Below, in pieces: positions 1-64,000 of a DNA stretch of 64,000 nt. Both the position numbers and the translations under genes were made by a program. Source of the stretch: Marinobacter daqiaonensis (GTDB lineage: Bacteria; Pseudomonadota; Gammaproteobacteria; Pseudomonadales; Oleiphilaceae); assembly GCF_900115285.1 (NCBI RefSeq), contig NZ_FOYW01000001.1, positions 1,957,272-2,021,271 on the forward strand, read 5' to 3'. Position 1 is the stretch's first letter; each line of letters opens with the position of its first letter. The notes under the pieces were generated by a model that was not told the DNA's origin, did no database searches, and was given only the letters and a program-made list of their open reading frames with translations.

Positions 1-1542
1 GGTCTTGAAATGATCCAGGTCGAAGGCGACCAGAGCTGCCGTCCGTCCGTCCTGCTTCAACCGTTTCAATTCTCTCTTGGCGACTTCGTAGAAATGGCGG
101 CGGTTGGCGATGCCTGTCAGGAAATCTGTAGACGCAACCTTCTTAAGCTTCTCAACAGCCCTGTTCAGGGACTGTGTGCGCTCCTGAACTTTTTCCTCCA
201 GGACCTCATTCTGCTGCTCGATTGCACGGTTGGCCTCCCGCAGGCGTTCCTCGGCCTCTTTCTCCTGCGTGAGATCGTGCTGGATACCTACATAATGTGT
301 AACAGTGCCGGCATGGTTACTCACGGGTGCCAGACTCAGGTCTATCCAGAGAAGCTTGCCTGATTTTGTGTAATTTCTAACCTGAACGCGGCATGGTTTA
401 CTCTCAGCCACTGCGGCTCGTATGATTTCAATCGTCGTCTTTTGCTGATCACCATCCTGAAGAAACTGACAGCCCTGCCCAACGATTTCGGCTGCCCTGT
501 AACCAAACAGTTCCTCGAACTTGGGATTGACCCAGGTGATTGGCATGTCAGATTGCCGGACATCGACAACAGAAATTGGATCGTTGCTTGCCTGAATTGC
601 CCGCTCCTGAAACCGAAGAGAAGCGTTTTGACGTCTTATTTTCTGGATCAGCCCGGAGAGACCAACGGCAATGATACTCACAACCACGAGATATTCCTGG
701 GTCAGCCAGATTGCCTCCTGAGGAGCTATCGTTTCGGTATAGGTACTCAGCGGTTGGATGAGGAGAGCAACAGCCACGACGGCAATTATCGACACGGTTG
801 CTGTGGTGGCGAGTAACCGGAAACGGGTCGCAGTCCAGACGACGAATCCCAAGAGCAGCACAGGTGTAAGGAAAAACTCGACGCTTCCCTGGCGAGCAAA
901 GTCAAAGGCATAGAAGCCGGTGATTGCGATGGCTGTCCATATCACGACAAGTTCTGTGATCTTCGAATAGTGTGGAGCACGGACACTCCTCCAGCCGGTG
1001 CTTATGGCATGCCAACAGGAAGCGAACAGTGGCGTGAGAAGAAGGAGGCCCACGGCGTCGGCAAACCACCAGAGACGCCAGAACACCCAAAACGGATTGT
1101 CCGTTCGGTCCAGAATATTGTAAACGGCGGCGCCTAACAGCGCGGCAACGGAACATGCAACCAGGGGACCCGTCAGGATGAATATCCTGAGGTGCTTTAA
1201 CGATTGAAAGTCAAAACCGGGACCACAAAATCGCCGGATCAGAAAAGCCGCAAGAAAAGATTCAAAGATATTCACCAGACCAAACAGGCTGGCGGACCAA
1301 AGCGGGAAAGAGACGGACAGAGCCGCAGTACAGGCTGCGATCAAGGCAGCAGTGGCGAGTCCAGTCCACTCGCGGCGAGGGGTCAATAAAAGTGCGGTTA
1401 AAAGTACGGCATTGGCGGGCCAAAGGATGGCAATGCCGTCCTCTGTCACGGTTTGTGTAAGACCTAACCAGGCCCCCAGAAAGAAAAACACCCCGGTGAG
1501 GATGGCGCGTAAACCAGGTTTCGTTAGCGCATTCGAATTCAC
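1..1542 (-). CDS. MASE1-PAS-GGDEF diguanylate cyclase, 3' end outside window
   Basis: Synthesises c-di-GMP if its GGDEF domain is intact; the catalytic loop lies beyond the left edge. The GTG start at 1542 follows GGAG with a 7-nt gap. Residues about 10-300 are a chain of hydrophobic segments of MASE1 type (LWPANAVLLTALLL, WFADAVGLLLLTPL). A PAS domain follows at about 325-435 (SVVDVRQSDMPITWVNPKFEELFGY, with the PAC-like end HYVGIQHDLTQEKEAEERL). Then comes a coiled linker (EQQNEVLEEKVQERTQSL) and the start of GGDEF (STDFLTGIANRRHF, VAFDLDHFK) from about residue 470. The frame stays open from 1542 to base 1. It is probably an inner-membrane sensor. The family call is firm; the signal sensed is unknown. 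Confidence 0.9.
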   Translation of the reverse strand, partial: MNSNALTKPGLRAILTGVFFFLGAWLGLTQTVTEDGIAILWPANAVLLTALLLTPRREWTGLATAALIAACTAALSVSFPLWSASLFGLVNIFESFLAAFLIRRFCGPGFDFQSLKHLRIFILTGPLVACSVAALLGAAVYNILDRTDNPFWVFWRLWWFADAVGLLLLTPLFASCWHAISTGWRSVRAPHYSKITELVVIWTAIAITGFYAFDFARQGSVEFFLTPVLLLGFVVWTATRFRLLATTATVSIIAVVAVALLIQPLSTYTETIAPQEAIWLTQEYLVVVSIIAVGLSGLIQKIRRQNASLRFQERAIQASNDPISVVDVRQSDMPITWVNPKFEELFGYRAAEIVGQGCQFLQDGDQQKTTIEIIRAAVAESKPCRVQVRNYTKSGKLLWIDLSLAPVSNHAGTVTHYVGIQHDLTQEKEAEERLREANRAIEQQNEVLEEKVQERTQSLNRAVEKLKKVASTDFLTGIANRRHFYEVAKRELKRLKQDGRTAALVAFDLDHFKT

Positions 1543-1844
1543 CCTCTCTCTCCAATACTGTCACAGGCTCTGTGAAGGGCCTTCTCGGACAGTACGACAA
1601 CGGAATTTCCGCTTTCTGGTCGAAAGCAAACTGTTACGGGAAGCTTAGCTGAAAAAACCGGTGATACTAATACCGGCCAGGCTCACCAGAACGAGGATGT
1701 ACCCCCCAGGGCTGAAGAGCCTGGTCGGTTCCAGGCAAGGGTGCCTGCGCTGATCGTCTGTCGCGGAGCGATTGGGGGGAGTAACTGGCGGGGGACTTGC
1801 CGCTGAAGCCGTCCGTGGCCTCGGAGGTACTGCGGTGGCAACCG
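1543..1844. other. Gene-free stretch between the cyclase and livM
   Basis: About 300 bases without a convincing gene. It holds the terminator of the importer operon (1652-1676) and the ribosome-binding site and probable promoter region of the cyclase. A TTG-initiated open frame at 1645-1848 on the minus strand runs through the terminator and has no ribosome-binding site, so I do not call it. Confidence 0.6.
1652..1676 (-). terminator. Rho-independent terminator of the importer operon
   Basis: On the minus strand CCGGT and ACCGG form a 5-bp stem around a 9-nt loop, followed directly by six T. It lies about 170 nt past the livM stop codon. The stem is short, but the U-tract is good. Confidence 0.6.
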
Positions 1845-2840
1845 TCAACTCATATTTTTCCGCAGGAAGTTCTGGATCTCCCCCACAATCCCCGAGCGGA
1901 AGGTCATTACCGTAACCACAAAGATAGCGCCGAGGATGGGGTCCACCCAGTCGCCCAGCGGGCCCTGGGAGAGCTGATACTCGAGGTTGACCACGAAAGT
2001 GGCGCCGATCACCGGGCCCAATAGCGTCCCGGTGCCACCGAGCAGGGTCATGAGGATCACCTCGCCGGACATGTGCCAGTGGGCATCATTGAGGGAAGCC
2101 AGCTGGAACACCACGGTTTTCACCGAGCCGGCCAGGCCTGCCAGGCTGGCGGAAATCACGAAGGCCAGCAGCTTGTAGCGATCCACGTTATAGCCCAGGG
2201 AAATGGCCCTCGGTTCGTTCTGTTTGATGGCCTTGAGCACCTGGCCGAAGGGGGAGCCGACAATTCGCTGCACCAGAAGATAGCCACCGAGAAAGACTGC
2301 CAGCACGAAATAGTACATGGCGAAGTTATTACTCAGGTCCACCAGGCCGAACAGGTGGCCCCTCGGCACACCATGCAAGCCATCTTCGCCGCCGGTAAAC
2401 GGGGCCTGCACGAACACGAAATAGACCAGCTGGGCCAGCGCCAGGGTGATCATGGCAAAGTAGATACCCTGCCGGCGAATTGCCACGATGCCGAATCCGA
2501 GCCCCAACAGGGTGGCCGTAGCGGTACCCACGATGATGCCCATTTCCGTTGTCAGTCCGGAAAAGTTCGAGAGCAGGTAGCCGGTGGTGTAGGAGCCGGC
2601 CGCCAGGAAGGCTGCATGCCCGAACGAGAGCAGTCCCGTGTAACCCAGCAGGAGGTTGAAGGCCACGGCGAACAGGGCGAAGCACAGGATTTTCATCAGG
2701 AAAACGGGGTACATGACCGTCGGTGCGAGCAGGAGCAACACCAGCAGCACCAGGTTGAGGATCTGCTTCTTGCGCTGTTCCGCCTTCTGTTGCCTGACGA
2801 TACCCTGGTGGATGTCAGTCTGGGTGGTTGCGGTCGTCAT
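1845..2840 (-). CDS. livM: Branched-chain-type ABC transporter permease LivM
   Basis: Second inner-membrane permease of a LivFGHM-type importer, 331 residues. About eight hydrophobic segments are visible, with the family signature near the first third (LLGYTGLLSFGHAAFLAAGSY). A C-terminal GGTGTLLGPVIGA resembles the EAA-like coupling loop that contacts the ATPases. The N-terminus is a polar stretch of about 25 residues rich in T and Q. The start lies 2 nt downstream of the livH stop, so the two permeases are translationally coupled. It is the last gene of the operon. Confidence 0.92.
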   Translation of the reverse strand: MTTATTQTDIHQGIVRQQKAEQRKKQILNLVLLVLLLLAPTVMYPVFLMKILCFALFAVAFNLLLGYTGLLSFGHAAFLAAGSYTTGYLLSNFSGLTTEMGIIVGTATATLLGLGFGIVAIRRQGIYFAMITLALAQLVYFVFVQAPFTGGEDGLHGVPRGHLFGLVDLSNNFAMYYFVLAVFLGGYLLVQRIVGSPFGQVLKAIKQNEPRAISLGYNVDRYKLLAFVISASLAGLAGSVKTVVFQLASLNDAHWHMSGEVILMTLLGGTGTLLGPVIGATFVVNLEYQLSQGPLGDWVDPILGAIFVVTVMTFRSGIVGEIQNFLRKNMS

Positions 2841-2842
2841 GG

Positions 2843-3730
2843 CTATGCCTCCTTACCGAACAGGCCCGATGGGCGAATCAACAGGACGATCACCATCACC
2901 AGAAAGATCACGGCTGCCGAACCCTGGGGGTAAAATACTTTGGTGAGACCTTCCACAACCCCCATCAGCAGGCCAGTGATGACCGCGCCGGCGATGGAGC
3001 CCATACCGCCGATGACCACAACGGCAAACACCACGATAAGTATATTGGCGCCCATCACCGGAGATACCGAATAGATGGGGGCGGCCAGCACACCGGCGAA
3101 GGCAGCCAGCATGACGCCAAAACCGTAGGTCAGACTGATCAGCAAGGGCACATTGATACCGAAACCCTGCATCAGCTGGGAATCCTCCGTGCCTGCCCGC
3201 AGATAGGAGCCGAGCCGGGTTTTCTCAATCATGAACCAGGTACCGAAACACACCAGTAGGGCTGCGACGATAACCCAGGCACGATAATAGGGGAGAAACA
3301 TGAAGCCGAGGTTCATCCCCCCCTTGAACACATCCGGCATGGAATACCTCAGGCCGGAAACACCATAAATATTGGTCAGCACACCCTGAATGATAAGAGC
3401 GATGCCGAAGGTCAGAAGCAGGCTGTATATATGGTCCTGCCCCGCAATACGTCGCAACAGGAAATACTCCAGGGCAATACCAAAGCAGCCCACAAGAATA
3501 GGTGCGAGAAAAAGTGCCACCCAGTAATTGATGCCGAAAGCATCAAACATCAGAACGGTGCAGAGGGCGCCGAGCATGTACATGGCACCGTGGGCAAAGT
3601 TGATAATTTTCAGCAGTCCGAATATGACCGCCAGGCCGAGGCTCAGCAGGGCGTAAAAGGCGCCGTTGATGACCCCGAGCATAAGCTGGCCGGACAGCAC
3701 AGCCACGGGGACTCCCAGTATCATGGACAT
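2843..3730 (-). CDS. livH: Branched-chain-type ABC transporter permease LivH
   Basis: First permease of the importer, 295 residues from the ATG at 3730. I prefer this start because GGAG sits 8 nt upstream and the protein then begins MSMILGVPVAVLSGQ, like other LivH proteins; an upstream in-frame extension to 3805 runs into the intercistronic hairpin. Family features include GAFYALLSLGLAVIFGLLKIINFAHG near the N-terminus and VVVIGGMGSIAGAVITGLLMG near the C-terminus. It is separated from the binding-protein gene by about 105 nt containing a strong hairpin. Confidence 0.92.
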   Translation of the reverse strand: MSMILGVPVAVLSGQLMLGVINGAFYALLSLGLAVIFGLLKIINFAHGAMYMLGALCTVLMFDAFGINYWVALFLAPILVGCFGIALEYFLLRRIAGQDHIYSLLLTFGIALIIQGVLTNIYGVSGLRYSMPDVFKGGMNLGFMFLPYYRAWVIVAALLVCFGTWFMIEKTRLGSYLRAGTEDSQLMQGFGINVPLLISLTYGFGVMLAAFAGVLAAPIYSVSPVMGANILIVVFAVVVIGGMGSIAGAVITGLLMGVVEGLTKVFYPQGSAAVIFLVMVIVLLIRPSGLFGKEA

Positions 3731-3790
3731 GTCGAGAACTCCAAAAGCAGCGCAGACGTTGTAACCGGGTGGTGAATCTGCAGTTTTCGG

Positions 3791-3821
3791 TGGTGTCCCC
3801 GCCACAATGGCGGGGACACCA
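3791..3821 (-). other. Intercistronic hairpin between binding-protein gene and livH
   Basis: Perfect 14-bp inverted repeat (TGGTGTCCCCGCCA and its complement) with a 3-nt loop, starting 14 nt beyond the binding-protein stop codon. There is no T-run after it, so it is probably not a simple terminator. Such hairpins commonly protect the 3' end of binding-protein mRNA and lower permease expression; that role is inferred here. Confidence 0.6.
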
Positions 3822-3834
3822 GTCGGTCAGAACA

Positions 3835-5049
3835 TCAGTTTTGGGTTACCAGATCGCACTTGCTCTCGGAGAGCGGACGGTAGGCTTCGTCGCCCGGGAT
3901 GGTGCGAATGATCTTGTACAGGTCCCACTCGCCCTTGGATTCAGCCGGCGTCTTCACTTCTGCCAGGTACATATCGTGGACCATACGGCCATCCTCGCGG
4001 ATGATGCCATTCTTGGCGAACATGTCGTTGATGGGTGTTTCCATCATCTGCTTGCGGACGGTCTGGGCATCGTCGGAACCCGTTGCCTTGACGGCATCCA
4101 GGTACTGCATGGTGCTGGAGTAGATACCCGCGTGCACCATGGTGGGACGAACGCCGGTCTCTTCCATGAAGCGGTCGGACCAGGCACGGGTTTCATCGTT
4201 CATATCCCAGTACCAACCCGTGGTGAGCTGGATGCCCTGTGCGGTTTCCGCGCCCAGTGCGTGAACATCGGTGAGGAACAGCAGCAGGGCTGCCAGGGTC
4301 TGACCGGACTGAGTGAGCCCGAACTCGTTGGCGGTCGTAATCGCATTGGTGGTATCCGCACCGGCATTCGCCAGGGCCACCACGTCAGCACCGGACGCCT
4401 GGGCCTGCAGGATGAAGGATGAAAAGTCAGACGTCGGGAAGGGGTGCCGCACGGTCTCGATGACTTTCCCGCCATTTTCCTCCACCACGCGGGTGACATC
4501 GCCTTCCAGAGCATGACCAAAGGCGTAATCGGCGGTAAGGATAAACCAGGTCTCCCCACCCTCTTTCACGACGGCACTGGCCGTACCGTTGGCCAGGGGA
4601 TAGGTGTCATACACATAGTGAATGTGGTTGGGCGTGCAGTGTTCGTTGGTAATGCTGGACGCGGCAGAGCCGGAGATGATGCCCAGCCGGTCGTTCTCTT
4701 CCAGGATATTGCTGACAGCGATGGAGACCGAGGAGGCAACAAGGCCGCCAATCATGTCGACGTCTTCATTTTCCACCCAGCGCCGTGCCGTACTTGAGGC
4801 GGCGTCAGGGCTGTTGCGGTCATCGGCACTTACCACTTCGATCTTGGCGCCATTCACCTTGCCACCGAAGTCGGCGATGGCCATTTCCATGGCCTTCAGG
4901 CCGTTAGGACCTGCCAGGTCCCGGTAGGTACCGGACATATCGGCAAGGTAACCGATCTTGACGGTATTGTTGGAGATCTCGGCCTGGGCACCGCCCACCA
5001 GAAGGGCCGAGGCGATCGCTGAGGTCAGAAGCTTTTTCGTGATTGTCAT
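3835..5049 (-). CDS. Periplasmic substrate-binding protein of LivK/Peripla_BP_6 type
   Basis: Captures the substrate in the periplasm and delivers it to LivHM. 404 residues from the ATG at 5049, which has GGAG 8 nt upstream; an upstream in-frame extension adds a charged stretch with no signal character. Residues 1-23 are a signal peptide ending AQA. The mature part begins with the family pattern VKIGYLADMSGTYRDLAGPNGLKAMEMA and contains VSADDRNSPDAASSTARRWV. Position between livF and livH fits a complete five-gene importer. The substrate is not evident; linked acyl-CoA genes suggest an organic acid rather than an amino acid. Confidence 0.88.
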   Translation of the reverse strand: MTITKKLLTSAIASALLVGGAQAEISNNTVKIGYLADMSGTYRDLAGPNGLKAMEMAIADFGGKVNGAKIEVVSADDRNSPDAASSTARRWVENEDVDMIGGLVASSVSIAVSNILEENDRLGIISGSAASSITNEHCTPNHIHYVYDTYPLANGTASAVVKEGGETWFILTADYAFGHALEGDVTRVVEENGGKVIETVRHPFPTSDFSSFILQAQASGADVVALANAGADTTNAITTANEFGLTQSGQTLAALLLFLTDVHALGAETAQGIQLTTGWYWDMNDETRAWSDRFMEETGVRPTMVHAGIYSSTMQYLDAVKATGSDDAQTVRKQMMETPINDMFAKNGIIREDGRMVHDMYLAEVKTPAESKGEWDLYKIIRTIPGDEAYRPLSESKCDLVTQN

Positions 5050-5123
5050 TATTGTAACTCCGCTGCTGTCGTTGCGTTGGTTTTCGGGATTTGTTCTTGT
5101 TTTTGCACTCTCTGGCCCGGGCA

Positions 5124-5846
5124 TCAAACGCCCAGGTACCTGTCCAGCACCGACTGCTTGCTCGCAAGGTCGCCAGCGCTGATTTCCTCCACAATCTGGC
5201 CGTGCTCCATCACGTAATGACGGTCTGCCAGGGGTGCGGCGAAATGGAAATTCTGTTCAACCAGAATAATGGTCAGTCCTTTTTCCTTGAGCCTGATCAG
5301 GACCTCGCCCAGCTTTTCTACAATGACCGGGGCCAGACCCTCAGTGATTTCATCCAGCAGCAGCATGTTGGCGCCCGTCCGGAGGATGCGGGCCATGGCC
5401 AGCATCTGCTGTTCACCACCGGAGAGCTTGGTGCCCTGACTGGTCCGACGCTCATACAGGTTCGGGAACATGGCGAAGATTTCTTCCAGCCCCATGCCGC
5501 CGCTTCTTACCACCGGCGGGAGCGTCAGGTTCTCCATGACGTTGAGTCCGGAAAAAATGCCCCGGTGTTCGGGGCAATATCCAACGCCCAACCTTGCAAT
5601 GTGGTGAGGGGCACAGGACATCGTCTCCTCACCGTTGATCATGATCGAGCCGGTACGGCGGCCCACCATATTCATGATGGCTTTCAACGTGGTGCTTCGG
5701 CCGGCCCCGTTGCGACCCAGGAGGGTGACCAGCTCGCCCCGCTGGACCTCCATCTCAATGCCGTGGAGGATGTGGGACTCGCCGTAGAACGCGTGCAGTC
5801 CGGAAATCCGCAGCTGTTCGTACTCCTTGTGAGCAACCTGGCTCAT
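5124..5846 (-). CDS. livF: ABC transporter ATP-binding protein LivF
   Basis: ATPase of the importer, 240 residues. The Walker A motif at about 44-52 reads GRNGAGRST, so the usual lysine is arginine (codon CGA). The signature LSGGEQQ is at about 141-147 and Walker B LLLDE at 162-166. The start overlaps the livG stop by 4 nt. The Arg could reduce nucleotide binding, but every other motif is intact and I believe some LivF proteins carry this variant. It pairs with LivG, whose Walker A is normal. Confidence 0.92.
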   Translation of the reverse strand: MSQVAHKEYEQLRISGLHAFYGESHILHGIEMEVQRGELVTLLGRNGAGRSTTLKAIMNMVGRRTGSIMINGEETMSCAPHHIARLGVGYCPEHRGIFSGLNVMENLTLPPVVRSGGMGLEEIFAMFPNLYERRTSQGTKLSGGEQQMLAMARILRTGANMLLLDEITEGLAPVIVEKLGEVLIRLKEKGLTIILVEQNFHFAAPLADRHYVMEHGQIVEEISAGDLASKQSVLDRYLGV

Positions 5847-6619
5847 TCCGCTTCCTCCTGCTTCTCGGTGGCTGCGCCACCCATGTATACCTCCCGCACG
5901 CGGGGGTCATCGGAAACCTGCTGGTAATTCCCCTCGGTCAGCACCGAGCCCTGGGCCAGCACAGTGACCCGGTCACAGAGCTTGCTGACGACGCCCAGAT
6001 TATGTTCCACCATCAGTACGGTGCGGCCCTGGGCGGCCTTCCGGACCAGCTCCACCACCCGATCCACATCCTCACTGCCCATGCCCTGGGTGGGCTCATC
6101 CAGCAGCAGCAGCTCCGGCTCCATGGCCAGGGTGGTGGCCAGCTCCAGTGCCCGCTTGCGGCCATAGGCCAGCTCCACGGTTGTGGTATTGGCGTATTCC
6201 GTCAGACCCACACTGTCCAGCAGCTCCATACACCGCTCATTCAGCCTGTTGAGGGATTCGCCGGACTTCCAGAAGCGGAACGAATTGCCTTCAAAGCTTT
6301 GCAGGGCAACGCGGATGTTTTCCAGGGCGGTCATATGGGGAAAGACCGCGGAAATCTGGAATGAGCGGACCACGCCCTTCCGCGCGATGGCGGCAGGCTT
6401 CATGGCGGTAATGTCCTCGCCCTTGAAAAGGATCCTGCCCCGGGTGGGAATGAGAAACTTGGTAAGCAGGTTGAATACCGTGGTCTTGCCCGCGCCATTG
6501 GGGCCGATCAGGGCATGGATGTGCCCACGCTGCACCTTCAGGTTGACGTCGTTGACCGCGACAAAGCCCTTGAACTCCTTGACGAGGCTTTGGGTCTCCA
6601 GAACGAACGGGTCACTCAT
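5843..6619 (-). CDS. livG: ABC transporter ATP-binding protein LivG
   Basis: ATPase of the importer and first gene of the operon, 258 residues from the ATG at 6619, preceded by AGGTGG with an 8-nt gap. Walker A at about 39-47 is canonical (GPNGAGKTT); Walker B is LLLLDEPTQGM; the signature is the LivG-type variant LAYGRKR. A longer in-frame start at 6697 would cover the operator and is unlikely. A palindromic operator candidate lies 52-75 nt upstream of this start. Confidence 0.92.
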   Translation of the reverse strand: MSDPFVLETQSLVKEFKGFVAVNDVNLKVQRGHIHALIGPNGAGKTTVFNLLTKFLIPTRGRILFKGEDITAMKPAAIARKGVVRSFQISAVFPHMTALENIRVALQSFEGNSFRFWKSGESLNRLNERCMELLDSVGLTEYANTTTVELAYGRKRALELATTLAMEPELLLLDEPTQGMGSEDVDRVVELVRKAAQGRTVLMVEHNLGVVSKLCDRVTVLAQGSVLTEGNYQQVSDDPRVREVYMGGAATEKQEEAE

Positions 6620-6670
6620 GGGGCATTCCACCTTTGTTATTGTTGTACATTTGAACTTTTCACAGAGTAG

Positions 6671-6694
6671 ATTGACGTATACGTAAACGTCAAT
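6671..6694 (-). promoter_or_regulatory. Palindromic operator upstream of livG
   Basis: Perfect 8-bp arms ATTGACGT and ACGTCAAT around an 8-nt spacer that itself contains ACGT. Bases 6677-6693 match 8949-8965, upstream of the acyl-CoA synthetase gene, at 14 of 17 positions and in the same orientation relative to transcription. It resembles operators of MerR-family regulators of acyl-CoA catabolism (LiuR type) as I remember them; the regulator itself is not in the window. Confidence 0.6.
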
Positions 6695-6827
6695 CAAAAA
6701 GTCGCGTTTTTTCGACCAATCTCTATGTCCGGGAAGTCGAGCGTTGACGACAGCACCCCACGGTGCCTGTGCCGCCGAAAACGCTCTTGCTCAACCCCCC
6801 CCCCGCACCGGAGGTCCCCCAGGTCCG

Positions 6828-7244
6828 TTATCGCGCCGCCGGAATGGCATAGATGCTGGTAGCATGAGCGACGGGCTCTTCCAGGCCTTCGGAGTGAATA
6901 TACACCTCACCCACGGCACTGGTCCGGCCAATACGCAGCATGTTGGCCTTCGCCCGTATCGGGCTGTGGGCCACCGGCTTGCGCAGAAAGTTGATGTTCA
7001 GGTTGCTGGTGACGGCCAGGGGGACCAGGCCGATCTTGCCCAGTAGCGCGGCATAAACCGCGACGTCCGCCAGCGCCATCATGGCGGGACCGGAAACCGT
7101 GCCACCCGGGCGCAGATGTTCGTCGTCCACCTCCAGCTTCATTTCGGCCCAGCCATCCCCCAGGCCCTGCAGGGTTCCGTACCGGGCGCCCTGGGGGAAA
7201 TGCTCGGCGAGGAAGGCCTGAAGTTCCTCGAAGGTGACGATCAT
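6828..7244 (-). CDS. PaaI-like hotdog-fold thioesterase
   Basis: 138 residues, single hotdog domain. The pattern RPGGTVSGPAMMALADVAVYAAL at about 45-67 is the helix and preceding loop typical of PaaI/4HBT acyl-CoA thioesterases (an HG..G....D-like region), followed by NLNINFLRKPV and IRAKANMLRIGRTSAVGEV strands. It probably hydrolyses an acyl-CoA and so recycles CoA. Its start overlaps the end of the acyl-CoA synthetase gene by 4 nt, so the two are one operon and likely act on the same acyl group. The exact substrate cannot be read from the sequence. Confidence 0.82.
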   Translation of the reverse strand: MIVTFEELQAFLAEHFPQGARYGTLQGLGDGWAEMKLEVDDEHLRPGGTVSGPAMMALADVAVYAALLGKIGLVPLAVTSNLNINFLRKPVAHSPIRAKANMLRIGRTSAVGEVYIHSEGLEEPVAHATSIYAIPAAR

Positions 7245-8890
7245 CCGTGCACCTCCTCCTTGGCCTGGTTGCGCAGCACAAAACGCTGGATCTTGCCGCT
7301 GGGAGTTTTCGGCAGTTCATCCACAAACTCGATCTCCCGCGGGTAAGCGTGCGCCGACAGACGATGGCGGACCAGTTCCTGCAACTCCTCTTTCAGGGCA
7401 TCCTCGCTTTCCGGTTCCTGCCCGCCCTTGATCACAACATAGGCCTTGATGATGGAACCACGCTTCTCGTCAGGCTTGGCCACCACACCGGACTCGGCAA
7501 CGGCCTGGTGCTCCAGCAGGGTACTTTCCACATCCGCCGGGCCAACCCGGTAGCCGGCGGTGGTGATGATGTCGTCATCGCGGCCGCTGAAGGAAAAGCC
7601 GCCGTCACCATGGCTGATGACCATATCGCCGGTGAGGTAGTAGCCGTTCACAAACGGATCCTTCTCTCCCCAGGTATAGCCATCGAAGTGGAACAATGGC
7701 GAGGCCTCCACATCCACCGCCAGCTGGCCGACCTCGCCTGCCCCCACTTCCTCATTCCTTTCATTCAGTGCCACCACCCGGTGGCCCGGGGATGAATAGC
7801 CCATGGAGCCCGGGCGCACCGTGCTCTCGAGTCCGTGAAAATTGCAGCAGGTCATACCGGTTTCGGTCTGGCCATAATGGTCCTTGACCGAACAGAAATG
7901 GCGCTTTTCGATCCAGCTCACCACCTCCGGATTCAGCGGTTCCCCGGCGCTACTGGCGACCCGCAGGCCAAGGTTTTCACCCTCCGGCAGCACATGATCA
8001 TGGGCCTTCAGCAGCCGGTAAGCCGTGGGCGCCGCCGCCAGATTGGTGATCCCGTATCTGCGGATCATGTCGTAGGTGGTTTCCGGGGTGAAGGCGCCCG
8101 GGTTGAAATGGGTCGCGTGCCCCATCAGCAGCGGGCCGATCACCGCGTAGTACAGGCCGTAGGCCCAGCCCGGATCAGCCACGTTCCAGAACACGTCGTC
8201 TTCCCGCAGGTCAATGGCGTATTTCATGTAAACATAGAACGCCAGCAACGCCTTGGCCGGTACCGCAACACCCTTGGATTTGCCCACGGTTCCGGAGGTG
8301 AACATCTGCAGGAAGGGGTCGCTACCCGTGATCAGCACCGGCTCGAACCGGTCGGACTGCTCTGCCAGAATGCTTTCGAAATCAGGAACATCGGCATCCA
8401 CCGCCGAGGCATTCACACACACCACCGGCGCGCAATCCTTCACTTCGGTCAGCTTCGGGTAATTGGCCGGGTCGGTCACCACCAGTTGAGTGCCGGCACG
8501 CTCAAAGCGGTACTCGATGGCGCCGGGACCGAATGCGGTAAAGAGGGGCTGGTACACAGCGCCGGCGCGCAGGGTGCCGGCAATGACAATGAGCAGTTCC
8601 GGGGTACGGGGCAGCAGGGCAGCCACGCGGTCACCCTTGCCAATTCCCCGGGATGCCAGGTAATTCGCGAAGCGGGCGGACTTTTCCTTCAGCTCGGCAA
8701 AGGTGAGTTTGCCGGAACCACCATCCTCTTTCTCATAGTAGAGGGCGACCCGCTGGGGGTCTTCGGCCCACTTGTCACAGATTTCGGTGCAGACATTCAG
8801 GCCCGTCTCCAGATTGCCTTCCAGGATCTCGGCTTCGAGGCTGGCGGGATCGAAATTGTCATAGACCGACTGGTATTCCGGGAGGCTCAT
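7241..8890 (-). CDS. AMP-forming acyl-CoA synthetase (acetyl/medium-chain type)
   Basis: 549 residues of the ANL superfamily. It activates a carboxylic acid with ATP and CoA. Motifs: the phosphate loop TSGTVGKSKG, YGQTETGMTCCNF (A5), YYLTGDM (A7), GRDDDIITTAGYRVGP (A8) and the catalytic lysine in PKTPSGKIQR. The pattern resembles acetyl-CoA synthetase-like and medium-chain (ACSM) enzymes more than FadD. The phosphate loop has V instead of the usual second T. Downstream is the coupled thioesterase gene, then the importer operon, suggesting uptake followed by activation of an organic acid. A motif at 8949-8965 lies about 60 nt upstream. Confidence 0.88.
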   Translation of the reverse strand: MSLPEYQSVYDNFDPASLEAEILEGNLETGLNVCTEICDKWAEDPQRVALYYEKEDGGSGKLTFAELKEKSARFANYLASRGIGKGDRVAALLPRTPELLIVIAGTLRAGAVYQPLFTAFGPGAIEYRFERAGTQLVVTDPANYPKLTEVKDCAPVVCVNASAVDADVPDFESILAEQSDRFEPVLITGSDPFLQMFTSGTVGKSKGVAVPAKALLAFYVYMKYAIDLREDDVFWNVADPGWAYGLYYAVIGPLLMGHATHFNPGAFTPETTYDMIRRYGITNLAAAPTAYRLLKAHDHVLPEGENLGLRVASSAGEPLNPEVVSWIEKRHFCSVKDHYGQTETGMTCCNFHGLESTVRPGSMGYSSPGHRVVALNERNEEVGAGEVGQLAVDVEASPLFHFDGYTWGEKDPFVNGYYLTGDMVISHGDGGFSFSGRDDDIITTAGYRVGPADVESTLLEHQAVAESGVVAKPDEKRGSIIKAYVVIKGGQEPESEDALKEELQELVRHRLSAHAYPREIEFVDELPKTPSGKIQRFVLRNQAKEEVHG

Positions 8891-8948
8891 GGTCCTTTCC
8901 TTTTATTGTTGTCAACGAGTGCGTGATCAATTTTTAGCACATACTACA

Positions 8949-8965
8949 GTTTACGTAAAGGTAAA
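8949..8965 (-). promoter_or_regulatory. Operator candidate upstream of acyl-CoA synthetase
   Basis: Contains the perfect palindrome TTTACGTAAA (8950-8959) and continues GGTAAA. It matches 6677-6693 upstream of livG at 14 of 17 bases. The two sites probably bind the same repressor, linking synthetase and importer expression. Confidence 0.5.
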
Positions 8966-9078
8966 GTTAAGGACCATGACAGACCCGCAATAACCTCCCG
9001 CCCGGGTAGCAGGATCGGCCAGCTAACGGGAGTTTCAGAGCAGGGGTTTTTGCCTGTACCCAAGCCCGTATGAGCCGA

Positions 9079-12000
9079 TCAAAGCCACTGGCGACGGGCC
9101 AGGACGTAATACAGCAGCGGCACCACCAGCAGCGTCAGGAGGGTGGACATGGCGAGACCGAAGATCAGTGAAATCGCCAGGCCATTGAATATCGGGTCAT
9201 TCAGAATGAACCAGGCCCCCACCATCGCCGAAACGGCGGTAAGGGCGATGGGTTTGACCCGTACCGCTCCCGCCAGCATGACGGCCTGGTCGAGGTCCAC
9301 GCCTTCAGACAGCAGCTGCCGGATAAAGACCACCAGCAGGATGGAATTGCGGACGATGATTCCGGCCAGGGCAATCATTCCGATCATGCTGGTGGCGGTA
9401 AACTCCCTGTCCAGCAGGGCGTGCCCTGGCATGATGCCTATCAGGGTGAGAGGAATCGGCGCCATTATCACCAGGGGCAGAAGATAGGAACGGAATTGGG
9501 CCACCAGCAACACGAAGATCATGAAGACACCCACGGAATATGCCAGGCCCATATCCCGGAAGGTCTCGTAGGTGATCTGCCACTCACCGTCCCATTTCAG
9601 GGAGCCCTGCTGGGGCAGATCCGGCTGACGGATGAAGAACTGCTCGGGGCCGTTCTCCCACTGGTCGAGGCGCTCCACCATCCGGAACATGCCGTATAGC
9701 GGCGAGTCCACATCCCCGGCCATGTCCGCGGTGACGTACGTGACCGGCAGGAGGTCCTTGTGGTACCGGGCTCCCATCCAGTCGGCCTCCCTGACCTCGG
9801 CGAAACTGCTGATCGGCACCAGTTCACCGCTGCCGCTGCGCAGTGACAGGGACAGCAGCCCGGATTTCTGGGCCTTGTCGCCCTCCTCCAGGATGACCCG
9901 GATCGGTACCGCGTATTTGGCACTGTCATCGTGGAGGTAACTGACGTTATCTCCTCCCAGCAACGTCGCCAGGGCTGACACCACCTGGGCCTGGGAAATC
10001 CCCAACCGGGCGGCCCGGTCGCGGTCCACCTCCACTTCCCAGCGCCGCGTCGGAGCCTCCAGGGTGGTGTCGATATCCACCAGACCCCCGACCCTGGCCA
10101 TTTCTGCGGCCAGATTGGTGGCAAGTTCCGCACGGTGGGCCTCATCAATGGCGTAAACCTCCGCCACCACAGGGGAGAGGACGGGCGGACCGGGGGGAAC
10201 CTCGACAATCTTGACAGCCGCGCCGTAGCGGTCTCCGATCTCCTTAAGAGGCGCTCGCAGAGCAAGCGCGATCTCATGGGACTGGCGGTCACGCTCGTCC
10301 TTGTCCGCCAGGTTTACCTGGATATCGCCATGGTAGGGCTCACCACGCCGATAATACTGACGTACCAGACCATTGAAGTTGATGGGTGAGGCGGTGCCGG
10401 CATAACTCTGCCAGTTGGCGACCTCGCCGACGGTTTCGAGGTGGGCGCCCATCTCCAGCAACACACGCTGGGTCTGCTCCATGGGTGTATGCTCGGGCAT
10501 ATCGACCACGACCTGAAGCTCCGACTTGTTATCAAATGGCAGCATCTTGAGGATAACGGCCAGAAACAGCGGCAGCGAAGCGGCAACCAGCGTGAGCCCG
10601 ATCACAACCACAGCCAGCAGGCTCCTTCGCCAGAAGTGCCCGCCCAGAAAGGGGCCAAGAACCGTGCGGAATATCCGCATCATCAGAGTGCTGACGCCTG
10701 CAGCGGAGTTACTGGCCTCTTCCGCCTCCCCGGCCTGCTGCCCCTTTTTATGACGTAGCAGGCGCAGTGCGAGCCAGGGCGCCACCACGAAGGCGACAAT
10801 CTGGGAGAACACCATGCCGGCAGAAGCGTTGATGGGAATCGGCTGCATGTACGGCCCCATGAGCCCGCTCACAAAAGCCATGGGTATCAGTGCCGCCATG
10901 ATGGTCAGACTCGCCATGATGGTTGGCGTGCCCACTTCGTCCACTGCCAGCGGAATGATTTCTCTCACCGATCGGCGTGAATTCTGGATGCGGCGGTTGA
11001 TGTTCTCGGTTATTACAATGCCGTCGTCAACCAAAATGCCGATGGAGAAGATCAGGGCAAAAAGCGAGACCCGGTTCAGGGTGAAACCCCAGGCCCAGGA
11101 AAAGACCAGGGTCAGCAGAAGCGTGATCAGTACGGCGGAGCCGACGATCAGTGCCTGACGCCAGCCCATGGCGGCCAGCACCAGCAATATGACGGACACG
11201 GTGGCCGACAGCAGGTCGGTAATCAACTGGCTGGCCTTGGCAGAAGCCGTCTTGCCATAGTCCCGGGTAACCACCACCTCCACGGTTTCCGGCAGGATCC
11301 AGCCCCGTAAAGTATCCAGGCGCGACTCTATGGCCGCGGCGATGTCGACCGCATTCTCACCGGATTTCTTTGCGATGGCGAGGGTAACCGCCGGGTAGAG
11401 TTCACCGGGCGCCCCGGCTCGCGTTTCCGCGTAAGCAGGCCCGAAGCCCATCATCACGCTCTGGTCGGCCACGGTTCCACCCCGGCTGATTTCGGCCACA
11501 TCCGCCAGGAAAACCGCGGCGCCATTCTCCATGCCCACCACCAGCCGGCGCACTGCTTCAACGGATTCAAGGGGAGTGCCCGCCTGGACCGGTATCGACA
11601 TGCCATCCTGGGTCACCCGCACTTCCTGGCTACTGGTGTTGGCTGCCTGCAGTGCTAGGCGAAGGTCTTCAACGGTCAGGCCGAACCCCTTGAGCAGGGC
11701 GGGATCGATGCGCACATCAACCCGGTCGGGAATCCCGCCCCGGGTGTAGATATCCCGGGTGCCGGGTATGCGTTTCAGTTCGACTTCGAGGGCGTGGGCC
11801 AGGCGCGTCAGCTCCTCGCCCCCATGACGGTTGTCGGGGTCGAAAAGCGTCAGGGTCATGATGGGCACGTCATCAATACCCCTGGGCTTGATCAGAGGTT
11901 CGGTAGCGCCCAGGTTCCGGGGCAGCCAGTCCCGGTTCGAGTAAATCTTGTTATAGAGCCGGACCAGGGCCTCCTGTCGCGGGATGCCCACTTCATACTC

Positions 12001-12309
12001 AACCGTAATGACAGCGCTGCCCTGGCGGGATACCGAGTAAACATGTTCTATTCCCCTGATCTCGCTCATCACCTGTTCAGCCGGAGTGGCAATAAGACTT
12101 TCCACCTCGCTGACACTGGCGCCGGGAAGGGCCACAAAGATGTCCGCCATGGTGACGTCGATCTGGGGCTCTTCCTCCTTCGGGGTAATGATGATGACCA
12201 GAATGCCCGCCAGCACGGCAAGCATCGCCAGCAAGGGCGTAAGTTTCGAGTCCTGGAATACCCGGGCTATCATGCCGGAGGGGCCGACCGGATTGTCTTC
12301 CTGGCTCAC
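9079..12309 (-). CDS. RND-family efflux permease (AcrB-like)
   Basis: Proton-driven inner-membrane pump subunit, 1076 residues, the normal length for the HAE1/AcrB group. The N-terminal transmembrane helix is followed by a large periplasmic loop (VALPGASVSEVESLIATPAEQV). The proton-relay Asp pair lies in TM4 (ILVDDGIVITEN, about residue 427). The repeated second half is present (DREFTATSMIGMIALAGIIVRNSILLVVF). Its start overlaps the adaptor gene by 4 nt. No outer-membrane channel gene is adjacent, so a TolC-type protein encoded elsewhere would complete the pump. The substrate is unknown. Confidence 0.92.
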   Translation of the reverse strand: MSQEDNPVGPSGMIARVFQDSKLTPLLAMLAVLAGILVIIITPKEEEPQIDVTMADIFVALPGASVSEVESLIATPAEQVMSEIRGIEHVYSVSRQGSAVITVEYEVGIPRQEALVRLYNKIYSNRDWLPRNLGATEPLIKPRGIDDVPIMTLTLFDPDNRHGGEELTRLAHALEVELKRIPGTRDIYTRGGIPDRVDVRIDPALLKGFGLTVEDLRLALQAANTSSQEVRVTQDGMSIPVQAGTPLESVEAVRRLVVGMENGAAVFLADVAEISRGGTVADQSVMMGFGPAYAETRAGAPGELYPAVTLAIAKKSGENAVDIAAAIESRLDTLRGWILPETVEVVVTRDYGKTASAKASQLITDLLSATVSVILLVLAAMGWRQALIVGSAVLITLLLTLVFSWAWGFTLNRVSLFALIFSIGILVDDGIVITENINRRIQNSRRSVREIIPLAVDEVGTPTIMASLTIMAALIPMAFVSGLMGPYMQPIPINASAGMVFSQIVAFVVAPWLALRLLRHKKGQQAGEAEEASNSAAGVSTLMMRIFRTVLGPFLGGHFWRRSLLAVVVIGLTLVAASLPLFLAVILKMLPFDNKSELQVVVDMPEHTPMEQTQRVLLEMGAHLETVGEVANWQSYAGTASPINFNGLVRQYYRRGEPYHGDIQVNLADKDERDRQSHEIALALRAPLKEIGDRYGAAVKIVEVPPGPPVLSPVVAEVYAIDEAHRAELATNLAAEMARVGGLVDIDTTLEAPTRRWEVEVDRDRAARLGISQAQVVSALATLLGGDNVSYLHDDSAKYAVPIRVILEEGDKAQKSGLLSLSLRSGSGELVPISSFAEVREADWMGARYHKDLLPVTYVTADMAGDVDSPLYGMFRMVERLDQWENGPEQFFIRQPDLPQQGSLKWDGEWQITYETFRDMGLAYSVGVFMIFVLLVAQFRSYLLPLVIMAPIPLTLIGIMPGHALLDREFTATSMIGMIALAGIIVRNSILLVVFIRQLLSEGVDLDQAVMLAGAVRVKPIALTAVSAMVGAWFILNDPIFNGLAISLIFGLAMSTLLTLLVVPLLYYVLARRQWL

Positions 12310-13388
12310 TCGTCGGCCTCCCGGGGATCGGCATGGTGGTCCCTGGCCGATCCGCCGCCCCCTTCCCCGGCCAGATCACCAGGATTGGTTACAACCTGCT
12401 CACCCTCGTCAAGCCCCGCCAGCACTTCGATCTGGCCATCACGCCGGACACCGGTGCGGATCTGCCGCAAACGGGGGCTGCCCTCCCGGTCGAGCACATA
12501 CACTGCGCGGAGCTCGCTACGTTGAATCAGACTACTGGCGGGTATCCACAGGGCCTCCCGCTCCGCGACCGGAGCCTCGACCTTGACCAGCATTCCCGGA
12601 TAGAGCGTTGCTTCGGGCTCCTCCAGGGCGAGCCGGAGCCGGAATGTGTGGGTGCGGGCGTCCGCATAGGGGTAGAAGGTCATCTCGCCGGTTCTGAGCA
12701 CCCGGCCATCACCGAGGGTGACCCTCGTGCGACGCTCGGCCCTGACCTTGTCCACGTACATCTGCGGCAACTCCACGACAATCCGAAGCTGTTCAAGGGA
12801 GAGGCCACTGAGCAACGGTTGCCCGGGACTGACAGACTCACCCACCTCCACGTGGCGCGCCGTGAGAATGCCAGTGTAGGGTGCGATCACCGTGGTGTAG
12901 TCCAGCTGTTCCTGAGCCTCTTCCACGGCGGCCCGGGCCCGTTCCAGCCGTGCCCTGGCTGCTGCAAGATTGTTCTGGGCCTGATCAAATTCCTGTCGCG
13001 ACACATAGCCCTGCTCATGCACTTCCTCGATCCTTCGGAACTGCTGCAGGGCATTCCTGTGATTGGCCTCCGCTTCCTGGAGGTTTCCCCTGGCCTGGTC
13101 GAGTCTCGCCTGTTGCTCGCTGTCTTCCAGCTTCACGATCAGTTCCCCCGCCTCCACCGAATCATCCACATCGTAGGGCAGGCGCTGCACCGTGCCGCTG
13201 GTCTGGGCGGAGACGGTGCTCTCCTGGACCGCTTCGATTACGCCATCGAGCCGGATGGTTTCACTGAGGGTTTCTCGGCGGACGGGCTCGGACTCCACAT
13301 CGGCCAGGGCAGCAACAGGAAAACCCAGAATCATCACCAGGAAGAGCGCGACAGGATAAGGCATTTTCAGGACCTTCATTGTTCGCAT
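12306..13388 (-). CDS. RND efflux periplasmic adaptor subunit
   Basis: Membrane-fusion protein bridging the permease to an outer-membrane channel, 360 residues. A signal peptide ends near residue 29 (AALA). The order is: barrel-sandwich half (VEAGELIVKLEDSEQQARLDQARG), a long coiled-coil hairpin (about 95-165, rich in A, E, R and Q), the second lipoyl half (TVIAPYTGILTARHVEVGESVSPGQPLLSG) and a beta-barrel with YPGMLVKVEAPVAER. There is no lipobox Cys at the cleavage site. First gene of the two-gene operon; its upstream region is shared divergently with mqo. Confidence 0.9.
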   Translation of the reverse strand: MRTMKVLKMPYPVALFLVMILGFPVAALADVESEPVRRETLSETIRLDGVIEAVQESTVSAQTSGTVQRLPYDVDDSVEAGELIVKLEDSEQQARLDQARGNLQEAEANHRNALQQFRRIEEVHEQGYVSRQEFDQAQNNLAAARARLERARAAVEEAQEQLDYTTVIAPYTGILTARHVEVGESVSPGQPLLSGLSLEQLRIVVELPQMYVDKVRAERRTRVTLGDGRVLRTGEMTFYPYADARTHTFRLRLALEEPEATLYPGMLVKVEAPVAEREALWIPASSLIQRSELRAVYVLDREGSPRLRQIRTGVRRDGQIEVLAGLDEGEQVVTNPGDLAGEGGGGSARDHHADPREADE

Positions 13389-13492
13389 AAGCTTATAACT
13401 TCATGCTATCACACACGGCAAAATTTTGAACCGCGCTCCTACTTTTGGCGGGTTCTCTCCTGCCTGCCATGACATTTTCCAACCTGCCAACC

Positions 13493-13615
13493 TTCACATC
13501 GTTTTTTACGAACATTCACTATCAATAAACCTGCTTTTTTCGACACCTCCCTTCGACTACCGTGGAAGCATCTTGCTGGGCACTATTTAAAGGGGGCAGA
13601 ACATGGCGATTCACC
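13493..13615 (+). repeat. Conserved promoter block, copy A (upstream of mqo)
   Basis: This AT-rich block, ending in the first codons of mqo, is homologous to 17154-17277 upstream of pntAA. Bases 13493-13559 align without gaps to 17154-17220 (48 of 67 identical by hand count), then GGGCACTA and ATGGCGA.TCACC match with only 1-2 nt shifts. TTCGAC occurs twice, 13 nt apart. It probably carries the mqo promoter and a regulator site. Confidence 0.6.
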
Positions 13616-15120
13616 ACACTGACATTCTGATGATTGGCGGCGGAATAATGAGCGTTACCCTCGCCTCCCTGATCGCCCGTCTGGACAGCTCACGGTCCAT
13701 TACCCTGGCCGAACAGTCCGGCCAGCTGGGCGAAGAGAGTTCCGATGCCTGGAACAACGCCGGCACCGGTCATGCCGGCTACTGTGAGCTCAATTATACG
13801 CCCCAGCAGGCGGACGGCTCCGTCGCAATCGACCGCGCCCTGGCGATCAACGAGCAGTTCGAGGTGTCACTGCAGTTCTGGAGTTCCCTCGTTGAGCGCA
13901 ACGACCTTTCCCAGGCTGACGGATTCATTCGCAATGTGCCTCACCTGAGCTGGGTTCAGGGCAAGGAAGCGTGCCAGTTTTTGCAGAAGCGGCAGGCGGC
14001 ACTTCAGTCCCATCCGCTGTTCGGAGCCATGGAGTTCACCAGCCGGCCCTCCACCCTCTCGGAATGGCTTCCGCTGATCATGGGACCACGATCATCCATC
14101 GTGCCCACGGCAGCCACCAGGGTTGCCCACGGCAGTGATGTGAATTTCGGATCGCTGACCCGGCAGCTTGGCCGCTCCCTGTCCCAGCGGGACAACACCG
14201 ACATTCGCCTGAAAACCCGCGTAACCGGCCTGACCCGCAAAGGGAAGACCTGGCTTGTCACGCTTGAAGACCTTGAGTCCGGACAAACCACGGAGCTGTC
14301 AGCCAACTTCGTCTTTGTTGGTGCCGGTGGCGCCGCTCTCCACCTCTTGCAGAAGGCCCGTGTGCCGGAGGCCAAAGGCTACGGGGGCTTCCCGGTTTCC
14401 GGTCTCTGGCTGGCCTGCGAGGACCAGAATCTTGCCTCGGCTCACCACGCCAAGGTCTACAGCCAGGCACCCGTGGGGGCCCCGCCCATGTCGGTTCCTC
14501 ACCTGGACACCCGATTCATTGATGGCAAACCCGCCCTGCTGTTTGGTCCCTTCGCCGGCTTCACCACCCGCTTCCTGAAATCCGGAAGCGTGCTCGACCT
14601 TGCGAAATCCATTCGGAGCCACAACCTGCGAAACCTGCTGGATGTCGCTGTCGGCAACTGGCCCCTGACACGCTATCTGATCAAGGAGGCGCTCAGCTCC
14701 AGGGATGCCCGCCTGGATCAGCTCCGTGGCTTCATGCCCGACCTGGAGCCCGAGAACTGGTATCTTCGCCCGGCGGGCCAGCGGGTCCAGATCATCAAAA
14801 CCGATGACCGCAAACGGGGCAAGCTGGAATTCGGCACCGAAGTCCTGACCACGGCCGACCGGTCGATGGCCGCTTTGCTCGGCGCCTCGCCCGGAGCGTC
14901 CACCTGCGTTTCCGCCATGCTTGACGTGATCGAGCGCTGCATGCCGGAACTGGTCACCGGCAAAGGTCTGGAAACACTCCAGACACTGATTCCAAGCTAT
15001 GGTCAGTCGCTGAAACACGATGGGATGCTGCTTGAGGACGTCCGCCGCTTCACGTCCTCCACCCTGGGACTGGCACCGACGGCCACCCAACGCGCCCCTG
15101 AACGAAGCATTTCCGCGTGA
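13603..15120 (+). CDS. mqo: Malate:quinone oxidoreductase
   Basis: Membrane-associated FAD enzyme that oxidises malate to oxaloacetate and reduces quinone, an NAD-independent route through the TCA cycle. 505 residues. The dinucleotide motif GGGIMSVTLA is at about 12-21. Mqo signatures are SSDAWNNAGTGHAGYCELNYTP, KEACQFL and the C-terminal GASPGASTCVSAML. The start at 13603 follows AAAGGGGGCAGAAC. Downstream after 53 nt is an orphan cysD on the same strand. Family assignment is firm. Confidence 0.95.
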   Translation: MAIHHTDILMIGGGIMSVTLASLIARLDSSRSITLAEQSGQLGEESSDAWNNAGTGHAGYCELNYTPQQADGSVAIDRALAINEQFEVSLQFWSSLVERNDLSQADGFIRNVPHLSWVQGKEACQFLQKRQAALQSHPLFGAMEFTSRPSTLSEWLPLIMGPRSSIVPTAATRVAHGSDVNFGSLTRQLGRSLSQRDNTDIRLKTRVTGLTRKGKTWLVTLEDLESGQTTELSANFVFVGAGGAALHLLQKARVPEAKGYGGFPVSGLWLACEDQNLASAHHAKVYSQAPVGAPPMSVPHLDTRFIDGKPALLFGPFAGFTTRFLKSGSVLDLAKSIRSHNLRNLLDVAVGNWPLTRYLIKEALSSRDARLDQLRGFMPDLEPENWYLRPAGQRVQIIKTDDRKRGKLEFGTEVLTTADRSMAALLGASPGASTCVSAMLDVIERCMPELVTGKGLETLQTLIPSYGQSLKHDGMLLEDVRRFTSSTLGLAPTATQRAPERSISA

Positions 15121-15173
15121 CCGCGAATGCTCTCTGGGGGAAAGCCGGCGATAACCACTGACCGGGAACGAGC

Positions 15174-16088
15174 GTGAATACGCATCTTGACCAGCTGGAG
15201 GCCGAAGCCATCCATATCATGCGGGAGGTTGTCGCCTGCTTCGACAACCCCTGCATGTTCTACTCCATCGGCAAGGACTCCACGGTGATGCTCCACCTGG
15301 CGCGCAAGGCCTTCTGGCCCGCGCCAGTTCCCTTTACCCTGCTGCATATCGACACCACCTGGGAATTCGCGGAAATGGGCCGCTTCCGGGACCGGCTCGC
15401 CCAGAAACACAACCTGAACCTGGAGGTGTGGGTCAACCGGGAGGCCCTTGCAAATGGCGTCCATCCCATCGAGTCAGGTTCCGTTATCTACAACGACCAG
15501 ATGAAAACGGAGGCACTGAAGCAGGCCCTGGCTCACTTTGGTTTTGATGCCGCTCTCGGGGGTGCAAGGCGGGACGAAGAGCGCTCAAGGGCCAAAGAGC
15601 GGATTTTCTCCGTAAGAAACAGCCAGCAACAGTGGGACCCGAAAAACCAGCGCCCCGAGCCGTGGAACATCTATAACACGAGAATCAACAAGGGCGAGTC
15701 TGTAAGGGTGTTCCCGTTGTCCAACTGGACCGAGCTGGATATATGGATGTACATCCTCAGGGAGCGGATCGAAATCGTTCCTCTCTATTACTCCTCACCC
15801 AGGCTATGCTGGCAGGACGATCAATCGGGTACGATTCTGGCGCTGGATGACGAGCGAATGCTCCCCTACCTCTCAGAGTCAGAAAAAGCGTCACTTTCCG
15901 AGCGCCAAATCCGTTTTCGCACCCTCGGGTGTTATCCCCAGACAGGCGCGGTCGAGAGCACGGCAAAAACCGCCGCCGCCATCGTTATCGAAATGATGGC
16001 GGCCCGCACGAGCGAACGGGATGGTCGGCTCCTGGACAAAGACCAGGCCTCATCCATGGAGCGAAAGAAACGACAGGGTTACTTCTAG
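15174..16088 (+). CDS. cysD: Sulfate adenylyltransferase small subunit CysD (orphan)
   Basis: PAPS-reductase-fold ATP sulfurylase subunit, 304 residues from a GTG at 15174 with a weak ribosome-binding site. Conserved elements: [18 protein letters not shown] (nucleotide loop), [59 protein letters not shown] and the C-terminal tail ERKKRQGYF. CysD normally works with the GTPase CysN, encoded directly downstream. Here an enoyl-CoA hydratase gene follows instead, and no cysN occurs in the window. It is either a second copy using CysN from elsewhere or a remnant of a moved sulfation module. The sequence itself shows no decay. Confidence 0.9.
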
Positions 16089-16198
16089 TCTTTTCTCCCC
16101 ACGTGACCAGGCATGCATCCTTCGTCATCTTCGTTCATATTAGGCACACCGTTTCAAATCGCTCTCGCACCGTCCAAAACAAAAAAGGAGAGTCCGAC

Positions 16199-16981
16199 GT
16201 GCATACCCCTGCTGTTCGCACCGAAGAGAAAGGCCATGTCTTTACCATCATCCTCGAGCGCCCCGACAGAAAAAATGCGGTAGACCGTAAGACCGCGGAG
16301 GAACTGCGGGCGGCTTTTGAACGTTTCGAGGCCGAGGACCGGTTCCGCGTCGCCGTGCTCTGGGGCGCAAACGGGATTTTCTGCTCCGGTGCGGACCTGA
16401 CCGCCATGGGTGACCCGGAAAGACGTAACAGCCTTGACCCCGAAGGAGCGGGTCCGGGTCCCATGGGCCCTACCCGCATGAGCCTGAGCAAGCCCGTGAT
16501 CGCCGCTGTCGCCGGTTATGCCGTGGCTGGGGGGCTGGAACTGTCTCTACTCTGCGACCTGCGGGTGGCGGAGGAATCCGCCGTCTTCGGTGTATTCTGC
16601 CGGCGCTGGGGCGTACCCCTGATCGATGGGGGCACGGTACGGCTGCCCCGGATCATCGGCCAGTCACGGGCCCTGGATATGATTCTGACCGGCCGACCGG
16701 TTGGTGCGGACGAGGCATTGCAGATTGGCCTGGCTAACCGTGTGGTTCCAGACGGCCAGAGCCGTGAAGCCGCCGAGGCATTGGCGGAGCAGATCGCGGA
16801 TTTTCCCCAGCAATGCATGCTGACGGATCGTGCCTCTGCCTATCGCCAGTGGGAGTTGCCGCTTTCGGAAGCTCTCCGCAATGAGGGCCGGAACGGCTAC
16901 CCCATTGTATTCAGGGAGGCCATTGCCGGAGCCGACCGCTTTGCCAGGGGCGCAGGGCGTCATGGCCAGTTCGAGCGTTGA
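16199..16981 (+). CDS. Enoyl-CoA hydratase/isomerase (crotonase) family protein
   Basis: 260 residues from the GTG at 16199, which has GGAG 8 nt upstream; longer in-frame starts run back into cysD. Crotonase features: ILERPDRKNAV, FCSGADLTAMGDPE (oxyanion hole region) and AVAGYAVAGGLELSLLCDLRVA. The first catalytic Glu of classical hydratases is not obvious in LSLLCDLRVAEESAVFG and I cannot say which crotonase reaction it performs. The 3' end abuts a transporter relic. No neighbouring beta-oxidation genes define its pathway. Confidence 0.87.
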   Translation: MHTPAVRTEEKGHVFTIILERPDRKNAVDRKTAEELRAAFERFEAEDRFRVAVLWGANGIFCSGADLTAMGDPERRNSLDPEGAGPGPMGPTRMSLSKPVIAAVAGYAVAGGLELSLLCDLRVAEESAVFGVFCRRWGVPLIDGGTVRLPRIIGQSRALDMILTGRPVGADEALQIGLANRVVPDGQSREAAEALAEQIADFPQQCMLTDRASAYRQWELPLSEALRNEGRNGYPIVFREAIAGADRFARGAGRHGQFER

Positions 16982-17149
16982 AGCACCCGAGCCAGGCCAG
17001 AGCGGAGTTTTCCAGTGCTTTCTTCCGCATCCTGTACTACACAGCCAATTTTCTGACGCTGATGTTGCTGAGCCAGCTGAAACGCTTCCTGCGGCTGGAG
17101 CTCTCACTGTCCTGGTGGGCCTATTCCTTCCCCATGGCCGCCCCACCTC
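16982..17149 (+). pseudogene. C-terminal relic of a SLAC1/TehA-type (TDT) transporter
   Basis: An open frame running on from the hydratase stop codon encodes FRILYYTANFLTLMLLSQLKRFL followed by LSLSWWAYSFPMAAP. This looks like the last two helices of TDT-family transporters, where a W-W/A-Y-(S/T)-F-P-L-A-A motif is characteristic. Only about 50 residues remain; the N-terminal eight helices are absent and the frame then enters the pnt leader without transporter character. I read it as the stump of a deleted gene. Confidence 0.5.
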
Positions 17150-17153
17150 CTCG

Positions 17154-17277
17154 TTCACATCGAATTTTCCGATGCTTACTTCTTATTAAATCTGTTTTTG
17201 GCGACAGCTCTATTCGACTAAGGTATGACCCCTTTTATTCGGGCACTACCGAAAAGGTCACGATATGGCGAGTCACC
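17154..17277 (+). repeat. Conserved promoter block, copy B (upstream of pntAA)
   Basis: Homologous to 13493-13615 upstream of mqo. It retains an ATGGCGAGTCACC that matches the mqo start region. That ATG opens an 11-codon leader frame (17265-17300) whose TGA overlaps the pntAA ATG, so it could act as a coupled leader peptide. The shared TTCGACTA and GGGCACTA elements are candidates for regulator or promoter contacts. Confidence 0.55.
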
Positions 17278-17296
17278 CAGAACGGAGCATACCCGC

Positions 17297-18466
17297 ATGA
17301 TGATTGGCATCCCCCGGGAGAAAGCGGCCGGTGAAAACCGCGTCGCGATCATACCCCCAGGCGTAACGCAACTGCTTGAGTCTGGCTACGAGGTGATCGT
17401 GGAGAGCGGCGCCGGCCTGGGCGCCCATTTCACGGACGAGGAATATCGTCATTGCGGTGCGATCATCGCCGACGATGCCGAATCCCTCTACCGGCAATCG
17501 CAGGTTATCCTCAAGGTCCTGGCGCCGGAACCGGACGAAGCCGCGCTGATCCAGCCGGAATCAACACTGATATGCCTGCTCAACCCCTGGTTCAACCGGC
17601 CGCTTCTGGAGCAACTGGCTGACCGGTCGGTGCAGGCTTTTTCGCTGGATCTTGTGCCACGCACCACCCGCGCGCAATCCATGGATGTTCTCAGTGCCAT
17701 GGCCGGAATCAGTGGTTACCGGGCGGTACTGAACGGCGCCATGGCCCTGCCACGGTATTTCCCCATGCTGATGACCGCCGCCGGCACCATTCATCCGGCC
17801 CGGGTTCTGGTCATCGGCGCCGGTGTGGCCGGCCTCATGGCCATTGCCACGGCCCGACGGCTGGGTGCCGTCGTGGAGGCCTACGACCTGCGCCCCGAGG
17901 TCAAGGAACAGGTAAACAGCCTGGGTGCGGACTTCATTGAGATCGAGGTTCCACCACCGACCGCCTCAGGCAGCGATGGTTATGCCAAAGCCCAGAATGC
18001 GGAGTTCTATGCCGCCCAGCGACAGCAGCTGGCTGAATGCGTGGCCCGTGCGGATCTTGTGGTTACCACCGCTGCCGTGCCGGGCAAACCGGCACCGAAA
18101 CTCATTGACCGGGACATGATCCACCGCATGAAAAGCGGCTCGGTCATTGTCGATCTCGCCGCTGACCGGGGCGGAAATGTCGAGGGTACCGTCCTGAACA
18201 GGAAGGTGGATCTGGACGGCGTAACCGTGGTCGGCCACGCCAACCACCCATCCCGAGTGCCCGTGCATGCCTCTCAGCTGCTCACCCGGAACATTACCGC
18301 TTTCCTGCTGAACATGACCCGCGAAGGGGCCCTTGATCCCGACCCTGAGGATGACATTGTCGCCGCCACGCGGGTCATTCACGAGGGCCGGATCCTGCAC
18401 GATCAGGAGCCTGCCGGGACCGTGAAAGCGGAAAAAACAGAAACGGATGTGGAGGTAAACGCCTGA
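17297..18466 (+). CDS. pntAA: NAD(P) transhydrogenase subunit alpha, part 1
   Basis: NAD(H)-binding domain I of the proton-translocating transhydrogenase, which makes NADPH from NADH using the proton gradient. 389 residues from ATG 17297 (MMIGIPREK), with GGAG 9 nt upstream. Family motifs: GENRVAIIPPGV, ESGAGLGAHFTDEEY, the Rossmann loop VIGAGVAGLMAIATARRLGA and AYDLRPEVKEQVNSLGADF. The membrane part is encoded by a separate gene (split alpha subunit). Its stop overlaps the next start by one base. An upstream block homologous to the mqo promoter may co-regulate it with malate oxidation. Confidence 0.95.
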   Translation: MMIGIPREKAAGENRVAIIPPGVTQLLESGYEVIVESGAGLGAHFTDEEYRHCGAIIADDAESLYRQSQVILKVLAPEPDEAALIQPESTLICLLNPWFNRPLLEQLADRSVQAFSLDLVPRTTRAQSMDVLSAMAGISGYRAVLNGAMALPRYFPMLMTAAGTIHPARVLVIGAGVAGLMAIATARRLGAVVEAYDLRPEVKEQVNSLGADFIEIEVPPPTASGSDGYAKAQNAEFYAAQRQQLAECVARADLVVTTAAVPGKPAPKLIDRDMIHRMKSGSVIVDLAADRGGNVEGTVLNRKVDLDGVTVVGHANHPSRVPVHASQLLTRNITAFLLNMTREGALDPDPEDDIVAATRVIHEGRILHDQEPAGTVKAEKTETDVEVNA

Positions 18467-18753
18467 TGGAGATGTTCGTTCTCAGCTTCACTATTTTCAT
18501 TCTCGCCCTGTTCGTCGGCGTTGAGCTGATCAACAAGGTGCCCCCCACCCTGCATACACCGCTTATGAGCGGCACCAATGCCATTTCCGGCATCGTCGTT
18601 GTGGGCGCGATCATCAGTGCCGGCAGCGCTGGTGTATCACCCACTGTGGCCGCGGTACTCGGATTTGTTGCCGTTACCCTGGCCAGTATCAACATCGTGG
18701 CCGGCTTCCTGGTGACAGACCGGATGCTGAACATGTTCAAGCGGAAGGTATAA
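18466..18753 (+). CDS. pntAB: NAD(P) transhydrogenase subunit alpha, part 2
   Basis: Membrane subunit of 95 residues with three to four transmembrane helices. The signature NKVPPTLHTPLMSGTNAISGIVVVGAI is the conserved PntAB segment. It joins PntAA and PntB to form the proton channel. It is tightly coupled: one-base overlap with pntAA and a 2-nt gap to pntB. Confidence 0.95.
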   Translation: MEMFVLSFTIFILALFVGVELINKVPPTLHTPLMSGTNAISGIVVVGAIISAGSAGVSPTVAAVLGFVAVTLASINIVAGFLVTDRMLNMFKRKV

Positions 18754-18755
18754 CC

Positions 18756-20153
18756 ATGTTTGCACTCATCAACTTCTCCTACCTTGCCGCTGCGGTCTGT
18801 TTCATCCTTGGCATCAAGGGTATGACCAGGCCCAGCACCGCCGTGCGGGGTAACCAGATTGCCGCTGTCGGTATGCTCATCGCCGTGGTCGCGGCACTTC
18901 TGCATCAGCAAATCGTCAGTTACCCCACCATCATCGCCGGTATGCTGGTTGGTGGAACCATTGGCGTCTGGCTGGCAAAGCGCATTGCCATGACGCAGAT
19001 GCCGGAGCTGGTGGCGAGCCTCAACGGCATTGGGGGCGCGGCTTCTGTCACCGTTGCCGCCAGCACCTGGCTGATCGCCCTGACCGCGGACAATCTGGGC
19101 ACGACAGGGTGGGCGGTAGCCATTCTGGTGTCGATTGTCATCGGCTCGGTCACACTCGCAGGCTCACTGGTTGCGGTCCTCAAGCTCCATGGCAGCATTG
19201 GTGACTCCGCAAAGAACAGGACCTGGCAGCTGGTTGCGCTGACAACACTGGTTGCCGTGATCGTCGGCGGCGGTCTGTTCGTGAACGGCACCGGCGCACA
19301 ACCCCTGGTGCTGGCGGCTCTGGTTGGCCTCTGTCTCCTGATGGGAGTGGCGCTGGTGCAGCCCATCGGCGGTGCGGACATGCCGGTGGTGGTCGCTCTT
19401 CTCAACGCATACTCCGGCCTGGCCGGAGCTGCAACGGGCTTTGTCCTGGACAACCAGGGGCTGATCATAACCGGCTCACTGGTGGGCGCGTCCGGCCTGA
19501 TCCTGACGGCGGTCATGTGCAAGGCCATGAACCGCTCACTGCCAAACGTGCTGTTTGGCGGCGTATTCGGCCAGGCGGGCAGCGGGTCCCAGGCCCGGGA
19601 CGAAGGAGACTTCTACGCGGGCAAGGTGAAATACGCCACTGCGGATGAGCTGGCCCTGCTCCTGGACAGCGCCAGGAAGGTTGTCATGGTTCCCGGCTAC
19701 GGCCTCGCCGTTGCCCAGGCCCAGCACGCGGTCAAGGAGCTGGCCTCCCAGCTGGAAAGCCGTGGCGCCAGTGTCAGCTATGCCATCCATCCCGTTGCGG
19801 GCCGGATGCCAGGCCACATGAACGTATTGCTGGCGGAAGCCGAGATTCCCTATCACCAGCTCAAGGACATGGACGCCATCAACCCGGAACTGCCACAGGC
19901 CGACGTTGCCATCGTACTCGGGGCCAATGACGTGGTGAATCCGGCAGCCGCCGAAGAGCCCAGCTCGCCGATCTATGGCATGCCGATTCTCGACGTTCAC
20001 AAGGCCAGGACCGTGGTTGTGGTCAAACGGAGCCTCTCTCCGGGCTTCGCCGGGATTCCCAACAGTCTGTTCATAAAGGACAACAGCCTGATGGTGAAAG
20101 GTGATGCCAAGGACGTGCTGCAAGCGACAACCCGTGCCATGAAGGACCTGTAG
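18756..20153 (+). CDS. pntB: NAD(P) transhydrogenase subunit beta
   Basis: 465 residues. The N-terminal half has about nine transmembrane helices; the C-terminal third is the NADP(H)-binding domain III with VVMVPGYGLAVAQAQHAVKEL and HPVAGRMPGHMNVLLAEA, then VVKRSLSPGFAGIPNSLF near the end. All are standard PntB landmarks. It is the last gene of the operon and is followed by a good terminator. Confidence 0.95.
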   Translation: MFALINFSYLAAAVCFILGIKGMTRPSTAVRGNQIAAVGMLIAVVAALLHQQIVSYPTIIAGMLVGGTIGVWLAKRIAMTQMPELVASLNGIGGAASVTVAASTWLIALTADNLGTTGWAVAILVSIVIGSVTLAGSLVAVLKLHGSIGDSAKNRTWQLVALTTLVAVIVGGGLFVNGTGAQPLVLAALVGLCLLMGVALVQPIGGADMPVVVALLNAYSGLAGAATGFVLDNQGLIITGSLVGASGLILTAVMCKAMNRSLPNVLFGGVFGQAGSGSQARDEGDFYAGKVKYATADELALLLDSARKVVMVPGYGLAVAQAQHAVKELASQLESRGASVSYAIHPVAGRMPGHMNVLLAEAEIPYHQLKDMDAINPELPQADVAIVLGANDVVNPAAAEEPSSPIYGMPILDVHKARTVVVVKRSLSPGFAGIPNSLFIKDNSLMVKGDAKDVLQATTRAMKDL

Positions 20154-20220
20154 GCCCCGCCGGCGGGAAACAGTCAGCACCGCTGGCCCGACCCGCCTTT
20201 GATTAAACCTGAAACAGACA

Positions 20221-20256
20221 GCCCCCGATGCAGATCTCTGTGCCGGGCGCTTTTTT
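20221..20256 (+). terminator. Rho-independent terminator of the pnt operon
   Basis: A long stem (20221-20250; outer GCCCCCG with CGGGCGC, inner AGA with TCT) with two mismatches and a 2-nt loop is followed by six T. It lies 68 nt after the pntB stop. Confidence 0.75.
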
Positions 20257-20348
20257 GTAACCCCACCAACCGGCGCCCTCAAGCCCCGCTTTACCATCCC
20301 GGTTGCACAGGTGCGGTCGAGTCGCCTATGTATGCCAGCGAACCGACC

Positions 20349-20374
20349 AAAAGATTCCTTTGAGTTAATCTTTT
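20349..20374 (+). promoter_or_regulatory. Inverted repeat upstream of the DUF3309 gene
   Basis: Perfect 8-bp arms AAAAGATT and AATCTTTT separated by 10 nt, ending 28 nt before the ATG. Spacing and position fit an operator for a dimeric regulator; the neighbouring Crp/Fnr-type genes are candidates but nothing in the sequence proves it. Confidence 0.4.
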
Positions 20375-20402
20375 CTCTCAAACCGGCCAGGGAGGACACG
20401 AT

Positions 20403-20561
20403 ATGAGCGTGACATCGATTTTTGTGACCATCCTGGTACTGGCCCTGGCGGGCGTCGTTCCCGCATGGCCAAGCGGCAGGGCATGGGGATACGCGCCAAG
20501 CGGCGCCGTAGGTGTTACCATGCTGGTCCTGCTGATCTGGGTTATGACAAGGAGCATTTGA
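20403..20561 (+). CDS. DUF3309-family small membrane protein
   Basis: 52 residues: MSVTSIFVTILVLALAGVVP, then a short polar loop (AWPSGRAWGYAPSG) and a second helix (AVGVTMLVLLIWVM). Two helices around a W-P-x-(S/G)-R-x-W-G-Y-x-P-S-G loop are the hallmark of DUF3309. The ribosome-binding site is strong (GGAGG, 7-nt gap). Such proteins have no known function; in other bacteria they often sit among stress-response genes. Its neighbour, 78 nt downstream, is a Crp/Fnr-type regulator. Confidence 0.85.
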   Translation: MSVTSIFVTILVLALAGVVPAWPSGRAWGYAPSGAVGVTMLVLLIWVMTRSI

Positions 20562-20639
20562 GCAGAGACTCACACACTGACGACGGCTTGTCCGGACATG
20601 GGTGTCATGCCTGCCTGATTCGAGTCAAAGGGATACCCT

Positions 20640-21365
20640 ATGCCATCGAAAGAAGAAGCAGAGCCCGTGGAAACATCAAAGGACGGCAATCACCTGATCG
20701 ACAGTCTGCCATCCAGGCAGCGCCAGGCCGTGCTGGCTCAGTGCGAGCGCGTTGAGCTGGCAGCCGGCGCGGTGATCTGCGAGGCAGGCAAGCCCTTCCA
20801 ATACGCCTACTTTCCGATAGGCGGCACCATCTCACTGGTCAGCTCAATCACCGGCTACAAGCCGTTCGAGACCGAGAGCATCGGAAGCGAGGGGATGGTC
20901 GGGGCGACGCTGGTCCTCGATATCAACAGCTCACCCCAGGGGGGTATCGTCCAGACCCCGTGCCTGGCACTGCGGGTGAGCGCAGGGAGCCTGCAGGCAG
21001 CCATGCGGAAGGAACCCGCACTATCCCCTATTCTTCAACGATATCTGCACTTCGCTCTCACGGAAATCCTGCAGACAGCCGGCTGCGTCCGTTTTCATGA
21101 TGTGAGGATGCGCCTGGCCCGTGCCCTGCTGCTTGCCCATGACCGCGCCCAGACCGACCAGCTACCCCTGACCCATCTTCTTCTCGCCGGCATGCTGGGC
21201 GTCCAGCGTGGCGCCGTTACCATCGCCGCCGCAAAATTGCAGCGGGCGGGGGTCATACGCTACACCCGAGGCAAAATCGCCATTCTCGATCGTCCTGCTC
21301 TTGAGGCGGCATCCTGTGGTTGCTATGAGGCAAGCCTTGAAAACCGCGCAAGCAACCTGTCCTGA
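20640..21365 (+). CDS. Crp/Fnr-family transcriptional regulator (first of two)
   Basis: 241 residues. The N-terminal beta-roll resembles the cyclic-nucleotide-binding fold (VELAAGAVICEAGKPFQYAYFPIGGTISLV, SIGSEGMVGATLVLD). The C-terminal winged helix-turn-helix includes LTHLLLAGMLGVQRGAVTIAAAKLQRAGVIRYTRGKIAI. It lacks the N-terminal cysteine cluster of FNR and the cAMP-contact residues of Crp, so its effector is unknown. It belongs to the subgroup with an FP..G..SL motif. A related regulator gene follows after about 450 nt. Confidence 0.85.
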   Translation: MPSKEEAEPVETSKDGNHLIDSLPSRQRQAVLAQCERVELAAGAVICEAGKPFQYAYFPIGGTISLVSSITGYKPFETESIGSEGMVGATLVLDINSSPQGGIVQTPCLALRVSAGSLQAAMRKEPALSPILQRYLHFALTEILQTAGCVRFHDVRMRLARALLLAHDRAQTDQLPLTHLLLAGMLGVQRGAVTIAAAKLQRAGVIRYTRGKIAILDRPALEAASCGCYEASLENRASNLS

Positions 21366-21811
21366 TACACCCCCCATAGAAAAACGTTACAGATTATCGC
21401 CAATGTTCGTTAGCGTACAGAGCCCCGGCCGGAGCCACGCTAAACTCTCCAATCACGGGTACGACAGAAAGCGATGGGCTAATCAGTTTCTCGGGCCGTC
21501 TGCACTCAGGATGAGGGAAGGCGAGCCTACACGGAGGACAGGGAGAACGGGAAGAACCAAGGGACGACAGGGATTGTATTCAGGTGTGTCCGGGAAACTG
21601 ATAGCCCATTGCCCCGTATGTTGAACGACTTGACACGGGTTCCCTTCAGGCCAATTCCAGGCTGAAGGGTGTTCACCCCTCAAGAACCTTTCACTCCCTA
21701 GTTGCCGCCAGGAATAAGTGCTTGCCCTACAGGCCCTATGTATTGTGTCGTACATAACTCCGGCAGGTGAACTACACTACGCCCATCTCGGTTGGAAAGA
21801 AGACCTCAGTG
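21366..21811. other. Regulatory region between the two Crp/Fnr genes
   Basis: 446 bases with no gene I can support. Near the first gene is the quasi-palindrome 21404-21419 (TGTTCGTTAGCGTACA, 12 of 16 symmetric). Its core CGTT.AGCGTAC recurs upstream of the DUF2795 gene near 25099. Near the second gene is an inverted repeat TATGTA/TACATA (21737-21742 and 21751-21756, 8-nt spacer). Both are plausible regulator sites. Confidence 0.45.
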
Positions 21812-22558
21812 ATGCCCAACGCTCCACAGCCAACACAGAACCTGCTCCTCGACAAATTGCCACCGGAGGTCCAGGAACGGGTTTTTCCCTATCTTGAAGA
21901 AATTCCCCTGCCTCTGGGCAAGGTGCTCTACGAACCTGGCGACAAGATGCGCTACGTCTACTTTCCCACCGACTGCATTGTGTCATTGCTCTACGTCATG
22001 GAAAGTGGCGCATCGGCGGAGATTTCCGTGGTCGGCAAGGAGGGCCTCGTGGGCATTTCGTTGTTCATGGGCGGCGAAAGCACTTCCAGTCGCGCCCTTG
22101 TTCAGAGCGGTGGCTGGGGTTTCAGGCTGGCGGGCCACCGACTTGTCGATGAGTTCAACCGGCACGGCGAGCTGATGGCACTGGTATTGCGCTACACCCA
22201 GGCCCTCATGACCCAGATGTCCCAGACCGCCGTCTGTAACCGCCACCATTCCATTGATCAGCAATTGTGCCGCTGGCTGCTGCTCTCCCTCGACCGATTG
22301 CCCTCGAACCACCTGGTCATGACCCAGGAACTGATTGCCAACATGCTCGGCGTTCGTCGGGAAGGGGTGACGGAGGCGGCCGGAAAACTGCAGGATCTTG
22401 GCGTTATCGAATACCGGCGCGGCCGTATCGAAGTCATCGACCGCCCCAGGCTCGAGGAACTGAGCTGTGAGTGCTACGCCGTGGTCAAGAAGGAAACGGA
22501 CCGTTTGCTCAACCCCGACTCAAGCGAAGACTGGTTCGCCAGTAAGAAGCCGGCCTAG
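21812..22558 (+). CDS. Crp/Fnr-family transcriptional regulator (second of two)
   Basis: 248 residues from the ATG at 21812, preceded by GGAAAGAAG; a GTG at 21767 in frame is possible. Same architecture as its upstream neighbour: beta-roll (EIPLPLGKVLYEPGDKMRYVYFPTDCIVSLL, VVGKEGLVGISLFMGG) and winged helix-turn-helix (MTQELIANMLGVRREGVTEAAGKLQDLGVIEYRRGRIEVIDR). The two share the FP...SL and EG(M/L)VG motifs and are diverged paralogues. No FNR cysteines. A diguanylate cyclase gene lies 124 nt downstream. Confidence 0.86.
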   Translation: MPNAPQPTQNLLLDKLPPEVQERVFPYLEEIPLPLGKVLYEPGDKMRYVYFPTDCIVSLLYVMESGASAEISVVGKEGLVGISLFMGGESTSSRALVQSGGWGFRLAGHRLVDEFNRHGELMALVLRYTQALMTQMSQTAVCNRHHSIDQQLCRWLLLSLDRLPSNHLVMTQELIANMLGVRREGVTEAAGKLQDLGVIEYRRGRIEVIDRPRLEELSCECYAVVKKETDRLLNPDSSEDWFASKKPA

Positions 22559-22682
22559 CCCCGGCATTCTCCAAAGTAAAATCCCGATCCTGCCTTCCCG
22601 GCAGGAGGGTGCGCTCCCGTACAGACCCCTGGTGTCTCCTCCGGATAATCTGGTGATCAAGGTCGTTACCAAGGAGACATCG

Positions 22683-23780
22683 ATGCCAATGACACTCGTG
22701 CCCGCAACTGGCGGTCTCTTCACTGACACCGGGCTCCCATGTCCTCACTGCGAGGCCAGGAAAACCTCAAGGGGATGGCCGGGCCTTAGTGGGAACTCTG
22801 CCGAAGGCTTCGATGACGTCTCGTTCGAGGACATGGCACAGATTACCCTGGATGCCATTGGTGATGGGGTACTGGTTGTCAATCCGGAAGGCAGGTTGAT
22901 CTATCTCAACCGTGTGGCGGAAACGCTGACCGGCTGGACCCGTGAAGAGGCTCTGGGTCGCTCGGTGGAACAGGTATTTTTCATTTTCGACGGTATCACC
23001 CGGGAGCGGACTGTCAGCCCCGCCCAACGCGCCATCAACGAAGACCGCATCGTGGAGCTGGCCCTGGGCAGTGTGCTGATCCGCCGGGACGGTACCGATA
23101 TCGCAATCGAGGATTCCGCGGCGCCCATCTACCATCGCTCAGGAGAGGTCGCTGGAGCTGTGATTGTGTTTCACGACGCCCGCCAGGCCGGATCCGTGGT
23201 GCAGAAGATGAGCCATCACGCCCAGCACGACTTCCTGACCGGCCTGCCCAATCGCATGTTGCTCATGGAGCGGCTCAACCAGGCTATCGGCATGGCCGAC
23301 CGGCACCACAAGCAGATCGCACTGCTGTTTCTCGATCTGGATCATTTCAAGCAGATCAACGACACCTTCGGTCACGGCGTGGGCGATCATCTGCTTCAGG
23401 AAGTCGCGGGGGAAATCGGAACCTGTGTGCGGGCCACAGATACCATCAGTCGTCACGGCGGCGATGAGTTCATTATCCTGTTGACGGAAATCGAAGCAGC
23501 CCAGGACGCCGCCTGCATTGCCAGGAAGTTGCTGGACAGGTTTGCAACACCACGGGTTGTCGATGGCCACGAACTCAAGGTCGCCCTGAGTATAGGCATT
23601 GCGGTCTACCCGGAAAGCGGCCTTGACGCAGACACGCTGATGGCCAACGCGGACGCGGCCATGTACACCGCCAAGGAAAACGGTCGTAATCACTACCAGT
23701 TCTGCCACCGGGTACCCGTGAAACCGGGTGCATCGAGGGGGACCGGTTTGCGGCAGTCCACCAGCGACAGGTTCCAGTGA
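22683..23780 (+). CDS. PAS-GGDEF diguanylate cyclase
   Basis: Makes c-di-GMP. 365 residues from the ATG at 22683 with GGAG 7 nt upstream; a longer frame overlaps the upstream regulator gene. The N-terminus has a CPHC motif (a possible metal site). PAS domain at about 55-165 (LDAIGDGVLVVNPEGRLIYLN...LTGWTREEALGRSVEQVF). GGDEF domain at about 190-350 with an intact active site GGDEF near 259-263 and an RxxD product-inhibition site (RATD) five residues before it. No membrane segment, so cytoplasmic. No EAL domain follows. Confidence 0.92.
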   Translation: MPMTLVPATGGLFTDTGLPCPHCEARKTSRGWPGLSGNSAEGFDDVSFEDMAQITLDAIGDGVLVVNPEGRLIYLNRVAETLTGWTREEALGRSVEQVFFIFDGITRERTVSPAQRAINEDRIVELALGSVLIRRDGTDIAIEDSAAPIYHRSGEVAGAVIVFHDARQAGSVVQKMSHHAQHDFLTGLPNRMLLMERLNQAIGMADRHHKQIALLFLDLDHFKQINDTFGHGVGDHLLQEVAGEIGTCVRATDTISRHGGDEFIILLTEIEAAQDAACIARKLLDRFATPRVVDGHELKVALSIGIAVYPESGLDADTLMANADAAMYTAKENGRNHYQFCHRVPVKPGASRGTGLRQSTSDRFQ

Positions 23781-23946
23781 TCGAAATTGGGGGCAAGCAT
23801 CCCGGGTAAAGACCGGGGCCTGCAAAGGTTTCCCTTGGCCCGTTACTGACGCCGGGCCAGGACGGCGCTGATTTGTCAGCTCCGGCGTGATTGAGTATGG
23901 TCAAAAGGCAGATCTGCTGATTCCTATTGTCACTCTGGGCCACGCC

Positions 23947-24840
23947 ATGTTGGACGCCAGCTCTCCGCGCCAAAGAACAGTCCTGCTGATCCGCCGCTCG
24001 TTCCGGTTCGGACATCGCGTGCTGGGCCGTTTCCTCCGTAACCATGGCATTCTTCTCGCCGGTGGTGTGGGTTACAACGTGCTGCTGTCGGCGATTCCCT
24101 TGCTCGCCGTGCTGGGGGTCCTGCTGACCCATATTGTTCCGGAGGCGCAACTGGTGGAGGTCATGCGCATCCAGGCGCGGCATTTCGCGTCGGGCCATGC
24201 CGACCTGCTGCTGGAAATCGTGCAGACATTTCTGGATTCCCGGGACGTTATCGGTCTCATTGGAATCCCCGTGCTGCTGTTCTTCAGCTCCTTCGCTTTC
24301 CGGATGCTGGAGGATTCCATCGCCATCATCTTCCACCAGCCCGACACGCCGACCCGCAGTTTCTGGGTATCCGCCGCCCTGCCCTATGCTTTCATCCTGG
24401 TACTGGGCATTGGCCTGTTGACCCTGACACTGATTTTTGTGCTGGCGGATCTCTTTTACGAACGCCCGGGCATTATTCTCTACCCCCTGAGCTTTGTCAG
24501 TGTGTTCGTTCTGTTCAGCGCCATTTACAAAGTGCTTCCCATCGTCCGCATAGCGCCACGGCGGGCCGTTATAGGGGGATTTATTGCGGCCGTTCTCTGG
24601 GAGGGTACGCGGCTGATTCTGATGTACTACCTGCAGAACGTGTCCTTCGTGAATGTCATCTACGGTTCCCTGGCCACCATTATCGTCCTGCTGATCAGCC
24701 TGGAAGTGGGTGCCATCATCCTGTTGCTGGGCGCTCAGGTGATCGCGGAACTGGAACACAGCGCCGTGGCGGGACGGCCCTGGTACCAGGGCGCTGGTGA
24801 TGAGGGCCGGAAGGTTCCGGCCCCGGGCGGCAAGCAGTAG
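23947..24840 (+). CDS. YihY/BrkB-family inner-membrane protein
   Basis: 297 residues from ATG 23947; a GTG at 23887 is an alternative and neither has a clear ribosome-binding site. About six transmembrane helices. The family pattern is visible in ILLAGGVGYNVLLSAIPLLAVLGVLL, in LFFSSFAFRMLEDSIAIIF and in AVIGGFIAAVLWEGTRLILMYYLQNVSFVNVIYGSLATIIVLL. Once called ribonuclease BN in error; the role of these proteins is unsettled. It converges on the DUF2795 gene. Confidence 0.85.
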   Translation: MLDASSPRQRTVLLIRRSFRFGHRVLGRFLRNHGILLAGGVGYNVLLSAIPLLAVLGVLLTHIVPEAQLVEVMRIQARHFASGHADLLLEIVQTFLDSRDVIGLIGIPVLLFFSSFAFRMLEDSIAIIFHQPDTPTRSFWVSAALPYAFILVLGIGLLTLTLIFVLADLFYERPGIILYPLSFVSVFVLFSAIYKVLPIVRIAPRRAVIGGFIAAVLWEGTRLILMYYLQNVSFVNVIYGSLATIIVLLISLEVGAIILLLGAQVIAELEHSAVAGRPWYQGAGDEGRKVPAPGGKQ

Positions 24841-24867
24841 GTCAGCGGACTAACCAGACGGGGGGCA

Positions 24868-25074
24868 CTAACCCTCGCCAAGATCTTTCAGCACATCCTC
24901 GCTGCTGAAGTAGGTTCCTTCCGGTATGTGCTCCAGGGTATCGATGATTCGCGGATCGGCACCGTGTGCCCGTGCCTGCTCCACCAGCTCGTCGCGACTG
25001 GCGGGAAACTCCAGCCCCGCGATGGCGTCATGGGCCTGGGTATCAACACGCTTTTCAGGATCGCTCGTTGCCAT
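24868..25074 (-). CDS. DUF2795-family small protein
   Basis: 68 residues, charged and soluble. FPASRDELVEQARAHGADPRIIDTLEHIPEGTYFSSEDVLKDLG matches the DUF2795 layout (a short helical protein with L.....I....Y.S..DV). Strong ribosome-binding site GAGGAGGACATC before the ATG. A CGTTCAGCGTAC motif lies upstream. Function unknown. Confidence 0.82.
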   Translation of the reverse strand: MATSDPEKRVDTQAHDAIAGLEFPASRDELVEQARAHGADPRIIDTLEHIPEGTYFSSEDVLKDLGEG

Positions 25075-25570
25075 GATGTCCTCCTCTATCGGGTGACCGT
25101 TCAGCGTACCTCGCCTTCAGCCTAGCTTCCGGACGGGAGAATACCAAACGGTGGTGGCTCTCCGGGGCTTACCTCAAGGCCCGGCTCCGGCATTTCAGTG
25201 GAGAGGACAATTCCCTTTAAGTATATGCATATTAAATAAACAGGACTCGTTTATTTACACAATAATGCACGACATATAAGTTTTCCCACATTACGTTTAA
25301 AATCAATTTACGAACACCTTAATAACAACATAACCATATGTAAAATATAGATATTTATTGTATATTTTCCAATCAAAACCGGTGAATTCAAAGATTAATT
25401 TTTCATCAGACAGAAGAAAACCACATAAGAAAGCGCCAAACTGTGGGCCACGAACAAAAGAGCACACCAGAACCAGAGGAGCCTTTCCGAGGCCTCCACC
25501 AAACAGCGAGTGCCCCCATAAGCTGAGCGCTGCCATTACAAGGGAATATAAACCAGGGAGAAGGAGCTTC
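25075..25570. other. AT-rich leader upstream of the murA-like operon
   Basis: About 500 bases with no gene. Bases 25215-25400 are strikingly AT-rich for this genome. They contain a perfect inverted repeat AAATAAAC/GTTTATTT (25234-25241 and 25249-25256) and ATATGCATAT just before it. The stretch may hold a promoter silenced by a nucleoid protein, or mark the edge of acquired DNA. A strong ribosome-binding site (AAGGAG) closes it. Confidence 0.5.
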
Positions 25571-26851
25571 ATGAAATACGATATGTTGGTGGAAGGTGGC
25601 CAGATTCCCTCGGGCAAGGTCAAGGTCAGTGGAGCGAAAAACTCCGCCACCCGTCTGTTGGCGGCTTCACTGCTGACCGACGAGCCTGTGCGTATCCGTA
25701 ACTTCCCCACCCAGCTGGTGGATGTGGTGGAGAAGATCGGCTTTATCCGGAAGCTGGGTGCGCGGGTGGAGGTGGATGACGAACGGGAGTTCCTGGAGAT
25801 CCTCACCCCCGGCCTGTCCTGCAAGACCATTGATGACTGGGAACTGCCGATACGGACCACCTACCTGCTCACGGCCGGTCAGATCGTTCGCAACGGCATC
25901 GCGCGGATTCCCTACCCCGGCGGCTGCAAGATCGGCGCGCGAGGCTACGATCTTCACATGATGGTCTGGAAGGCACTTGGCTGTGAGGTCAGGGAGGAGG
26001 AGAGCTACATCCAGGTGAACGGCTCCTTTCGCGGCGGCTCCGTCGACTTCCCGATTTCGACCGTGGGCGGCACCGAAAACGCGCTGATGTGTGCATCGGT
26101 GGCAACCGGCACCACGGAAATCCGCAATGCCTATATCACCCCGGAAGTGGAAGACCTGATCGACATGCTTCAGCAGATGGGCGCGGGCATCGAGAATTTC
26201 GGTAACAGCCTGATTCGGGTCCGTGGCATGGGGGGGCTCATGCGCGGGGCGTCGTTCGAGGTCATGCCGGACCGTATCGAAGCCCTCACATGGATCGTTT
26301 TCGCGGCCATGACCGGCGGCGACGTTTACATCAAGGGTGTGCCGTTCAGGCATATGAAGGTCCCTCTCCTCCACCTTGAGGAAGCGGGGCTTGATCTCTA
26401 TCGCAACTCCCACTCGGTGTTTGTCTCGGGGGAGAGCATTCAGGGCCAGGGTATCCAGCCATTCGAACTGGCCTGCGGCACCCATCCGGGCGTCATCTCC
26501 GACATGCAGTCTTTCTATGTTCTGCTTGGCATGAAGGCGAACGGCATTTCCCGTACCTTTGACTATCGTTACCCTGAACGAATCGCCTATGCCCGGGAAC
26601 TCAGCCGTTTCAATGCCGATGCCATTGCCTGCGAGCCAGGCAAGATCACCACGTTCGGCATCGCCAGCCTCAAAGGCGCCGATGTGACCTCCACCGACCT
26701 TCGTGGCAGCATGGCCCTGGTAATGGCCGCCTTCTGCGCCGACGGCCAGAGCCGCATCAAGGATGTGCACATGGCCATGCGTGGCTACAACGGCCTGCTG
26801 GACAAGCTCAAGACCCTGGGCGTTCATGCCTCTCTCATTGAAACCGGGTAA
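25571..26851 (+). CDS. murA: MurA-type enolpyruvyl transferase, probable paralogue
   Basis: Transfers enolpyruvate from PEP to a UDP-GlcNAc-like acceptor. 426 residues. MurA landmarks: SGAKNSATRLLAASLLTDEPVRI (Lys/Asn pair at about 23-24), the fosfomycin-target loop PGGCKIGAR with Cys near 119, PDRIEALTW, SDMQSFY (catalytic Asp near 312), STDLRGSMALVMAAF and RGYNGLLDKLKTLG (Arg near 405). All catalytic residues are kept, but the sequence between them is quite unlike the housekeeping enzyme, and essential murA is not normally beside a murB. It is followed after 4 nt by a murB-type gene and then a glycosyltransferase. I infer a dedicated supply of a MurNAc-type sugar nucleotide. Confidence 0.82.
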   Translation: MKYDMLVEGGQIPSGKVKVSGAKNSATRLLAASLLTDEPVRIRNFPTQLVDVVEKIGFIRKLGARVEVDDEREFLEILTPGLSCKTIDDWELPIRTTYLLTAGQIVRNGIARIPYPGGCKIGARGYDLHMMVWKALGCEVREEESYIQVNGSFRGGSVDFPISTVGGTENALMCASVATGTTEIRNAYITPEVEDLIDMLQQMGAGIENFGNSLIRVRGMGGLMRGASFEVMPDRIEALTWIVFAAMTGGDVYIKGVPFRHMKVPLLHLEEAGLDLYRNSHSVFVSGESIQGQGIQPFELACGTHPGVISDMQSFYVLLGMKANGISRTFDYRYPERIAYARELSRFNADAIACEPGKITTFGIASLKGADVTSTDLRGSMALVMAAFCADGQSRIKDVHMAMRGYNGLLDKLKTLGVHASLIETG

Positions 26852-26855
26852 GGCC

Positions 26856-27926
26856 ATGGACCAACAGCGGAAACCGGAAATCTTCGACTATCGCTCGGTA
26901 CTCGGTGATCTCCGTGCACTGTCACCCAACGGGGTGTTCACGAATATCGACCTCGCCGGTCTGAGCCGCTGGCGGGTGGGCGGCCGGGCCGACTGCGTGG
27001 TTGCACCCAGGAGCCTGACGGAAATCCGGGAACTTATGGGCTACATCCACCGTCACGGGATTCCCTACGTTGTGCTGGGCTCGAGCTCCAACCTGATGTT
27101 TGCCGACCAGGGACTGCGCGCCCTCGGTGTGCATTTTGGCGCCGGCTTTGCGGACATGCGTATTTCCGGCAGCTCGGTCTGGAGCCAGAGCGGCGTATGG
27201 GTTCCGGAGTTCGCCCGAAGGCTCGCCCGGTCGGGGCTCGAGGGCGGCGAACACATCTGCGGGATTCCCGGCACTCTGGGCGGCCTGATCTACATGAATG
27301 GCGGCAGTCAACGCAAGGGTATCGGCGACAATATTGTGGAAGTCACAACCGTCACGCCAACCGGGAGCCTGAGGCGCTACGACCGGAAAGCCTGTGACTT
27401 CCGTTACCGTCGCTCGTGTTTCCAGTCCTCCCCGGAAATCATTGTGGAGGCTCGCTTCGAGTTCACCTACACCGGCCAGGTGGGGGCCATCCGTCGCAGC
27501 ATGCTCGAGATTCTCGGCCAGCGAAGGCGCAAGTTTCCGAGAAAACTCCCCAACTGCGGCTCTGTCTTCGTCAGTAATCCGGCCATGTATGAGGATTACG
27601 GCCCCCCCGGGGCGGTGATTGAACAATGCGGCCTGAAGGGCCTTCGCCGTGGCGGCGCCCAGGTCTCCAGCCTTCACGCCAACTTTATTGTGAACACAGG
27701 GAATGCGACCGCCAGTGATCTGCTCTACCTGATTGAAAAGATCAGGACAACGGTCCGACACCGCACAGGTTACGATATGCCATCCGAAGTTTTGTACGTT
27801 ACCCCTGAAGGCCGAATCGTTCAGGCCCACGAGCAGGCCCGCCAAATGTTCGGGGGATCACCGCCAGGGGATGAGGCGCAACCGCACCCGGACCCTGTTG
27901 GCACCGGGATGCCCAGACTGGTTTGA
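26856..27926 (+). CDS. murB: MurB-type UDP-enolpyruvylglucosamine reductase, probable paralogue
   Basis: FAD/NADPH enzyme that reduces the enolpyruvyl group to lactyl, giving a MurNAc nucleotide. 356 residues, coupled to the upstream murA-type gene. FAD-binding features: WRVGGRADCVVAPRS, VVLGSSSNLMFAD, GGEHICGIPGTLGGLIYMNGG. Catalytic Ser in LPNCGSVFVSNP; AQVSSLHANFIVNTGNATASDLLYLI follows; the Glu of MPSEVLYV fits the C-terminal catalytic acid. The short YRRSCFQ segment suggests the type II (Gram-positive-like) MurB class, whereas gammaproteobacterial housekeeping MurB is usually type I. This supports an accessory role. The last 35 residues are a proline-rich tail. Confidence 0.82.
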   Translation: MDQQRKPEIFDYRSVLGDLRALSPNGVFTNIDLAGLSRWRVGGRADCVVAPRSLTEIRELMGYIHRHGIPYVVLGSSSNLMFADQGLRALGVHFGAGFADMRISGSSVWSQSGVWVPEFARRLARSGLEGGEHICGIPGTLGGLIYMNGGSQRKGIGDNIVEVTTVTPTGSLRRYDRKACDFRYRRSCFQSSPEIIVEARFEFTYTGQVGAIRRSMLEILGQRRRKFPRKLPNCGSVFVSNPAMYEDYGPPGAVIEQCGLKGLRRGGAQVSSLHANFIVNTGNATASDLLYLIEKIRTTVRHRTGYDMPSEVLYVTPEGRIVQAHEQARQMFGGSPPGDEAQPHPDPVGTGMPRLV

Positions 27927-27973
27927 GACTTCGATCTCGCCGGCAGGAAACCGTCCTTGAAAGAGCCGTTGCC

Positions 27974-29179
27974 ATGAAAACCATCGTTTTCTTTCTTTCG
28001 TCCTACTCCACGATCAATACCGGTGTCGGCGGGCACTACCGCTCCCTGAAGGAAATCGCATCGATCCTTCAATCGGATTTCGATGTACGCATTTTCACTT
28101 TCGGAAACGTGCCGTCCCCTATCCTGCAGCAGCTCGACTGCTACCGGCATGTTGAGACAGGACCACTGGTTTCCCCGGGCACATGGCGCACCCTTCGCAA
28201 CCTCAGAAAGGAGCTGTCATTCGAGCCGGACAGGGAGGTGCTTTATGTCACGGTGGGTGACCTTATCTGTTACGTGCCCATCCTGTTATGCCTGGGGCTA
28301 GGCTCCGGGCCTGTCGCCCACCTGAAGCCCGGCGGACCGGTATTCCCCAGGAGTTATATGTTCAACGGTTTGCCGCTGATGGTCTTCCACCGGCAGGACT
28401 ACCGGCTATTCGAGGCCCATGACAGCAAGCGGCCCCTGGCGCTGGCGCCAGGCCGGGTCTCGCCGCCCCCCTATGACCGCGAGTACCTCAACCACGCCGT
28501 GCCGCGACTTATCGGGGCTCAGGAAGGTCAACTTCGACTGCTGACAATTTGCCGGATCGCGGAAGAGAAGGCGACCTCACTGTCGGTCATGTACGGGGCT
28601 CTGGAAAACCTGGAGGGCAGTCCTGTTTCCACTCACATCGGTGTGCTTCAGAGCAGGAGCGTGCTGCACCGGCTGGAGCAGCACCGGCTTGCGTTCAGTC
28701 ACGAGATTCTGGTGGACGATGACGTGGTGGACACAGCGGCCAGGGCGATCCACGCCTGCGATCTGTTTATCGGCCTGGGCCGGTCCGCAATGGAAGCCAT
28801 GGCCCTGGGGAAAATCGCTTTCGTGCCGGTCAGGGACAGGGAAGGGGCTCCCCGCCTGGTAGCGGTAACCCGCCAGAACTGGCGCATCTTCCAGCATCAC
28901 AATTTTACCGACCGAACCCCGATGGACGAACTGGAAGCGACCGGAGAGCCCCTGTTCATCGAGGACGTGGTCGGTGACTTCGATCACCACCAGCATCTGG
29001 GGCAGGAAGGCCAGGACATCTTCCGGGAGCACCTGTCCATCGAAACATCGGCGTCCGCCTGGCGCCAGTTCTACGACGATGCCACGGGTTTCAGGGTCTC
29101 ACGGCTAAGGGATCTTTTTCGGGTGTGCTACTTCGTGGCAATGGCCCTCAAACGCCAGCTGAAACCGATCAAGCGCTGA
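27974..29179 (+). CDS. GT4-like (GT-B fold) glycosyltransferase
   Basis: 401 residues from ATG 27974, 47 nt after the murB-type gene; the ribosome-binding site is weak. The N-terminus MKTIVFFLSSYSTINTGVGGHYRSLKEIA is the first Rossmann strand and glycine loop of GT-B enzymes. The second half has RLLTICRIAEEKATSLSVMYGAL and CDLFIGLGRSAMEAMALGKIAFVPV, the donor-binding EAMA..K region. No transmembrane helix, so probably a peripheral membrane enzyme using a nucleotide sugar. Context suggests it uses or modifies a MurNAc-type product of its neighbours; the acceptor is unknown. Confidence 0.75.
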   Translation: MKTIVFFLSSYSTINTGVGGHYRSLKEIASILQSDFDVRIFTFGNVPSPILQQLDCYRHVETGPLVSPGTWRTLRNLRKELSFEPDREVLYVTVGDLICYVPILLCLGLGSGPVAHLKPGGPVFPRSYMFNGLPLMVFHRQDYRLFEAHDSKRPLALAPGRVSPPPYDREYLNHAVPRLIGAQEGQLRLLTICRIAEEKATSLSVMYGALENLEGSPVSTHIGVLQSRSVLHRLEQHRLAFSHEILVDDDVVDTAARAIHACDLFIGLGRSAMEAMALGKIAFVPVRDREGAPRLVAVTRQNWRIFQHHNFTDRTPMDELEATGEPLFIEDVVGDFDHHQHLGQEGQDIFREHLSIETSASAWRQFYDDATGFRVSRLRDLFRVCYFVAMALKRQLKPIKR

Positions 29180-29251
29180 ACCGGTCCAGGGCCAGTGTTA
29201 TTCAGCCTACCTTCGAATGATCCGCATACAATTTTGTGCAGTACCTACTAC

Positions 29252-29257
29252 TATAAT
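29252..29257 (+). promoter_or_regulatory. Candidate -10 element for the mltF gene
   Basis: A consensus TATAAT lies 37 nt before the proposed TTG start at 29289. A transcript from here would begin near 29264, after the ATG at 29262, which argues against the longer reading frames. No clear -35 hexamer is visible. Confidence 0.45.
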
Positions 29258-29288
29258 AGACATGTCCCACTACAAATCAGGAGATGGC

Positions 29289-30659
29289 TTGGCTTACCCG
29301 ACAGTCCTCAAACGACTCCTGGTCGCCGGGATCACGGCAACCCTGGCCGGCTGTGGAGACGCCAAAGAGCCCGAGTTGGTGGTGATGGAGTCGCCGTTCG
29401 AAACCGGCGTGCTGAAAGTCGCCACCCGCAACGGCTCGACCACCTACTACCTCGACCGCCATGAAAATTCGGCCGGACCCGAGTACTCCCTGGTGTCGGA
29501 CTACGCCGAAGCCCGGGGGTGGGAGGTGGAGTGGACCATGCTGGAGTCCACAGCCGATGTGCTGAAGGCGCTCAAGTCCGGCACCACACACCTGGCAGCA
29601 GCGGGACTGACCCACCTGGACTCCCGGGATGAACAGTTTGTCCGGGGCCCGGCCCATACCGAGATCGTCGAGCAACTGGTGTGCCACCGGGATCACCGAC
29701 CCCTGCCCCGCACCGCGGAGGAGCTCCCCGGCACGGAAATCGTTGTCACCGCCGGCGCCAGCTACGTGGAAACCCTGGACGGCCTCGCGCAGGTCCATCC
29801 CGGCGTTGAGTTCACTGAAGACAGCGAGCGGACCACCGAAGTGCTGCTCTCGGAAGTTGCGGAGCAGGCCATTGGCTGCACGGTAGCCGATTCCAATATT
29901 GTCCAGGTGATGCGCCGCCACTTCCCACACCTTGAAATCGCGATGAACCTGACCGGGGGTAACAACCTGGGCTGGTACCTACCCGCCGGGTCGGAAGACC
30001 TGGCTGGCGATGCGAGGAGGTGGATGAGCAGCATTGAGGGTGACGAAGCCATTGGCCTCATGGAAAATCGCTATTATGCGTACATTGGCGACTTCGACTT
30101 TGTTGACCTGCGGGCACTGAACCGTCGGATCGAGGACCGGCTCCCCCGGTTCATCGCCGAGTTCGAGAAAGCCGAAGCGGAAACCGGCGTACCGGCGGAC
30201 CTGCTGGCCGCCCTTGCCTATCAGGAATCCCACTGGGACCCGAACGCTGTCTCGCCTACGGGCGTTCGCGGCATCATGATGCTCACCCTGCCCACAGCCA
30301 AGTCACTGGACGTGACCAACCGGCTGGACCCCCGCCAGGCCATCGATGGAGGCGCCCGGTATCTTGCGGACCGGCACCGCAGGCTTCCGGACACCATCCC
30401 GGAACCAGACAGGACCTTCCTGGCCCTGGCCAGCTACAATATCGGCCGTGGCCACCTGCTGGATGCGCGAAGCCTCGCCCGCAAACTCGGCAAAAATCCG
30501 GACTCCTGGGCAGAGATGAGAACCGTGCTTCCCCTCAAGGCCGACAAACGCTACTACCCCAACACACGCTACGGCTACGCCCGAGGCTACGAGCCGGTGC
30601 ATTATGTGCAGCGCATCCGCAACTATCGCGATGTGATCCGGCCGGCATTCAGTCAGTGA
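29289..30659 (+). CDS. mltF: MltF-type membrane-bound lytic murein transglycosylase (lipoprotein)
   Basis: Cleaves peptidoglycan glycan strands with 1,6-anhydro-MurNAc formation. 456 residues from TTG 29289, chosen because AGGAG sits 5 nt upstream and it yields a compact lipoprotein signal (KRLLVAGITATLAGC, lipobox Cys near residue 22); ATGs at 29217 and 29262 only add a non-signal extension. An SBP_bac_3-like regulatory domain spans about 35-270 (GVLKVATRNGSTTYY...LAAAGLTHL). The SLT domain from about 300 has the catalytic Glu in AYQESHWDPNAVSPTGVRGIMML and ASYNIGRGHLLDAR. It follows the murA/murB/glycosyltransferase genes, probably from its own promoter. Confidence 0.88.
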   Translation: MAYPTVLKRLLVAGITATLAGCGDAKEPELVVMESPFETGVLKVATRNGSTTYYLDRHENSAGPEYSLVSDYAEARGWEVEWTMLESTADVLKALKSGTTHLAAAGLTHLDSRDEQFVRGPAHTEIVEQLVCHRDHRPLPRTAEELPGTEIVVTAGASYVETLDGLAQVHPGVEFTEDSERTTEVLLSEVAEQAIGCTVADSNIVQVMRRHFPHLEIAMNLTGGNNLGWYLPAGSEDLAGDARRWMSSIEGDEAIGLMENRYYAYIGDFDFVDLRALNRRIEDRLPRFIAEFEKAEAETGVPADLLAALAYQESHWDPNAVSPTGVRGIMMLTLPTAKSLDVTNRLDPRQAIDGGARYLADRHRRLPDTIPEPDRTFLALASYNIGRGHLLDARSLARKLGKNPDSWAEMRTVLPLKADKRYYPNTRYGYARGYEPVHYVQRIRNYRDVIRPAFSQ

Positions 30660-30824
30660 AAGCAGGACCACAACAGCAATTCGCTGACTGCGGCTGAACA
30701 TGGGGCAAGACTCATTCCGACGTTATCTTGGCATTGCCCGCCAAACCTTCTATTGTGCTCTGGTTTCTGTATTTCCCTCACTTTTCGGCCGGGCGCCGAA
30801 ACGACAATAAAAAAAGGAGAGATC

Positions 30825-31586
30825 ATGGACGTAGCAAATCGCATCGTAGTGGTGACCGGCGCGGCCGGTGGAATCGGCAGGGCCCTGGCAATCCGCTTCG
30901 CCCAGGCCGGCGCGAAAAAGGTCATCTGTGCCGACCTGGATGGCGAAGGGGCCGAAGCAACGGCAGCTGAAATCAATGGCATCGGCCGCAAGGTCAATGT
31001 CGCCAATGAAGATGAGATCAGGAGCCTGATCGACGATATCGAAGCCAGCGAAGGCCCCATCGACCTGTTCTGTTCCAACGCCGGCATCATGGAGCCGGGC
31101 GGCCCCGAGGCCTCCAACGAGGCATGGCAGCGTATCTGGGACATCAACGTCATGGCCCACGTTTACGCCGCACGGCACCTGGCACCGGTCATGATCCAGC
31201 GCGGCGGTGGCTACTTCCTCAACACCGCTTCCGCCGCAGGCCTGCTTTCCCAGGTGGGCTCCGCGCCCTATTCCGTCACCAAGCATGCTGCCGTCGCCCT
31301 CGCGGAGTGGCTGGCGTTCACCTATGCGGACGATGGCATCAAGGTGTCGGTGCTATGCCCCCAGGCGGTCCGTTCCGCCATGACCCGGGGCCATGAGGAC
31401 GGTGTGGCGAGTGTCGACGGCATGCTGGAGCCGGAACCCGTGGCCGATGCCTGCCTCAAGGCTATCGAAGAGGAAACCTTCCTGGTACTGCCTCACCCCA
31501 ATGTCCTCCAGTACTTCCGCAACAAGGCGGAAAACTATGATCGCTGGATCGGCGGCATGAAGAAACTGAACCGCATCTATAAGTGA
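30825..31586 (+). CDS. Short-chain dehydrogenase/reductase
   Basis: 253 residues from ATG 30825, preceded by AAAAAGGAGAG. Classical SDR: cofactor loop TGAAGGIGRALA, acidic residue after strand two (CADLDGEG, suggesting NAD preference), CSNAGIM, catalytic Ser in NTASAAG and YSVTK. A C-terminal ENYDRWIGGMKKLNRIYK tail is present. Substrate not evident. A hairpin follows the stop codon and the next gene is about 170 nt away. Confidence 0.87.
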   Translation: MDVANRIVVVTGAAGGIGRALAIRFAQAGAKKVICADLDGEGAEATAAEINGIGRKVNVANEDEIRSLIDDIEASEGPIDLFCSNAGIMEPGGPEASNEAWQRIWDINVMAHVYAARHLAPVMIQRGGGYFLNTASAAGLLSQVGSAPYSVTKHAAVALAEWLAFTYADDGIKVSVLCPQAVRSAMTRGHEDGVASVDGMLEPEPVADACLKAIEEETFLVLPHPNVLQYFRNKAENYDRWIGGMKKLNRIYK

Positions 31587-31594
31587 GCCGCAGT

Positions 31595-31620
31595 GGAGCC
31601 CGGAATCGATCCCGGGCTCC
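31595..31620 (+). terminator. Hairpin after the SDR gene
   Basis: Perfect 9-bp arms GGAGCCCGG/CCGGGCTCC with an 8-nt loop, 8 nt beyond the stop codon. No T-run follows, so it may be a weak terminator or an mRNA 3'-end stabiliser. Confidence 0.4.
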
Positions 31621-31759
31621 GGCCACCCCACGCCCGTTCTTCGCGACTTCTCCCGGCAAAGGCCACCCTGGGCCCGATACTGCCCTGTCAGTACTGGCGT
31701 AAGACGCATCATCCCGCTAGCCTTGTGAATCATTTCCCGTGTTTATTCAGGAGTGGCTC

Positions 31760-32458
31760 ATGGCTTCGCAGTGGATCGACATTCCCAGTAACGACGGCAA
31801 AAGTTTCAATGGTTACCTTGCGCTGCCACCCGCTGGCAAAGGGCCCGGGCTGGTGCTTGTCCAGGAAATCTGGGGGGTCAACCGCCACATCCGTGCCGTG
31901 GCCGAGCAGTACGCCCTGGATGGTTATGTGGTGCTGGCGCCGGATGTGTTCTGGCGACAGGAGAAGCGGATTGATCTGGACTATAACGAGGCAGACTCGG
32001 CCAAGGCCTTCGCTCTTGTGAAGGCGGCGGACGCCGCGCAATGCGGCGACGACGTTGCCGCTGCGGTGGATCACCTCAGGGGCCTGTCCGAATCCAATGG
32101 CAGGGTCGCCGTCATGGGTTTCTGCTTCGGCGGCCAGCTGGCCTATCGCGCCGCCGCCACCGGCAAGCCTGACACCGCTGTCAGTTATTACGGCGGTGGC
32201 ATCCACAACCACCTGGACCTCGCCAAAGAGATCCATCAGCCCATCCTGTTTCACTTCGCGGGGGAGGACGGCATGATCCCACCGGAAGCGGTGAACCGGA
32301 TACGCGACACCTTCGCCGATCACAGTCGCGCACTGGTGTTCGAGTACCCCGGTGTGGACCACGGCTTCAACTGCTGGGGGCGGTCGGCGTACAATCAACA
32401 CGCCGCCGCGCTGGCCCATGGCCGCACCCTCCAGTTCCTGGCGGAAAACCTCAACTAG
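31760..32458 (+). CDS. Dienelactone hydrolase family protein
   Basis: Alpha/beta hydrolase of 232 residues from ATG 31760 (AGGAG, 7-nt gap). The catalytic triad is recognisable: Cys nucleophile in GFCFGG, Asp in AGEDGMIPP and His in GVDHGFNCWG. The N-terminal GLVLVQEIWGVN region carries the family Glu that primes the Cys. The usual reaction is hydrolysis of dienelactone in chloroaromatic breakdown, but many homologues act on other esters; no aromatic pathway surrounds it. The next gene, an SDR, starts 31 nt on and is likely co-transcribed. Confidence 0.88.
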   Translation: MASQWIDIPSNDGKSFNGYLALPPAGKGPGLVLVQEIWGVNRHIRAVAEQYALDGYVVLAPDVFWRQEKRIDLDYNEADSAKAFALVKAADAAQCGDDVAAAVDHLRGLSESNGRVAVMGFCFGGQLAYRAAATGKPDTAVSYYGGGIHNHLDLAKEIHQPILFHFAGEDGMIPPEAVNRIRDTFADHSRALVFEYPGVDHGFNCWGRSAYNQHAAALAHGRTLQFLAENLN

Positions 32459-32489
32459 GACCGGCTATTACAAGCTCCCGGGAGGAGTC

Positions 32490-33236
32490 ATGCGGAAGAA
32501 CATCCTGATCACCGGAGCCAGCTCCGGCCTCGGCGAGGGTATGGCACGGGCCTTCGCCGCGAAAGGCTGCAGTCTCGCCCTCTGTGCCCGCAGCACGGAA
32601 AAGCTCGCCCGGCTGCAAAGCGAGTTGCTGGCCAACTATCCCAACATCCGGGTGTTCGTCCGGTCGCTGGACGTGTGCGAGTACGATGACGTATTCGAGG
32701 TTTTTCGCGGTTTCCGGGATGACCTCGGCTCGCTGGACAGGGTGATCGTCAACGCGGGCATGGGCAGCAGGTCCGCCATCGGCAGCGGTGACTTCCCCTC
32801 CAACCGGAAAACGGTCGAAACCAACTTCGTGGCGGCCCTGGCCCAGTGCGAGGCGGCAATGGAGATACTGAAGGACCAGAACGAAGGCCACCTGGTGCTG
32901 ATGTCATCCGTCAGCGCGGTGCGGGGATTCAGGGGATCCATCAATGTCTATGCCGCCACCAAGGCAGCGGTTGCCTCCCTGGCGGAGGGGCTGCAGCTGG
33001 ACACACTGGGATCGCCGATACGGGTGAGCTGCATTCTGCCCGGGTACATTCTTACGGACATCAACCGCGACGTGGAGAACGCTCCCTTCCGGGTTGACCT
33101 GGAAACCGGCGTACAGGCGCTGGTGAAGGCCATCGAGAAAGAGAAGAGGCGCGCCTACGTGCCATCCTGGCCCTGGACACCCCTCAGTCATGTGCTCAGG
33201 GCCCTTCCCTTTCGCCTTTACGCGCGGGCCATGTGA
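32490..33236 (+). CDS. Short-chain dehydrogenase/reductase
   Basis: 248 residues from ATG 32490 with GGAGGAG just upstream. SDR motifs: TGASSGLGEGMA, LCARSTEKL (a basic residue after strand two, suggesting NADPH), VNAGMG, SSVSAVRG and YAATK. The C-terminal segment VPSWPWTPLSHVLRALPFRLYARAM is hydrophobic and may associate with membrane, as in SDRs acting on lipids. Probably in an operon with the hydrolase. Confidence 0.87.
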   Translation: MRKNILITGASSGLGEGMARAFAAKGCSLALCARSTEKLARLQSELLANYPNIRVFVRSLDVCEYDDVFEVFRGFRDDLGSLDRVIVNAGMGSRSAIGSGDFPSNRKTVETNFVAALAQCEAAMEILKDQNEGHLVLMSSVSAVRGFRGSINVYAATKAAVASLAEGLQLDTLGSPIRVSCILPGYILTDINRDVENAPFRVDLETGVQALVKAIEKEKRRAYVPSWPWTPLSHVLRALPFRLYARAM

Positions 33237-33337
33237 ACAGGGACTGGCGCCGCTCGGGGGTAAAAAAGGTAGAATGCTCTCTTTCAGGAGATCCGACGTA
33301 CATTTCCGGATCTGGTCACCAACGTGAGAGAGGCACC

Positions 33338-34069
33338 ATGAACGAGGTTATCGAGTTACTCCAGTCCCATCGCTCAATCCGCAAGTTCACCGACCAGAAG
33401 ATCCCCCGGGACCTCTTCCTGGAGCTGATCCGTGCCGGCCAGAGCGCGGCCACCTCCAACCATGTACAGGCCTACTCCATCATCCACGTCAGGAACCAGG
33501 CCAACCGGGAGAAGATCGCCGAGCTGGCTGGTGGCCAGAAGTACATCGCCGACTGCTCCGACTTCCTGGTGTTCTGCGGCGATATGAAACGTCCCACGGA
33601 TTCCGCTGAACGGGCCGGGGCCGATGTGATCCGGGGCATGACCGAGCAGTTCCTGGTGGCCAGCGTGGATACCGCCCTGATGGCCCAGAACGTGGTGATT
33701 GCGGCGGAGTCCGCAGGCCTGGGCATATGCTACATCGGTGGTATCCGCAACAATCCGGCCGAGATCAGCGAGTTGCTGAAACTGCCGGAGCACGTGTTCC
33801 CGGTATTCGGCCTGTGCCTCGGTTATCCGGATCAGGACCCGAACGTGAAACCCCGCCTGCCGGTGGAGAGCATTCTCAAGGAGGATTACTACCGCGAGGA
33901 CGAGGCCATGGTGGACGGCTTCGACGAAACCATGCGCGACTACTACGGTCAGCGTACCGGCGGCACCAAGGACACCAACTGGTCGAAACAGCTGAGCCCG
34001 CTGTTCAACGCCAAACTGCGGCCCCATATGCGGGAATTCCTGGTCAAGCGTGGCTTTGAGCTGAAATAG
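33338..34069 (+). CDS. NfsA-like FMN nitroreductase
   Basis: 243 residues from ATG 33338. NfsA/flavin-reductase features: LLQSHRSIRKFTDQKIPRD at the N-terminus (FMN contacts), AGQSAATSNHVQAYS, SAGLGICYIGGIRNNPAEI in the middle and the long C-terminal part LCLGYPDQDPNVKPRLP. These enzymes reduce nitro compounds, quinones or flavins with NADPH. Length and motifs are normal. It converges on an acyl-CoA ligase gene across a strong hairpin. Confidence 0.88.
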   Translation: MNEVIELLQSHRSIRKFTDQKIPRDLFLELIRAGQSAATSNHVQAYSIIHVRNQANREKIAELAGGQKYIADCSDFLVFCGDMKRPTDSAERAGADVIRGMTEQFLVASVDTALMAQNVVIAAESAGLGICYIGGIRNNPAEISELLKLPEHVFPVFGLCLGYPDQDPNVKPRLPVESILKEDYYREDEAMVDGFDETMRDYYGQRTGGTKDTNWSKQLSPLFNAKLRPHMREFLVKRGFELK

Positions 34070-34073
34070 AACG

Positions 34074-34103
34074 AAAAAAGCCGTCAGTACAGTACTGACG
34101 GCT
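34074..34103 (-). terminator. Terminator between nitroreductase and acyl-CoA ligase genes
   Basis: A perfect palindrome (arms AGCCGTCAGTAC, 34079-34103) is followed on the minus strand by a T-run (34079-34074). It ends the minus-strand ligase gene well. On the plus strand only a weak T-rich sequence follows, so termination of the nitroreductase may be partial. Confidence 0.75.
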
Positions 34104-34165
34104 CTTGATATAACTGCCGGGCTTGCGGGCGCACCGCCAGCCTGCTGGCTGACGGTGCCGGAGCG

Positions 34166-35800
34166 TTATTCCGTAGGCAGCTTGTAGCCCTTGAAGTCCT
34201 CCCGCAGCTTGGCCTTCTGGAGCTTACCGGTGGCACCGTGAGGCAGCTCTTCCACGAACACCACGTCGTCCGGCAGCCACCACTTGGCAACCCGTTCCTC
34301 CAGGAACTTCAGGACGTCTTCCTTGGTCACCTTGGAATCCGGCTCACGCACGGCCACCAGCAACGGACGCTCCTGCCACTTCTCGTGACGCACGCCGATC
34401 ACCGCGGCTTCCGCCAGCTCCGGATGGGCGACGGCTTCGTTTTCCAGATCGATGGAGCTGATCCACTCGCCGCCGGATTTGATCACGTCTTTCACCCGGT
34501 CAACGATTTCCATGAAACCATCCGGGGAGATCACCGACACATCACCGGTGCGGAACCAGCCATCGTCGTCGAATGCATTGGCGCTGGCTTCCGGGTTCTC
34601 ATAGTAACCGTTGATAACCCCGTTCCCCCGCACCAGCAGCTCACCCTGGGACTCACCGTCATGGGGCAGCTCATTGCCTTCGGCGTCAACGATCTTCATC
34701 TCCACGCCGAACATCAGCCGGCCCTGGGTGCCCCGCAGCCGCAGTTCCTCCTCCCAGTCTCCGCCACGCTGGCTCGGCCGCGGTGTTGCCACCGTGCCCA
34801 GCGGGCTCATTTCGGTCATGCCCCAGCCCTGGATAGCCTCGACGTTGTAGGTCTTCTTGAACTCCTCAATCATCGACTTGGGCAGTGCCGAGCCACCGAT
34901 CAGGGTGCGCTTGAGGCTGCTGAACTTCTTGCCAGCCTTGCGCATGTAACCAAGCAGGCCCAGCCAGACCGTGGGCACGCCCCAGGCGTCGGTTACTTTT
35001 TCGTCTTCAATCAGGTTATGGAGACTCTCGCCGTCCAGCGCCGGTCCCGGGAATACCATTTTTACCCCAGCGATCAGGCCAAAGTAGGGCGAACCCCAGG
35101 CATTGACGTGGAACATGGGCACCACCGGCAGAATGGTGGAGTTCTCGTCGATGGGCACGCCGGAAATGGTCAGTACGAACAGGGCATGCAGGACGTTGGA
35201 ACGATGACTGTAAAGAACGCCTTTGGGGTTGCCGGTTGTGCCAGAGGTGTAGCACAGGGAGGAGGCGGTATTCTCATCGAATTCCGGCCACTCGAACTGG
35301 TCCGACTCATCCTTGATCAGGGTTTCATAGCAGTAGACCCGGGGCAGGCTGGTCTCCGGCATGTGCTCTTCATCGGTCATGACCACGAAGCCTTCCACGT
35401 CCGGAAAATGCTCGTACAGCTTCTCCAGCAGCGGCAGGAAAGTCAGGTCCACAAAAATGAACTTGTCCTGGGCGTGGTTGACGATGTAGATCAGCTGGTC
35501 CGCCGGCAGGCGCGGGTTCATGGTGTGACAGATGGCACCCATACCGGAGCTGGCGTAATACACTTCCAGGTGACGGTAGTTGTTCCAGGCAATGGTACCA
35601 ATGCGGTCTTCCTCGGAGGCGCCCAGTTTCTTCAGGGCATTGGCGAGCTTGCGGGTGCGCTGGGCCATTTCCGGGTAGGTGTAGCGATGAATGCCGCCCT
35701 CAGTGGTGCGGGAGACGATCTCCTGATCGGGGTAGTTCCCGGCTGCGAACTCCAGGATCTGGGATATGAGCAGGGGCCGGTGCATCATCAGGCCTTGCAT
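34166..35800 (-). CDS. Acyl-CoA ligase (AlkK-like, medium/long-chain fatty acid)
   Basis: ATP-dependent fatty-acid:CoA ligase of the ANL superfamily, 544 residues. Motifs: [18 protein letters not shown] (A3), GWGMTEMSP (A5), [34 protein letters not shown] (A7-A8) and the C-terminal lysine motif [16 protein letters not shown]. The pattern fits the AlkK/fatty-acyl-CoA synthetase branch. Upstream on the same strand are an HDAC-type deacetylase and a GNAT acetyltransferase; the A10 lysine is the residue that protein acetyltransferases modify in related ligases. Confidence 0.9.
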
Positions 35801-35971
35801 GGGCTTTCTCCTTTATTTTTATCTAACGGTAATGAATTGGGGGGACAAGTGCCTCCGGGAGACACCGGGTGCCCGGTTTCCTGTTTTCGGGTAGGGATAC
35901 GATATAGCGCCGGATTGGATCGTGGCAACCCGGATGGTTGTTTTTCTTATGCGGGGGGCACTGACCGTTGA

Positions 35972-37090
35972 TCAGTCGTCGTCGCTGAACGCGGAGCGGT
36001 GAAATTCGGCGGCCTCACTGGCCTCCTTCACACCGGTTTCCAGCAACTCAGGTATGTCTCCGCCAGCGAGCACCTCCAACACTGCGTGGGTACCCCGGGC
36101 AAGGGAGGTCAGGTTGTAGCCACCCTCCATCACGAGGGCGAGCCTGCCATCGCAGTGCTTGTCGGCAACCTCCTGAATAATGCGGGTGATGACCTTGAAC
36201 CCGTCGTAGGTCAGGTTCAGCGCCATGTCATTGCGGTGAGGGTCGAAACCGGCAGAGACAAGCACCAGGTCCGGCTTGAAGTGGTCGGCGGCCGGCACGA
36301 GGATTTCACGGAACACTTTCTCGAAGGCGATATCCCCTGCTGACTCGGGAAGGGGCACATTGATGGTGTAGCCCTCACCAAATCCCGCGCCCACCTCCTC
36401 CAGGTGGCCCGAACCCGGATAGAAGGGAGCGGCACAATGGGTGTCGAAGAACAGGACATCGGGGTCCGCCCAGAAAATATCCTGGGTTCCGTTGCCGTGA
36501 TGGGCGTCCCAGTCGATGATCAGTACCCGTTCACAGCCCAGCTTTGCCTGGGCATGGGCCGCAGCCACCGCAACGTTGTTCAACATGCAGAAGCCCCGGG
36601 CCCTCACCGGCTCCGCATGATGACCCGGTGGACGCACCAGGGCGAACGCGCTCTGGCATTCACCGTTGATGACACTCTCCACGGCCGCGATGGCGTTCCC
36701 CGCAGCCGCGGTAGCGGCCTTGATGCTGTCGGGGGAAACGGCCGTGGTGTCCGAGTCCAGCCAGGCGCTTTTGCCCGACAGCGAAAAGATGTGATCCAGG
36801 TAGGATGTGGTATGCACCCGCGCAAGCTGGTCGTAGGTTGCGCTCTTCCCCTCCCTGAACTGAACACCGGGAACCGGGTTTTCCTCCAGGTACTTCCTGA
36901 CTGCGGTCAGACGCCCCGGATGTTCCGGATAACTCCACTTGAAGTCCAGACCCTGCAGGATGTTCCTGACACGCTTTTCCACCCGACTGGGAACGAAAGG
37001 CAGATCCACCTCAGGGTTATGGCCCAGCATGACGTCATCGGTAAAGACATAAACGGTTCGATCGCCCAGCACTTCATCCCCCTTTTTCAT
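35972..37090 (-). CDS. Histone-deacetylase-family (AcuC-like) amidohydrolase
   Basis: Zinc-dependent deacetylase fold, 372 residues. Active-site features: VRPPGHHAEPVRARGFCMLNN (His pair), IIDWDAHHGNGTQ (Asp and His zinc ligands), VSAGFDPHRND (third ligand Asp) and MEGGYN (catalytic Tyr region). EHPGRLTAVRKYLEE at about 56 is also typical. Substrates in bacteria are acetyl-lysine on proteins (as with AcuC) or acetylpolyamines. The gene is 31 nt downstream of a GNAT gene and upstream of an acyl-CoA ligase, favouring the protein-deacetylase reading. Confidence 0.88.
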   Translation of the reverse strand: MKKGDEVLGDRTVYVFTDDVMLGHNPEVDLPFVPSRVEKRVRNILQGLDFKWSYPEHPGRLTAVRKYLEENPVPGVQFREGKSATYDQLARVHTTSYLDHIFSLSGKSAWLDSDTTAVSPDSIKAATAAAGNAIAAVESVINGECQSAFALVRPPGHHAEPVRARGFCMLNNVAVAAAHAQAKLGCERVLIIDWDAHHGNGTQDIFWADPDVLFFDTHCAAPFYPGSGHLEEVGAGFGEGYTINVPLPESAGDIAFEKVFREILVPAADHFKPDLVLVSAGFDPHRNDMALNLTYDGFKVITRIIQEVADKHCDGRLALVMEGGYNLTSLARGTHAVLEVLAGGDIPELLETGVKEASEAAEFHRSAFSDDD

Positions 37091-37121
37091 TTCTCTCCCG
37101 CGGCCCAGTGAGGTTCACGTA

Positions 37122-37664
37122 TCACTGTCGATCAGCCAGAACTTCCTGCACAGACGTTGTGAATGCGGCTGCCCGTACACCTATGGTTTTGAAGCCCAGC
37201 CGGGTCCAGGCCGCCTTGGCCTCCTTGTTGGAAGCCGAGTACTCAAGGATCAGCTCATAGGCGCCACGACTCTCGGCGAATGCAACGAGCCTACGCAAAA
37301 TCGCCCGGAAAATCCCCAGCTTGCGGAAATCGGGCTCCACCCAGACATCGTCAATAACACCAGACCTGTATTCCACGTGGCTGGTCTGTTCCCAGATGCC
37401 CTGATTGTGCAGTACATAGATATAGCCCATGGCAACAAGACCAGCCCCAGGTACCTCCGCCACCACAAGCTGCTTGTTGGCAGCGGTCAGGGACGAGTGC
37501 AACACCGCGAGCAGACGGTCCCGCTCATCCTCCTTCAGGCTTTGCGGCTGCGCACCCGCCACATGCAGGGCGAGCTTGGCGAGAAATTCCACTAGCACGG
37601 GGAGGTCATCCTCTGTCGCTTCCCGAATCACATACCTCTCATCTGTGTTCTTTCTGCTAACCAT
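37122..37664 (-). CDS. GNAT-family N-acetyltransferase
   Basis: 180 residues from ATG 37664, which has GGAG 8 nt upstream; an in-frame start at 37730 would add a basic tail without support. Core GNAT strands and the acetyl-CoA loop are in IDDVWVEPDFRKLGIFRAILRRLVAFAESRGAYELILEYSASNKEAKAAWTRLGF. The pyrophosphate loop is RKLGIF, slightly off the usual (R/Q)xxGx(G/A). First gene of a probable operon with the deacetylase (31-nt gap). Substrate unknown; protein lysine acetylation is a hypothesis based on context. Confidence 0.82.
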   Translation of the reverse strand: MVSRKNTDERYVIREATEDDLPVLVEFLAKLALHVAGAQPQSLKEDERDRLLAVLHSSLTAANKQLVVAEVPGAGLVAMGYIYVLHNQGIWEQTSHVEYRSGVIDDVWVEPDFRKLGIFRAILRRLVAFAESRGAYELILEYSASNKEAKAAWTRLGFKTIGVRAAAFTTSVQEVLADRQ

Positions 37665-38015
37665 CTCGCGGCTCCGGCACGACCACTGTTTCACGACCAG
37701 TGCAAGTCTCCGGCTGCGGAACTCCCACAACCCCCTTTCACTATGGCTTGTTATGCTTGATATTCAAGCACTCATCCGTGACAGGAGTTTGCCAGGGTGT
37801 TCATCAGGGTCGCAACCGTCCGTCGTTCACGCAGGCTTCGCCTGCCATGCCACCCATGGCAGAACTCACCCACCGGGCCTGAACGAAACGCCCGGCCGAG
37901 GTTAAAGATTGGTTCACGATCATGGTATGGTGGCAGGGAGCTCGCGCTACGGCCGGGCCCACGAATCCACGTTCCGCCTGCGCTGGCGGGTCCCGTTGTT
38001 ATCTGGAGCAAGAAC
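37665..38015. other. Divergent intergenic region between GNAT and PIN genes
   Basis: About 350 bases with no supported gene. It contains a small hairpin GCAGGC-TTC-GCCTGC (37831-37845). Promoters of both flanking genes should lie here, but I cannot identify convincing hexamers. Confidence 0.4.
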
Positions 38016-38420
38016 ATGCCAAAGGATGTGATTCTGGACACCAATGTCTTTGTTGCGTCCGGCTTCAACCCCCACAGTGCCTCTGCAAAGGTTGTCCGCC
38101 AGGTCAGGGAGGGCAAGCTTCAGATGATCTGGGACCGGCATACCCGGGGAGAGATTGAACACATCCTGGGCAAGATTCCGGGCCTCTCCAGGCGCGACAG
38201 CCGGGCTCTGTTCCAGAAGAGCGGCCGGTTCCGGGGCCGTACCCACCCGAGCCGATTCCGCTATGTTCCGGATCCCGCTGACCGGAAATTCGCAGCCCTT
38301 GCCGATGCCAGCGGTGCCACCCTGATCAGCAATGACGACGACCTGCTCCGGGGCCGAAAACGGGCGCGGGCGCCCATCATGACCCCCAGGGAATTCCAGC
38401 GGAAGCGGTCAAAGGGCTAG
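38016..38420 (+). CDS. PIN-domain protein (COG1569-like), putative ribonuclease
   Basis: 134 residues from ATG 38016 with GGAG 8 nt upstream. The first PIN acidic residue is in VILDTNVFVASG, the second region in GEIEHIL and the third in KFAALADASGATLISNDDDLL. This is the pattern of PIN_3-type toxins of VapC-like systems. No small antitoxin gene is adjacent on either side. The stop codon TAG is formed by the outer end of the MITE-like element, so insertion fixed the present C-terminus (RKRSKG) and the original protein may have ended differently. Confidence 0.75.
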   Translation: MPKDVILDTNVFVASGFNPHSASAKVVRQVREGKLQMIWDRHTRGEIEHILGKIPGLSRRDSRALFQKSGRFRGRTHPSRFRYVPDPADRKFAALADASGATLISNDDDLLRGRKRARAPIMTPREFQRKRSKG

Positions 38421-38686
38421 TGTCCCGTTTGGTTAATTCGCTGATCCACTGAGCCCCTGAAAGCCTTGAGAGCAAGGCGCGGTGGTGAAGGTTTGGTGGC
38501 TCCAAATCGAGACACCGCAACACAGCTATCAAGGCTTTCAGGAGCTCCCGAAGGGCTTGCCGCTGGCGCCTCTGGACCTGTGTTGCCAGCCCTTGATGTG
38601 GAACCACCACACCTTCGGACTGGCGCCTTGGCCAGAGGCGCCAGTGGCAAGCAGTGGATCAGCGAATTAACCAAACGGGACACTAG
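38417..38686. mobile_element. MITE-like element with 35-bp perfect terminal inverted repeats
   Basis: About 270 bp with identical inverted ends at 38417-38451 and 38652-38686, both beginning CTAGTGTCCCGTTTGG when read inward. CTAG at both tips may be a 4-bp target duplication or part of the repeat. Inside are further inverted pairs: CCTGAAAGCCTTGA with TCAAGGCTTTCAGG, GCAACACAG with CTGTGTTGC, and a near-perfect 20-bp pair around GGCGCCTCTGG. There is no credible transposase; open frames inside are compositionally accidental. The element lies between the convergent PIN and lysR genes. I do not recognise the parent insertion sequence. Confidence 0.8.
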
Positions 38687-38983
38687 TGTTCCAGGCCTTC
38701 AGGGCATACGGTTGCGCTGCAGTAACTCCGACAGGGCCTCCGGGAAAAAGGACTTGCGTATCGAGATGGCATAGAAATTCTCGAAAACCTGGGAACCACC
38801 ACACCTTCGGACTGGCGCCTTGGCCAGAGGCGCCAGTGGCAAGCAGTGGATCAGCGAATTAACCAAACGGGACACTAGTGTTCCAGGCCTTCAGGGCATA
38901 CGGTTGCGCTGCAGTAACTCCGACAGGGCCTCCGGGAAAAAGGACTTGCGTATCGAGATGGCATAGAAATTCTCGAAAACCTG
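38600..38983. repeat. Perfect 192-bp tandem duplication (MITE right end plus lysR tail)
   Basis: Bases 38600-38791 and 38792-38983 are identical by direct reading. Each unit holds the right 87 nt of the MITE including its terminal repeat, the 12-nt spacer and the last 93 nt of lysR. The second copy is part of the intact lysR gene; the first is a dead fragment. The junction shows GGAA-type microhomology. Complete identity implies a recent event or an assembly error. Confidence 0.9.
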
Positions 38984-39775
38984 GGGAAGAAGCTGATATT
39001 CCTCCAGCCTGCCCTGATTGATCTCATCCTTTACCACCACCGGCGGCAGCACCGCGAAACCGTCGCTGTCCCGGGCCAGAAGCCGCAGCATCGCCATGTC
39101 ATCGGCCTCGGCCTTGATACGGGGCCGGTACTGATGAATGGCACAAAGCGATTCGAACGCGGAACGGATTTCGGTGTTTTTATCGGGCAGCACCCATTCG
39201 GCGTTCTCGTAGCCCTCCGGGAACGGCCGTTCTGGCCGTCGTCCCGTTGGCCCGACAATGGCAACCGGCTGGCGGGCGACCAGCTGGTTCTGCCACGGGG
39301 CTTCCTGCGCTTCAGCCGTCACCGCCCGGTTGGTCAGTACCAGATCGAACTCATGACTGGACAGGCCCTCCAGCAGACTGGACATGCCCCGCGCCTTCAG
39401 GGAAAAGCGGACGTCCGGATTCTTCAGCAGCGGGCTCACAAATCCCTCGACGAAATTACGGGACAGGTTGGTCTGGACACCGATGGACAGGTGCTGGACG
39501 CGACGATCGGCGCCCTTCAGCAAAAACGTCTCCAGCTCCTCCCCCGTTGAAAATATCTCCTCCGCAAAGGCCAGGGTGCGTCTGCCGGTGTCGGTCAGCA
39601 CCAGCTTTCGGCCGCTGCGACTGAACAGCTGTACATCCATCGTGTGCTCGAGCTGCTTGATCTGGGCGGAGAGGGCTGACTGGGACACGTGCAGCGCCTC
39701 GGCAACCTGGGTCAGGTTCCCGGTTACGGCCACACGCCAGAAGTAATAGAGGTGATGGTAATTCAGTCGCTTCAT
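38891..39775 (-). CDS. LysR-family transcriptional regulator (probable dab regulator)
   Basis: 294 residues. N-terminal winged helix-turn-helix (LNYHHLYYFWRVAVTGNLTQVAEALHVSQSALSAQIKQLEHTMDVQLFSRSGRKLVLTDTG), closest in style to NhaR-type LysR proteins. The C-terminal effector domain runs from about 90 to the end. It is transcribed divergently from dabB across a 103-bp AT-rich gap, the classic position for a LysR activator of that operon. Its last 31 codons are duplicated downstream by the 192-bp repeat; the gene itself is intact. Confidence 0.9.
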   Translation of the reverse strand: MKRLNYHHLYYFWRVAVTGNLTQVAEALHVSQSALSAQIKQLEHTMDVQLFSRSGRKLVLTDTGRRTLAFAEEIFSTGEELETFLLKGADRRVQHLSIGVQTNLSRNFVEGFVSPLLKNPDVRFSLKARGMSSLLEGLSSHEFDLVLTNRAVTAEAQEAPWQNQLVARQPVAIVGPTGRRPERPFPEGYENAEWVLPDKNTEIRSAFESLCAIHQYRPRIKAEADDMAMLRLLARDSDGFAVLPPVVVKDEINQGRLEEYQLLPQVFENFYAISIRKSFFPEALSELLQRNRMP

Positions 39776-39785
39776 TTCAGTTAAC

Positions 39786-39834
39786 TTTTATAGAACGTTT
39801 TTTTAATATTTATGTATTTTTATTAACTATAAAA
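39786..39834. promoter_or_regulatory. Inverted half-sites in the lysR-dabB intergenic region
   Basis: Perfect 8-bp arms TTTTATAG (39786-39793) and CTATAAAA (39827-39834) are separated by 33 AT-rich bases. Each arm is accompanied by a TTAACT (39781-39786 and 39824-39829). Two separated half-sites between a LysR gene and its divergent target are compatible with a regulator tetramer, but a T-N11-A box is not clear-cut. Confidence 0.4.
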
Positions 39835-39878
39835 CATCAGCACACTGGAGCTCAACTTGAAAAGGAGGTCAGCACCCC

Positions 39879-41489
39879 ATGCCACTATCCAGTACCCTGA
39901 TGCTCACTATCCCGGCCCTGTGTTTTCTGGCGGGTCTATGGAGCGGAAGCTCCGGCCTCAGCCATAGCCGGCTGGCGCAATGGCAACAACGGCTGGGCCA
40001 GTACCTGTGGCTGCCCCTGCCATTTCTGCTGGTGCTCATGCTGACTCACCCAGAAAGCGCCGCGGACCTCGACATTCTCAGCCTGACGCCCCTCACCCTG
40101 GTTATGCTGGCGCTGGTGACCGGAATGGCGTTCGTGCTCATGCGTTTTTCCCGCCACTACATGGCTGGAGATCCCCGGCTTCCCCACTACTACCGGTGGT
40201 TCTGGCTGACACTGGGTTCAGTCTCCCTGACCATCATGGCCAATCATCTGCTGCTGTTCTGGTTTGGTTGGATGACGATCAGCCTCTGCCTGCACCGCCT
40301 GCTCACCCATTACCCTGAACGGCCTCGCGCCGTTCTGGCGGCCCACAAGAAGTTCATCCTTGCGCGAACCGCCGAGCTGGCCCTGCTGGCAGCCTTCACC
40401 ATGCTTCATCTCCAGCACCAGACCTTCCTGATTGATGAACTGCGCGCACACTTTTCACAACCGGGGGCCACACTGAGCTGGCAGGACCAGGTTGCCGCGG
40501 GACTGATTGCCATCGCAGCCCTGATCAAGTGCGCCCAGTTGCCGGTACACGGCTGGCTGATCCAGGTTGTCGAGGCACCGACACCGGTCAGCGCCCTGCT
40601 GCATGCGGGCGTCATCAACCTCGGGGGCTTTCTGCTGATCCTGTTCGCTCCACTGCTGATGCTGGCGACCGCGGCCCAGTGGCTGATCCTGATCGTTGCG
40701 GGGCTGAGTACCGTGCTGGCCGCCCTGATCATGACCACACGCGTCAGTCAGAAAGTCCGGCTGGCATGGTCAACCTGCGCGCAGATGGGGCTGATGCTGG
40801 TGGAGTGCGCCCTGGGACTGTTCGAGCTGGCCCTGCTGCACCTGCTCGCCCATTCGGCCTACAAGGCATATGCCTTCCTCAACTCCGGCAGTGCGGTTTA
40901 CGACGATATCCAGCAGCGCCTCGCGCCGGCGGCGGTACCATCATCGGTTGACTGGTCCGTTGCGGCAGTGATCGCGGCCTCCGCCGTCGGAGTTGTCGCC
41001 GCCCTGCTCAACCCCGGTGGCGCCTGGAGTCCCTGGCTTCTGCTAGCGCTGGCCCTGACGATGCTGATCGCCCAGCGCCGCAGCACCGAGGCGCATGCCT
41101 CCCTCGCCGGCCTCGGCATGATTGCCCTGACTCTCAGCCTGGTTTACGGCCTGCTGAAGACCGCCATGGCTCCTGTACTTGAGTCATCCGGCATCCAGGC
41201 CGCCCCGGCCTCCGGCCCCGCGGATGTCTGGGGGATGCTCATGTTCACCACCCTGTTCGCTCTCGGATGGCTGCTGCGTTATCAGTTCCGCAGGCCCCGG
41301 ACGCAACATCTGTACACGGCGCTGTACGCGGGCCTGTATCTGGATGAGTGGTTCACCCGTGCCACCCTGAGAATCTGGCCGGTGCGCCTGCCAGTCAATC
41401 CTCGTCAAAAACAGTGTGACCTTGACCTTTCCGAGTTGGACAACAGGAGCCCGACGCATGAATATGCCGCTCAGCCCCAGAAACTTTAA
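39879..41489 (+). CDS. dabB: DabB, membrane subunit of the DAB inorganic-carbon transporter
   Basis: 536 residues, complex I NuoL/M-like (Proton_antipo_M) with about 13 hydrophobic segments. QLPVHGWLIQVVEAPTPVSALLHAGVINLGGFLLI is the antiporter-family core, with a conserved HAG motif. Near-consensus ribosome-binding site AAGGAGGT before ATG 39879. DabB couples proton flow to DabA, which hydrates CO2 vectorially to bicarbonate. The end overlaps dabA by 32 nt. Family assignment rests on the antiporter fold together with the adjacent DUF2309 gene. Confidence 0.92.
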   Translation: MPLSSTLMLTIPALCFLAGLWSGSSGLSHSRLAQWQQRLGQYLWLPLPFLLVLMLTHPESAADLDILSLTPLTLVMLALVTGMAFVLMRFSRHYMAGDPRLPHYYRWFWLTLGSVSLTIMANHLLLFWFGWMTISLCLHRLLTHYPERPRAVLAAHKKFILARTAELALLAAFTMLHLQHQTFLIDELRAHFSQPGATLSWQDQVAAGLIAIAALIKCAQLPVHGWLIQVVEAPTPVSALLHAGVINLGGFLLILFAPLLMLATAAQWLILIVAGLSTVLAALIMTTRVSQKVRLAWSTCAQMGLMLVECALGLFELALLHLLAHSAYKAYAFLNSGSAVYDDIQQRLAPAAVPSSVDWSVAAVIAASAVGVVAALLNPGGAWSPWLLLALALTMLIAQRRSTEAHASLAGLGMIALTLSLVYGLLKTAMAPVLESSGIQAAPASGPADVWGMLMFTTLFALGWLLRYQFRRPRTQHLYTALYAGLYLDEWFTRATLRIWPVRLPVNPRQKQCDLDLSELDNRSPTHEYAAQPQKL

Positions 41490-43908
41490 GCTCCCGCCGG
41501 AGACCGCCGCCCGCCTGGCTGAGGCGACGGGGCGAATCGCTCCCGCCTGGCCCCTGGACAGGATGATCGCGGTCAACCCCCTGTGGGAAATGCGGGATCG
41601 TCCGTACCAGGAAGTGTCCGCACGCTGGGGTGCCCTGGCCGGCATCCGCTGCCTGCTGCCACGGCAACAATACCGCCGCCTGTACCGGGAAGGACAGATC
41701 ACGGATACCGCACTGGTGCAGGCCGCGAAGCGGCAGGGACAGAGCGCTGACCTTGAGCAACTCCATTCCGGCCTGCGGGACACCGGTAATGAACCGGCCC
41801 ACTGGCACAATATCGCTGACCTGCTGGATGCGGATCGCGACCCGACCCGCATGTACTGGACCGATGAGATCATCCATCAGATCAGTCAGTTCTGCGCCAT
41901 GCACTATCAGCAACGCCAGCGAATGGCCGGAGACGAGAGCCTCGAGTCCCTCTACAGCCACTGGCTGAATGTCGTCCAGAAGGACTACGGCATCAGTATC
42001 GTGATGAAGGAACCCGGCCTGCGCTCGGTCTTCGCCGGCCTGCCCGCCGACCCCGAAGAGCTGATCGCCGCCGCAATTGACGAGCTGGGGATCGATGAGA
42101 GCGTCCTGGACGCATACGCCGAAGCCCTGCTGCTCGACATCAATGGCTGGGCCTCCTACGTCGCCTACCGGCGCTGGCAGGCCAACCTGGCCGGCGAGCC
42201 TGATTCTGACATGCTGCAGTTGCTGGCTATCCGGCTGGCCTGGGAACTGGTGATCTGGCGTCACCTGAAGGAGAATGACCGCTCACAGTTCGAACAGCTG
42301 GCGAGCCGCTGGCGCCAGGAGCAGGACAGCCTTGACCAGAAACTGGACGCGCACCTCGATGACCAGAGGTTGCTCTGGGTCTGGGCCCAGGCCCTGGAGC
42401 TGAGCGATCAGCATCATCTGCAGGGGTCACTGCTCGCGAGCACACCGACAGAAACAAAAGTCCCGGACCTGCAGGCGATTTTCTGCATCGATGTGCGCTC
42501 GGAAGTCATGCGCCGCGCCCTGGAAAGTCAGCATCAGGGGATAGAAACCTACGGCTTCGCCGGTTTCTTCGGACTGCCGCTGGAGTATGCGCCGGCGGGC
42601 ACATCCCTGGTGCGGCCCCAATTGCCGGGCCTGTTGAAAGCACAGATCACGGCAAGGGAAGCGAGCCCTCCAGGCCATCGCCCCGGAGCCCTCAATCGCC
42701 AGTCGCGTTGGCGTGACTGGTCACAGTCCGCCAGTTCAGCCTTTTCCATGGTGGAGTCGGTAGGCCTCTGGTATGCCTTCAAACTTTTCAAGCAAAGCCT
42801 GTTTCCCTCGCAGCAGAACCATCCGGTCAATACCCTCAGTCACCACCGCGAGTGGGAACTGAGCCGCGACGGCGAGCCTCTGGGTGTCGAAGAGAGGGCG
42901 GCCCTTGCCAAGGGTATCCTTCACGCAATGGGACTGGGCACTTTCGCGCCAAAAATCCTTCTCGTCGGGCATGGCAGCCAGTGCAGCAACAACCTTCATG
43001 CCGCGGGGCTGGACTGCGGCGCCTGCGGGGGCCAGACCGGTGAAATCAATGTTCGTGTACTGGCACAGTTACTCAACGACCCGGAAATCCGCCGGCAACT
43101 GGACCGGGACGGTCTGCCCATACCTGACGGTACCGTTTTCGTGGCCGCCCTGCACAACACCACCACGGACGAGGTGACCTGCCTCGACAACGAGACCGAC
43201 AGCCAGCTTCAGGACTGGTTACACTCAGCAACCCGCCAGGCCCAGAAAGAGCGCGCCGGTCGCCTCGACCCGGAGCTGGAAGGTCTGGAGGAGCACTCGC
43301 TCCATGCAGCGCTCGGGCGGCGGGCCCGCGACGCGTCCCAGGTTCGCCCGGAATGGGGGCTGGCCGACAATGCCGCCTTCATCGTGGCGCCCCGTAACTG
43401 GACCCGGGAGCTTGACCTGGGCGGGCGCAGTTTCCTGCACGATTACGACTGGCAGCGGGACTCGGGCTTCAGCATCCTGGAACTGGTGATGACCGCGCCG
43501 ATGGTGGTTACCCACTGGATCAACATGCAATACAACGCCTCGGTGACCGACAATCTCAAGTTCGGTAGTGGCAACAAGGTCCTCCACAATGCCGTGAACG
43601 GTAACATGGGCGTATTCGAAGGTAACGGTGGTGACTTGCGCATAGGCCTGCCGCTGCAGTCGCTTCACAATGGCGAACGCTGGATGCACACCCCACGTCG
43701 CCTGAGCGTGTACATAGCAGCGCCCAGGGAGGCCATTACCGACATCGTGGCCCGCCACGACACGGTTCGTCACCTGATCGATAACGACTGGATCTACCTG
43801 TTCCGCTGGGACCAGCAGGAGGGTATTGAACGACTCTACCGGCAGCAATGGCGGGAGATGGCCGAGTCACCTCAATTCAGTCCGTCGGACGTGCGCGGTG
43901 CCGCCTAG
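41458..43908 (+). CDS. dabA: DabA (DUF2309), carbonic-anhydrase-like subunit
   Basis: 816 residues from ATG 41458 with AGGAG 8 nt upstream. Zinc-site residues of the beta-carbonic-anhydrase-like centre are present: Cys343 and Asp345 in FCIDVRSE, His505 in GHGSQCSNN and Cys520 in LDCGACGGQTGEINVR, with the 15-residue His-Cys spacing of characterised DabA. The N-terminus PLDRMIAVNPLWEM is also typical. With DabB it forms an energy-coupled CO2-to-bicarbonate pump, here probably feeding anaplerotic carboxylations since no carbon-fixation gene is visible. Confidence 0.95.
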   Translation: MNMPLSPRNFKLPPETAARLAEATGRIAPAWPLDRMIAVNPLWEMRDRPYQEVSARWGALAGIRCLLPRQQYRRLYREGQITDTALVQAAKRQGQSADLEQLHSGLRDTGNEPAHWHNIADLLDADRDPTRMYWTDEIIHQISQFCAMHYQQRQRMAGDESLESLYSHWLNVVQKDYGISIVMKEPGLRSVFAGLPADPEELIAAAIDELGIDESVLDAYAEALLLDINGWASYVAYRRWQANLAGEPDSDMLQLLAIRLAWELVIWRHLKENDRSQFEQLASRWRQEQDSLDQKLDAHLDDQRLLWVWAQALELSDQHHLQGSLLASTPTETKVPDLQAIFCIDVRSEVMRRALESQHQGIETYGFAGFFGLPLEYAPAGTSLVRPQLPGLLKAQITAREASPPGHRPGALNRQSRWRDWSQSASSAFSMVESVGLWYAFKLFKQSLFPSQQNHPVNTLSHHREWELSRDGEPLGVEERAALAKGILHAMGLGTFAPKILLVGHGSQCSNNLHAAGLDCGACGGQTGEINVRVLAQLLNDPEIRRQLDRDGLPIPDGTVFVAALHNTTTDEVTCLDNETDSQLQDWLHSATRQAQKERAGRLDPELEGLEEHSLHAALGRRARDASQVRPEWGLADNAAFIVAPRNWTRELDLGGRSFLHDYDWQRDSGFSILELVMTAPMVVTHWINMQYNASVTDNLKFGSGNKVLHNAVNGNMGVFEGNGGDLRIGLPLQSLHNGERWMHTPRRLSVYIAAPREAITDIVARHDTVRHLIDNDWIYLFRWDQQEGIERLYRQQWREMAESPQFSPSDVRGAA

Positions 43909-43924
43909 ACAACCTTGGGGACCA

Positions 43925-43957
43925 ACGGCAGGGGTGGCTCAGATAAGCCCCTGCCGT
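43925..43957. terminator. Hairpin between convergent dabA and response-regulator genes
   Basis: Perfect 10-bp arms ACGGCAGGGG/CCCCTGCCGT around a 13-nt loop, overlapping the last codons of the response regulator. No T-run on either strand. It may act as a shared 3'-end structure. Confidence 0.4.
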
Positions 43958-44562
43958 CTGGCCTTCACCAGAGCATCCTGCTTATCCCTGGCCTGGAGCT
44001 TTTCGTAGATTTTCTTGATGTGACTATGCACGGTATGGGGACTTATATTGAGCCGCACCGCGGTTTCCTTGTAGGTCAGGCCCTCCTGCACTGCCATCAG
44101 CACATCACGCTCCTTGCGGCTGAGTAACTCCCCGGTGGGGGCATCGGCCTGGAATTCCCTGACCAGTGCCCGCGCAATCCGGGGTGTCATTGGCGCTCCG
44201 CCATTACGAAGCGTGTGCAGGGCGTCAATCAGTTCAGCCGGGCGTGTGCCTTTCAGGATATAGCCGGTGGCGCCAGCCCTGAGTGCACCAAAAACATGGC
44301 CGCGGTCTTCATTGATGGTGTGAGCGAGGATCTCGATGCCCGGCAACCGCGCCTTTGCCTCGGCAATAACCGTCAGGCCCGACATGCCCGGAAGGTTGAG
44401 GTCACACAGCAGAAGATCCGGCCTCACGGTATCCAGAGCCAGCATCAGGCTCTCGCCGTCGCCACAGGCGGCGACTACATCAAACCCGGGATCGCCCTCC
44501 AGCAGCAGGCGAAGGTTCTCCCGCAAGGGCGTACTGTCTTCCACAATGGCGATCCTGATCAT
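43939..44562 (-). CDS. NarL/FixJ-type response regulator
   Basis: 207 residues. Receiver domain with phospho-acceptor Asp54 (LLLCDLNLPGMSG), acidic pocket in VEDS and Lys in GYILKGT. LuxR-type helix-turn-helix at about 145-205 (LSRKERDVLMAVQEGLTYKETAVRLNISPHTVHSHIKKIYEKL). Its start overlaps the stop codon of the sensor kinase gene by 4 nt, making a clear two-component pair. It is convergent with dabA; regulation of dab is possible but not shown. Confidence 0.92.
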   Translation of the reverse strand: MIRIAIVEDSTPLRENLRLLLEGDPGFDVVAACGDGESLMLALDTVRPDLLLCDLNLPGMSGLTVIAEAKARLPGIEILAHTINEDRGHVFGALRAGATGYILKGTRPAELIDALHTLRNGGAPMTPRIARALVREFQADAPTGELLSRKERDVLMAVQEGLTYKETAVRLNISPHTVHSHIKKIYEKLQARDKQDALVKARRQGLI

Positions 44563-46907
44563 GCCGCCGCACCTCTTCCATTACTGCCGGGAAGGCCGGG
44601 CATCACCGCCAGGGCATCACCGGCGGCTTCCCCGATCCGGGCGATTCCGGTCCCGATGTCATTTCCGGCGAGGGGCAGGGAGAATTCCACCCGGGTGCCC
44701 TTCCCCGCCTCCGACGAAATCTCCAGGCGGGCGCCAAGGTGTCGTGCCCTGGTCGCCAGGTTGCCACTGCCCCGCCCCGTGCCATCGACCCGGATAGCCG
44801 CCGCTGATGAGGGCATCCCGACGCCATCATCCACCACCACAAGCCTTAGACCCGGGGGTGCGACATGGAGGCTGACCCTGATCCGGCTCGCCCGGGCATG
44901 CTTGAGGGCATTGGTCAGGCACTCCTTGTAAACACGGGATACGTTCAGCAATATCACGCTGTCGGGCACGGGTGTTTCTTCATCCAGGGCAACCGTCATC
45001 TCGAAATCGAGTCCGCCCGCCTCCGCCAGGGAGCGTCCCAGCACCCGGAACTGGGCTCCGAGGGTTACCCAGTCAATGTCGTCGTCCAGGGCCTGCATGA
45101 TCGCCCTGACTTCGCCCAGGGTCTCACGGGCAAGATTCGCGATGCTCTCGAGGTGTTCCCTGACAACCGGCTCACCGCTTTTCTTAAGTGTCATGTCGGC
45201 CACCATGGCAATCGTCGTCGCCAGGCTTCCTATGCCATCGTGAAGGTCCCGCAGAAGACCCGCCTTTTCCTCCTCCCGCGCGGCCAGCTCCCTGGTCCGG
45301 CCATCTTCTGCGCGCTGCAGCGCTTCAGCCTGTTGGGTCAGCGCAAGCAGTGCCTCGGCGAGCCGAAGATCCTCGCTGGTGAAAAGTCGCTTGCCCTTGT
45401 GGCCATGGCTCAGCTCCAGGCAGCCGCGCCCATCGATAGTGGGACTGAGCAGCACCAGTCCTTCCCGGTCAAGGGTGGCACGTTGGCACTTCTCATCCAG
45501 CATGCGCACGGAAAGCGGCTCGAAAACCCGCGTCAGCAGCCTCTGCCAGCTGACGCGAAGTCCTTCCGCCGAGCGGGCCGAGAAGAGGGTCTGAATGAGT
45601 TCAGGAAGGTGGCGCTCGATGGCCTGGCCGGCGGCTGGATTCACTTTTCGCCACAGGTACTGACGCAATGGGAAATACAGCCAGCCGGCAATCAGCAGCG
45701 AGGCTCCAAGGGAGGCTCCCGCGCCGGCATTAAGTGTCAACAGGAGAGCATCAAGCGCGAGAACCGTCATTCCGCTGAGAGCCCAGATCATGGCCTCGAA
45801 CCACCACTGGCCCAGATTGAAAAGACGGTAACGCACGACTCCGAACGCCAGGGCAACGTACATGCAGAAGACCAGGGCGTAGACCCCGGATGTGGACAGG
45901 TAGACCTCCCGGGCCAGCGCCACCTGCATCAGGTTGGCAACAATTGCGGTACCGATGGTGATCAGCACCACCATCAGCAACCAGAGCAGCGCGGACCGGT
46001 CCGCTGGCTCAGCAGACGTACGACGCCACTGTAGTGCGCCAAACAGCGGAAACAGCACCAGCATGGACAGTACAATCGGCAGCTGGAAGAGCAGCAGTGG
46101 CGACGGGGACAGTTCCAGCACCGACACCGCCGTTATCATGGCGGCGGCAAGGTACAACATCTTCGCCACCGGCGCCCTTCCCAGCTGGACGGGATAGGAC
46201 CAGATAAGGGCCACGAAGGCAAAACAGGCGATGGTGACGCCAAACAGGTTGGCATGGGTCAGGCTTTCAAGAAGCTGGGGCCGGAGCGTCAGCTCCCGGT
46301 GATTGATAGGGGTTGCGGCGCAGGCCGCCACGAACATCCCCGCTCCGTTGATGGCGAAGTGCCGGCAGGCCTCTGACTGGCGACGATAGGCCCATACGCC
46401 CACGCCTACCAGCAGGGCAGACAAGCCACAAAGCATGGCAATCCAGTAGGGCAGAGGCACTGAAGCCACTGGCCGCATGGAAGGCTTCAGGGCTACCGTC
46501 TCCCCTGCGAGCAGTTCGAGGGTGACCGTTCCCGCGGTGAGCCCGCGGTAGAGCTCGGCTTCATCCGTGAAGAATGACTGGAACTGATCCCGGTCCGGCA
46601 GACCGTAGGCACCTTCCGGCAGAACCAGGGCGGACCTCAGAGGCAGGTACGTGCCATTCCCGAACCGGATTCCCTGGATGCGGTCACCGGGTTCGACCTG
46701 GCCCGCGGCAGGCCCTGAAGGCGCCACCTCGCTGACCACCACCAGCCCCGTTTCGAGGTCACCCCTGAATGTCAGCCCAAGCCAGGGAGTGGACAGCAGG
46801 AACTGGGTAAGCAGAGCGATGGTACAAATGCCGAGGATACCGACCAGGAGCAGCAGCTTGCCGGGGGCATAGCTCGGACGACGCCAGCAAAAGGTTCGAA
46901 GACCCAC
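44559..46907 (-). CDS. Membrane sensor histidine kinase (HisKA_3) with N-terminal PDZ-like domain
   Basis: 782 residues from GTG 46907 with GGAG 7 nt upstream. After one helix (about 17-40) there is an extracytoplasmic region resembling a PDZ domain (GDLETGLVVVSEVAPSGPAAGQVEPGDRIQGIRF). About nine helices follow (about 155-430), then a GAF-like stretch (LVLLSPTIDGRGCLELSHG...SEDLRLAEALLALT), a dimerisation helix with the phospho-His in LLRDLHDGIGSL (about 556), and a HATPase with YKECLTNALKHARASRI and VVVDDGVGM. It pairs with the NarL-type regulator. The signal is unknown; the PDZ-like sensor is uncommon. Confidence 0.9.
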   Translation of the reverse strand: MGLRTFCWRRPSYAPGKLLLLVGILGICTIALLTQFLLSTPWLGLTFRGDLETGLVVVSEVAPSGPAAGQVEPGDRIQGIRFGNGTYLPLRSALVLPEGAYGLPDRDQFQSFFTDEAELYRGLTAGTVTLELLAGETVALKPSMRPVASVPLPYWIAMLCGLSALLVGVGVWAYRRQSEACRHFAINGAGMFVAACAATPINHRELTLRPQLLESLTHANLFGVTIACFAFVALIWSYPVQLGRAPVAKMLYLAAAMITAVSVLELSPSPLLLFQLPIVLSMLVLFPLFGALQWRRTSAEPADRSALLWLLMVVLITIGTAIVANLMQVALAREVYLSTSGVYALVFCMYVALAFGVVRYRLFNLGQWWFEAMIWALSGMTVLALDALLLTLNAGAGASLGASLLIAGWLYFPLRQYLWRKVNPAAGQAIERHLPELIQTLFSARSAEGLRVSWQRLLTRVFEPLSVRMLDEKCQRATLDREGLVLLSPTIDGRGCLELSHGHKGKRLFTSEDLRLAEALLALTQQAEALQRAEDGRTRELAAREEEKAGLLRDLHDGIGSLATTIAMVADMTLKKSGEPVVREHLESIANLARETLGEVRAIMQALDDDIDWVTLGAQFRVLGRSLAEAGGLDFEMTVALDEETPVPDSVILLNVSRVYKECLTNALKHARASRIRVSLHVAPPGLRLVVVDDGVGMPSSAAAIRVDGTGRGSGNLATRARHLGARLEISSEAGKGTRVEFSLPLAGNDIGTGIARIGEAAGDALAVMPGLPGSNGRGAAA

Positions 46908-47217
46908 CTCAAGACTCCAAACAGATACGCCGTCAGCCGTTGGTGCCCCCCGGGGGACTGGCTGCTATCACAAGTCCGTGGCGCCGGTCAGACCCGGTAC
47001 GGACCCCGCCCACAAAATGTACAGGTCTATTTAAGCGCAAATACCCCGGAAAATCACTCTCCCGGGGTAGCGCCCGGGGATACCCGATACCCATCCCACC
47101 CCATAGGATAACGGAGCCTGGCGTATACCCGAGCCGCCACCAGCGGCACCGGGAATCGACCGGGCCCGAACCACCCCCACCGCCTCACCACCCTATAGCT
47201 CATGGAGGGAACCAAAA
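46908..47217. other. Divergent regulatory region upstream of the sensor kinase
   Basis: 310 bases without a gene. It contains an inverted repeat TACCCCGG/CCGGGGTA (47042-47049 and 47062-47069, 12-nt spacer), followed closely by another CCCGGGG. Position between divergent genes suggests operator function. Confidence 0.4.
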
Positions 47218-47631
47218 ATGACTTTTGATCGCCAATACCTGATCTGTGGCCTGATCTATGCCCTGGCGGGCATGGGGCTGGGCATCGTTATGGCCAAGAC
47301 AGCCAACGTAGCCCAGCATGTGACCCACGCTCACATACTGCTTGTCGGCTTCGCTGTCTCCCTGATCTACGCCATCATCCACAAGCTCTGGCTGGCCAAT
47401 GCCAACCACCGCCTGGCGTTGGTCCAGTTCTATGCCCACCAGACCGGTTCACTGGTCATGTTCGCGGGCCTGTTCCTGTTCTACGGCGGACACGTGCCGG
47501 AACCCCAGGTCGGGCCTGTCCTTGGACTGGCGTCCTTTGCCGTGCTCACCGGGGCGGTCCTGATGCTGGTCATGGTCCTGATGAGCGGCAGACAGCCCCA
47601 CCCGCACAACGCAATCCATGAAATCCGATAA
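47218..47631 (+). CDS. Small four-helix membrane protein, haem-copper-oxidase-subunit-I-like
   Basis: 137 residues with four transmembrane helices and a good ribosome-binding site (GGAGGG). YALAGMGLGIVMAKTANVAQHVTHAHILLVGFAVSLIYAIIHKLW resembles the short proteins related to the first helices of cbb3-type oxidase subunit I, which keep an H-x-H motif before a helix. A second HQTGSLVMF segment has another His. No function is established; haem or metal binding is conjecture. The next gene starts 13 nt after its stop or overlaps it, depending on start choice. Confidence 0.6.
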   Translation: MTFDRQYLICGLIYALAGMGLGIVMAKTANVAQHVTHAHILLVGFAVSLIYAIIHKLWLANANHRLALVQFYAHQTGSLVMFAGLFLFYGGHVPEPQVGPVLGLASFAVLTGAVLMLVMVLMSGRQPHPHNAIHEIR

Positions 47632-47644
47632 TGGAAAAATCGTC

Positions 47645-48880
47645 ATGTTCAAGCAATCACTACGGCCTGCTGCCTTTTGCATCGCCCTTGCCATCACACC
47701 CTGGGTTTCAGCGGACTGCGTTGGTGGCATAACCCAGGCCGAAGCCCGGCAGCACTGGAACCACGCCCAGGCCCTGGAGAGGTCGGGCAGGACCACAGAA
47801 GCCGTCGTCGCCTACCGCCAGGCCCAGGGGTATGTCTGTGGAGGAAGTAATCCCGTTGAACTGGAGGCGGCCCAGATGGCGGCGCCCCTGGCCAGGGATC
47901 TGGGCCGGTCCCTGGAACAGAAGGGCAGGCTACTGTCCGTTGACGACAACGGCAAGGTAGCGGTGTGGGGTGCGTTCGACTGGTACGAGACCGGCGGCCA
48001 CTTCAGCGACGCCGACCGTGTCCTGTTCGCGGCCGCCCGCGCAAACCCGGATGATATCGGCCTGTTCGACAGGATCCGCCAGCATTTCATCGACCGGACG
48101 CTGCCCTCCTTTTTGACCAACAACCGGGCACGGCTCCAGGCCGTGGGCGGCTATACCCTGGACCGGTCCATTTACGACAGGGTAATGGCAATGCCCCGGC
48201 AGAGCTTCGAGAACGCGCTTCTTGCCGAGGACCGGGCCTTCGATGAGAACTGGCTCCGGGGCTTCGCTGCGCTGGAGGGCCGGCGGCCGGAGAACCCGAC
48301 GGATATCGTCGCGATCCAGCAGGCGCAGATGGCGGAGCAGACGTTCATCCGCAAATGGCCGGAGGATCTTATGGACCGCAGTCTTTCACTCCTGGAGATT
48401 GCTCGCCAGTGGTCTCTGCGGGCAGCGCCGGATCCGGCTGTCCACAAGGCCCTGGTCCACCGGCTCAACGAACGCGCGGTGGCCCGTGGTGATCGTCTGC
48501 TTGAGGCTTATGCCGATACCCCTGCCCTGCTTGATCGGGCCATTGAGTTCTACCTGCGGGCCGATGCCGCTGACCGGGTGGCCACGGTGGAAAAACGCGC
48601 TGAACAGCTGGGTGACGCGAACCTTGCCGACAATCGATTCACCCTGGCTGCCGAGTTTTACCGGATCTCCGGCAACGACGGGAAACAGGAGGAAGCCACT
48701 ATACTTGGGGAACGCCAGCTCGGGTCGCAGGCATCCTCCATGGCCGCCAGCTATGAGGCGCAGGCGCTCCAACTGCAACAGATGTACAGCAATCCCGCCA
48801 TGATTGAGGCCATGCAGAAGCAGGCCGAAGAGATGATGCGGCAACTCCAGAAAAGCCAGGGCCAGTTCCAGCAGAACTGA
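47645..48880 (+). CDS. Exported helical-repeat protein of unknown function
   Basis: 411 residues from ATG 47645, chosen because it begins directly with a signal peptide (MFKQSLRPAAFCIALAITPWVSA); ATG 47618 is the alternative. The mature protein starts DCVGG and has a TPR-like pattern (AEARQHWNHAQALERSGRTTEAVVAYRQAQGYV; LLDRAIEFYLRADAADRVATVEKRAEQLGDANLADNRFTLAAEFYRISGN). The C-terminus is a Q- and M-rich helix. I do not recognise a family. It is co-oriented with the small membrane protein gene and probably co-transcribed. Confidence 0.6.
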   Translation: MFKQSLRPAAFCIALAITPWVSADCVGGITQAEARQHWNHAQALERSGRTTEAVVAYRQAQGYVCGGSNPVELEAAQMAAPLARDLGRSLEQKGRLLSVDDNGKVAVWGAFDWYETGGHFSDADRVLFAAARANPDDIGLFDRIRQHFIDRTLPSFLTNNRARLQAVGGYTLDRSIYDRVMAMPRQSFENALLAEDRAFDENWLRGFAALEGRRPENPTDIVAIQQAQMAEQTFIRKWPEDLMDRSLSLLEIARQWSLRAAPDPAVHKALVHRLNERAVARGDRLLEAYADTPALLDRAIEFYLRADAADRVATVEKRAEQLGDANLADNRFTLAAEFYRISGNDGKQEEATILGERQLGSQASSMAASYEAQALQLQQMYSNPAMIEAMQKQAEEMMRQLQKSQGQFQQN

Positions 48881-49024
48881 CGATGGGATTAACCGACGGC
48901 GGGATCAATCCACTTTCAGTCAGGAAGCCGCTGCCGCGACCTCCAAACCGGATTGGATGGCCAGACGTCTGCAGGGCATCGTCGGCCGCTTCAGTAACTG
49001 AAAGGCCTGTACTCCACCCCCAAC

Positions 49025-49054
49025 GCCCGGGACGAGCGAACGCTCATCCCGGGC
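49025..49054. terminator. Strong hairpin between convergent genes
   Basis: 14-bp arms GCCCGGGACGAGCG and CGCTCATCCCGGGC (one mismatch) with a 2-nt loop. It lies between the exported-protein gene and the minus-strand antiporter gene. There is no T-run, so termination strength is uncertain. Confidence 0.45.
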
Positions 49055-49065
49055 ACAACTGCGAT

Positions 49066-50382
49066 TCATTTCAACTGGTCACCGCGTGGTGGCGTGTCCG
49101 GCCACCATTTCAGCATCACGGGCTTGACGCTCAGCCCGTGGATAATGATTGAAAGCACGATGACAACCAGGGTGATGTGGATGAACTCCACGGCCATGTC
49201 TTCCGGCAGGCCAAAGACAATGGCGAACATGAGGTAATAGATCGAACCGATCCCCCGCACACCGAACCACCCGACCAGCAACTGCAACCGGAGGGGAGTG
49301 CCGGAGCCCAGCAGACCGAGGAGGACACTCGCCGGCCGGACCACCATGAAAAGAAACAGTGCCATGCCGACGGCTCTCACGCTCCATGAGTCAAGAAACA
49401 ACATCCCGCCCAGCAGCAAAACCAGCACAAGCTCGGACAGTCGCTCCAGGGGTTCCTTGAATAACAGAGAGCCTTCCGATACGTGAGTACCGTGCTGTGG
49501 CATCGCTCTGTCGGGCTGAACCTCCGGGGCGGATCCGGTATCCCTGGTGAGTGGACCAATAGCCGCCAGCTTGAGCTCTGCCTGACGCAGTGAAATGGCT
49601 GCTGCGAAAACCGCCAGGAAGCCCCAGGCTTCCACCAACAGGCAGGCACCGTACACCAGGCCGATCAGGCCCAGACCAAGAAAATCATCCAGCAATGGGC
49701 TTTCGCCACCGAGCAAACGCTGCTTCCGAACAATATGGGCCAGCAGGCGGCCCATCACGAATCCGATCAGGAGGGCCGATACCGTCGACCAGAGGACGTC
49801 CTTCATCACCCACGAGCCAATCAATTCATAACTTACCGGAGCGCTCAGCATTGCAAGGCCCAGCATGATAAACGGAAAGGCACTGCCATCATTCATACCC
49901 GCTTCGCTGGTCAGGGTGAACCGCAAAGCGTCTTTGTCCCCCATGTGCCGAACCTGAACATCCGTGGCCAGCACCGGATCGGTGGGTGCCAGGATACCTC
50001 CAAGCAGGATCGCCGCACCCAGGGGGAGTGAGAGCACGAAATACCCGAAAGCAGCGGTCAGGGCGACACTGATTGTCATGGAGACGAATGCGAGCCGCAC
50101 CGGAGCCCGCCACTCGCGCCACCTCACAGGAACCGGCATTTTCATGCCGGCAATAAACAGTGACACCAGAACCGCGACCTCCGCAAGAATTTCCAGCAGG
50201 TGAGCCTGTTCCAGCGGATTAAAATGAAAGGCCCCGAATACCGTTGGGCCAAGGGCTACCCCGACGGCAAGATAGACAATGGAGGGCGTCAGGTGTAACC
50301 GCTGGAGGATGGGAGAGCGCAATCCCATCATGATCAACAGTGTTCCGATCAATACAAACCAGGCGGCGGTGTTCAAAGGCAT
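49066..50382 (-). CDS. CPA1-type Na+/H+ antiporter
   Basis: 438 residues from ATG 50382 (MPLNTAAWFVLIG); a TTG at 50409 adds nine residues. About twelve helices. The CPA1 ion-site region is GGILAPTDPVLATDVQV, then RFTLTSEAGMNDGSAFPF, where the ND pair is the cation/proton site. A glycine-rich GWFGVRGIGSIYYL occurs near the end. A paralogue with the same landmarks is encoded at 53415-54728. Likely roles are pH and Na+ homeostasis. Confidence 0.9.
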   Translation of the reverse strand: MPLNTAAWFVLIGTLLIMMGLRSPILQRLHLTPSIVYLAVGVALGPTVFGAFHFNPLEQAHLLEILAEVAVLVSLFIAGMKMPVPVRWREWRAPVRLAFVSMTISVALTAAFGYFVLSLPLGAAILLGGILAPTDPVLATDVQVRHMGDKDALRFTLTSEAGMNDGSAFPFIMLGLAMLSAPVSYELIGSWVMKDVLWSTVSALLIGFVMGRLLAHIVRKQRLLGGESPLLDDFLGLGLIGLVYGACLLVEAWGFLAVFAAAISLRQAELKLAAIGPLTRDTGSAPEVQPDRAMPQHGTHVSEGSLLFKEPLERLSELVLVLLLGGMLFLDSWSVRAVGMALFLFMVVRPASVLLGLLGSGTPLRLQLLVGWFGVRGIGSIYYLMFAIVFGLPEDMAVEFIHITLVVIVLSIIIHGLSVKPVMLKWWPDTPPRGDQLK

Positions 50383-50449
50383 TCCCCCGTTGCGGGATAT
50401 GGAGCACAAACACCTACCGCAACCCAGGTTTGCGGTTTAATGCGCTGAG

Positions 50450-50893
50450 TTACAGCTGGGCCGGAGCGTGGCCGAGAATCGATTTCCAGGCCTTGTTCAT
50501 ATCGGGCAGCCACGCCTTGAGAAGGGGCGTGGCCGCCTCCCCGGGCCCCATGCCCCTGTGGGTTTGAAGGTAGCAAAAAAGAAATGCGGACACCCGGGCG
50601 TTGACGATGCAGTGGACCCAGACCTTCCGGTCAGAAAACGCGTCCATGAGCTCCGAGAACTCATCCAGATGCGCCTTGGCTGGTGCATCAAAGGGTACGG
50701 GCAGATGGACGTAGGTCATACCCAGGGAGGTGACGATACTCCCTTCCCGGTCGATCGACTGCTCGTGGTTCGGCATTGCCAGGTTGATCACGCACTGGTA
50801 GCCCCTCGCCGCGATCTGTTTCAGCTGTTCCTCCGTGGGCTGGCCCGAGGTGCAGATGCCCGGAGTGATCTTGAATTCGTTGAGTATTTCCAT
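50450..50893 (-). CDS. Protein-tyrosine-phosphatase-like protein with CX4R loop
   Basis: 147 residues from ATG 50893 (AGGA, 6-nt gap). It resembles the small bacterial phosphatase-like family beginning with a beta strand of the form I....TSGQPTEEQLKQIAARGYQCVINL. The loop VHCIVNARVSAFLF has His-Cys and Arg with four residues between Cys and Arg, one fewer than the classical CX5R phosphate loop. A general acid Asp may be in PVPFDAPAKAHLDEF. Enzyme activity is therefore uncertain. Confidence 0.65.
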   Translation of the reverse strand: MEILNEFKITPGICTSGQPTEEQLKQIAARGYQCVINLAMPNHEQSIDREGSIVTSLGMTYVHLPVPFDAPAKAHLDEFSELMDAFSDRKVWVHCIVNARVSAFLFCYLQTHRGMGPGEAATPLLKAWLPDMNKAWKSILGHAPAQL

Positions 50894-51165
50894 CGGCAAT
50901 CCTGGCCTGAGTTAGAACTGCTCCGGCCACGAGCGAAGCCCGCGCCCGTAAACCGTTCAGTTTCAGAATACACTGAGTCTGTCATTGCGTGCCAGGAACC
51001 GGTCGTTAACGGTAAGCCACAAAGGTTCACAAGACAGGGGCGCACCTTCCGGCAGCCCTCTCTGGGCATGCACGTGGAGGTGGGATTCCGAGCTGTTTCC
51101 GCAGGAACGCCAGCAGGGAGGGCGAGACAATCCACCGGCACAAGCTGATGATGCTCTGACCGGCG

Positions 51166-51999
51166 TCAATCACGGGGGAACTCCACCGCCGCAACCTCCG
51201 CGACGAAGAACGGAAAGTACTGGTCACCACCAAAATGATTCCCTGCCTCTACATGGGTCGGTAAACGGAAACCCGAAAACCAGCGGTATCCGGAAAGATA
51301 GCCACCGAATGGCTGCAAGCGGTATTGTTTTTCCGGGTTAGCATTGCTCCATCGTTCAAATCGGACCTGGGTTGGCTCCCCGTCTGGCGCCACCGTCAGC
51401 TCCACCGACTGTGACAGACCCTGGTGCACGACGGTGAGCCGTACGCTGTCGGCACCCACCTGCTCCCAGGAAATTCCGGGGCCAGGAAGCGTCGCGGCGG
51501 GGGTCCAGAATAACGCTTCGGCCACGTAGCGGCCAAACGCCGACCGCCGATGATCCTCGTCCCCTCCAAGCCGGGCGACCGGCAGTAATCCCATCATCCA
51601 GAACCGGGTCCAGTGTTCACTGTCAGAACCGGAGAGCCTGAGCACACCTCGTCGCCCGCGCATCTTCCAGAGGAATCCCTCTGGCATGGCCAGCGCCTGG
51701 ATCGCCGAAAAATCCAGATAGCCTGGACTGGCCCTGGTTCCCAGACCAAAACGGCCGGTCATTGTTATTCTGGCTATTGTGTAGAGCGGGGCCCCAGGTT
51801 CAATGGTGTAAAGGAAATAGCGCCGGGCCGGTTCCGGCAGGCCGGCAACAATGTCAGGTGAAAACCTTGCAGGTTGTCCGGGTTGCAACGATGCAAGCGC
51901 TTCCATGGCGTCACGGTCAGCCCGGTGGTCCAGCTGCCGCCTGGCCGCTAGCGCCAGCACCACCAGAACGAGCAAGAGCACCGTAAACGTCAGCCACAT
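51166..51999 (-). CDS. DUF6544-like membrane-anchored protein of unknown function
   Basis: 277 residues. An N-terminal hydrophobic helix (LTFTVLLLVLVVLALAA) is followed by a soluble domain with VAGLPEPARRYFLYTIEPGAP, then YLDFSAIQALAMPEGFLWKMR, RFWMMGLLPVAR, RYVAEALFWTPAATLPG and RFERWSNANPEKQYRLQPFGGYL. This layout matches, as I recall it, the DUF6544 family (lysine- and tryptophan-rich repeats of the form QA....P.GF.W). No catalytic residues are evident. Neighbours give no clue. Confidence 0.6.
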   Translation of the reverse strand: MWLTFTVLLLVLVVLALAARRQLDHRADRDAMEALASLQPGQPARFSPDIVAGLPEPARRYFLYTIEPGAPLYTIARITMTGRFGLGTRASPGYLDFSAIQALAMPEGFLWKMRGRRGVLRLSGSDSEHWTRFWMMGLLPVARLGGDEDHRRSAFGRYVAEALFWTPAATLPGPGISWEQVGADSVRLTVVHQGLSQSVELTVAPDGEPTQVRFERWSNANPEKQYRLQPFGGYLSGYRWFSGFRLPTHVEAGNHFGGDQYFPFFVAEVAAVEFPRD

Positions 52000-52096
52000 G
52001 ATCAGTCTGCACTATCGGACAAGGGACTCTTCAGCCTGAGGCCAACGCTCATACGCCCCTTTACCCGGTATTCGGCGTCAGGCACACCCGGCAGCG

Positions 52097-52390
52097 CTAT
52101 ACCCATCGGAGGACCTCCTCTACTGGCCGTCTCAGGGACCGTGGCATCTCGGGTCCGCGACCAATTCGCACAATCAGATCCGGGCGGCAACCCGGGTCGA
52201 CGGCGGGACAGCGTCTTGAAAGGTCAGGAAGAATCCAGATCCGCCCCGGTTCTGCCCTGAATATCCAGGGCTGGGTATTGTGACTGGAAGCCGCAAGGGT
52301 TGCGTAACGTATCAGGCCGCCATAGTCCTGCGGCTGAATACCGAGGTCATGGTGACGCCAGATTTCACTGACGGTATCGGAATAGGTCAT
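52097..52390 (-). pseudogene. Internally deleted Acg-family nitroreductase
   Basis: 97 codons from ATG 52390. The N-terminal part (LIRYATLAASSHNTQPWIFRAEPGRIWILPDLSRRCPAVDP) matches the start of Acg-type nitroreductase-like proteins. It then jumps directly to a C-terminal end (RPDLIVRIGRGPEMPRSLRRPVEEVL). The roughly 200 residues usually between these segments are missing, and the join is in frame. This is best read as a deletion remnant; the product would lack the flavin fold. Confidence 0.6.
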
Positions 52391-52477
52391 GGCAGCCTCA
52401 CATATCCATGGGCGAGGCACAAAGTATGTTCCCTGTCGCCGGCCCCTGCTATTGATATGAATCAACAGGCCCAGATA

Positions 52478-53179
52478 TCATTTTGTGGTTTTGCTCAGGG
52501 CAACGCTCACGGCCTGATCCGCATGAATCCGGGTCGTATCATAAAGCGCCACATCGGTATCGGTTTCCTGAATGAGAAGCCCGATTTCAGTGCACCCCAG
52601 AATGACCGCCTGCGCCCCACTCTCTGCCAGAGAGGACACTACATCCAGATAGGCGTTCCTGGAGACCGGCTTAATCACACCCTGGCACAATTCTTCGTAT
52701 ATCACCGTATGAACAAGTTCCCGCTGGGCTTCATCTGGCAGCCGGACCTCAATCCCCTGAACCTCCAGCCGCTTCCGGTAGAAGTCCTGCTCCATGGTGA
52801 ACCGGGTGCCAAGCAATCCGACACAGGTGACGTCGTCCTGCCGCAGCACCTGGGCGGTGGCATCGGCAATATGGAGCAGGGGCACCGTCACGGCCTTTTC
52901 AATTTCGGGCGCAACCTTGTGCATGGTGTTGGTGCAGAGCACCAGGAACTCGGCACCGGCGGCCTCAACTGATCGGGCGGCGGATGACAGGATCTCCGCG
53001 GTGGCTTCCCAGTCCCCCTGGTGCTGAAGTCGTTCAATATCAGCAAAATCCACGCTGTACAGAACCAGCCTGGCGGAGTGAAGCCCGCCCAACCGATCCC
53101 GGACTTTCTCGTTTATCAGGCGGTAGTAGGTCTGGGTCGACTCCCAGCTCATCCCGCCGATCAAGCCTATGGTTTTCAT
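52478..53179 (-). CDS. Aspartate/glutamate racemase family protein (YgeA-like)
   Basis: 233 residues. Cofactor-independent racemase with the two catalytic cysteines in VLCTNTMHK and ILGCTEIGLL. The N-terminus MKTIGLIGGMSWESTQTYYRLINEKV is highly typical of the aspartate-racemase/YgeA group. It interconverts L- and D-amino acids, possibly Asp, Glu or others; the specificity cannot be read from the sequence. It stands alone, divergent from the downstream antiporter gene. Confidence 0.9.
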   Translation of the reverse strand: MKTIGLIGGMSWESTQTYYRLINEKVRDRLGGLHSARLVLYSVDFADIERLQHQGDWEATAEILSSAARSVEAAGAEFLVLCTNTMHKVAPEIEKAVTVPLLHIADATAQVLRQDDVTCVGLLGTRFTMEQDFYRKRLEVQGIEVRLPDEAQRELVHTVIYEELCQGVIKPVSRNAYLDVVSSLAESGAQAVILGCTEIGLLIQETDTDVALYDTTRIHADQAVSVALSKTTK

Positions 53180-53414
53180 CCACTCACTCCCTGTAAGGGT
53201 TTCGGTTCAATTTCCGGCCTGTTCCGGAGCTCTAACAGCCCGGGTAAATTCCGCCCCCGCTTCCGTGCCTGTCGTTACCGCTTCATTAAGGTTTCGTATC
53301 CTGCTCGGCTGGTGATTCCTTTTTCGAGGATCACGATGGCGCGGGGGTGATATCTGACCTAACGTGCAAATGCAGGTGCTCGGGAATCACATTTATCAGG
53401 GACGATAGGCTGAA

Positions 53415-54728
53415 ATGGAATTGACGGCAACGTTGGAAATTTTTGCTGATTACAACCTCACTCTCGTGGTGATAGGCCTGGGAGTGCTTGCACTTGCGGT
53501 GCTGCTCCACCACTTCAGCGACTACCCGTTCTCCTTTCCCATTGTCGCGCTCGCCCTGGGGTACCTTGCCTTTGCCCTTCCTCTGGGCCTGAAGCCCCCC
53601 GACCCTCACGAACACGGTGCGTTAGCGGTTCACCTGACAGAGCTGGGTGTCATCATTTCGCTGATGGGCGTGGGCCTGAAGATAGACCGGATGCCCAGTT
53701 TGCGCACCTGGAGTTCCACATGGCGCCTGCTGGCCATTTGCATGCCGCTGACCATCGCGGGCGTCGCCTTTCTGGGATGGTGGATGATTGGCCTGACTCC
53801 GGCGGCCGCCGTGTTACTTGGCGCCGCTCTCGCCCCGACGGACCCGGTCTTGGCCGCGGACGTTCAGGTTGGCGAGCCAGAGGGTTCGAACGAAGAGGAT
53901 ATCCACCCCAAGAAAAAAGAGGACGAGCTGCGGTTCACCCTGACGTCTGAGGCGGGACTGAACGACTCGCTGGCATTTCCGTTCACCTACCTTGCCCTGC
54001 TTATGGTAGCGGAGGGAACGGCTCCGTCGAACTGGATTGGCGAATGGCTGTTGATCGACGTGGTGTACAAACTCGCGATGGCTCTCGTCGCCGGGCTGGC
54101 CCTTGGCTGGCTGCTTGCAAGGATCCTGCTTCGACTGCCCATCGAAACAGAGCCCCAGAGAATGAAAGCCGGGGTCGGGGCCCTGGCCGGCACCCTGCTG
54201 CTCTATGGCATCACCGAAGTGCTTGGAGGTTACGGCTTTCTGGCGGTCTTCATTGGCGCGATGACCATCAAACACTACGAGCAGACGCACCAGGCCCACA
54301 AGTCATTGCACACCTTTGCTGAGCAGTCGGAGCAGCTGCTGATGCTGGGCATACTGATCGCGCTGGGTGCCGCCATCGCCGGCGGACTGCTTGCCTCCCT
54401 CACCTGGGAGGCCGCCCTGCTCGGGATACTGCTGGTCTTCGTTTTGCGACCCCTGGCCGGAATGATCAGCATGTTCGGATCGACATGGCTGCCCCTCCGG
54501 GATCGCGCCATCGCCAGCTTTTTCGGTATCCGCGGTATCGGCTGCCTGTTCTACCTGGCCTATGGGCTTCATGAGGGAGAATTTATGGAAGCGGAACTGC
54601 TGTGGTCGACCTGTGCCTTTGCCGTCGTTCTGTCTGTTTTTGTGCATGGCGTAGCAGCCAGTCCCGTTATGAAGTTCAGGGAGCGGCGGATCCCCCCTCA
54701 TCCCCGGCAACCATCCAGCAACTGCTGA
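53415..54728 (+). CDS. CPA1-type Na+/H+ antiporter (second copy)
   Basis: 437 residues from ATG 53415 with a weak ribosome-binding site. Same landmarks as the antiporter at 49066-50382: GAALAPTDPVLAADVQVG, a charged insert EGSNEEDIHPKKKEDE, RFTLTSEAGLNDSLAFPF and FFGIRGIGCLFYLAYGLHEG. About twelve helices. The inserted acidic/basic loop is absent from the other copy at this length. The 3' end overlaps the convergent nuclease gene by 31 nt. Confidence 0.9.
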   Translation: MELTATLEIFADYNLTLVVIGLGVLALAVLLHHFSDYPFSFPIVALALGYLAFALPLGLKPPDPHEHGALAVHLTELGVIISLMGVGLKIDRMPSLRTWSSTWRLLAICMPLTIAGVAFLGWWMIGLTPAAAVLLGAALAPTDPVLAADVQVGEPEGSNEEDIHPKKKEDELRFTLTSEAGLNDSLAFPFTYLALLMVAEGTAPSNWIGEWLLIDVVYKLAMALVAGLALGWLLARILLRLPIETEPQRMKAGVGALAGTLLLYGITEVLGGYGFLAVFIGAMTIKHYEQTHQAHKSLHTFAEQSEQLLMLGILIALGAAIAGGLLASLTWEAALLGILLVFVLRPLAGMISMFGSTWLPLRDRAIASFFGIRGIGCLFYLAYGLHEGEFMEAELLWSTCAFAVVLSVFVHGVAASPVMKFRERRIPPHPRQPSSNC

Positions 54729-55411
54729 AACCTCGCGGCCTCCGTGGCATCGGGCTGGAGACCGTAGCTCTTGACTATCCTCACAAACCGCGCGACATAC
54801 TGGCATCGGCCCGCTGGCGGCATCCACTCATCGGGGCCTCGTGCTCCCTTGCTTCGGTTCAGGTGGGCCTCCACCGGCCAGAGGTTGACCGGATCGTTGG
54901 CGAAGCGCTCCCGCTCCACCCGGGGCCAGGTGTTGGCGCCCCGTTCCCAGGCCCAGGCCAGGGGGACGACGTGGTCGATGTCGATGTCACCGGCGTTCTG
55001 GATAACGTTGCCGGTGAAGGGGGAGATCCAGCGACCGGTGACCACGCGGCAGCGGCTGGCGTCGGCGAAGCGGACGGTGGTGCTGGAGCTCTGGATCAGG
55101 GCTTCGGCCCGGCTGTCCTGGCAGTCGCCGTCCTCATCGGACCAGCCGTGGCCGAACTCGGAGCGCTGGTATTCCACGCTGGGGTCGGCGCGGCTCAGGG
55201 TAAGGCCCTTGGGCAGACGGCCACCAGCACTCAGGCAGCTCTCCAGGTCCTGGAAGGGCGTGAAATTTCCGGTCCGCTCATAGTAGGAACTTACCGGCGG
55301 GTGACAGATACCGGAAGAGGACTGCTTGACGGGTGGATTGACCGCATGGGCCAGGCTGAAGCCCAGCAACAGGACCAGCACGGCCAGGTTTCGACAGCAC
55401 ACTGAAACCAT
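54698..55411 (-). CDS. Secreted HNH-type nuclease (DUF1524-like)
   Basis: 237 residues. Signal peptide to about 23 (LAVLVLLLGFSLAHA). The core DIDIDHVVPLAWAWERGANTWPRVERERFANDPVNLWPVEAHLNRSKGARGPDEWMPP has the D-H-V-V-P-L...N...N..K pattern of the DUF1524/HNH superfamily found in secreted bacterial nucleases. Several cysteines suggest a disulfide-stabilised exported protein. It could scavenge extracellular DNA. The gene overlaps the antiporter 3' end tail-to-tail. Confidence 0.82.
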   Translation of the reverse strand: MVSVCCRNLAVLVLLLGFSLAHAVNPPVKQSSSGICHPPVSSYYERTGNFTPFQDLESCLSAGGRLPKGLTLSRADPSVEYQRSEFGHGWSDEDGDCQDSRAEALIQSSSTTVRFADASRCRVVTGRWISPFTGNVIQNAGDIDIDHVVPLAWAWERGANTWPRVERERFANDPVNLWPVEAHLNRSKGARGPDEWMPPAGRCQYVARFVRIVKSYGLQPDATEAARFQQLLDGCRG

Positions 55412-55541
55412 GAAAACTCCAGGTAAAACGAGGGCTACTTCATTGCCTCCCTCTCCTGGTCAAATTGTACCCGAGTTGCCGATTTTTTGCCCCGAGATGA
55501 CACTGAGGTATTGGATCCGAGAACGGCACCGGTGTCGAAAG

Positions 55542-57812
55542 CTAGCGGGTCTCAGTCGTATCCCGATCAAACCACCATTCCGGCAACAGGTTCCTGTTCG
55601 CCGGCTGCAGGAAACGGTCATCGATCAGCCAGATCACGCCTTCATCCTGCGGGGTGCGAATCACCCTTCCCGCTGCCTGGGCGACTTTCTGCAGGCCGGG
55701 GATGCGGTAGGTGTAGTCGTAGCCGGCACCGAAGCGTTCCTCCAGCCGGGTCCTGAGTACCTCGTGCCAGGGGTCGAAGGGCGGCAGGCCCAGGGTGGCC
55801 ACAAAGGCCCCGATCAGCTGGTCCCCGGGCAGATCGATGCCCTCACTGAACACGCCCCCCAGCACGGCGAACGCCACGGCCGGTTCCGGTTGTCGGAAGC
55901 CCGCCAGGAAATCGGCCCGCTGCGCCTGGCTCATACCCGGTCTCTGGGGACGCTGGGGGATATCCGGGGCAATGTGGGCCAGGGCTTCGGTGACCTGCTC
56001 CAGGTAGCGAAAACTGCTGAAAAAGGCCAGATAGTGCCCCGGGCGTTCACGGAACTGGCCGGCAATCAGCTCGGCAATGGGTTCCAGCGACCGTTCCCGG
56101 TCGGGCTGGCGGGTACTGATGCGCGGGGTGAAGTGAACCTGCAGCTGGTCCGCGCTGAAGGGGCTGGGAAGCGAGGTAAACCGGGTGTCTTCCGCCAGGC
56201 CCAGCAGATCCCGGTGGTAGACGCCGGGGGTGAGGGTGGCGGAGAACAGCAGCACCGAAGCCGCCGCCCGGAACCGGTCCCGCAGGAAGTCCGCCGGTAT
56301 CAGGTTCTGCAAGGTCAGGCTGGCCCTGCCACGACCGGCCCGCTGGTACTCGCACAGGGAGTGGTCGCCAAACTGATCCGCCAGTTTCATGAAGGCCACG
56401 CTCTCGAACAGCAGCTCCTGCAGCGCCAGATCCGGCGGGTTGTCCGCCAGATAGTCAGTCAGACCGGACACCAGTCCTTGCAGGCTGCCGGTGAGCTGTC
56501 CGGGAAGTGACTTCAGGAACACCGGTTCGGAGCTGTCCACGCCCTGTTCGCTGATCACCTCCTGCCAGGCTTTTGCCACCCGATTCATTGGCGCTTTCAG
56601 GGGCCTGGGCGCTGTCCGGCGGACCCGCAGCAATCGTTGCTGGTCCAGCCTTACCGAGTACATGCCCCGGGCCCGGTCCACCAGGTTGTGGGCCTCGTCC
56701 ACCAGCACGCCGGCCTTCCACTGGTTCTGACGAACCAGGGCATGTAGCAGTGCGCTCTGGTCGAACATTCGGTTCACGTCGGCCACCACCACATCGCTCC
56801 AGCGGGCCATCTCCTGGCCCAGGAAATAGGGACAGATGTCGTGGCCGGCCGCAATTTCAGCCAGCCGTTCACGGCTCAGGGGCCCCTGTACCCGGGCCGC
56901 TTCCGCCCGGGCATCCGGAAGACGGTCAAAAAAGCCCCTTGCCAGTGGACAGGCGTCGCCGTGGCAGGCCTTGTCCGGGTGCTCGCAGGCGTCGTCCTTC
57001 GCCACCAGCTCCAGGGTCCTCAGTGGCCAGTGGTGGGGATCCGGCTGGGCCTGCCGCAGGGCTTCGGTGGCGCCCATGGCCAGCTCGCGGGCGGTATTGC
57101 GGCAGGTCAGATAGAACAGGCGGTCCTGGCCGGCGGCCGGCATGGCCATCAGCGCCGGGAACAGGGTACCCAGGGTCTTGCCCAGTCCCGTCGGTGCCTC
57201 CAGCAACAGGGATCGGGACTGTACGGCATTGCGGTAAACGGTTTCCGCCAGCCGTCGCTGCCCGGCCCGGAACTCGTCGAATGGGAACCGCAGCTGCCCG
57301 AGGCGCTGGTCCCGGGCCTGGCGATGACGATCCTCCTGTTCGGCCCAGGCCCGGAAGGCGCTGCACAGGGCTTCCAGCTCGCGCCATAGCTCGTCGGCGG
57401 TGGCGGTTTCCGTGACCGGGCTTTCCCTGTTACGTCCCGTGTCGTAGTACACCAGCGCCAGGGTCACGGATTTCAGGTTTTCCTGGCGGCAAAGCAGGGC
57501 GCCATAGGCCCGTAACTGTGCCCGATGGAGGGCACGCTGATGGTCGCGGATGCGGGAAAGGTCGCCGCGGTGGGTCTTGATTTCCTCCAGCAGGGGCTTG
57601 TGAGGGTTGTACACATCTGCCCGGCCAGTGAGTTCGATACCCAGGCAGTTTCCGGTGAGTGAGAACTCACTCTTATAGCCGTAGCCACGGCTTGCCTGCA
57701 CCGCCTGATGGCCGGCAATTCCCTCCTCACTGGAGGGGGCCGGGGTGTAGCGGAAGTCCAGGTCACCGCGCCGGGCGGCAAACTCGCAAAGGGTTCGAAC
57801 CGCCACTTTCAC
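55542..57812 (-). CDS. DinG/XPD-like helicase with N-terminal RecB/Cas4-type nuclease domain
   Basis: 756 residues from GTG 57812, chosen because GGAG is 8 nt upstream and the start overlaps the FAN1-like stop (GTGA). Residues about 30-125 carry PD-(D/E)XK nuclease motifs: His35, Asp66 (LTGRADVYNP), Glu77 and Lys79 (LEEIKTH), and Q99-Y103 (AQLRAYG). The helicase follows: Walker A EAPTGLGKT; iron-sulfur cysteines CEHPDKACHGDACPLA and CPYFLGQEM; VDEAHN; VLLFSATL; FFSSFRYLEQV; and QAAGRVIRTPQDEG. A fused nuclease and 5'-3' helicase, translationally coupled to a structure-specific nuclease. Confidence 0.9.
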   Translation of the reverse strand: MKVAVRTLCEFAARRGDLDFRYTPAPSSEEGIAGHQAVQASRGYGYKSEFSLTGNCLGIELTGRADVYNPHKPLLEEIKTHRGDLSRIRDHQRALHRAQLRAYGALLCRQENLKSVTLALVYYDTGRNRESPVTETATADELWRELEALCSAFRAWAEQEDRHRQARDQRLGQLRFPFDEFRAGQRRLAETVYRNAVQSRSLLLEAPTGLGKTLGTLFPALMAMPAAGQDRLFYLTCRNTARELAMGATEALRQAQPDPHHWPLRTLELVAKDDACEHPDKACHGDACPLARGFFDRLPDARAEAARVQGPLSRERLAEIAAGHDICPYFLGQEMARWSDVVVADVNRMFDQSALLHALVRQNQWKAGVLVDEAHNLVDRARGMYSVRLDQQRLLRVRRTAPRPLKAPMNRVAKAWQEVISEQGVDSSEPVFLKSLPGQLTGSLQGLVSGLTDYLADNPPDLALQELLFESVAFMKLADQFGDHSLCEYQRAGRGRASLTLQNLIPADFLRDRFRAAASVLLFSATLTPGVYHRDLLGLAEDTRFTSLPSPFSADQLQVHFTPRISTRQPDRERSLEPIAELIAGQFRERPGHYLAFFSSFRYLEQVTEALAHIAPDIPQRPQRPGMSQAQRADFLAGFRQPEPAVAFAVLGGVFSEGIDLPGDQLIGAFVATLGLPPFDPWHEVLRTRLEERFGAGYDYTYRIPGLQKVAQAAGRVIRTPQDEGVIWLIDDRFLQPANRNLLPEWWFDRDTTETR

Positions 57813-59509
57813 GGGCCGAACTCCGGCTCCTGCCACCGGACATGGCAGACCCGCGCCGCAATCCCCTGGCGGTCAAAGAACGCCAGCCAGCGCCGCTGGT
57901 GGTCCTGCAGGCGATCACCGGGGCCTTTCACCTCGATCATTTCGTACCGTTGCGCTGGCTCGGGGTGGTCCGGAACAAACCGGATCAGGTCCGGGAAGCC
58001 GCTGCGGTGCTCCTTCAGGTTGGCCAGCAGACGCCGGAACAGGACCTTGAGGTGGACCGGTGGAATGCAATGGAGGGCCATCTCCAGAAGCGGCCCGGAA
58101 AGCACCTGCCAATGGACGAAAGGGTTGGCCAGGCCCTGCTTCCGGCGCCAGGTGGTGAGGATGGTGTCGCGGTAGGCGTCCGTGTCCAGCTGGCGGAAGC
58201 AGGCTTCCAGCAGATCCCGGCGACGGGAAACAAAGTCCTCCCGGGTCAGGTCCGCCGGCCCCACATGGAAGGGATGGAAGAAAGCACCGGGCATCGGCGT
58301 GAAAATCACCTCCCAGCACAGCAGCCCGAAAAGGCCATTGATCAGGGTATTCTCCACATAGACCACCGGGCACTCGTCCGTGGTCAGGTGTTGCTGCACC
58401 AGCCACTCCACCGGGCCCGGCTCAGGCAGGATCAGGGTGAAGGTCTCGGGAACGGGGGTATCGTCCAGTGGCGGTGCCGGTTCGCCAACCTTTTTGGATA
58501 ACCGCTTGAGCAGGCGCCCGAGACCCTGGGCCTCGGCGTCGCTCAGGTCCTGGTCATGCCAGTTCCGGGCAATGGCCCAGGCCTCGTCGAAACGCTTCAT
58601 GCGCTCCAGCAGCCTGAGCTGCTTCAGGCGGGCTTCCCGGTGATGACTCCCCGCCAGGGCCTCCAGCGCCAGCTCCGGTTCTCCCTGGCGTTCCGCCTGA
58701 CGCCCCAGCTCCAGCAGCAGTCGGTCGCGGCGACTGGCGAGCCAGGCGTTATCCGCAGGATCCGGCACCTGGCCCCAGACATCAGGGGCGGCCACCCCGG
58801 CATCCAGCTGCTCCCGGCACTGGTGCATCACCAGGTAGCAGTCTACATCCCCCCGGTCATGGAATGCCCGGCTCCGGGGTGAGAGGGGGACGGTTTCATA
58901 CTGCTGGTAGCCCAGCTCCACCAGCACGAAGTCAGACCAGCTCTGTCGCAAGTTGCCAAAGAACATCAGTCGGACCCGGTCGAACAACGCCATGTAGCGC
59001 AGACGCACCACCGGATGGCGGTCATGCCCGAGCCACTTGCTCACGGGCCGGGGATCCGGGAACTCCCCCGCCAGCAGCGCTTTCATCCTCCCCTTGGGAA
59101 GGCCGGAGGGATGGCCAAGAGACTTGAGGGTGGCGGCAAAGGCCGGGCGCAGTTCCGCCAGGGTAAACAGGCGAAACAGGTCGTCCAGCGTCAGTTCAGG
59201 ATTGTCTTCAAGCCACCCCCTGGTGCCCAGCTCCATTAGCGCCCTGGCTTCGGAGTCGGGTAGCTCGGGATACTTGAACTTGTCCAGGCGAAACAGCTCA
59301 CCGGTTCGCATCACCATTCGGGTCAGCAGGGCACGGGCGGAAACCGACAGGTTGCCGAAGGCGGCCAGACGATCGCATTCATCCTGTGTCAGCAGGTCAG
59401 CGTGGTGACCGGCCACCCAGGTGACAACAGTTTCCATATTGGCCAGGTAATACAGCGGATCGGCAAGGTCGGCGGTCTGCGGCCGGGCCTGCGGGTGCGA
59501 ATCGGTCAT
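57809..59509 (-). CDS. FAN1-like structure-specific nuclease (VRR-NUC)
   Basis: 566 residues from ATG 59509; there is no clear ribosome-binding site, and a TTG at 59524 is possible. The C-terminal VRR-NUC domain has GFPDLIRFVPDH and YEMIEVKGPGDRLQDHQRRWL, the PD...ExK nuclease core. The upstream region has a helical/TPR-like part (ALEALAGSHHREARLKQLRLLERMKRFDEAWAIA) and a SAP-like part (SLGHPSGLPKGRMKALLAG), as in bacterial FAN1. Such enzymes cut branched and crosslinked DNA. The gene precedes and overlaps the nuclease-helicase gene. Confidence 0.9.
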   Translation of the reverse strand: MTDSHPQARPQTADLADPLYYLANMETVVTWVAGHHADLLTQDECDRLAAFGNLSVSARALLTRMVMRTGELFRLDKFKYPELPDSEARALMELGTRGWLEDNPELTLDDLFRLFTLAELRPAFAATLKSLGHPSGLPKGRMKALLAGEFPDPRPVSKWLGHDRHPVVRLRYMALFDRVRLMFFGNLRQSWSDFVLVELGYQQYETVPLSPRSRAFHDRGDVDCYLVMHQCREQLDAGVAAPDVWGQVPDPADNAWLASRRDRLLLELGRQAERQGEPELALEALAGSHHREARLKQLRLLERMKRFDEAWAIARNWHDQDLSDAEAQGLGRLLKRLSKKVGEPAPPLDDTPVPETFTLILPEPGPVEWLVQQHLTTDECPVVYVENTLINGLFGLLCWEVIFTPMPGAFFHPFHVGPADLTREDFVSRRRDLLEACFRQLDTDAYRDTILTTWRRKQGLANPFVHWQVLSGPLLEMALHCIPPVHLKVLFRRLLANLKEHRSGFPDLIRFVPDHPEPAQRYEMIEVKGPGDRLQDHQRRWLAFFDRQGIAARVCHVRWQEPEFGP

Positions 59510-59578
59510 AGGGGATGGGGACAAAACCTGCTTTCGGGGGAACCAGAGTGCTCACTTTACGACGACCGGGCGCCCACC

Positions 59579-60031
59579 TCAAATACCGGTATCGGCCTTC
59601 TGAACGCGAACACCGGCGATCCGCCACTGGCCATCCTCCTCCACCATGCGGTAATAGGCGTTCCATCGGGCGCCCTGCGGCCCGGTAAGACGCACCACCT
59701 GGATGTCGAAGTAACCGTGGGGCACATACTCGCGGAACTCGATGGCAGTGGCCCGGTGAATTGCCGGGTAAGCCTGCTCCACCATGCTGAGGAACACCTC
59801 GGAGGTGCCGAAGCGGCGCTGGATTCCCTCGGAGGCGATATCCCAGGCCCGCTGGTGATCATCGGTGGCGAACGCTTCGATCTGCCGCAGGATGGTGTCC
59901 CGGATGTCTGCTTCCGCCGAACCCGCCGTTACCTTCGGCACTGCAGTCACCAGCGCCAGCACCAGTAATGTCACCAGCAGCCCGGCGGATGCACCGTGCA
60001 GGCGCGATCGGACTCCAGTTCTGTTCCACAT
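59579..60031 (-). CDS. DUF4864-family exported protein
   Basis: 150 residues from ATG 60031, with GGGAGG just upstream. N-terminal signal or anchor (GLLVTLLVLALVTAVPKVTA). The mature part DIRDTILRQIEAFATDDHQRAWDIASEGIQRRFGTSEVFLSMVEQAYPAIHRATAIEFREY matches the DUF4864 layout (a SnoaL-like cone fold is plausible). Function unknown. It is separated from the FAN1-like gene by about 70 nt on the same strand. Confidence 0.8.
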   Translation of the reverse strand: MWNRTGVRSRLHGASAGLLVTLLVLALVTAVPKVTAGSAEADIRDTILRQIEAFATDDHQRAWDIASEGIQRRFGTSEVFLSMVEQAYPAIHRATAIEFREYVPHGYFDIQVVRLTGPQGARWNAYYRMVEEDGQWRIAGVRVQKADTGI

Positions 60032-60206
60032 TGTCACCTCCCGGGCTCTGCCTCAGGAAACGTGCCGACCCTGTGCCGGCACAGATATCGTAGAAAACAT
60101 ACGAGCTCTTTTGCTTCCAGGATGAATAAAAACTGAGCTGAGCGCCAATCTCCCACGTACCCCGTTCATGACGCACCCGCACAAGTCACCAGAAAGGAGC
60201 GCCTTA

Positions 60207-60497
60207 ATGCATATTTCCCATACCGAACTGAAGAATCTTGTCGACCCGGTCGATACCCTGGAGATCGTTTCTCTTGAGGGTCGTTACTACATGGCACGGG
60301 TCAGGGTTGGCGAGCGCTGGTACGTCGTCACCGATGGCCACGACGAGGTCATACGGTATTCTGGAGCCGCTGCCGCCCGGGAAGCGTTCGACGACATTCC
60401 TGTCAAGGACACAGTGGTGATCGCCGCGGCTGGCACCGACGAGATGGTCGGTATGCCGGAGGAAGGCCTCCGACCCATGAAAGTGCCGCTCAAGTAA
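60207..60497 (+). CDS. DUF6482-like small protein
   Basis: 96 residues from ATG 60207 with AAAGGAG upstream. MHISHTELKNLVDPVDTLEIVSLEGRYYMARVRVGERWYVVTDG followed by YSGAAAAREAFDDIPV suggests the small beta-rich DUF6482 family as I recall it. Soluble, acidic, no motif of catalysis. It is convergent with an SDR gene. Confidence 0.6.
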   Translation: MHISHTELKNLVDPVDTLEIVSLEGRYYMARVRVGERWYVVTDGHDEVIRYSGAAAAREAFDDIPVKDTVVIAAAGTDEMVGMPEEGLRPMKVPLK

Positions 60498-60527
60498 CGC
60501 CACAGCGAACCGGTTGCAGAAACGAAA

Positions 60528-61313
60528 TCAGCTGCCCGCGAACGACAATGAATCCACCAGCTCGCGGCCATGGAAGACGGCGCCGTGGAAATCGCTTTCC
60601 GGGACGTCCTTCAGGGTGAAGGCGATGGCGGAGGCGGCCTGCTCCGGCGTCAGGCAGTCGCCGTTGTCCAGGCGCTCTGTCAGCCAGCTGGCATGGGGCA
60701 ACCCCAGCGAACGGGCACTTGATGCGTGGGCGCGCAACCCGTCCGTGTCCACCATGCCCGGCTGGAACAGGCTGATGACCGGCGCCTCGGGGGAGGCGTC
60801 GAATTCAACCGCCAGCTGACGCACCAGCCGTCTCAGCGCCATCTTGCTGACACCATAACTGCCCGTGCCCTTCTGCACAGTCTGATCCATGCCCGCCCCC
60901 AGCATCACCACACGGGCAGCCTTTTCCGGGTGGTACAACAACGGCATCAGTCCCTGTATCAGCTGCAGCGGCGCTGCCACATTAACCGCCAGGGCACGGT
61001 TCAGGTCTGCCACGTCCCAGCTTTCCACATCCGCCGCTGGCTCCCCGTCACCCGCGCAATAGACCAGGCGATGTATGGCGCCGGTTATCCCGGCAATGTG
61101 GCTGGCGAGGCGGGCAACATCATCCGGTCGCGAAAAATCCGCAACGGCGACCCATACGACACGATCGGGATACTGCTCCCGCAGCCCGGCGGCCACGGCT
61201 TCCAGCTTGTCCCGTGTCCGGCCCGCTATAATCAGATGGTGGCCGTCCCGTGCCAGTTCATGGGCCAGGGCCCGGCCGATACCGGAACCCGCGCCTGCTA
61301 TCAGAGTCCACAT
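60528..61313 (-). CDS. Short-chain dehydrogenase/reductase
   Basis: 261 residues. Cofactor loop GAGSGIGRALA, then IIAGRTRDKLEAVAAGL (a basic residue after strand two, NADPH-like), VYCAGDGE in place of NNAG, MLGAGMDQT at the Ser position and YGVSK for the catalytic Tyr/Lys. The usual active-site Ser is not evident in VVMLGAGMDQTVQKGTGSYGVSK, where Gly-Ala replaces SS; this may alter activity. Substrate unknown. Divergent from recC. Confidence 0.82.
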   Translation of the reverse strand: MWTLIAGAGSGIGRALAHELARDGHHLIIAGRTRDKLEAVAAGLREQYPDRVVWVAVADFSRPDDVARLASHIAGITGAIHRLVYCAGDGEPAADVESWDVADLNRALAVNVAAPLQLIQGLMPLLYHPEKAARVVMLGAGMDQTVQKGTGSYGVSKMALRRLVRQLAVEFDASPEAPVISLFQPGMVDTDGLRAHASSARSLGLPHASWLTERLDNGDCLTPEQAASAIAFTLKDVPESDFHGAVFHGRELVDSLSFAGS

Positions 61314-61346
61314 GGTTCACCTCCAAAAGTCAGCCTGATCAGGCAT

Positions 61347-61361
61347 AATCAGTCTCTGATT
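61347..61361. promoter_or_regulatory. Small palindrome in the SDR-recC divergent region
   Basis: AATCAG and CTGATT arms with a 3-nt spacer, midway between divergent SDR and recC genes. It could be a regulator site; support is weak. Confidence 0.25.
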
Positions 61362-61423
61362 ACTGTGGCACATACGGTAATCTTCAGCGTCAGGATTGCA
61401 TTTACCACCCAGCAAGGAGTTCC

Positions 61424-64000
61424 ATGGCCGAGCCCGTCACCATCCACCCCGGCTTCCATGCCATCCACGCCAATCACCTGGAAGATCTGCGCCGGGCCGT
61501 GGTGTACCTGTGCCACCATACCCCCCTGCCCCCCCTGGAAAGCGAGACCTTCCTGGTCCAGAGCAATGGCATTGCCCAGTGGCTGAAGCTGGCGCTGGCG
61601 GAAAAGCGCTCCGCGGATGGCGGTAACGGTGGGCTGGGCATCGCCGCCGGAATGGACTTCCTGTTCCCCGCCCGTTTCATCTGGCAGGCGTACCGGGCGG
61701 TGCTGCCGAATGGCGAGGTGCCGGAGGAATCGCCCTTCGACAAGCGTCGCCTGCTCTGGCGGCTGTACCGGCTGCTGCCGGAACTGGTGGCCACCGACGA
61801 CGCCTATAATCCGCTGGCCCGGTTTCTTGAAGGCACCGACCCGGAGCTGAGGGCTTTCCAGCTGGCGGAGAAAGTGGCCGACCTGTTCGACCAGTACCAG
61901 GTATTCCGTGCGGACTGGCTCAGCGCCTGGGAGCAGGGCCACGACCGCATCACTTCGCCCCGGGGCGGGGAGCAGATGCTGGATGGCGAGACCCGCTGGC
62001 AACCCATGCTGTGGCGGGCCCTGGTGGCGGATGTCGGGGAGGCCTCCGGGACGAGCCGATCGGGCATCCATACCCGCTTCATGAACACTGGCCAGCAGCT
62101 GCCGGCACCCTCCAACCCGCAACGGCTGCCCAAACGAATTGTTGTCTTTGGCGTGTCTTCCCTGCCCCGCCAGGCGCTGGAAGCCCTGTATGTGCTTAGC
62201 CGCTTCAGCCAGGTGGTACTGTGCGTCCACAACCCCTGCCAGTTCTACTGGGCGGACATCATCAGCGACCGCGACCTGCTCCAGGCCCGGCGCAAGCGTG
62301 GCAAAACCCACCCCGGCCTGTCCCGCGTCACCGACCCGGACCAGCTCCACCAGCATGCCAACCCCCTGCTTGCCGCCTGGGGCAAACAGGGCCGCGACTA
62401 CATCCGGCTGCTGGATGAGTTCGACAACCCGGACGAGTACCGGGACCGGTTCCAGACCCCGGACCAGAAGATCGACATTTTTTCTCCACACGGCCATGGC
62501 GATGAGCCGCGTCTGCTTCATCAGTTGCAGAACGACATCTATAACCTGACGCCCCTCAGTGAGATCCGCGCGGAGCAGCGGCGGCTCGACTCCCGGGGGG
62601 ATCATTCCCTGGCCTTCCACGATGCCCACAGCCCCCAGCGGGAGGTGGAAATCCTCCATGACCAGCTGCTGGCCGCTTTCAATGCGGACCCGGCCCTGCG
62701 GCCAAGGGACGTGATCGTGATGGTGCCGGACATCAACGTCTATGCGCCCCACATCCAGGCGGTGTTCGGCCGCTATCAGGCCAGCAGCAAGCGCCACATC
62801 CCCTTCACCATCTCCGACCAGGGCCAGCGTCATCACGAGCCGGTGCTGATCGCCCTGGAAACCCTCATGTCGCTGCCCCGCAGCCGCTTCCCGGTAAGCG
62901 AGATCATCAGCCTGCTGGAAGTTCCGGGCCTGCGCCAGCGCTTTGACATCAGTGAGGAGGAGATTCCCCTGGCCCGGCGCTGGGTGGAAGGCGCCAACAT
63001 CCGATGGGGCCTGCACGACCGCCAGCGGGCAAGCCTGGAGCTACCCGGCGACCTGACCCGCAACACCTGGCAGTCCGGCCTGAGGTCGATGCTGCTTGGC
63101 TATGGCATGGGCGATGATGAGCCCTGGGCCGGGGTGGAACCCTACGCCGAGGTGGGAGGACTGCAGGCCAGCCTGGCCGGCAGGCTCTCGGACTTCGTGC
63201 TGCAGCTGGAAAGCCTGTGGGAAACATTGCAGTCGCCAAGGACCCCAGGCGACTGGGAGACCCTGTTCTCGGACATGCTGGAGCAATTCTTCCGGGATGT
63301 GAGTGGCTCCGACCTGTTGCTGCTGAACCGGTTCCGCCGCCAGCTGGAGCAATGGCTCACGGACGCCCTGGCCGCCGGCCTGCAGGAGACGCCTCTGCCC
63401 CTGAATATCGTCAAGGACGTCCTGCTGGAAGGCCTCGACGAAGGCGGCCTCAACCAGCGTTTTCTTGCCGGCAAGGTGAATTTCGCCACCCTGATGCCCA
63501 TGCGGGCCATACCCTTTCGCAAGGTGTGCCTGCTGGGCATGAACGACGGTGATTATCCGCGCTCGCGGCCGCCGGTGGACTTCGACCTGATGGCCAACGA
63601 CTATCGCCCCGGGGACCGCTCCCGCCGGGAGGACGACCGCTACCTGTTCCTGGAGGCCCTGCTGTCCGCCCGGGAGCAGCTGTACATCAGTTGGGTGGGC
63701 CGCAGTATCCGGGACGACTCGGAACGGCCGCCTTCGGTGCTGGTGAGCCAGCTCCATGACCACCTGGACAGTCTATGGCGGGTCTCCGGTAACGAAGATC
63801 AGGGCGTCACCGCCGCCCTCACCACACGGCACCCGCTGCAGCCCTTCAGCCGGGCCTACTTCCCCCGGGCCAATGGTCTCGAGCCGTCACCGGATAGCCC
63901 GCCACGCCCCCTTGAGGAGATCCTGCACAACCGCCACCTGTTCACCTTCGAGCGGGAATGGCGCAGTGCTCACGGCCATAGGGACGAGGATCCGTCACAG
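61424..64000 (+). CDS. recC: RecBCD subunit RecC (exodeoxyribonuclease V gamma), 3' end outside window
   Basis: 859 codons are visible, open to the right edge. The start at 61424 has AAGGAG 4 nt upstream. The protein begins MAEPVTIHPGFHAIHANHLEDLRRAVV, and LESETFLVQSNGIAQWLKLALAEK is the RecC N-terminal helicase-like motif. Later landmarks include SLPRQALEALYVLSRFSQVVLCVHNPCQFYWADI, DVIVMVPDINVYAPHIQAVFG, IPFTISDQ, LEVPGLRQRFDI and VNFATLMPMRAIPFRKVCLLGMNDGDYPR. RecC recognises Chi sites within RecBCD. recB and recD should follow outside the window. Confidence 0.93.
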   Translation, partial: MAEPVTIHPGFHAIHANHLEDLRRAVVYLCHHTPLPPLESETFLVQSNGIAQWLKLALAEKRSADGGNGGLGIAAGMDFLFPARFIWQAYRAVLPNGEVPEESPFDKRRLLWRLYRLLPELVATDDAYNPLARFLEGTDPELRAFQLAEKVADLFDQYQVFRADWLSAWEQGHDRITSPRGGEQMLDGETRWQPMLWRALVADVGEASGTSRSGIHTRFMNTGQQLPAPSNPQRLPKRIVVFGVSSLPRQALEALYVLSRFSQVVLCVHNPCQFYWADIISDRDLLQARRKRGKTHPGLSRVTDPDQLHQHANPLLAAWGKQGRDYIRLLDEFDNPDEYRDRFQTPDQKIDIFSPHGHGDEPRLLHQLQNDIYNLTPLSEIRAEQRRLDSRGDHSLAFHDAHSPQREVEILHDQLLAAFNADPALRPRDVIVMVPDINVYAPHIQAVFGRYQASSKRHIPFTISDQGQRHHEPVLIALETLMSLPRSRFPVSEIISLLEVPGLRQRFDISEEEIPLARRWVEGANIRWGLHDRQRASLELPGDLTRNTWQSGLRSMLLGYGMGDDEPWAGVEPYAEVGGLQASLAGRLSDFVLQLESLWETLQSPRTPGDWETLFSDMLEQFFRDVSGSDLLLLNRFRRQLEQWLTDALAAGLQETPLPLNIVKDVLLEGLDEGGLNQRFLAGKVNFATLMPMRAIPFRKVCLLGMNDGDYPRSRPPVDFDLMANDYRPGDRSRREDDRYLFLEALLSAREQLYISWVGRSIRDDSERPPSVLVSQLHDHLDSLWRVSGNEDQGVTAALTTRHPLQPFSRAYFPRANGLEPSPDSPPRPLEEILHNRHLFTFEREWRSAHGHRDEDPSQ

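Follow-up and report, generated by a model that had tools for sequence, protein, structure and literature searches.

Do the adjacent murA- and murB-type genes of Marinobacter daqiaonensis serve the cell wall or another glycan? MurA (UDP-GlcNAc enolpyruvyl transferase) and MurB (UDP-enolpyruvyl-GlcNAc reductase) begin peptidoglycan synthesis and are usually treated as peptidoglycan markers and drug targets, and databases give the proteins studied here (MurA2 and MurB2) those same names. The locus was analysed within a 64,000-nt stretch of the genome (hereafter the window), and all coordinates are positions in that window. Its features are:

25120..25570, no strand assigned: A+T-rich intergenic stretch (G+C ~45%), a possible promoter region of the three-gene unit
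25571..26851, plus strand: murA2, 426 aa, divergent UDP-sugar enolpyruvyl transferase of a polysaccharide-type clade
26856..27926, plus strand: murB2, 356 aa, type II-like enolpyruvyl reductase in its own clade
27974..29179, plus strand: predicted GT-B glycosyltransferase with a GT4-like fold, 401 aa, no sequence family
29217-30659: MltF gene, passing NCBIfam NF008112 (464 vs 354 bits)

An accessory gene pair that stands alone

All four reading frames are open and uninterrupted, and murA2, murB2 and the glycosyltransferase gene share one orientation (25571-29179). A preliminary description had read the locus as adjacent, divergent, catalytically intact MurA and MurB genes followed by a GT-B glycosyltransferase and then by a lytic transglycosylase, and this was confirmed by the frames, by profile searches and by a fold model. 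Since profile searches of the genome turned up a further MurA (35% identical) and a further MurB (26-27%), murA2 and murB2 are accessory copies. The two other genes lie 362 kb apart, the murA adjoining hisG-hisD-hisC and the murB, of type I, located elsewhere, which answers the objection that the window genes might be the only copies.

Directly upstream of murA2, G+C falls to ~45%, versus ~60% around the stretch. Five of the six promoter-like matches in 24800-31000 fall there (two on the plus strand, three on the minus strand), these being consensus matches only, which A+T content favours. The RfaH/ops element GGCGGTAG did not occur near murA2 (three were found in the window, as in 23 of 100 shuffles), none of six sigma-54-like sites lies upstream of the gene, and searches for Rfam families (at the gathering threshold), tRNAs and tandem repeats gave no matches.

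The locus is far removed from both the XrtA-type and the O-antigen-like cluster of this genome. The XrtA cluster, ~221 kb away, contains no mur genes, and the O-antigen-like region holds no remnant of any of the three proteins of the unit. By eye, no flippase, polymerase or export gene was recognised beside the pair, nor, among the ORFs of 20000-36000, a sugar kinase or nucleotidyltransferase (AmgK and MurU, of the MurNAc recycling route). Profile searches of the window matched neither PF02397 nor PF02706.

MurA2 and MurB2 form their own clades

MurA2 scored far above the cut-off for PF00275 (195 bits) and passed the NF006873 subfamily (349.7 vs a cut-off of 297), while missing the TIGR01072 murA equivalog (334.5 vs 392.7 bits). 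The residues that we take to be the MurA catalytic set (K22, N23, R91, C115, R120, D305, D369, R371 and R397, in E. coli numbering) are all kept in the window protein and in 29/29 MurA2 rows. Two of them, C115 and D305, are also given as catalytic in an excerpt of PMC12844806. The sugar-site loop, [VI]FENR in 13/13 canonical MurA rows, is replaced by R-[YF]-P-x-R in every one of the 29 MurA2 rows and in 0/13 canonical ones (RYPER in the window), so that canonical [VI]327-F328-E329 becomes R-[YF]-P; E188 is changed too. Because this loop differs from that of canonical MurA, UDP-GlcNAc may not be the sugar that MurA2 uses.

MurB2 matched PF01565 and PF02873 (FAD_binding_4 and MurB_C) far above cut-off, passed the TIGR00179 murB equivalog (180.5 vs 144.5 bits) and fell just below the threshold of PRK13905 (257.5 vs 259). 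Y158, R159, S229 and E325 are kept in the window protein, and the catalytic residues in all 26 MurB2 rows, each of which is also longer by one residue behind the catalytic serine (GS[VT]FxS[ND]P; 0/24 in type I/II). Quick trees, a check that the preliminary description had proposed, placed both proteins apart from the housekeeping enzymes, MurA2 with a support of 98-99 and the 26 MurB2 rows with a support of 99. The MurB2 clade stands outside the housekeeping type II clade (15 rows) and beside it (support 88); the preliminary description had found that this MurB looks like type II, which is its nearest neighbour.

Most relatives read lie among polysaccharide genes

We read 19 other loci, from Marinobacteraceae, other gammaproteobacteria, rhizobia, Rhodobacterales plasmids and one Bacteroidetes MAG, which are not independent, several being near copies. 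Wzx, Wzy, export or initiating-transferase genes were found by Pfam in 17 of them, and murA2 and murB2 are adjacent in 17/20 loci, window included. In G170, where the pair also lies in the cluster, MurA2 and MurB2 share 87% and 70% identity with the window proteins. In another genome (G556), genes for initiation, export and chain length stand ~5 kb from the pair, and their counterparts in the window genome's own XrtA cluster share 47%, 46% and 36% identity with them. Elsewhere, rml-type and GT2 genes at a distance of 7-10 kb are all that accompanies MurA2 (L100), two clusters carry murB2 without murA2 (L073 and L036), and on one plasmid (L133) the pair is stand-alone, as in the window. Beyond the loci read, it is also found on three further Rhizobium plasmids (H35-H37).

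The distribution is patchy (8/163 genomes of the family), and MurA2 is rare in the order (5/390 genomes). At class level, 229/369 genomes had a MurB match at E <= 1e-30 and 2/369 a MurA match passing E 1e-72, cut-offs that may miss distant A2b members. The best MurB match beyond the own genome (E 7.3e-55, G334) lies, by eye, in an mraY-murG-murC-ddl cluster, and the 15 class-survey matches placed in the tree belong to the type II clade, not to MurB2. Since the second MurA match (G344) has the canonical VFENRF loop, the own genome alone counts in that survey. A MurA/MurB-like pair in G069 (28/33%) represents a different deep branch, on very long branches in both trees, and is not included in any family count. 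MurA-like genes also occur in 41 phage records, the 10 matches listed being 33-34% identical.

The glycosyltransferase and MltF are not conserved partners

The window glycosyltransferase matched no Pfam or NCBIfam family at E 0.001, and at E 5 only an unrelated DUF (0.026); it has no characterised relative by sequence. Its structural model (pLDDT 84.3) gave 224 matches in the PDB at E <= 0.001, led by GT4-type enzymes (PimA, 2gej, E 1.4e-11, then BshA and WaaG at the top of the Foldseek matches), and a GT-B, GT4-like fold is predicted. A search of 5.8 billion proteins found seven homologues, three of which have a longest contig exactly as long as that of a MurA2 homologue; the glycosyltransferase had no match in plasmids, and 1/163 family genomes has the gene. 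At the other loci, one coherent GT2 family accompanies murB2 in 11/19 (murA2 included in 9), which in the window is replaced by the unrelated GT4-fold protein.

MltF was rejected as a functional partner: close copies (72-80% identical) are found in 25/60 other genomes of the genus, with a 68% fragment added by G027, and in the 19 of these genomes read (~1.5 kb on each side) neither murA2, murB2 nor the glycosyltransferase gene lies beside it. The same held over 12-14 kb in L130 and L131. An SDR-MltF neighbourhood recurs in one of the 19 (L105/L130), arranged differently. Gene order is thus conserved for the murA2-murB2 pair and neither for the glycosyltransferase nor for MltF, an independent neighbour that the preliminary description had named beside the mur locus.

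A probable route to a lactyl sugar, and its alternatives

Because most relatives examined sit in polysaccharide gene clusters, the product of the pair is likely to go into a surface polysaccharide, not the cell wall. From the sequences we consider it probable that MurA2, MurB2 and the predicted glycosyltransferase make a UDP-3-O-lactyl sugar, most probably UDP-N-acetylmuramic acid, for such a polysaccharide and not for peptidoglycan. MurA2, judging from its retained catalytic residues, would load the 3-OH of a UDP-sugar with the enolpyruvyl group from PEP, MurB2 would reduce the product to the lactyl ether with FAD/NADPH, and the glycosyltransferase, as its fold predicts, would attach that sugar to a glycan, either lipid-linked or still growing. 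Against this reading counts the window locus itself, which is without a recognised polysaccharide assembly gene; the lone unit presumably supplies either the XrtA/PEP-CTERM exopolysaccharide or the O-antigen of this genome. Altogether, the assembly genes beside the relatives support the earlier idea of a MurNAc-type nucleotide for a special glycan, which stands together with the extra pair. Its two other suggestions, a recycling route and a modified murein, gained no support from the analysis.

The altered sugar site, constant across the MurA2 rows, also suits another acceptor: MurA2 and MurB2 could lactylate, for example, UDP-glucuronic acid, giving sugars like 3-O-(1-carboxyethyl)-glucuronic acid. 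We regard this as rather unlikely. In several loci a UDP-glucose dehydrogenase and/or an NAD-dependent epimerase lies near the pair, but the dehydrogenase is common in polysaccharide clusters anyway and none was recognised near the window genes; the catalytic residues are otherwise MurA-like, and the loop change could serve regulation instead. This sugar is found in marine exopolysaccharide, according to an excerpt of PMC2901825. Intact active sites, a MurB2 score above the equivalog cut-off and a lytic transglycosylase gene next door would all suit a spare or condition-specific isozyme pair that supplies more UDP-MurNAc for murein under some condition, a reading made improbable by the relatives' polysaccharide genes, the MurA2 score below its own equivalog cut-off, the patchy distribution and the independence of MltF.

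Two further readings seem very remote. The pair could belong to a nucleoside pathway like that of nikkomycin, whose NikO, a MurA-like enzyme detectable as such by sequence, has a different acceptor (PMC6801904, in part), with MurA2 likewise acting on a nucleotide; however, by eye, no peptide or nucleoside synthesis genes were recognised around the window genes or their relatives, and the MurB and GT2 partners suggest that the product is a sugar. Equally improbable is that the unit was left behind by a polysaccharide cluster and has lost its use. The unit is stand-alone and patchy, with its nearest relatives in clusters, and homologues of two genes that immediately adjoin the cluster of G170 and G173 lie ~28 kb from murB2 in the window and may mark an old cluster site; yet the three genes are uninterrupted with conserved active sites, and the stand-alone form recurs on the L133 plasmid.

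A bolder extension of the lactyl-sugar reading, offered tentatively, is that MurA2-MurB2-GT2 could be the missing module for lactyl-ether sugars of bacterial polysaccharides. On this view the two enzymes that open peptidoglycan synthesis would have been duplicated and altered in the sugar pocket to take a different UDP-sugar, UDP-glucuronic acid for instance; as a cassette they would then have been exchanged between exopolysaccharide clusters of several phyla, in some cases, the window among them, ending up on their own with another transferase. If a polysaccharide role is true, some annotated second MurA/MurB copies are not cell-wall enzymes, the genetic origin of muramic-acid or lactyl-ether sugars in exopolysaccharides becomes testable, and the R-[YF]-P-x-R and GS[VT]FxS[ND]P motifs are a signature to find such polymers in genomes. 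No polysaccharide-dedicated MurA-MurB pair appeared among the titles and abstract openings listed in literature searches, which is weak evidence of absence; one exopolysaccharide study (PMC12492903) reportedly names both enzymes in its text.

Comparison with known systems

MurA2 and MurB2 share with the peptidoglycan enzymes their sequence family, catalytic residues and presumed chemistry (enolpyruvyl transfer, then FAD-dependent reduction), but differ in forming separate clades, in being extra to canonical copies and adjacent to each other, in the replaced sugar-site loop and the longer loop after the catalytic serine, and in the polysaccharide genes around their relatives. NikO is likewise a MurA-type enzyme recruited outside peptidoglycan synthesis, although it acts on UMP in an antibiotic pathway (excerpt of PMC6801904), whereas MurA2 has MurB and glycosyltransferases as partners. 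Wzx/Wzy-type exopolysaccharide clusters, including XrtA/PEP-CTERM ones, encode most of the relatives read, in contrast to the window, where the unit is alone and the genome's own XrtA cluster lacks mur genes. Closest in product are the lactyl-ether polysaccharides of marine bacteria, with 3-O-(1-carboxyethyl)-GlcA in the deep-sea Alteromonas HYD657 and 3Lac-GlcA in strain 1644 (PMC2901825, in excerpt): though these are known as chemistry, the excerpt naming no gene for the sugar, they match the type of product expected of MurA2 and MurB2, an exopolysaccharide with a 3-O-lactyl sugar.

A divergent murA-murB pair accompanies the canonical genes

The locus comprises four genes running in the same direction, with 4 bases between the first two and 47 between the second and third:

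25571-26851, murA2, MurA-type, 426 aa (PF00275)
26856-27926, murB2, MurB-type, 356 aa (PF01565 and PF02873)
27974-29179, predicted transferase, 401 residues (GT-B fold model)
29217-30659, MltF, lytic transglycosylase

The intergenic stretch before murA2 (25120-25570) is A+T-rich (~45% G+C) and holds five promoter-like matches, two of them on the plus strand.

We ran profile searches over the genome, whose 8 contigs total 3.93 Mb at completeness 100. PF00275 matched three proteins, namely MurA2, a 754-aa open frame resembling AroA and a MurA at position 1166894 of contig C8, while MurB_C matched MurB2 and a protein at C8:804383. The further murA and type I murB that the preliminary description proposed to look for elsewhere in the genome are therefore both present. 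As judged by eye from neighbouring ORFs, the genes next to the canonical murA are hisG, hisD and hisC; an LpxK-like gene is located ~1.5 kb from its murB counterpart. The window proteins are 35% (MurA) and 26-27% (MurB) identical to these copies. MurA2 scores 195 bits against PF00275 and passes subfamily model NF006873 (349.7 bits, cut-off 297), falling below the TIGR01072 murA equivalog cut-off (334.5 vs 392.7); MurB2 matches PF01565 and PF02873, exceeds the TIGR00179 murB equivalog cut-off (180.5 vs 144.5) and is narrowly under that of PRK13905.

At the chosen active-site positions of MurA (E. coli numbering), K22, N23, R91, C115, R120, D305, R331, D369, L370, R371 and R397 are kept in 29/29 MurA2 and 13/13 canonical rows. 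Y158, R159, S229 and E325 are likewise retained in all 26 MurB2 rows. The window pair is accessory and divergent, with intact catalytic residues. C115 and D305 are named in a passage of PMC12844806.

The surrounding loops are changed, both at the sugar site of MurA2 and at the active site of MurB2. In all 29 MurA2 rows, canonical [VI]327-F328-E329-N330 becomes R-[YF]-P-[EGKQD] and position E188 is T, S or R; P121-V122 is replaced by [GKTA]-[YF]. Tables of two docking papers (PMC11628175 and PMC10816260) include residues 160, 163, 188, 327 and 328 among binding-site contacts. The loop after the catalytic serine of MurB2 reads GS[VT]FxS[ND]P (26/26 rows), one residue longer than the GS[FVT]F[KR]NP of types I and II (24/24 rows).

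MurA2 and MurB2 are clades of their own

In quick maximum-likelihood trees with SH-aLRT support, 21 window-like MurA2 proteins formed one group (99) and six of the more distant subgroup A2b a second (97), the two joined (98) apart from 10 canonical MurAs (87); the last of the 38 rows, from genome G069, had a very long branch. These canonical rows are gammaproteobacterial, the MurAs of Sphingomonas, Neisseria and Paenibacillus being compared by motif only. The 51-row MurB tree separated MurB2 (n=26, 99), type II (n=15, 99) and type I (n=9, 100), the tool giving a warning that the long G069 branch meets type I. The preliminary reading of this MurB as type II-like holds as to neighbourhood (support 88), but not as to membership, MurB2 being a separate clade.

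The relatives are sparsely distributed. MurB2 (E 1e-30) occurs in 9/163 Marinobacteraceae genomes, or eight, the window's own included, without the unrelated deep pair of G069; MurA2 is also present in seven of these eight, the eighth (G033) being 62% complete. MurA2 was found in 5/390 genomes of the order (E 1e-75) and, with one canonical match removed, in 1/369 of the class (E 1e-72); wider relatives include one Bacteroidetes MAG and one Rhizobiales contig. Of ten plasmid records that matched MurB2 at E 1e-40, eight, from Haematobacter, Qingshengfaniella, Agrobacterium and Rhizobium (five), also count as relatives; the remaining two (Paenibacillus, Bacillus) have 33-34% identity.

MurA-like genes also appear in 41 phage records, with 33-34% identity among the 10 matches listed; some may be host DNA within the records. 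The adjacent MurA-like/MurB-like pair of G069 (L076:3340-5504) shares 28% and 33% identity with the window proteins and has very long branches in the trees. By eye, its neighbours are serine-hydrolase-like, GSCFA-like and Nudix-like genes, with no recognisable polysaccharide cluster around it; it is perhaps a third use of a MurA/MurB pair.

Most relatives of the pair that were read lie in polysaccharide loci

We read 20 loci: the window, L006, L007, L035, L036, L070-L075, L100, L127-L129, L132, L133, L135, L138 and L145, which include near copies (L070/L071, L073/L036, L138/L145) and so are not independent. With Pfam scans of one or a few genes per locus, 17 of the 19 besides the window contained genes for polysaccharide assembly (PF02397 initiating transferase, PF13440/PF01943 flippase, PF04932, PF02563 export or PF02706). 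The exceptions are L133, a stand-alone plasmid cassette (acetyltransferase-murA2-murB2-GT2), and L100, in which murA2 stands by itself and RmlD-type, epimerase-type and GT2 genes are 7-10 kb distant. Most relatives read therefore have a polysaccharide context.

The adjacency of murA2 and murB2 is conserved (17/20 loci; A-B order in 15, B-A in L007 and L135); L036 and L073 have murB2 only and L100 murA2 only. Two polysaccharide loci carry murB2 and GT2 without adjacent murA2 (L073:7047-10813; L036:585-4234, on a 4.4-kb contig), and in genome G124 a MurA2 without its partner is encoded on a different contig (L100:10829-12202). In L074, L075 and L133 the gene immediately upstream of murA2 codes for a hexapeptide (acetyl)transferase, each with a Pfam Hexapep match, which might modify the same sugar further. 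The window itself carries, at 55542-59524 on the minus strand and ~28 kb from murB2, a helicase-like and a second gene, 63% and 57% homologous to genes directly flanking the polysaccharide cluster of genomes G170/G173; they may mark a place where a cluster once lay.

A GT2 family transferase accompanies murB2 in 11 loci (L036, L070-L073, L075, L129, L132, L133, L138, L145), nine of which have both mur genes. It is displaced in L072 (one gene between) and L132 (upstream of murA2, opposite strand). Partner pairs compared matched at E 2e-31 or better, with L132 and L145 as targets only and L036 as query only; the highest-scoring ORF other than these partners reached 5e-12 across the loci read. 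All 11 share [HQM][GS][SA]GD (e.g. L070:8542-9534, L133:12279-13250), where the single control GT2 aligned has D-A-D-D; the motif may mark donor specificity.

The window transferase matches none of these 11 partners. Pfam gave nothing for it at E 0.001; with the limit relaxed to E 5, the sole match was an unrelated DUF (0.026). Of five AlphaFold2 models built on an 8-row alignment, the best (pLDDT 84.3, pTM 0.82; the others 68-75) resembles GT4-type GT-B enzymes, with PimA as the top match (2gej, E 1.4e-11, TM 0.59), followed by e.g. BshA, MshA and WaaG. Three of its seven database homologues have longest contigs (14,631; 148,804; 201,874) of the same size as those of MurA2 homologues P0133, P0135 and P0141, which suggests that these three are linked to MurA2; none of the best 120 of 2,748 MurB homologues has a contig of these sizes. 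Of the proposed murA-murB-transferase co-occurrence, the pair stands, but the window transferase is found in 1/163 family genomes.

MltF, which had been counted with the locus, is independent of the mur pair: a 72-80% copy occurs in 25/60 other genus genomes, and none of the 19 copies read has mur genes within ~1.5 kb. Most of these genomes hold a second paralogue (34-40%). We take MltF to be a chance neighbour.

A candidate product and polymer

We infer enzyme activity, product and polymer alike: the pair most likely makes a UDP-3-O-lactyl sugar that would go into a surface polysaccharide. UDP-MurNAc would rank ahead of other such sugars, given that the two proteins keep the MurA and MurB catalytic residues.

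The genome's one PF02397 gene lies in an exopolysaccharide cluster with three proteins, for export, chain length and deacetylation, that score above the cut-offs of NCBIfam XrtA/PEP-CTERM models (TIGR03027, TIGR03007, TIGR03006). This cluster is ~221 kb from murA2 and has no mur genes. In genome G556, the mur pair lies ~5 kb from genes for an initiating transferase, an export and a chain-length protein, whose identities to their counterparts in the window genome's XrtA cluster are 47%, 46% and 36%; the XrtA polymer would therefore be the first candidate for the window pair. The genome also has an O-antigen-like cluster (by eye), with Wzz above cut-off at C8:1128530. For M. atlanticus biofilms, a passage of PMC8233155 ties the species' PEP-CTERM proteins to biofilm and exopolysaccharide.

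The literature passages on these systems gave no MurA and MurB pairing for such a product. A review describes 3-O-(1-carboxyethyl)-D-glucuronic acid in the Alteromonas HYD657 exopolysaccharide and 3Lac-GlcA in strain 1644 (PMC2901825), and a passage on enolpyruvyl transferases has MurA acting on UDP-GlcNAc and NikO on UMP (PMC6801904). Products of this kind are therefore known, as is a MurA-like enzyme with a role other than in peptidoglycan synthesis, namely NikO of nikkomycin synthesis.
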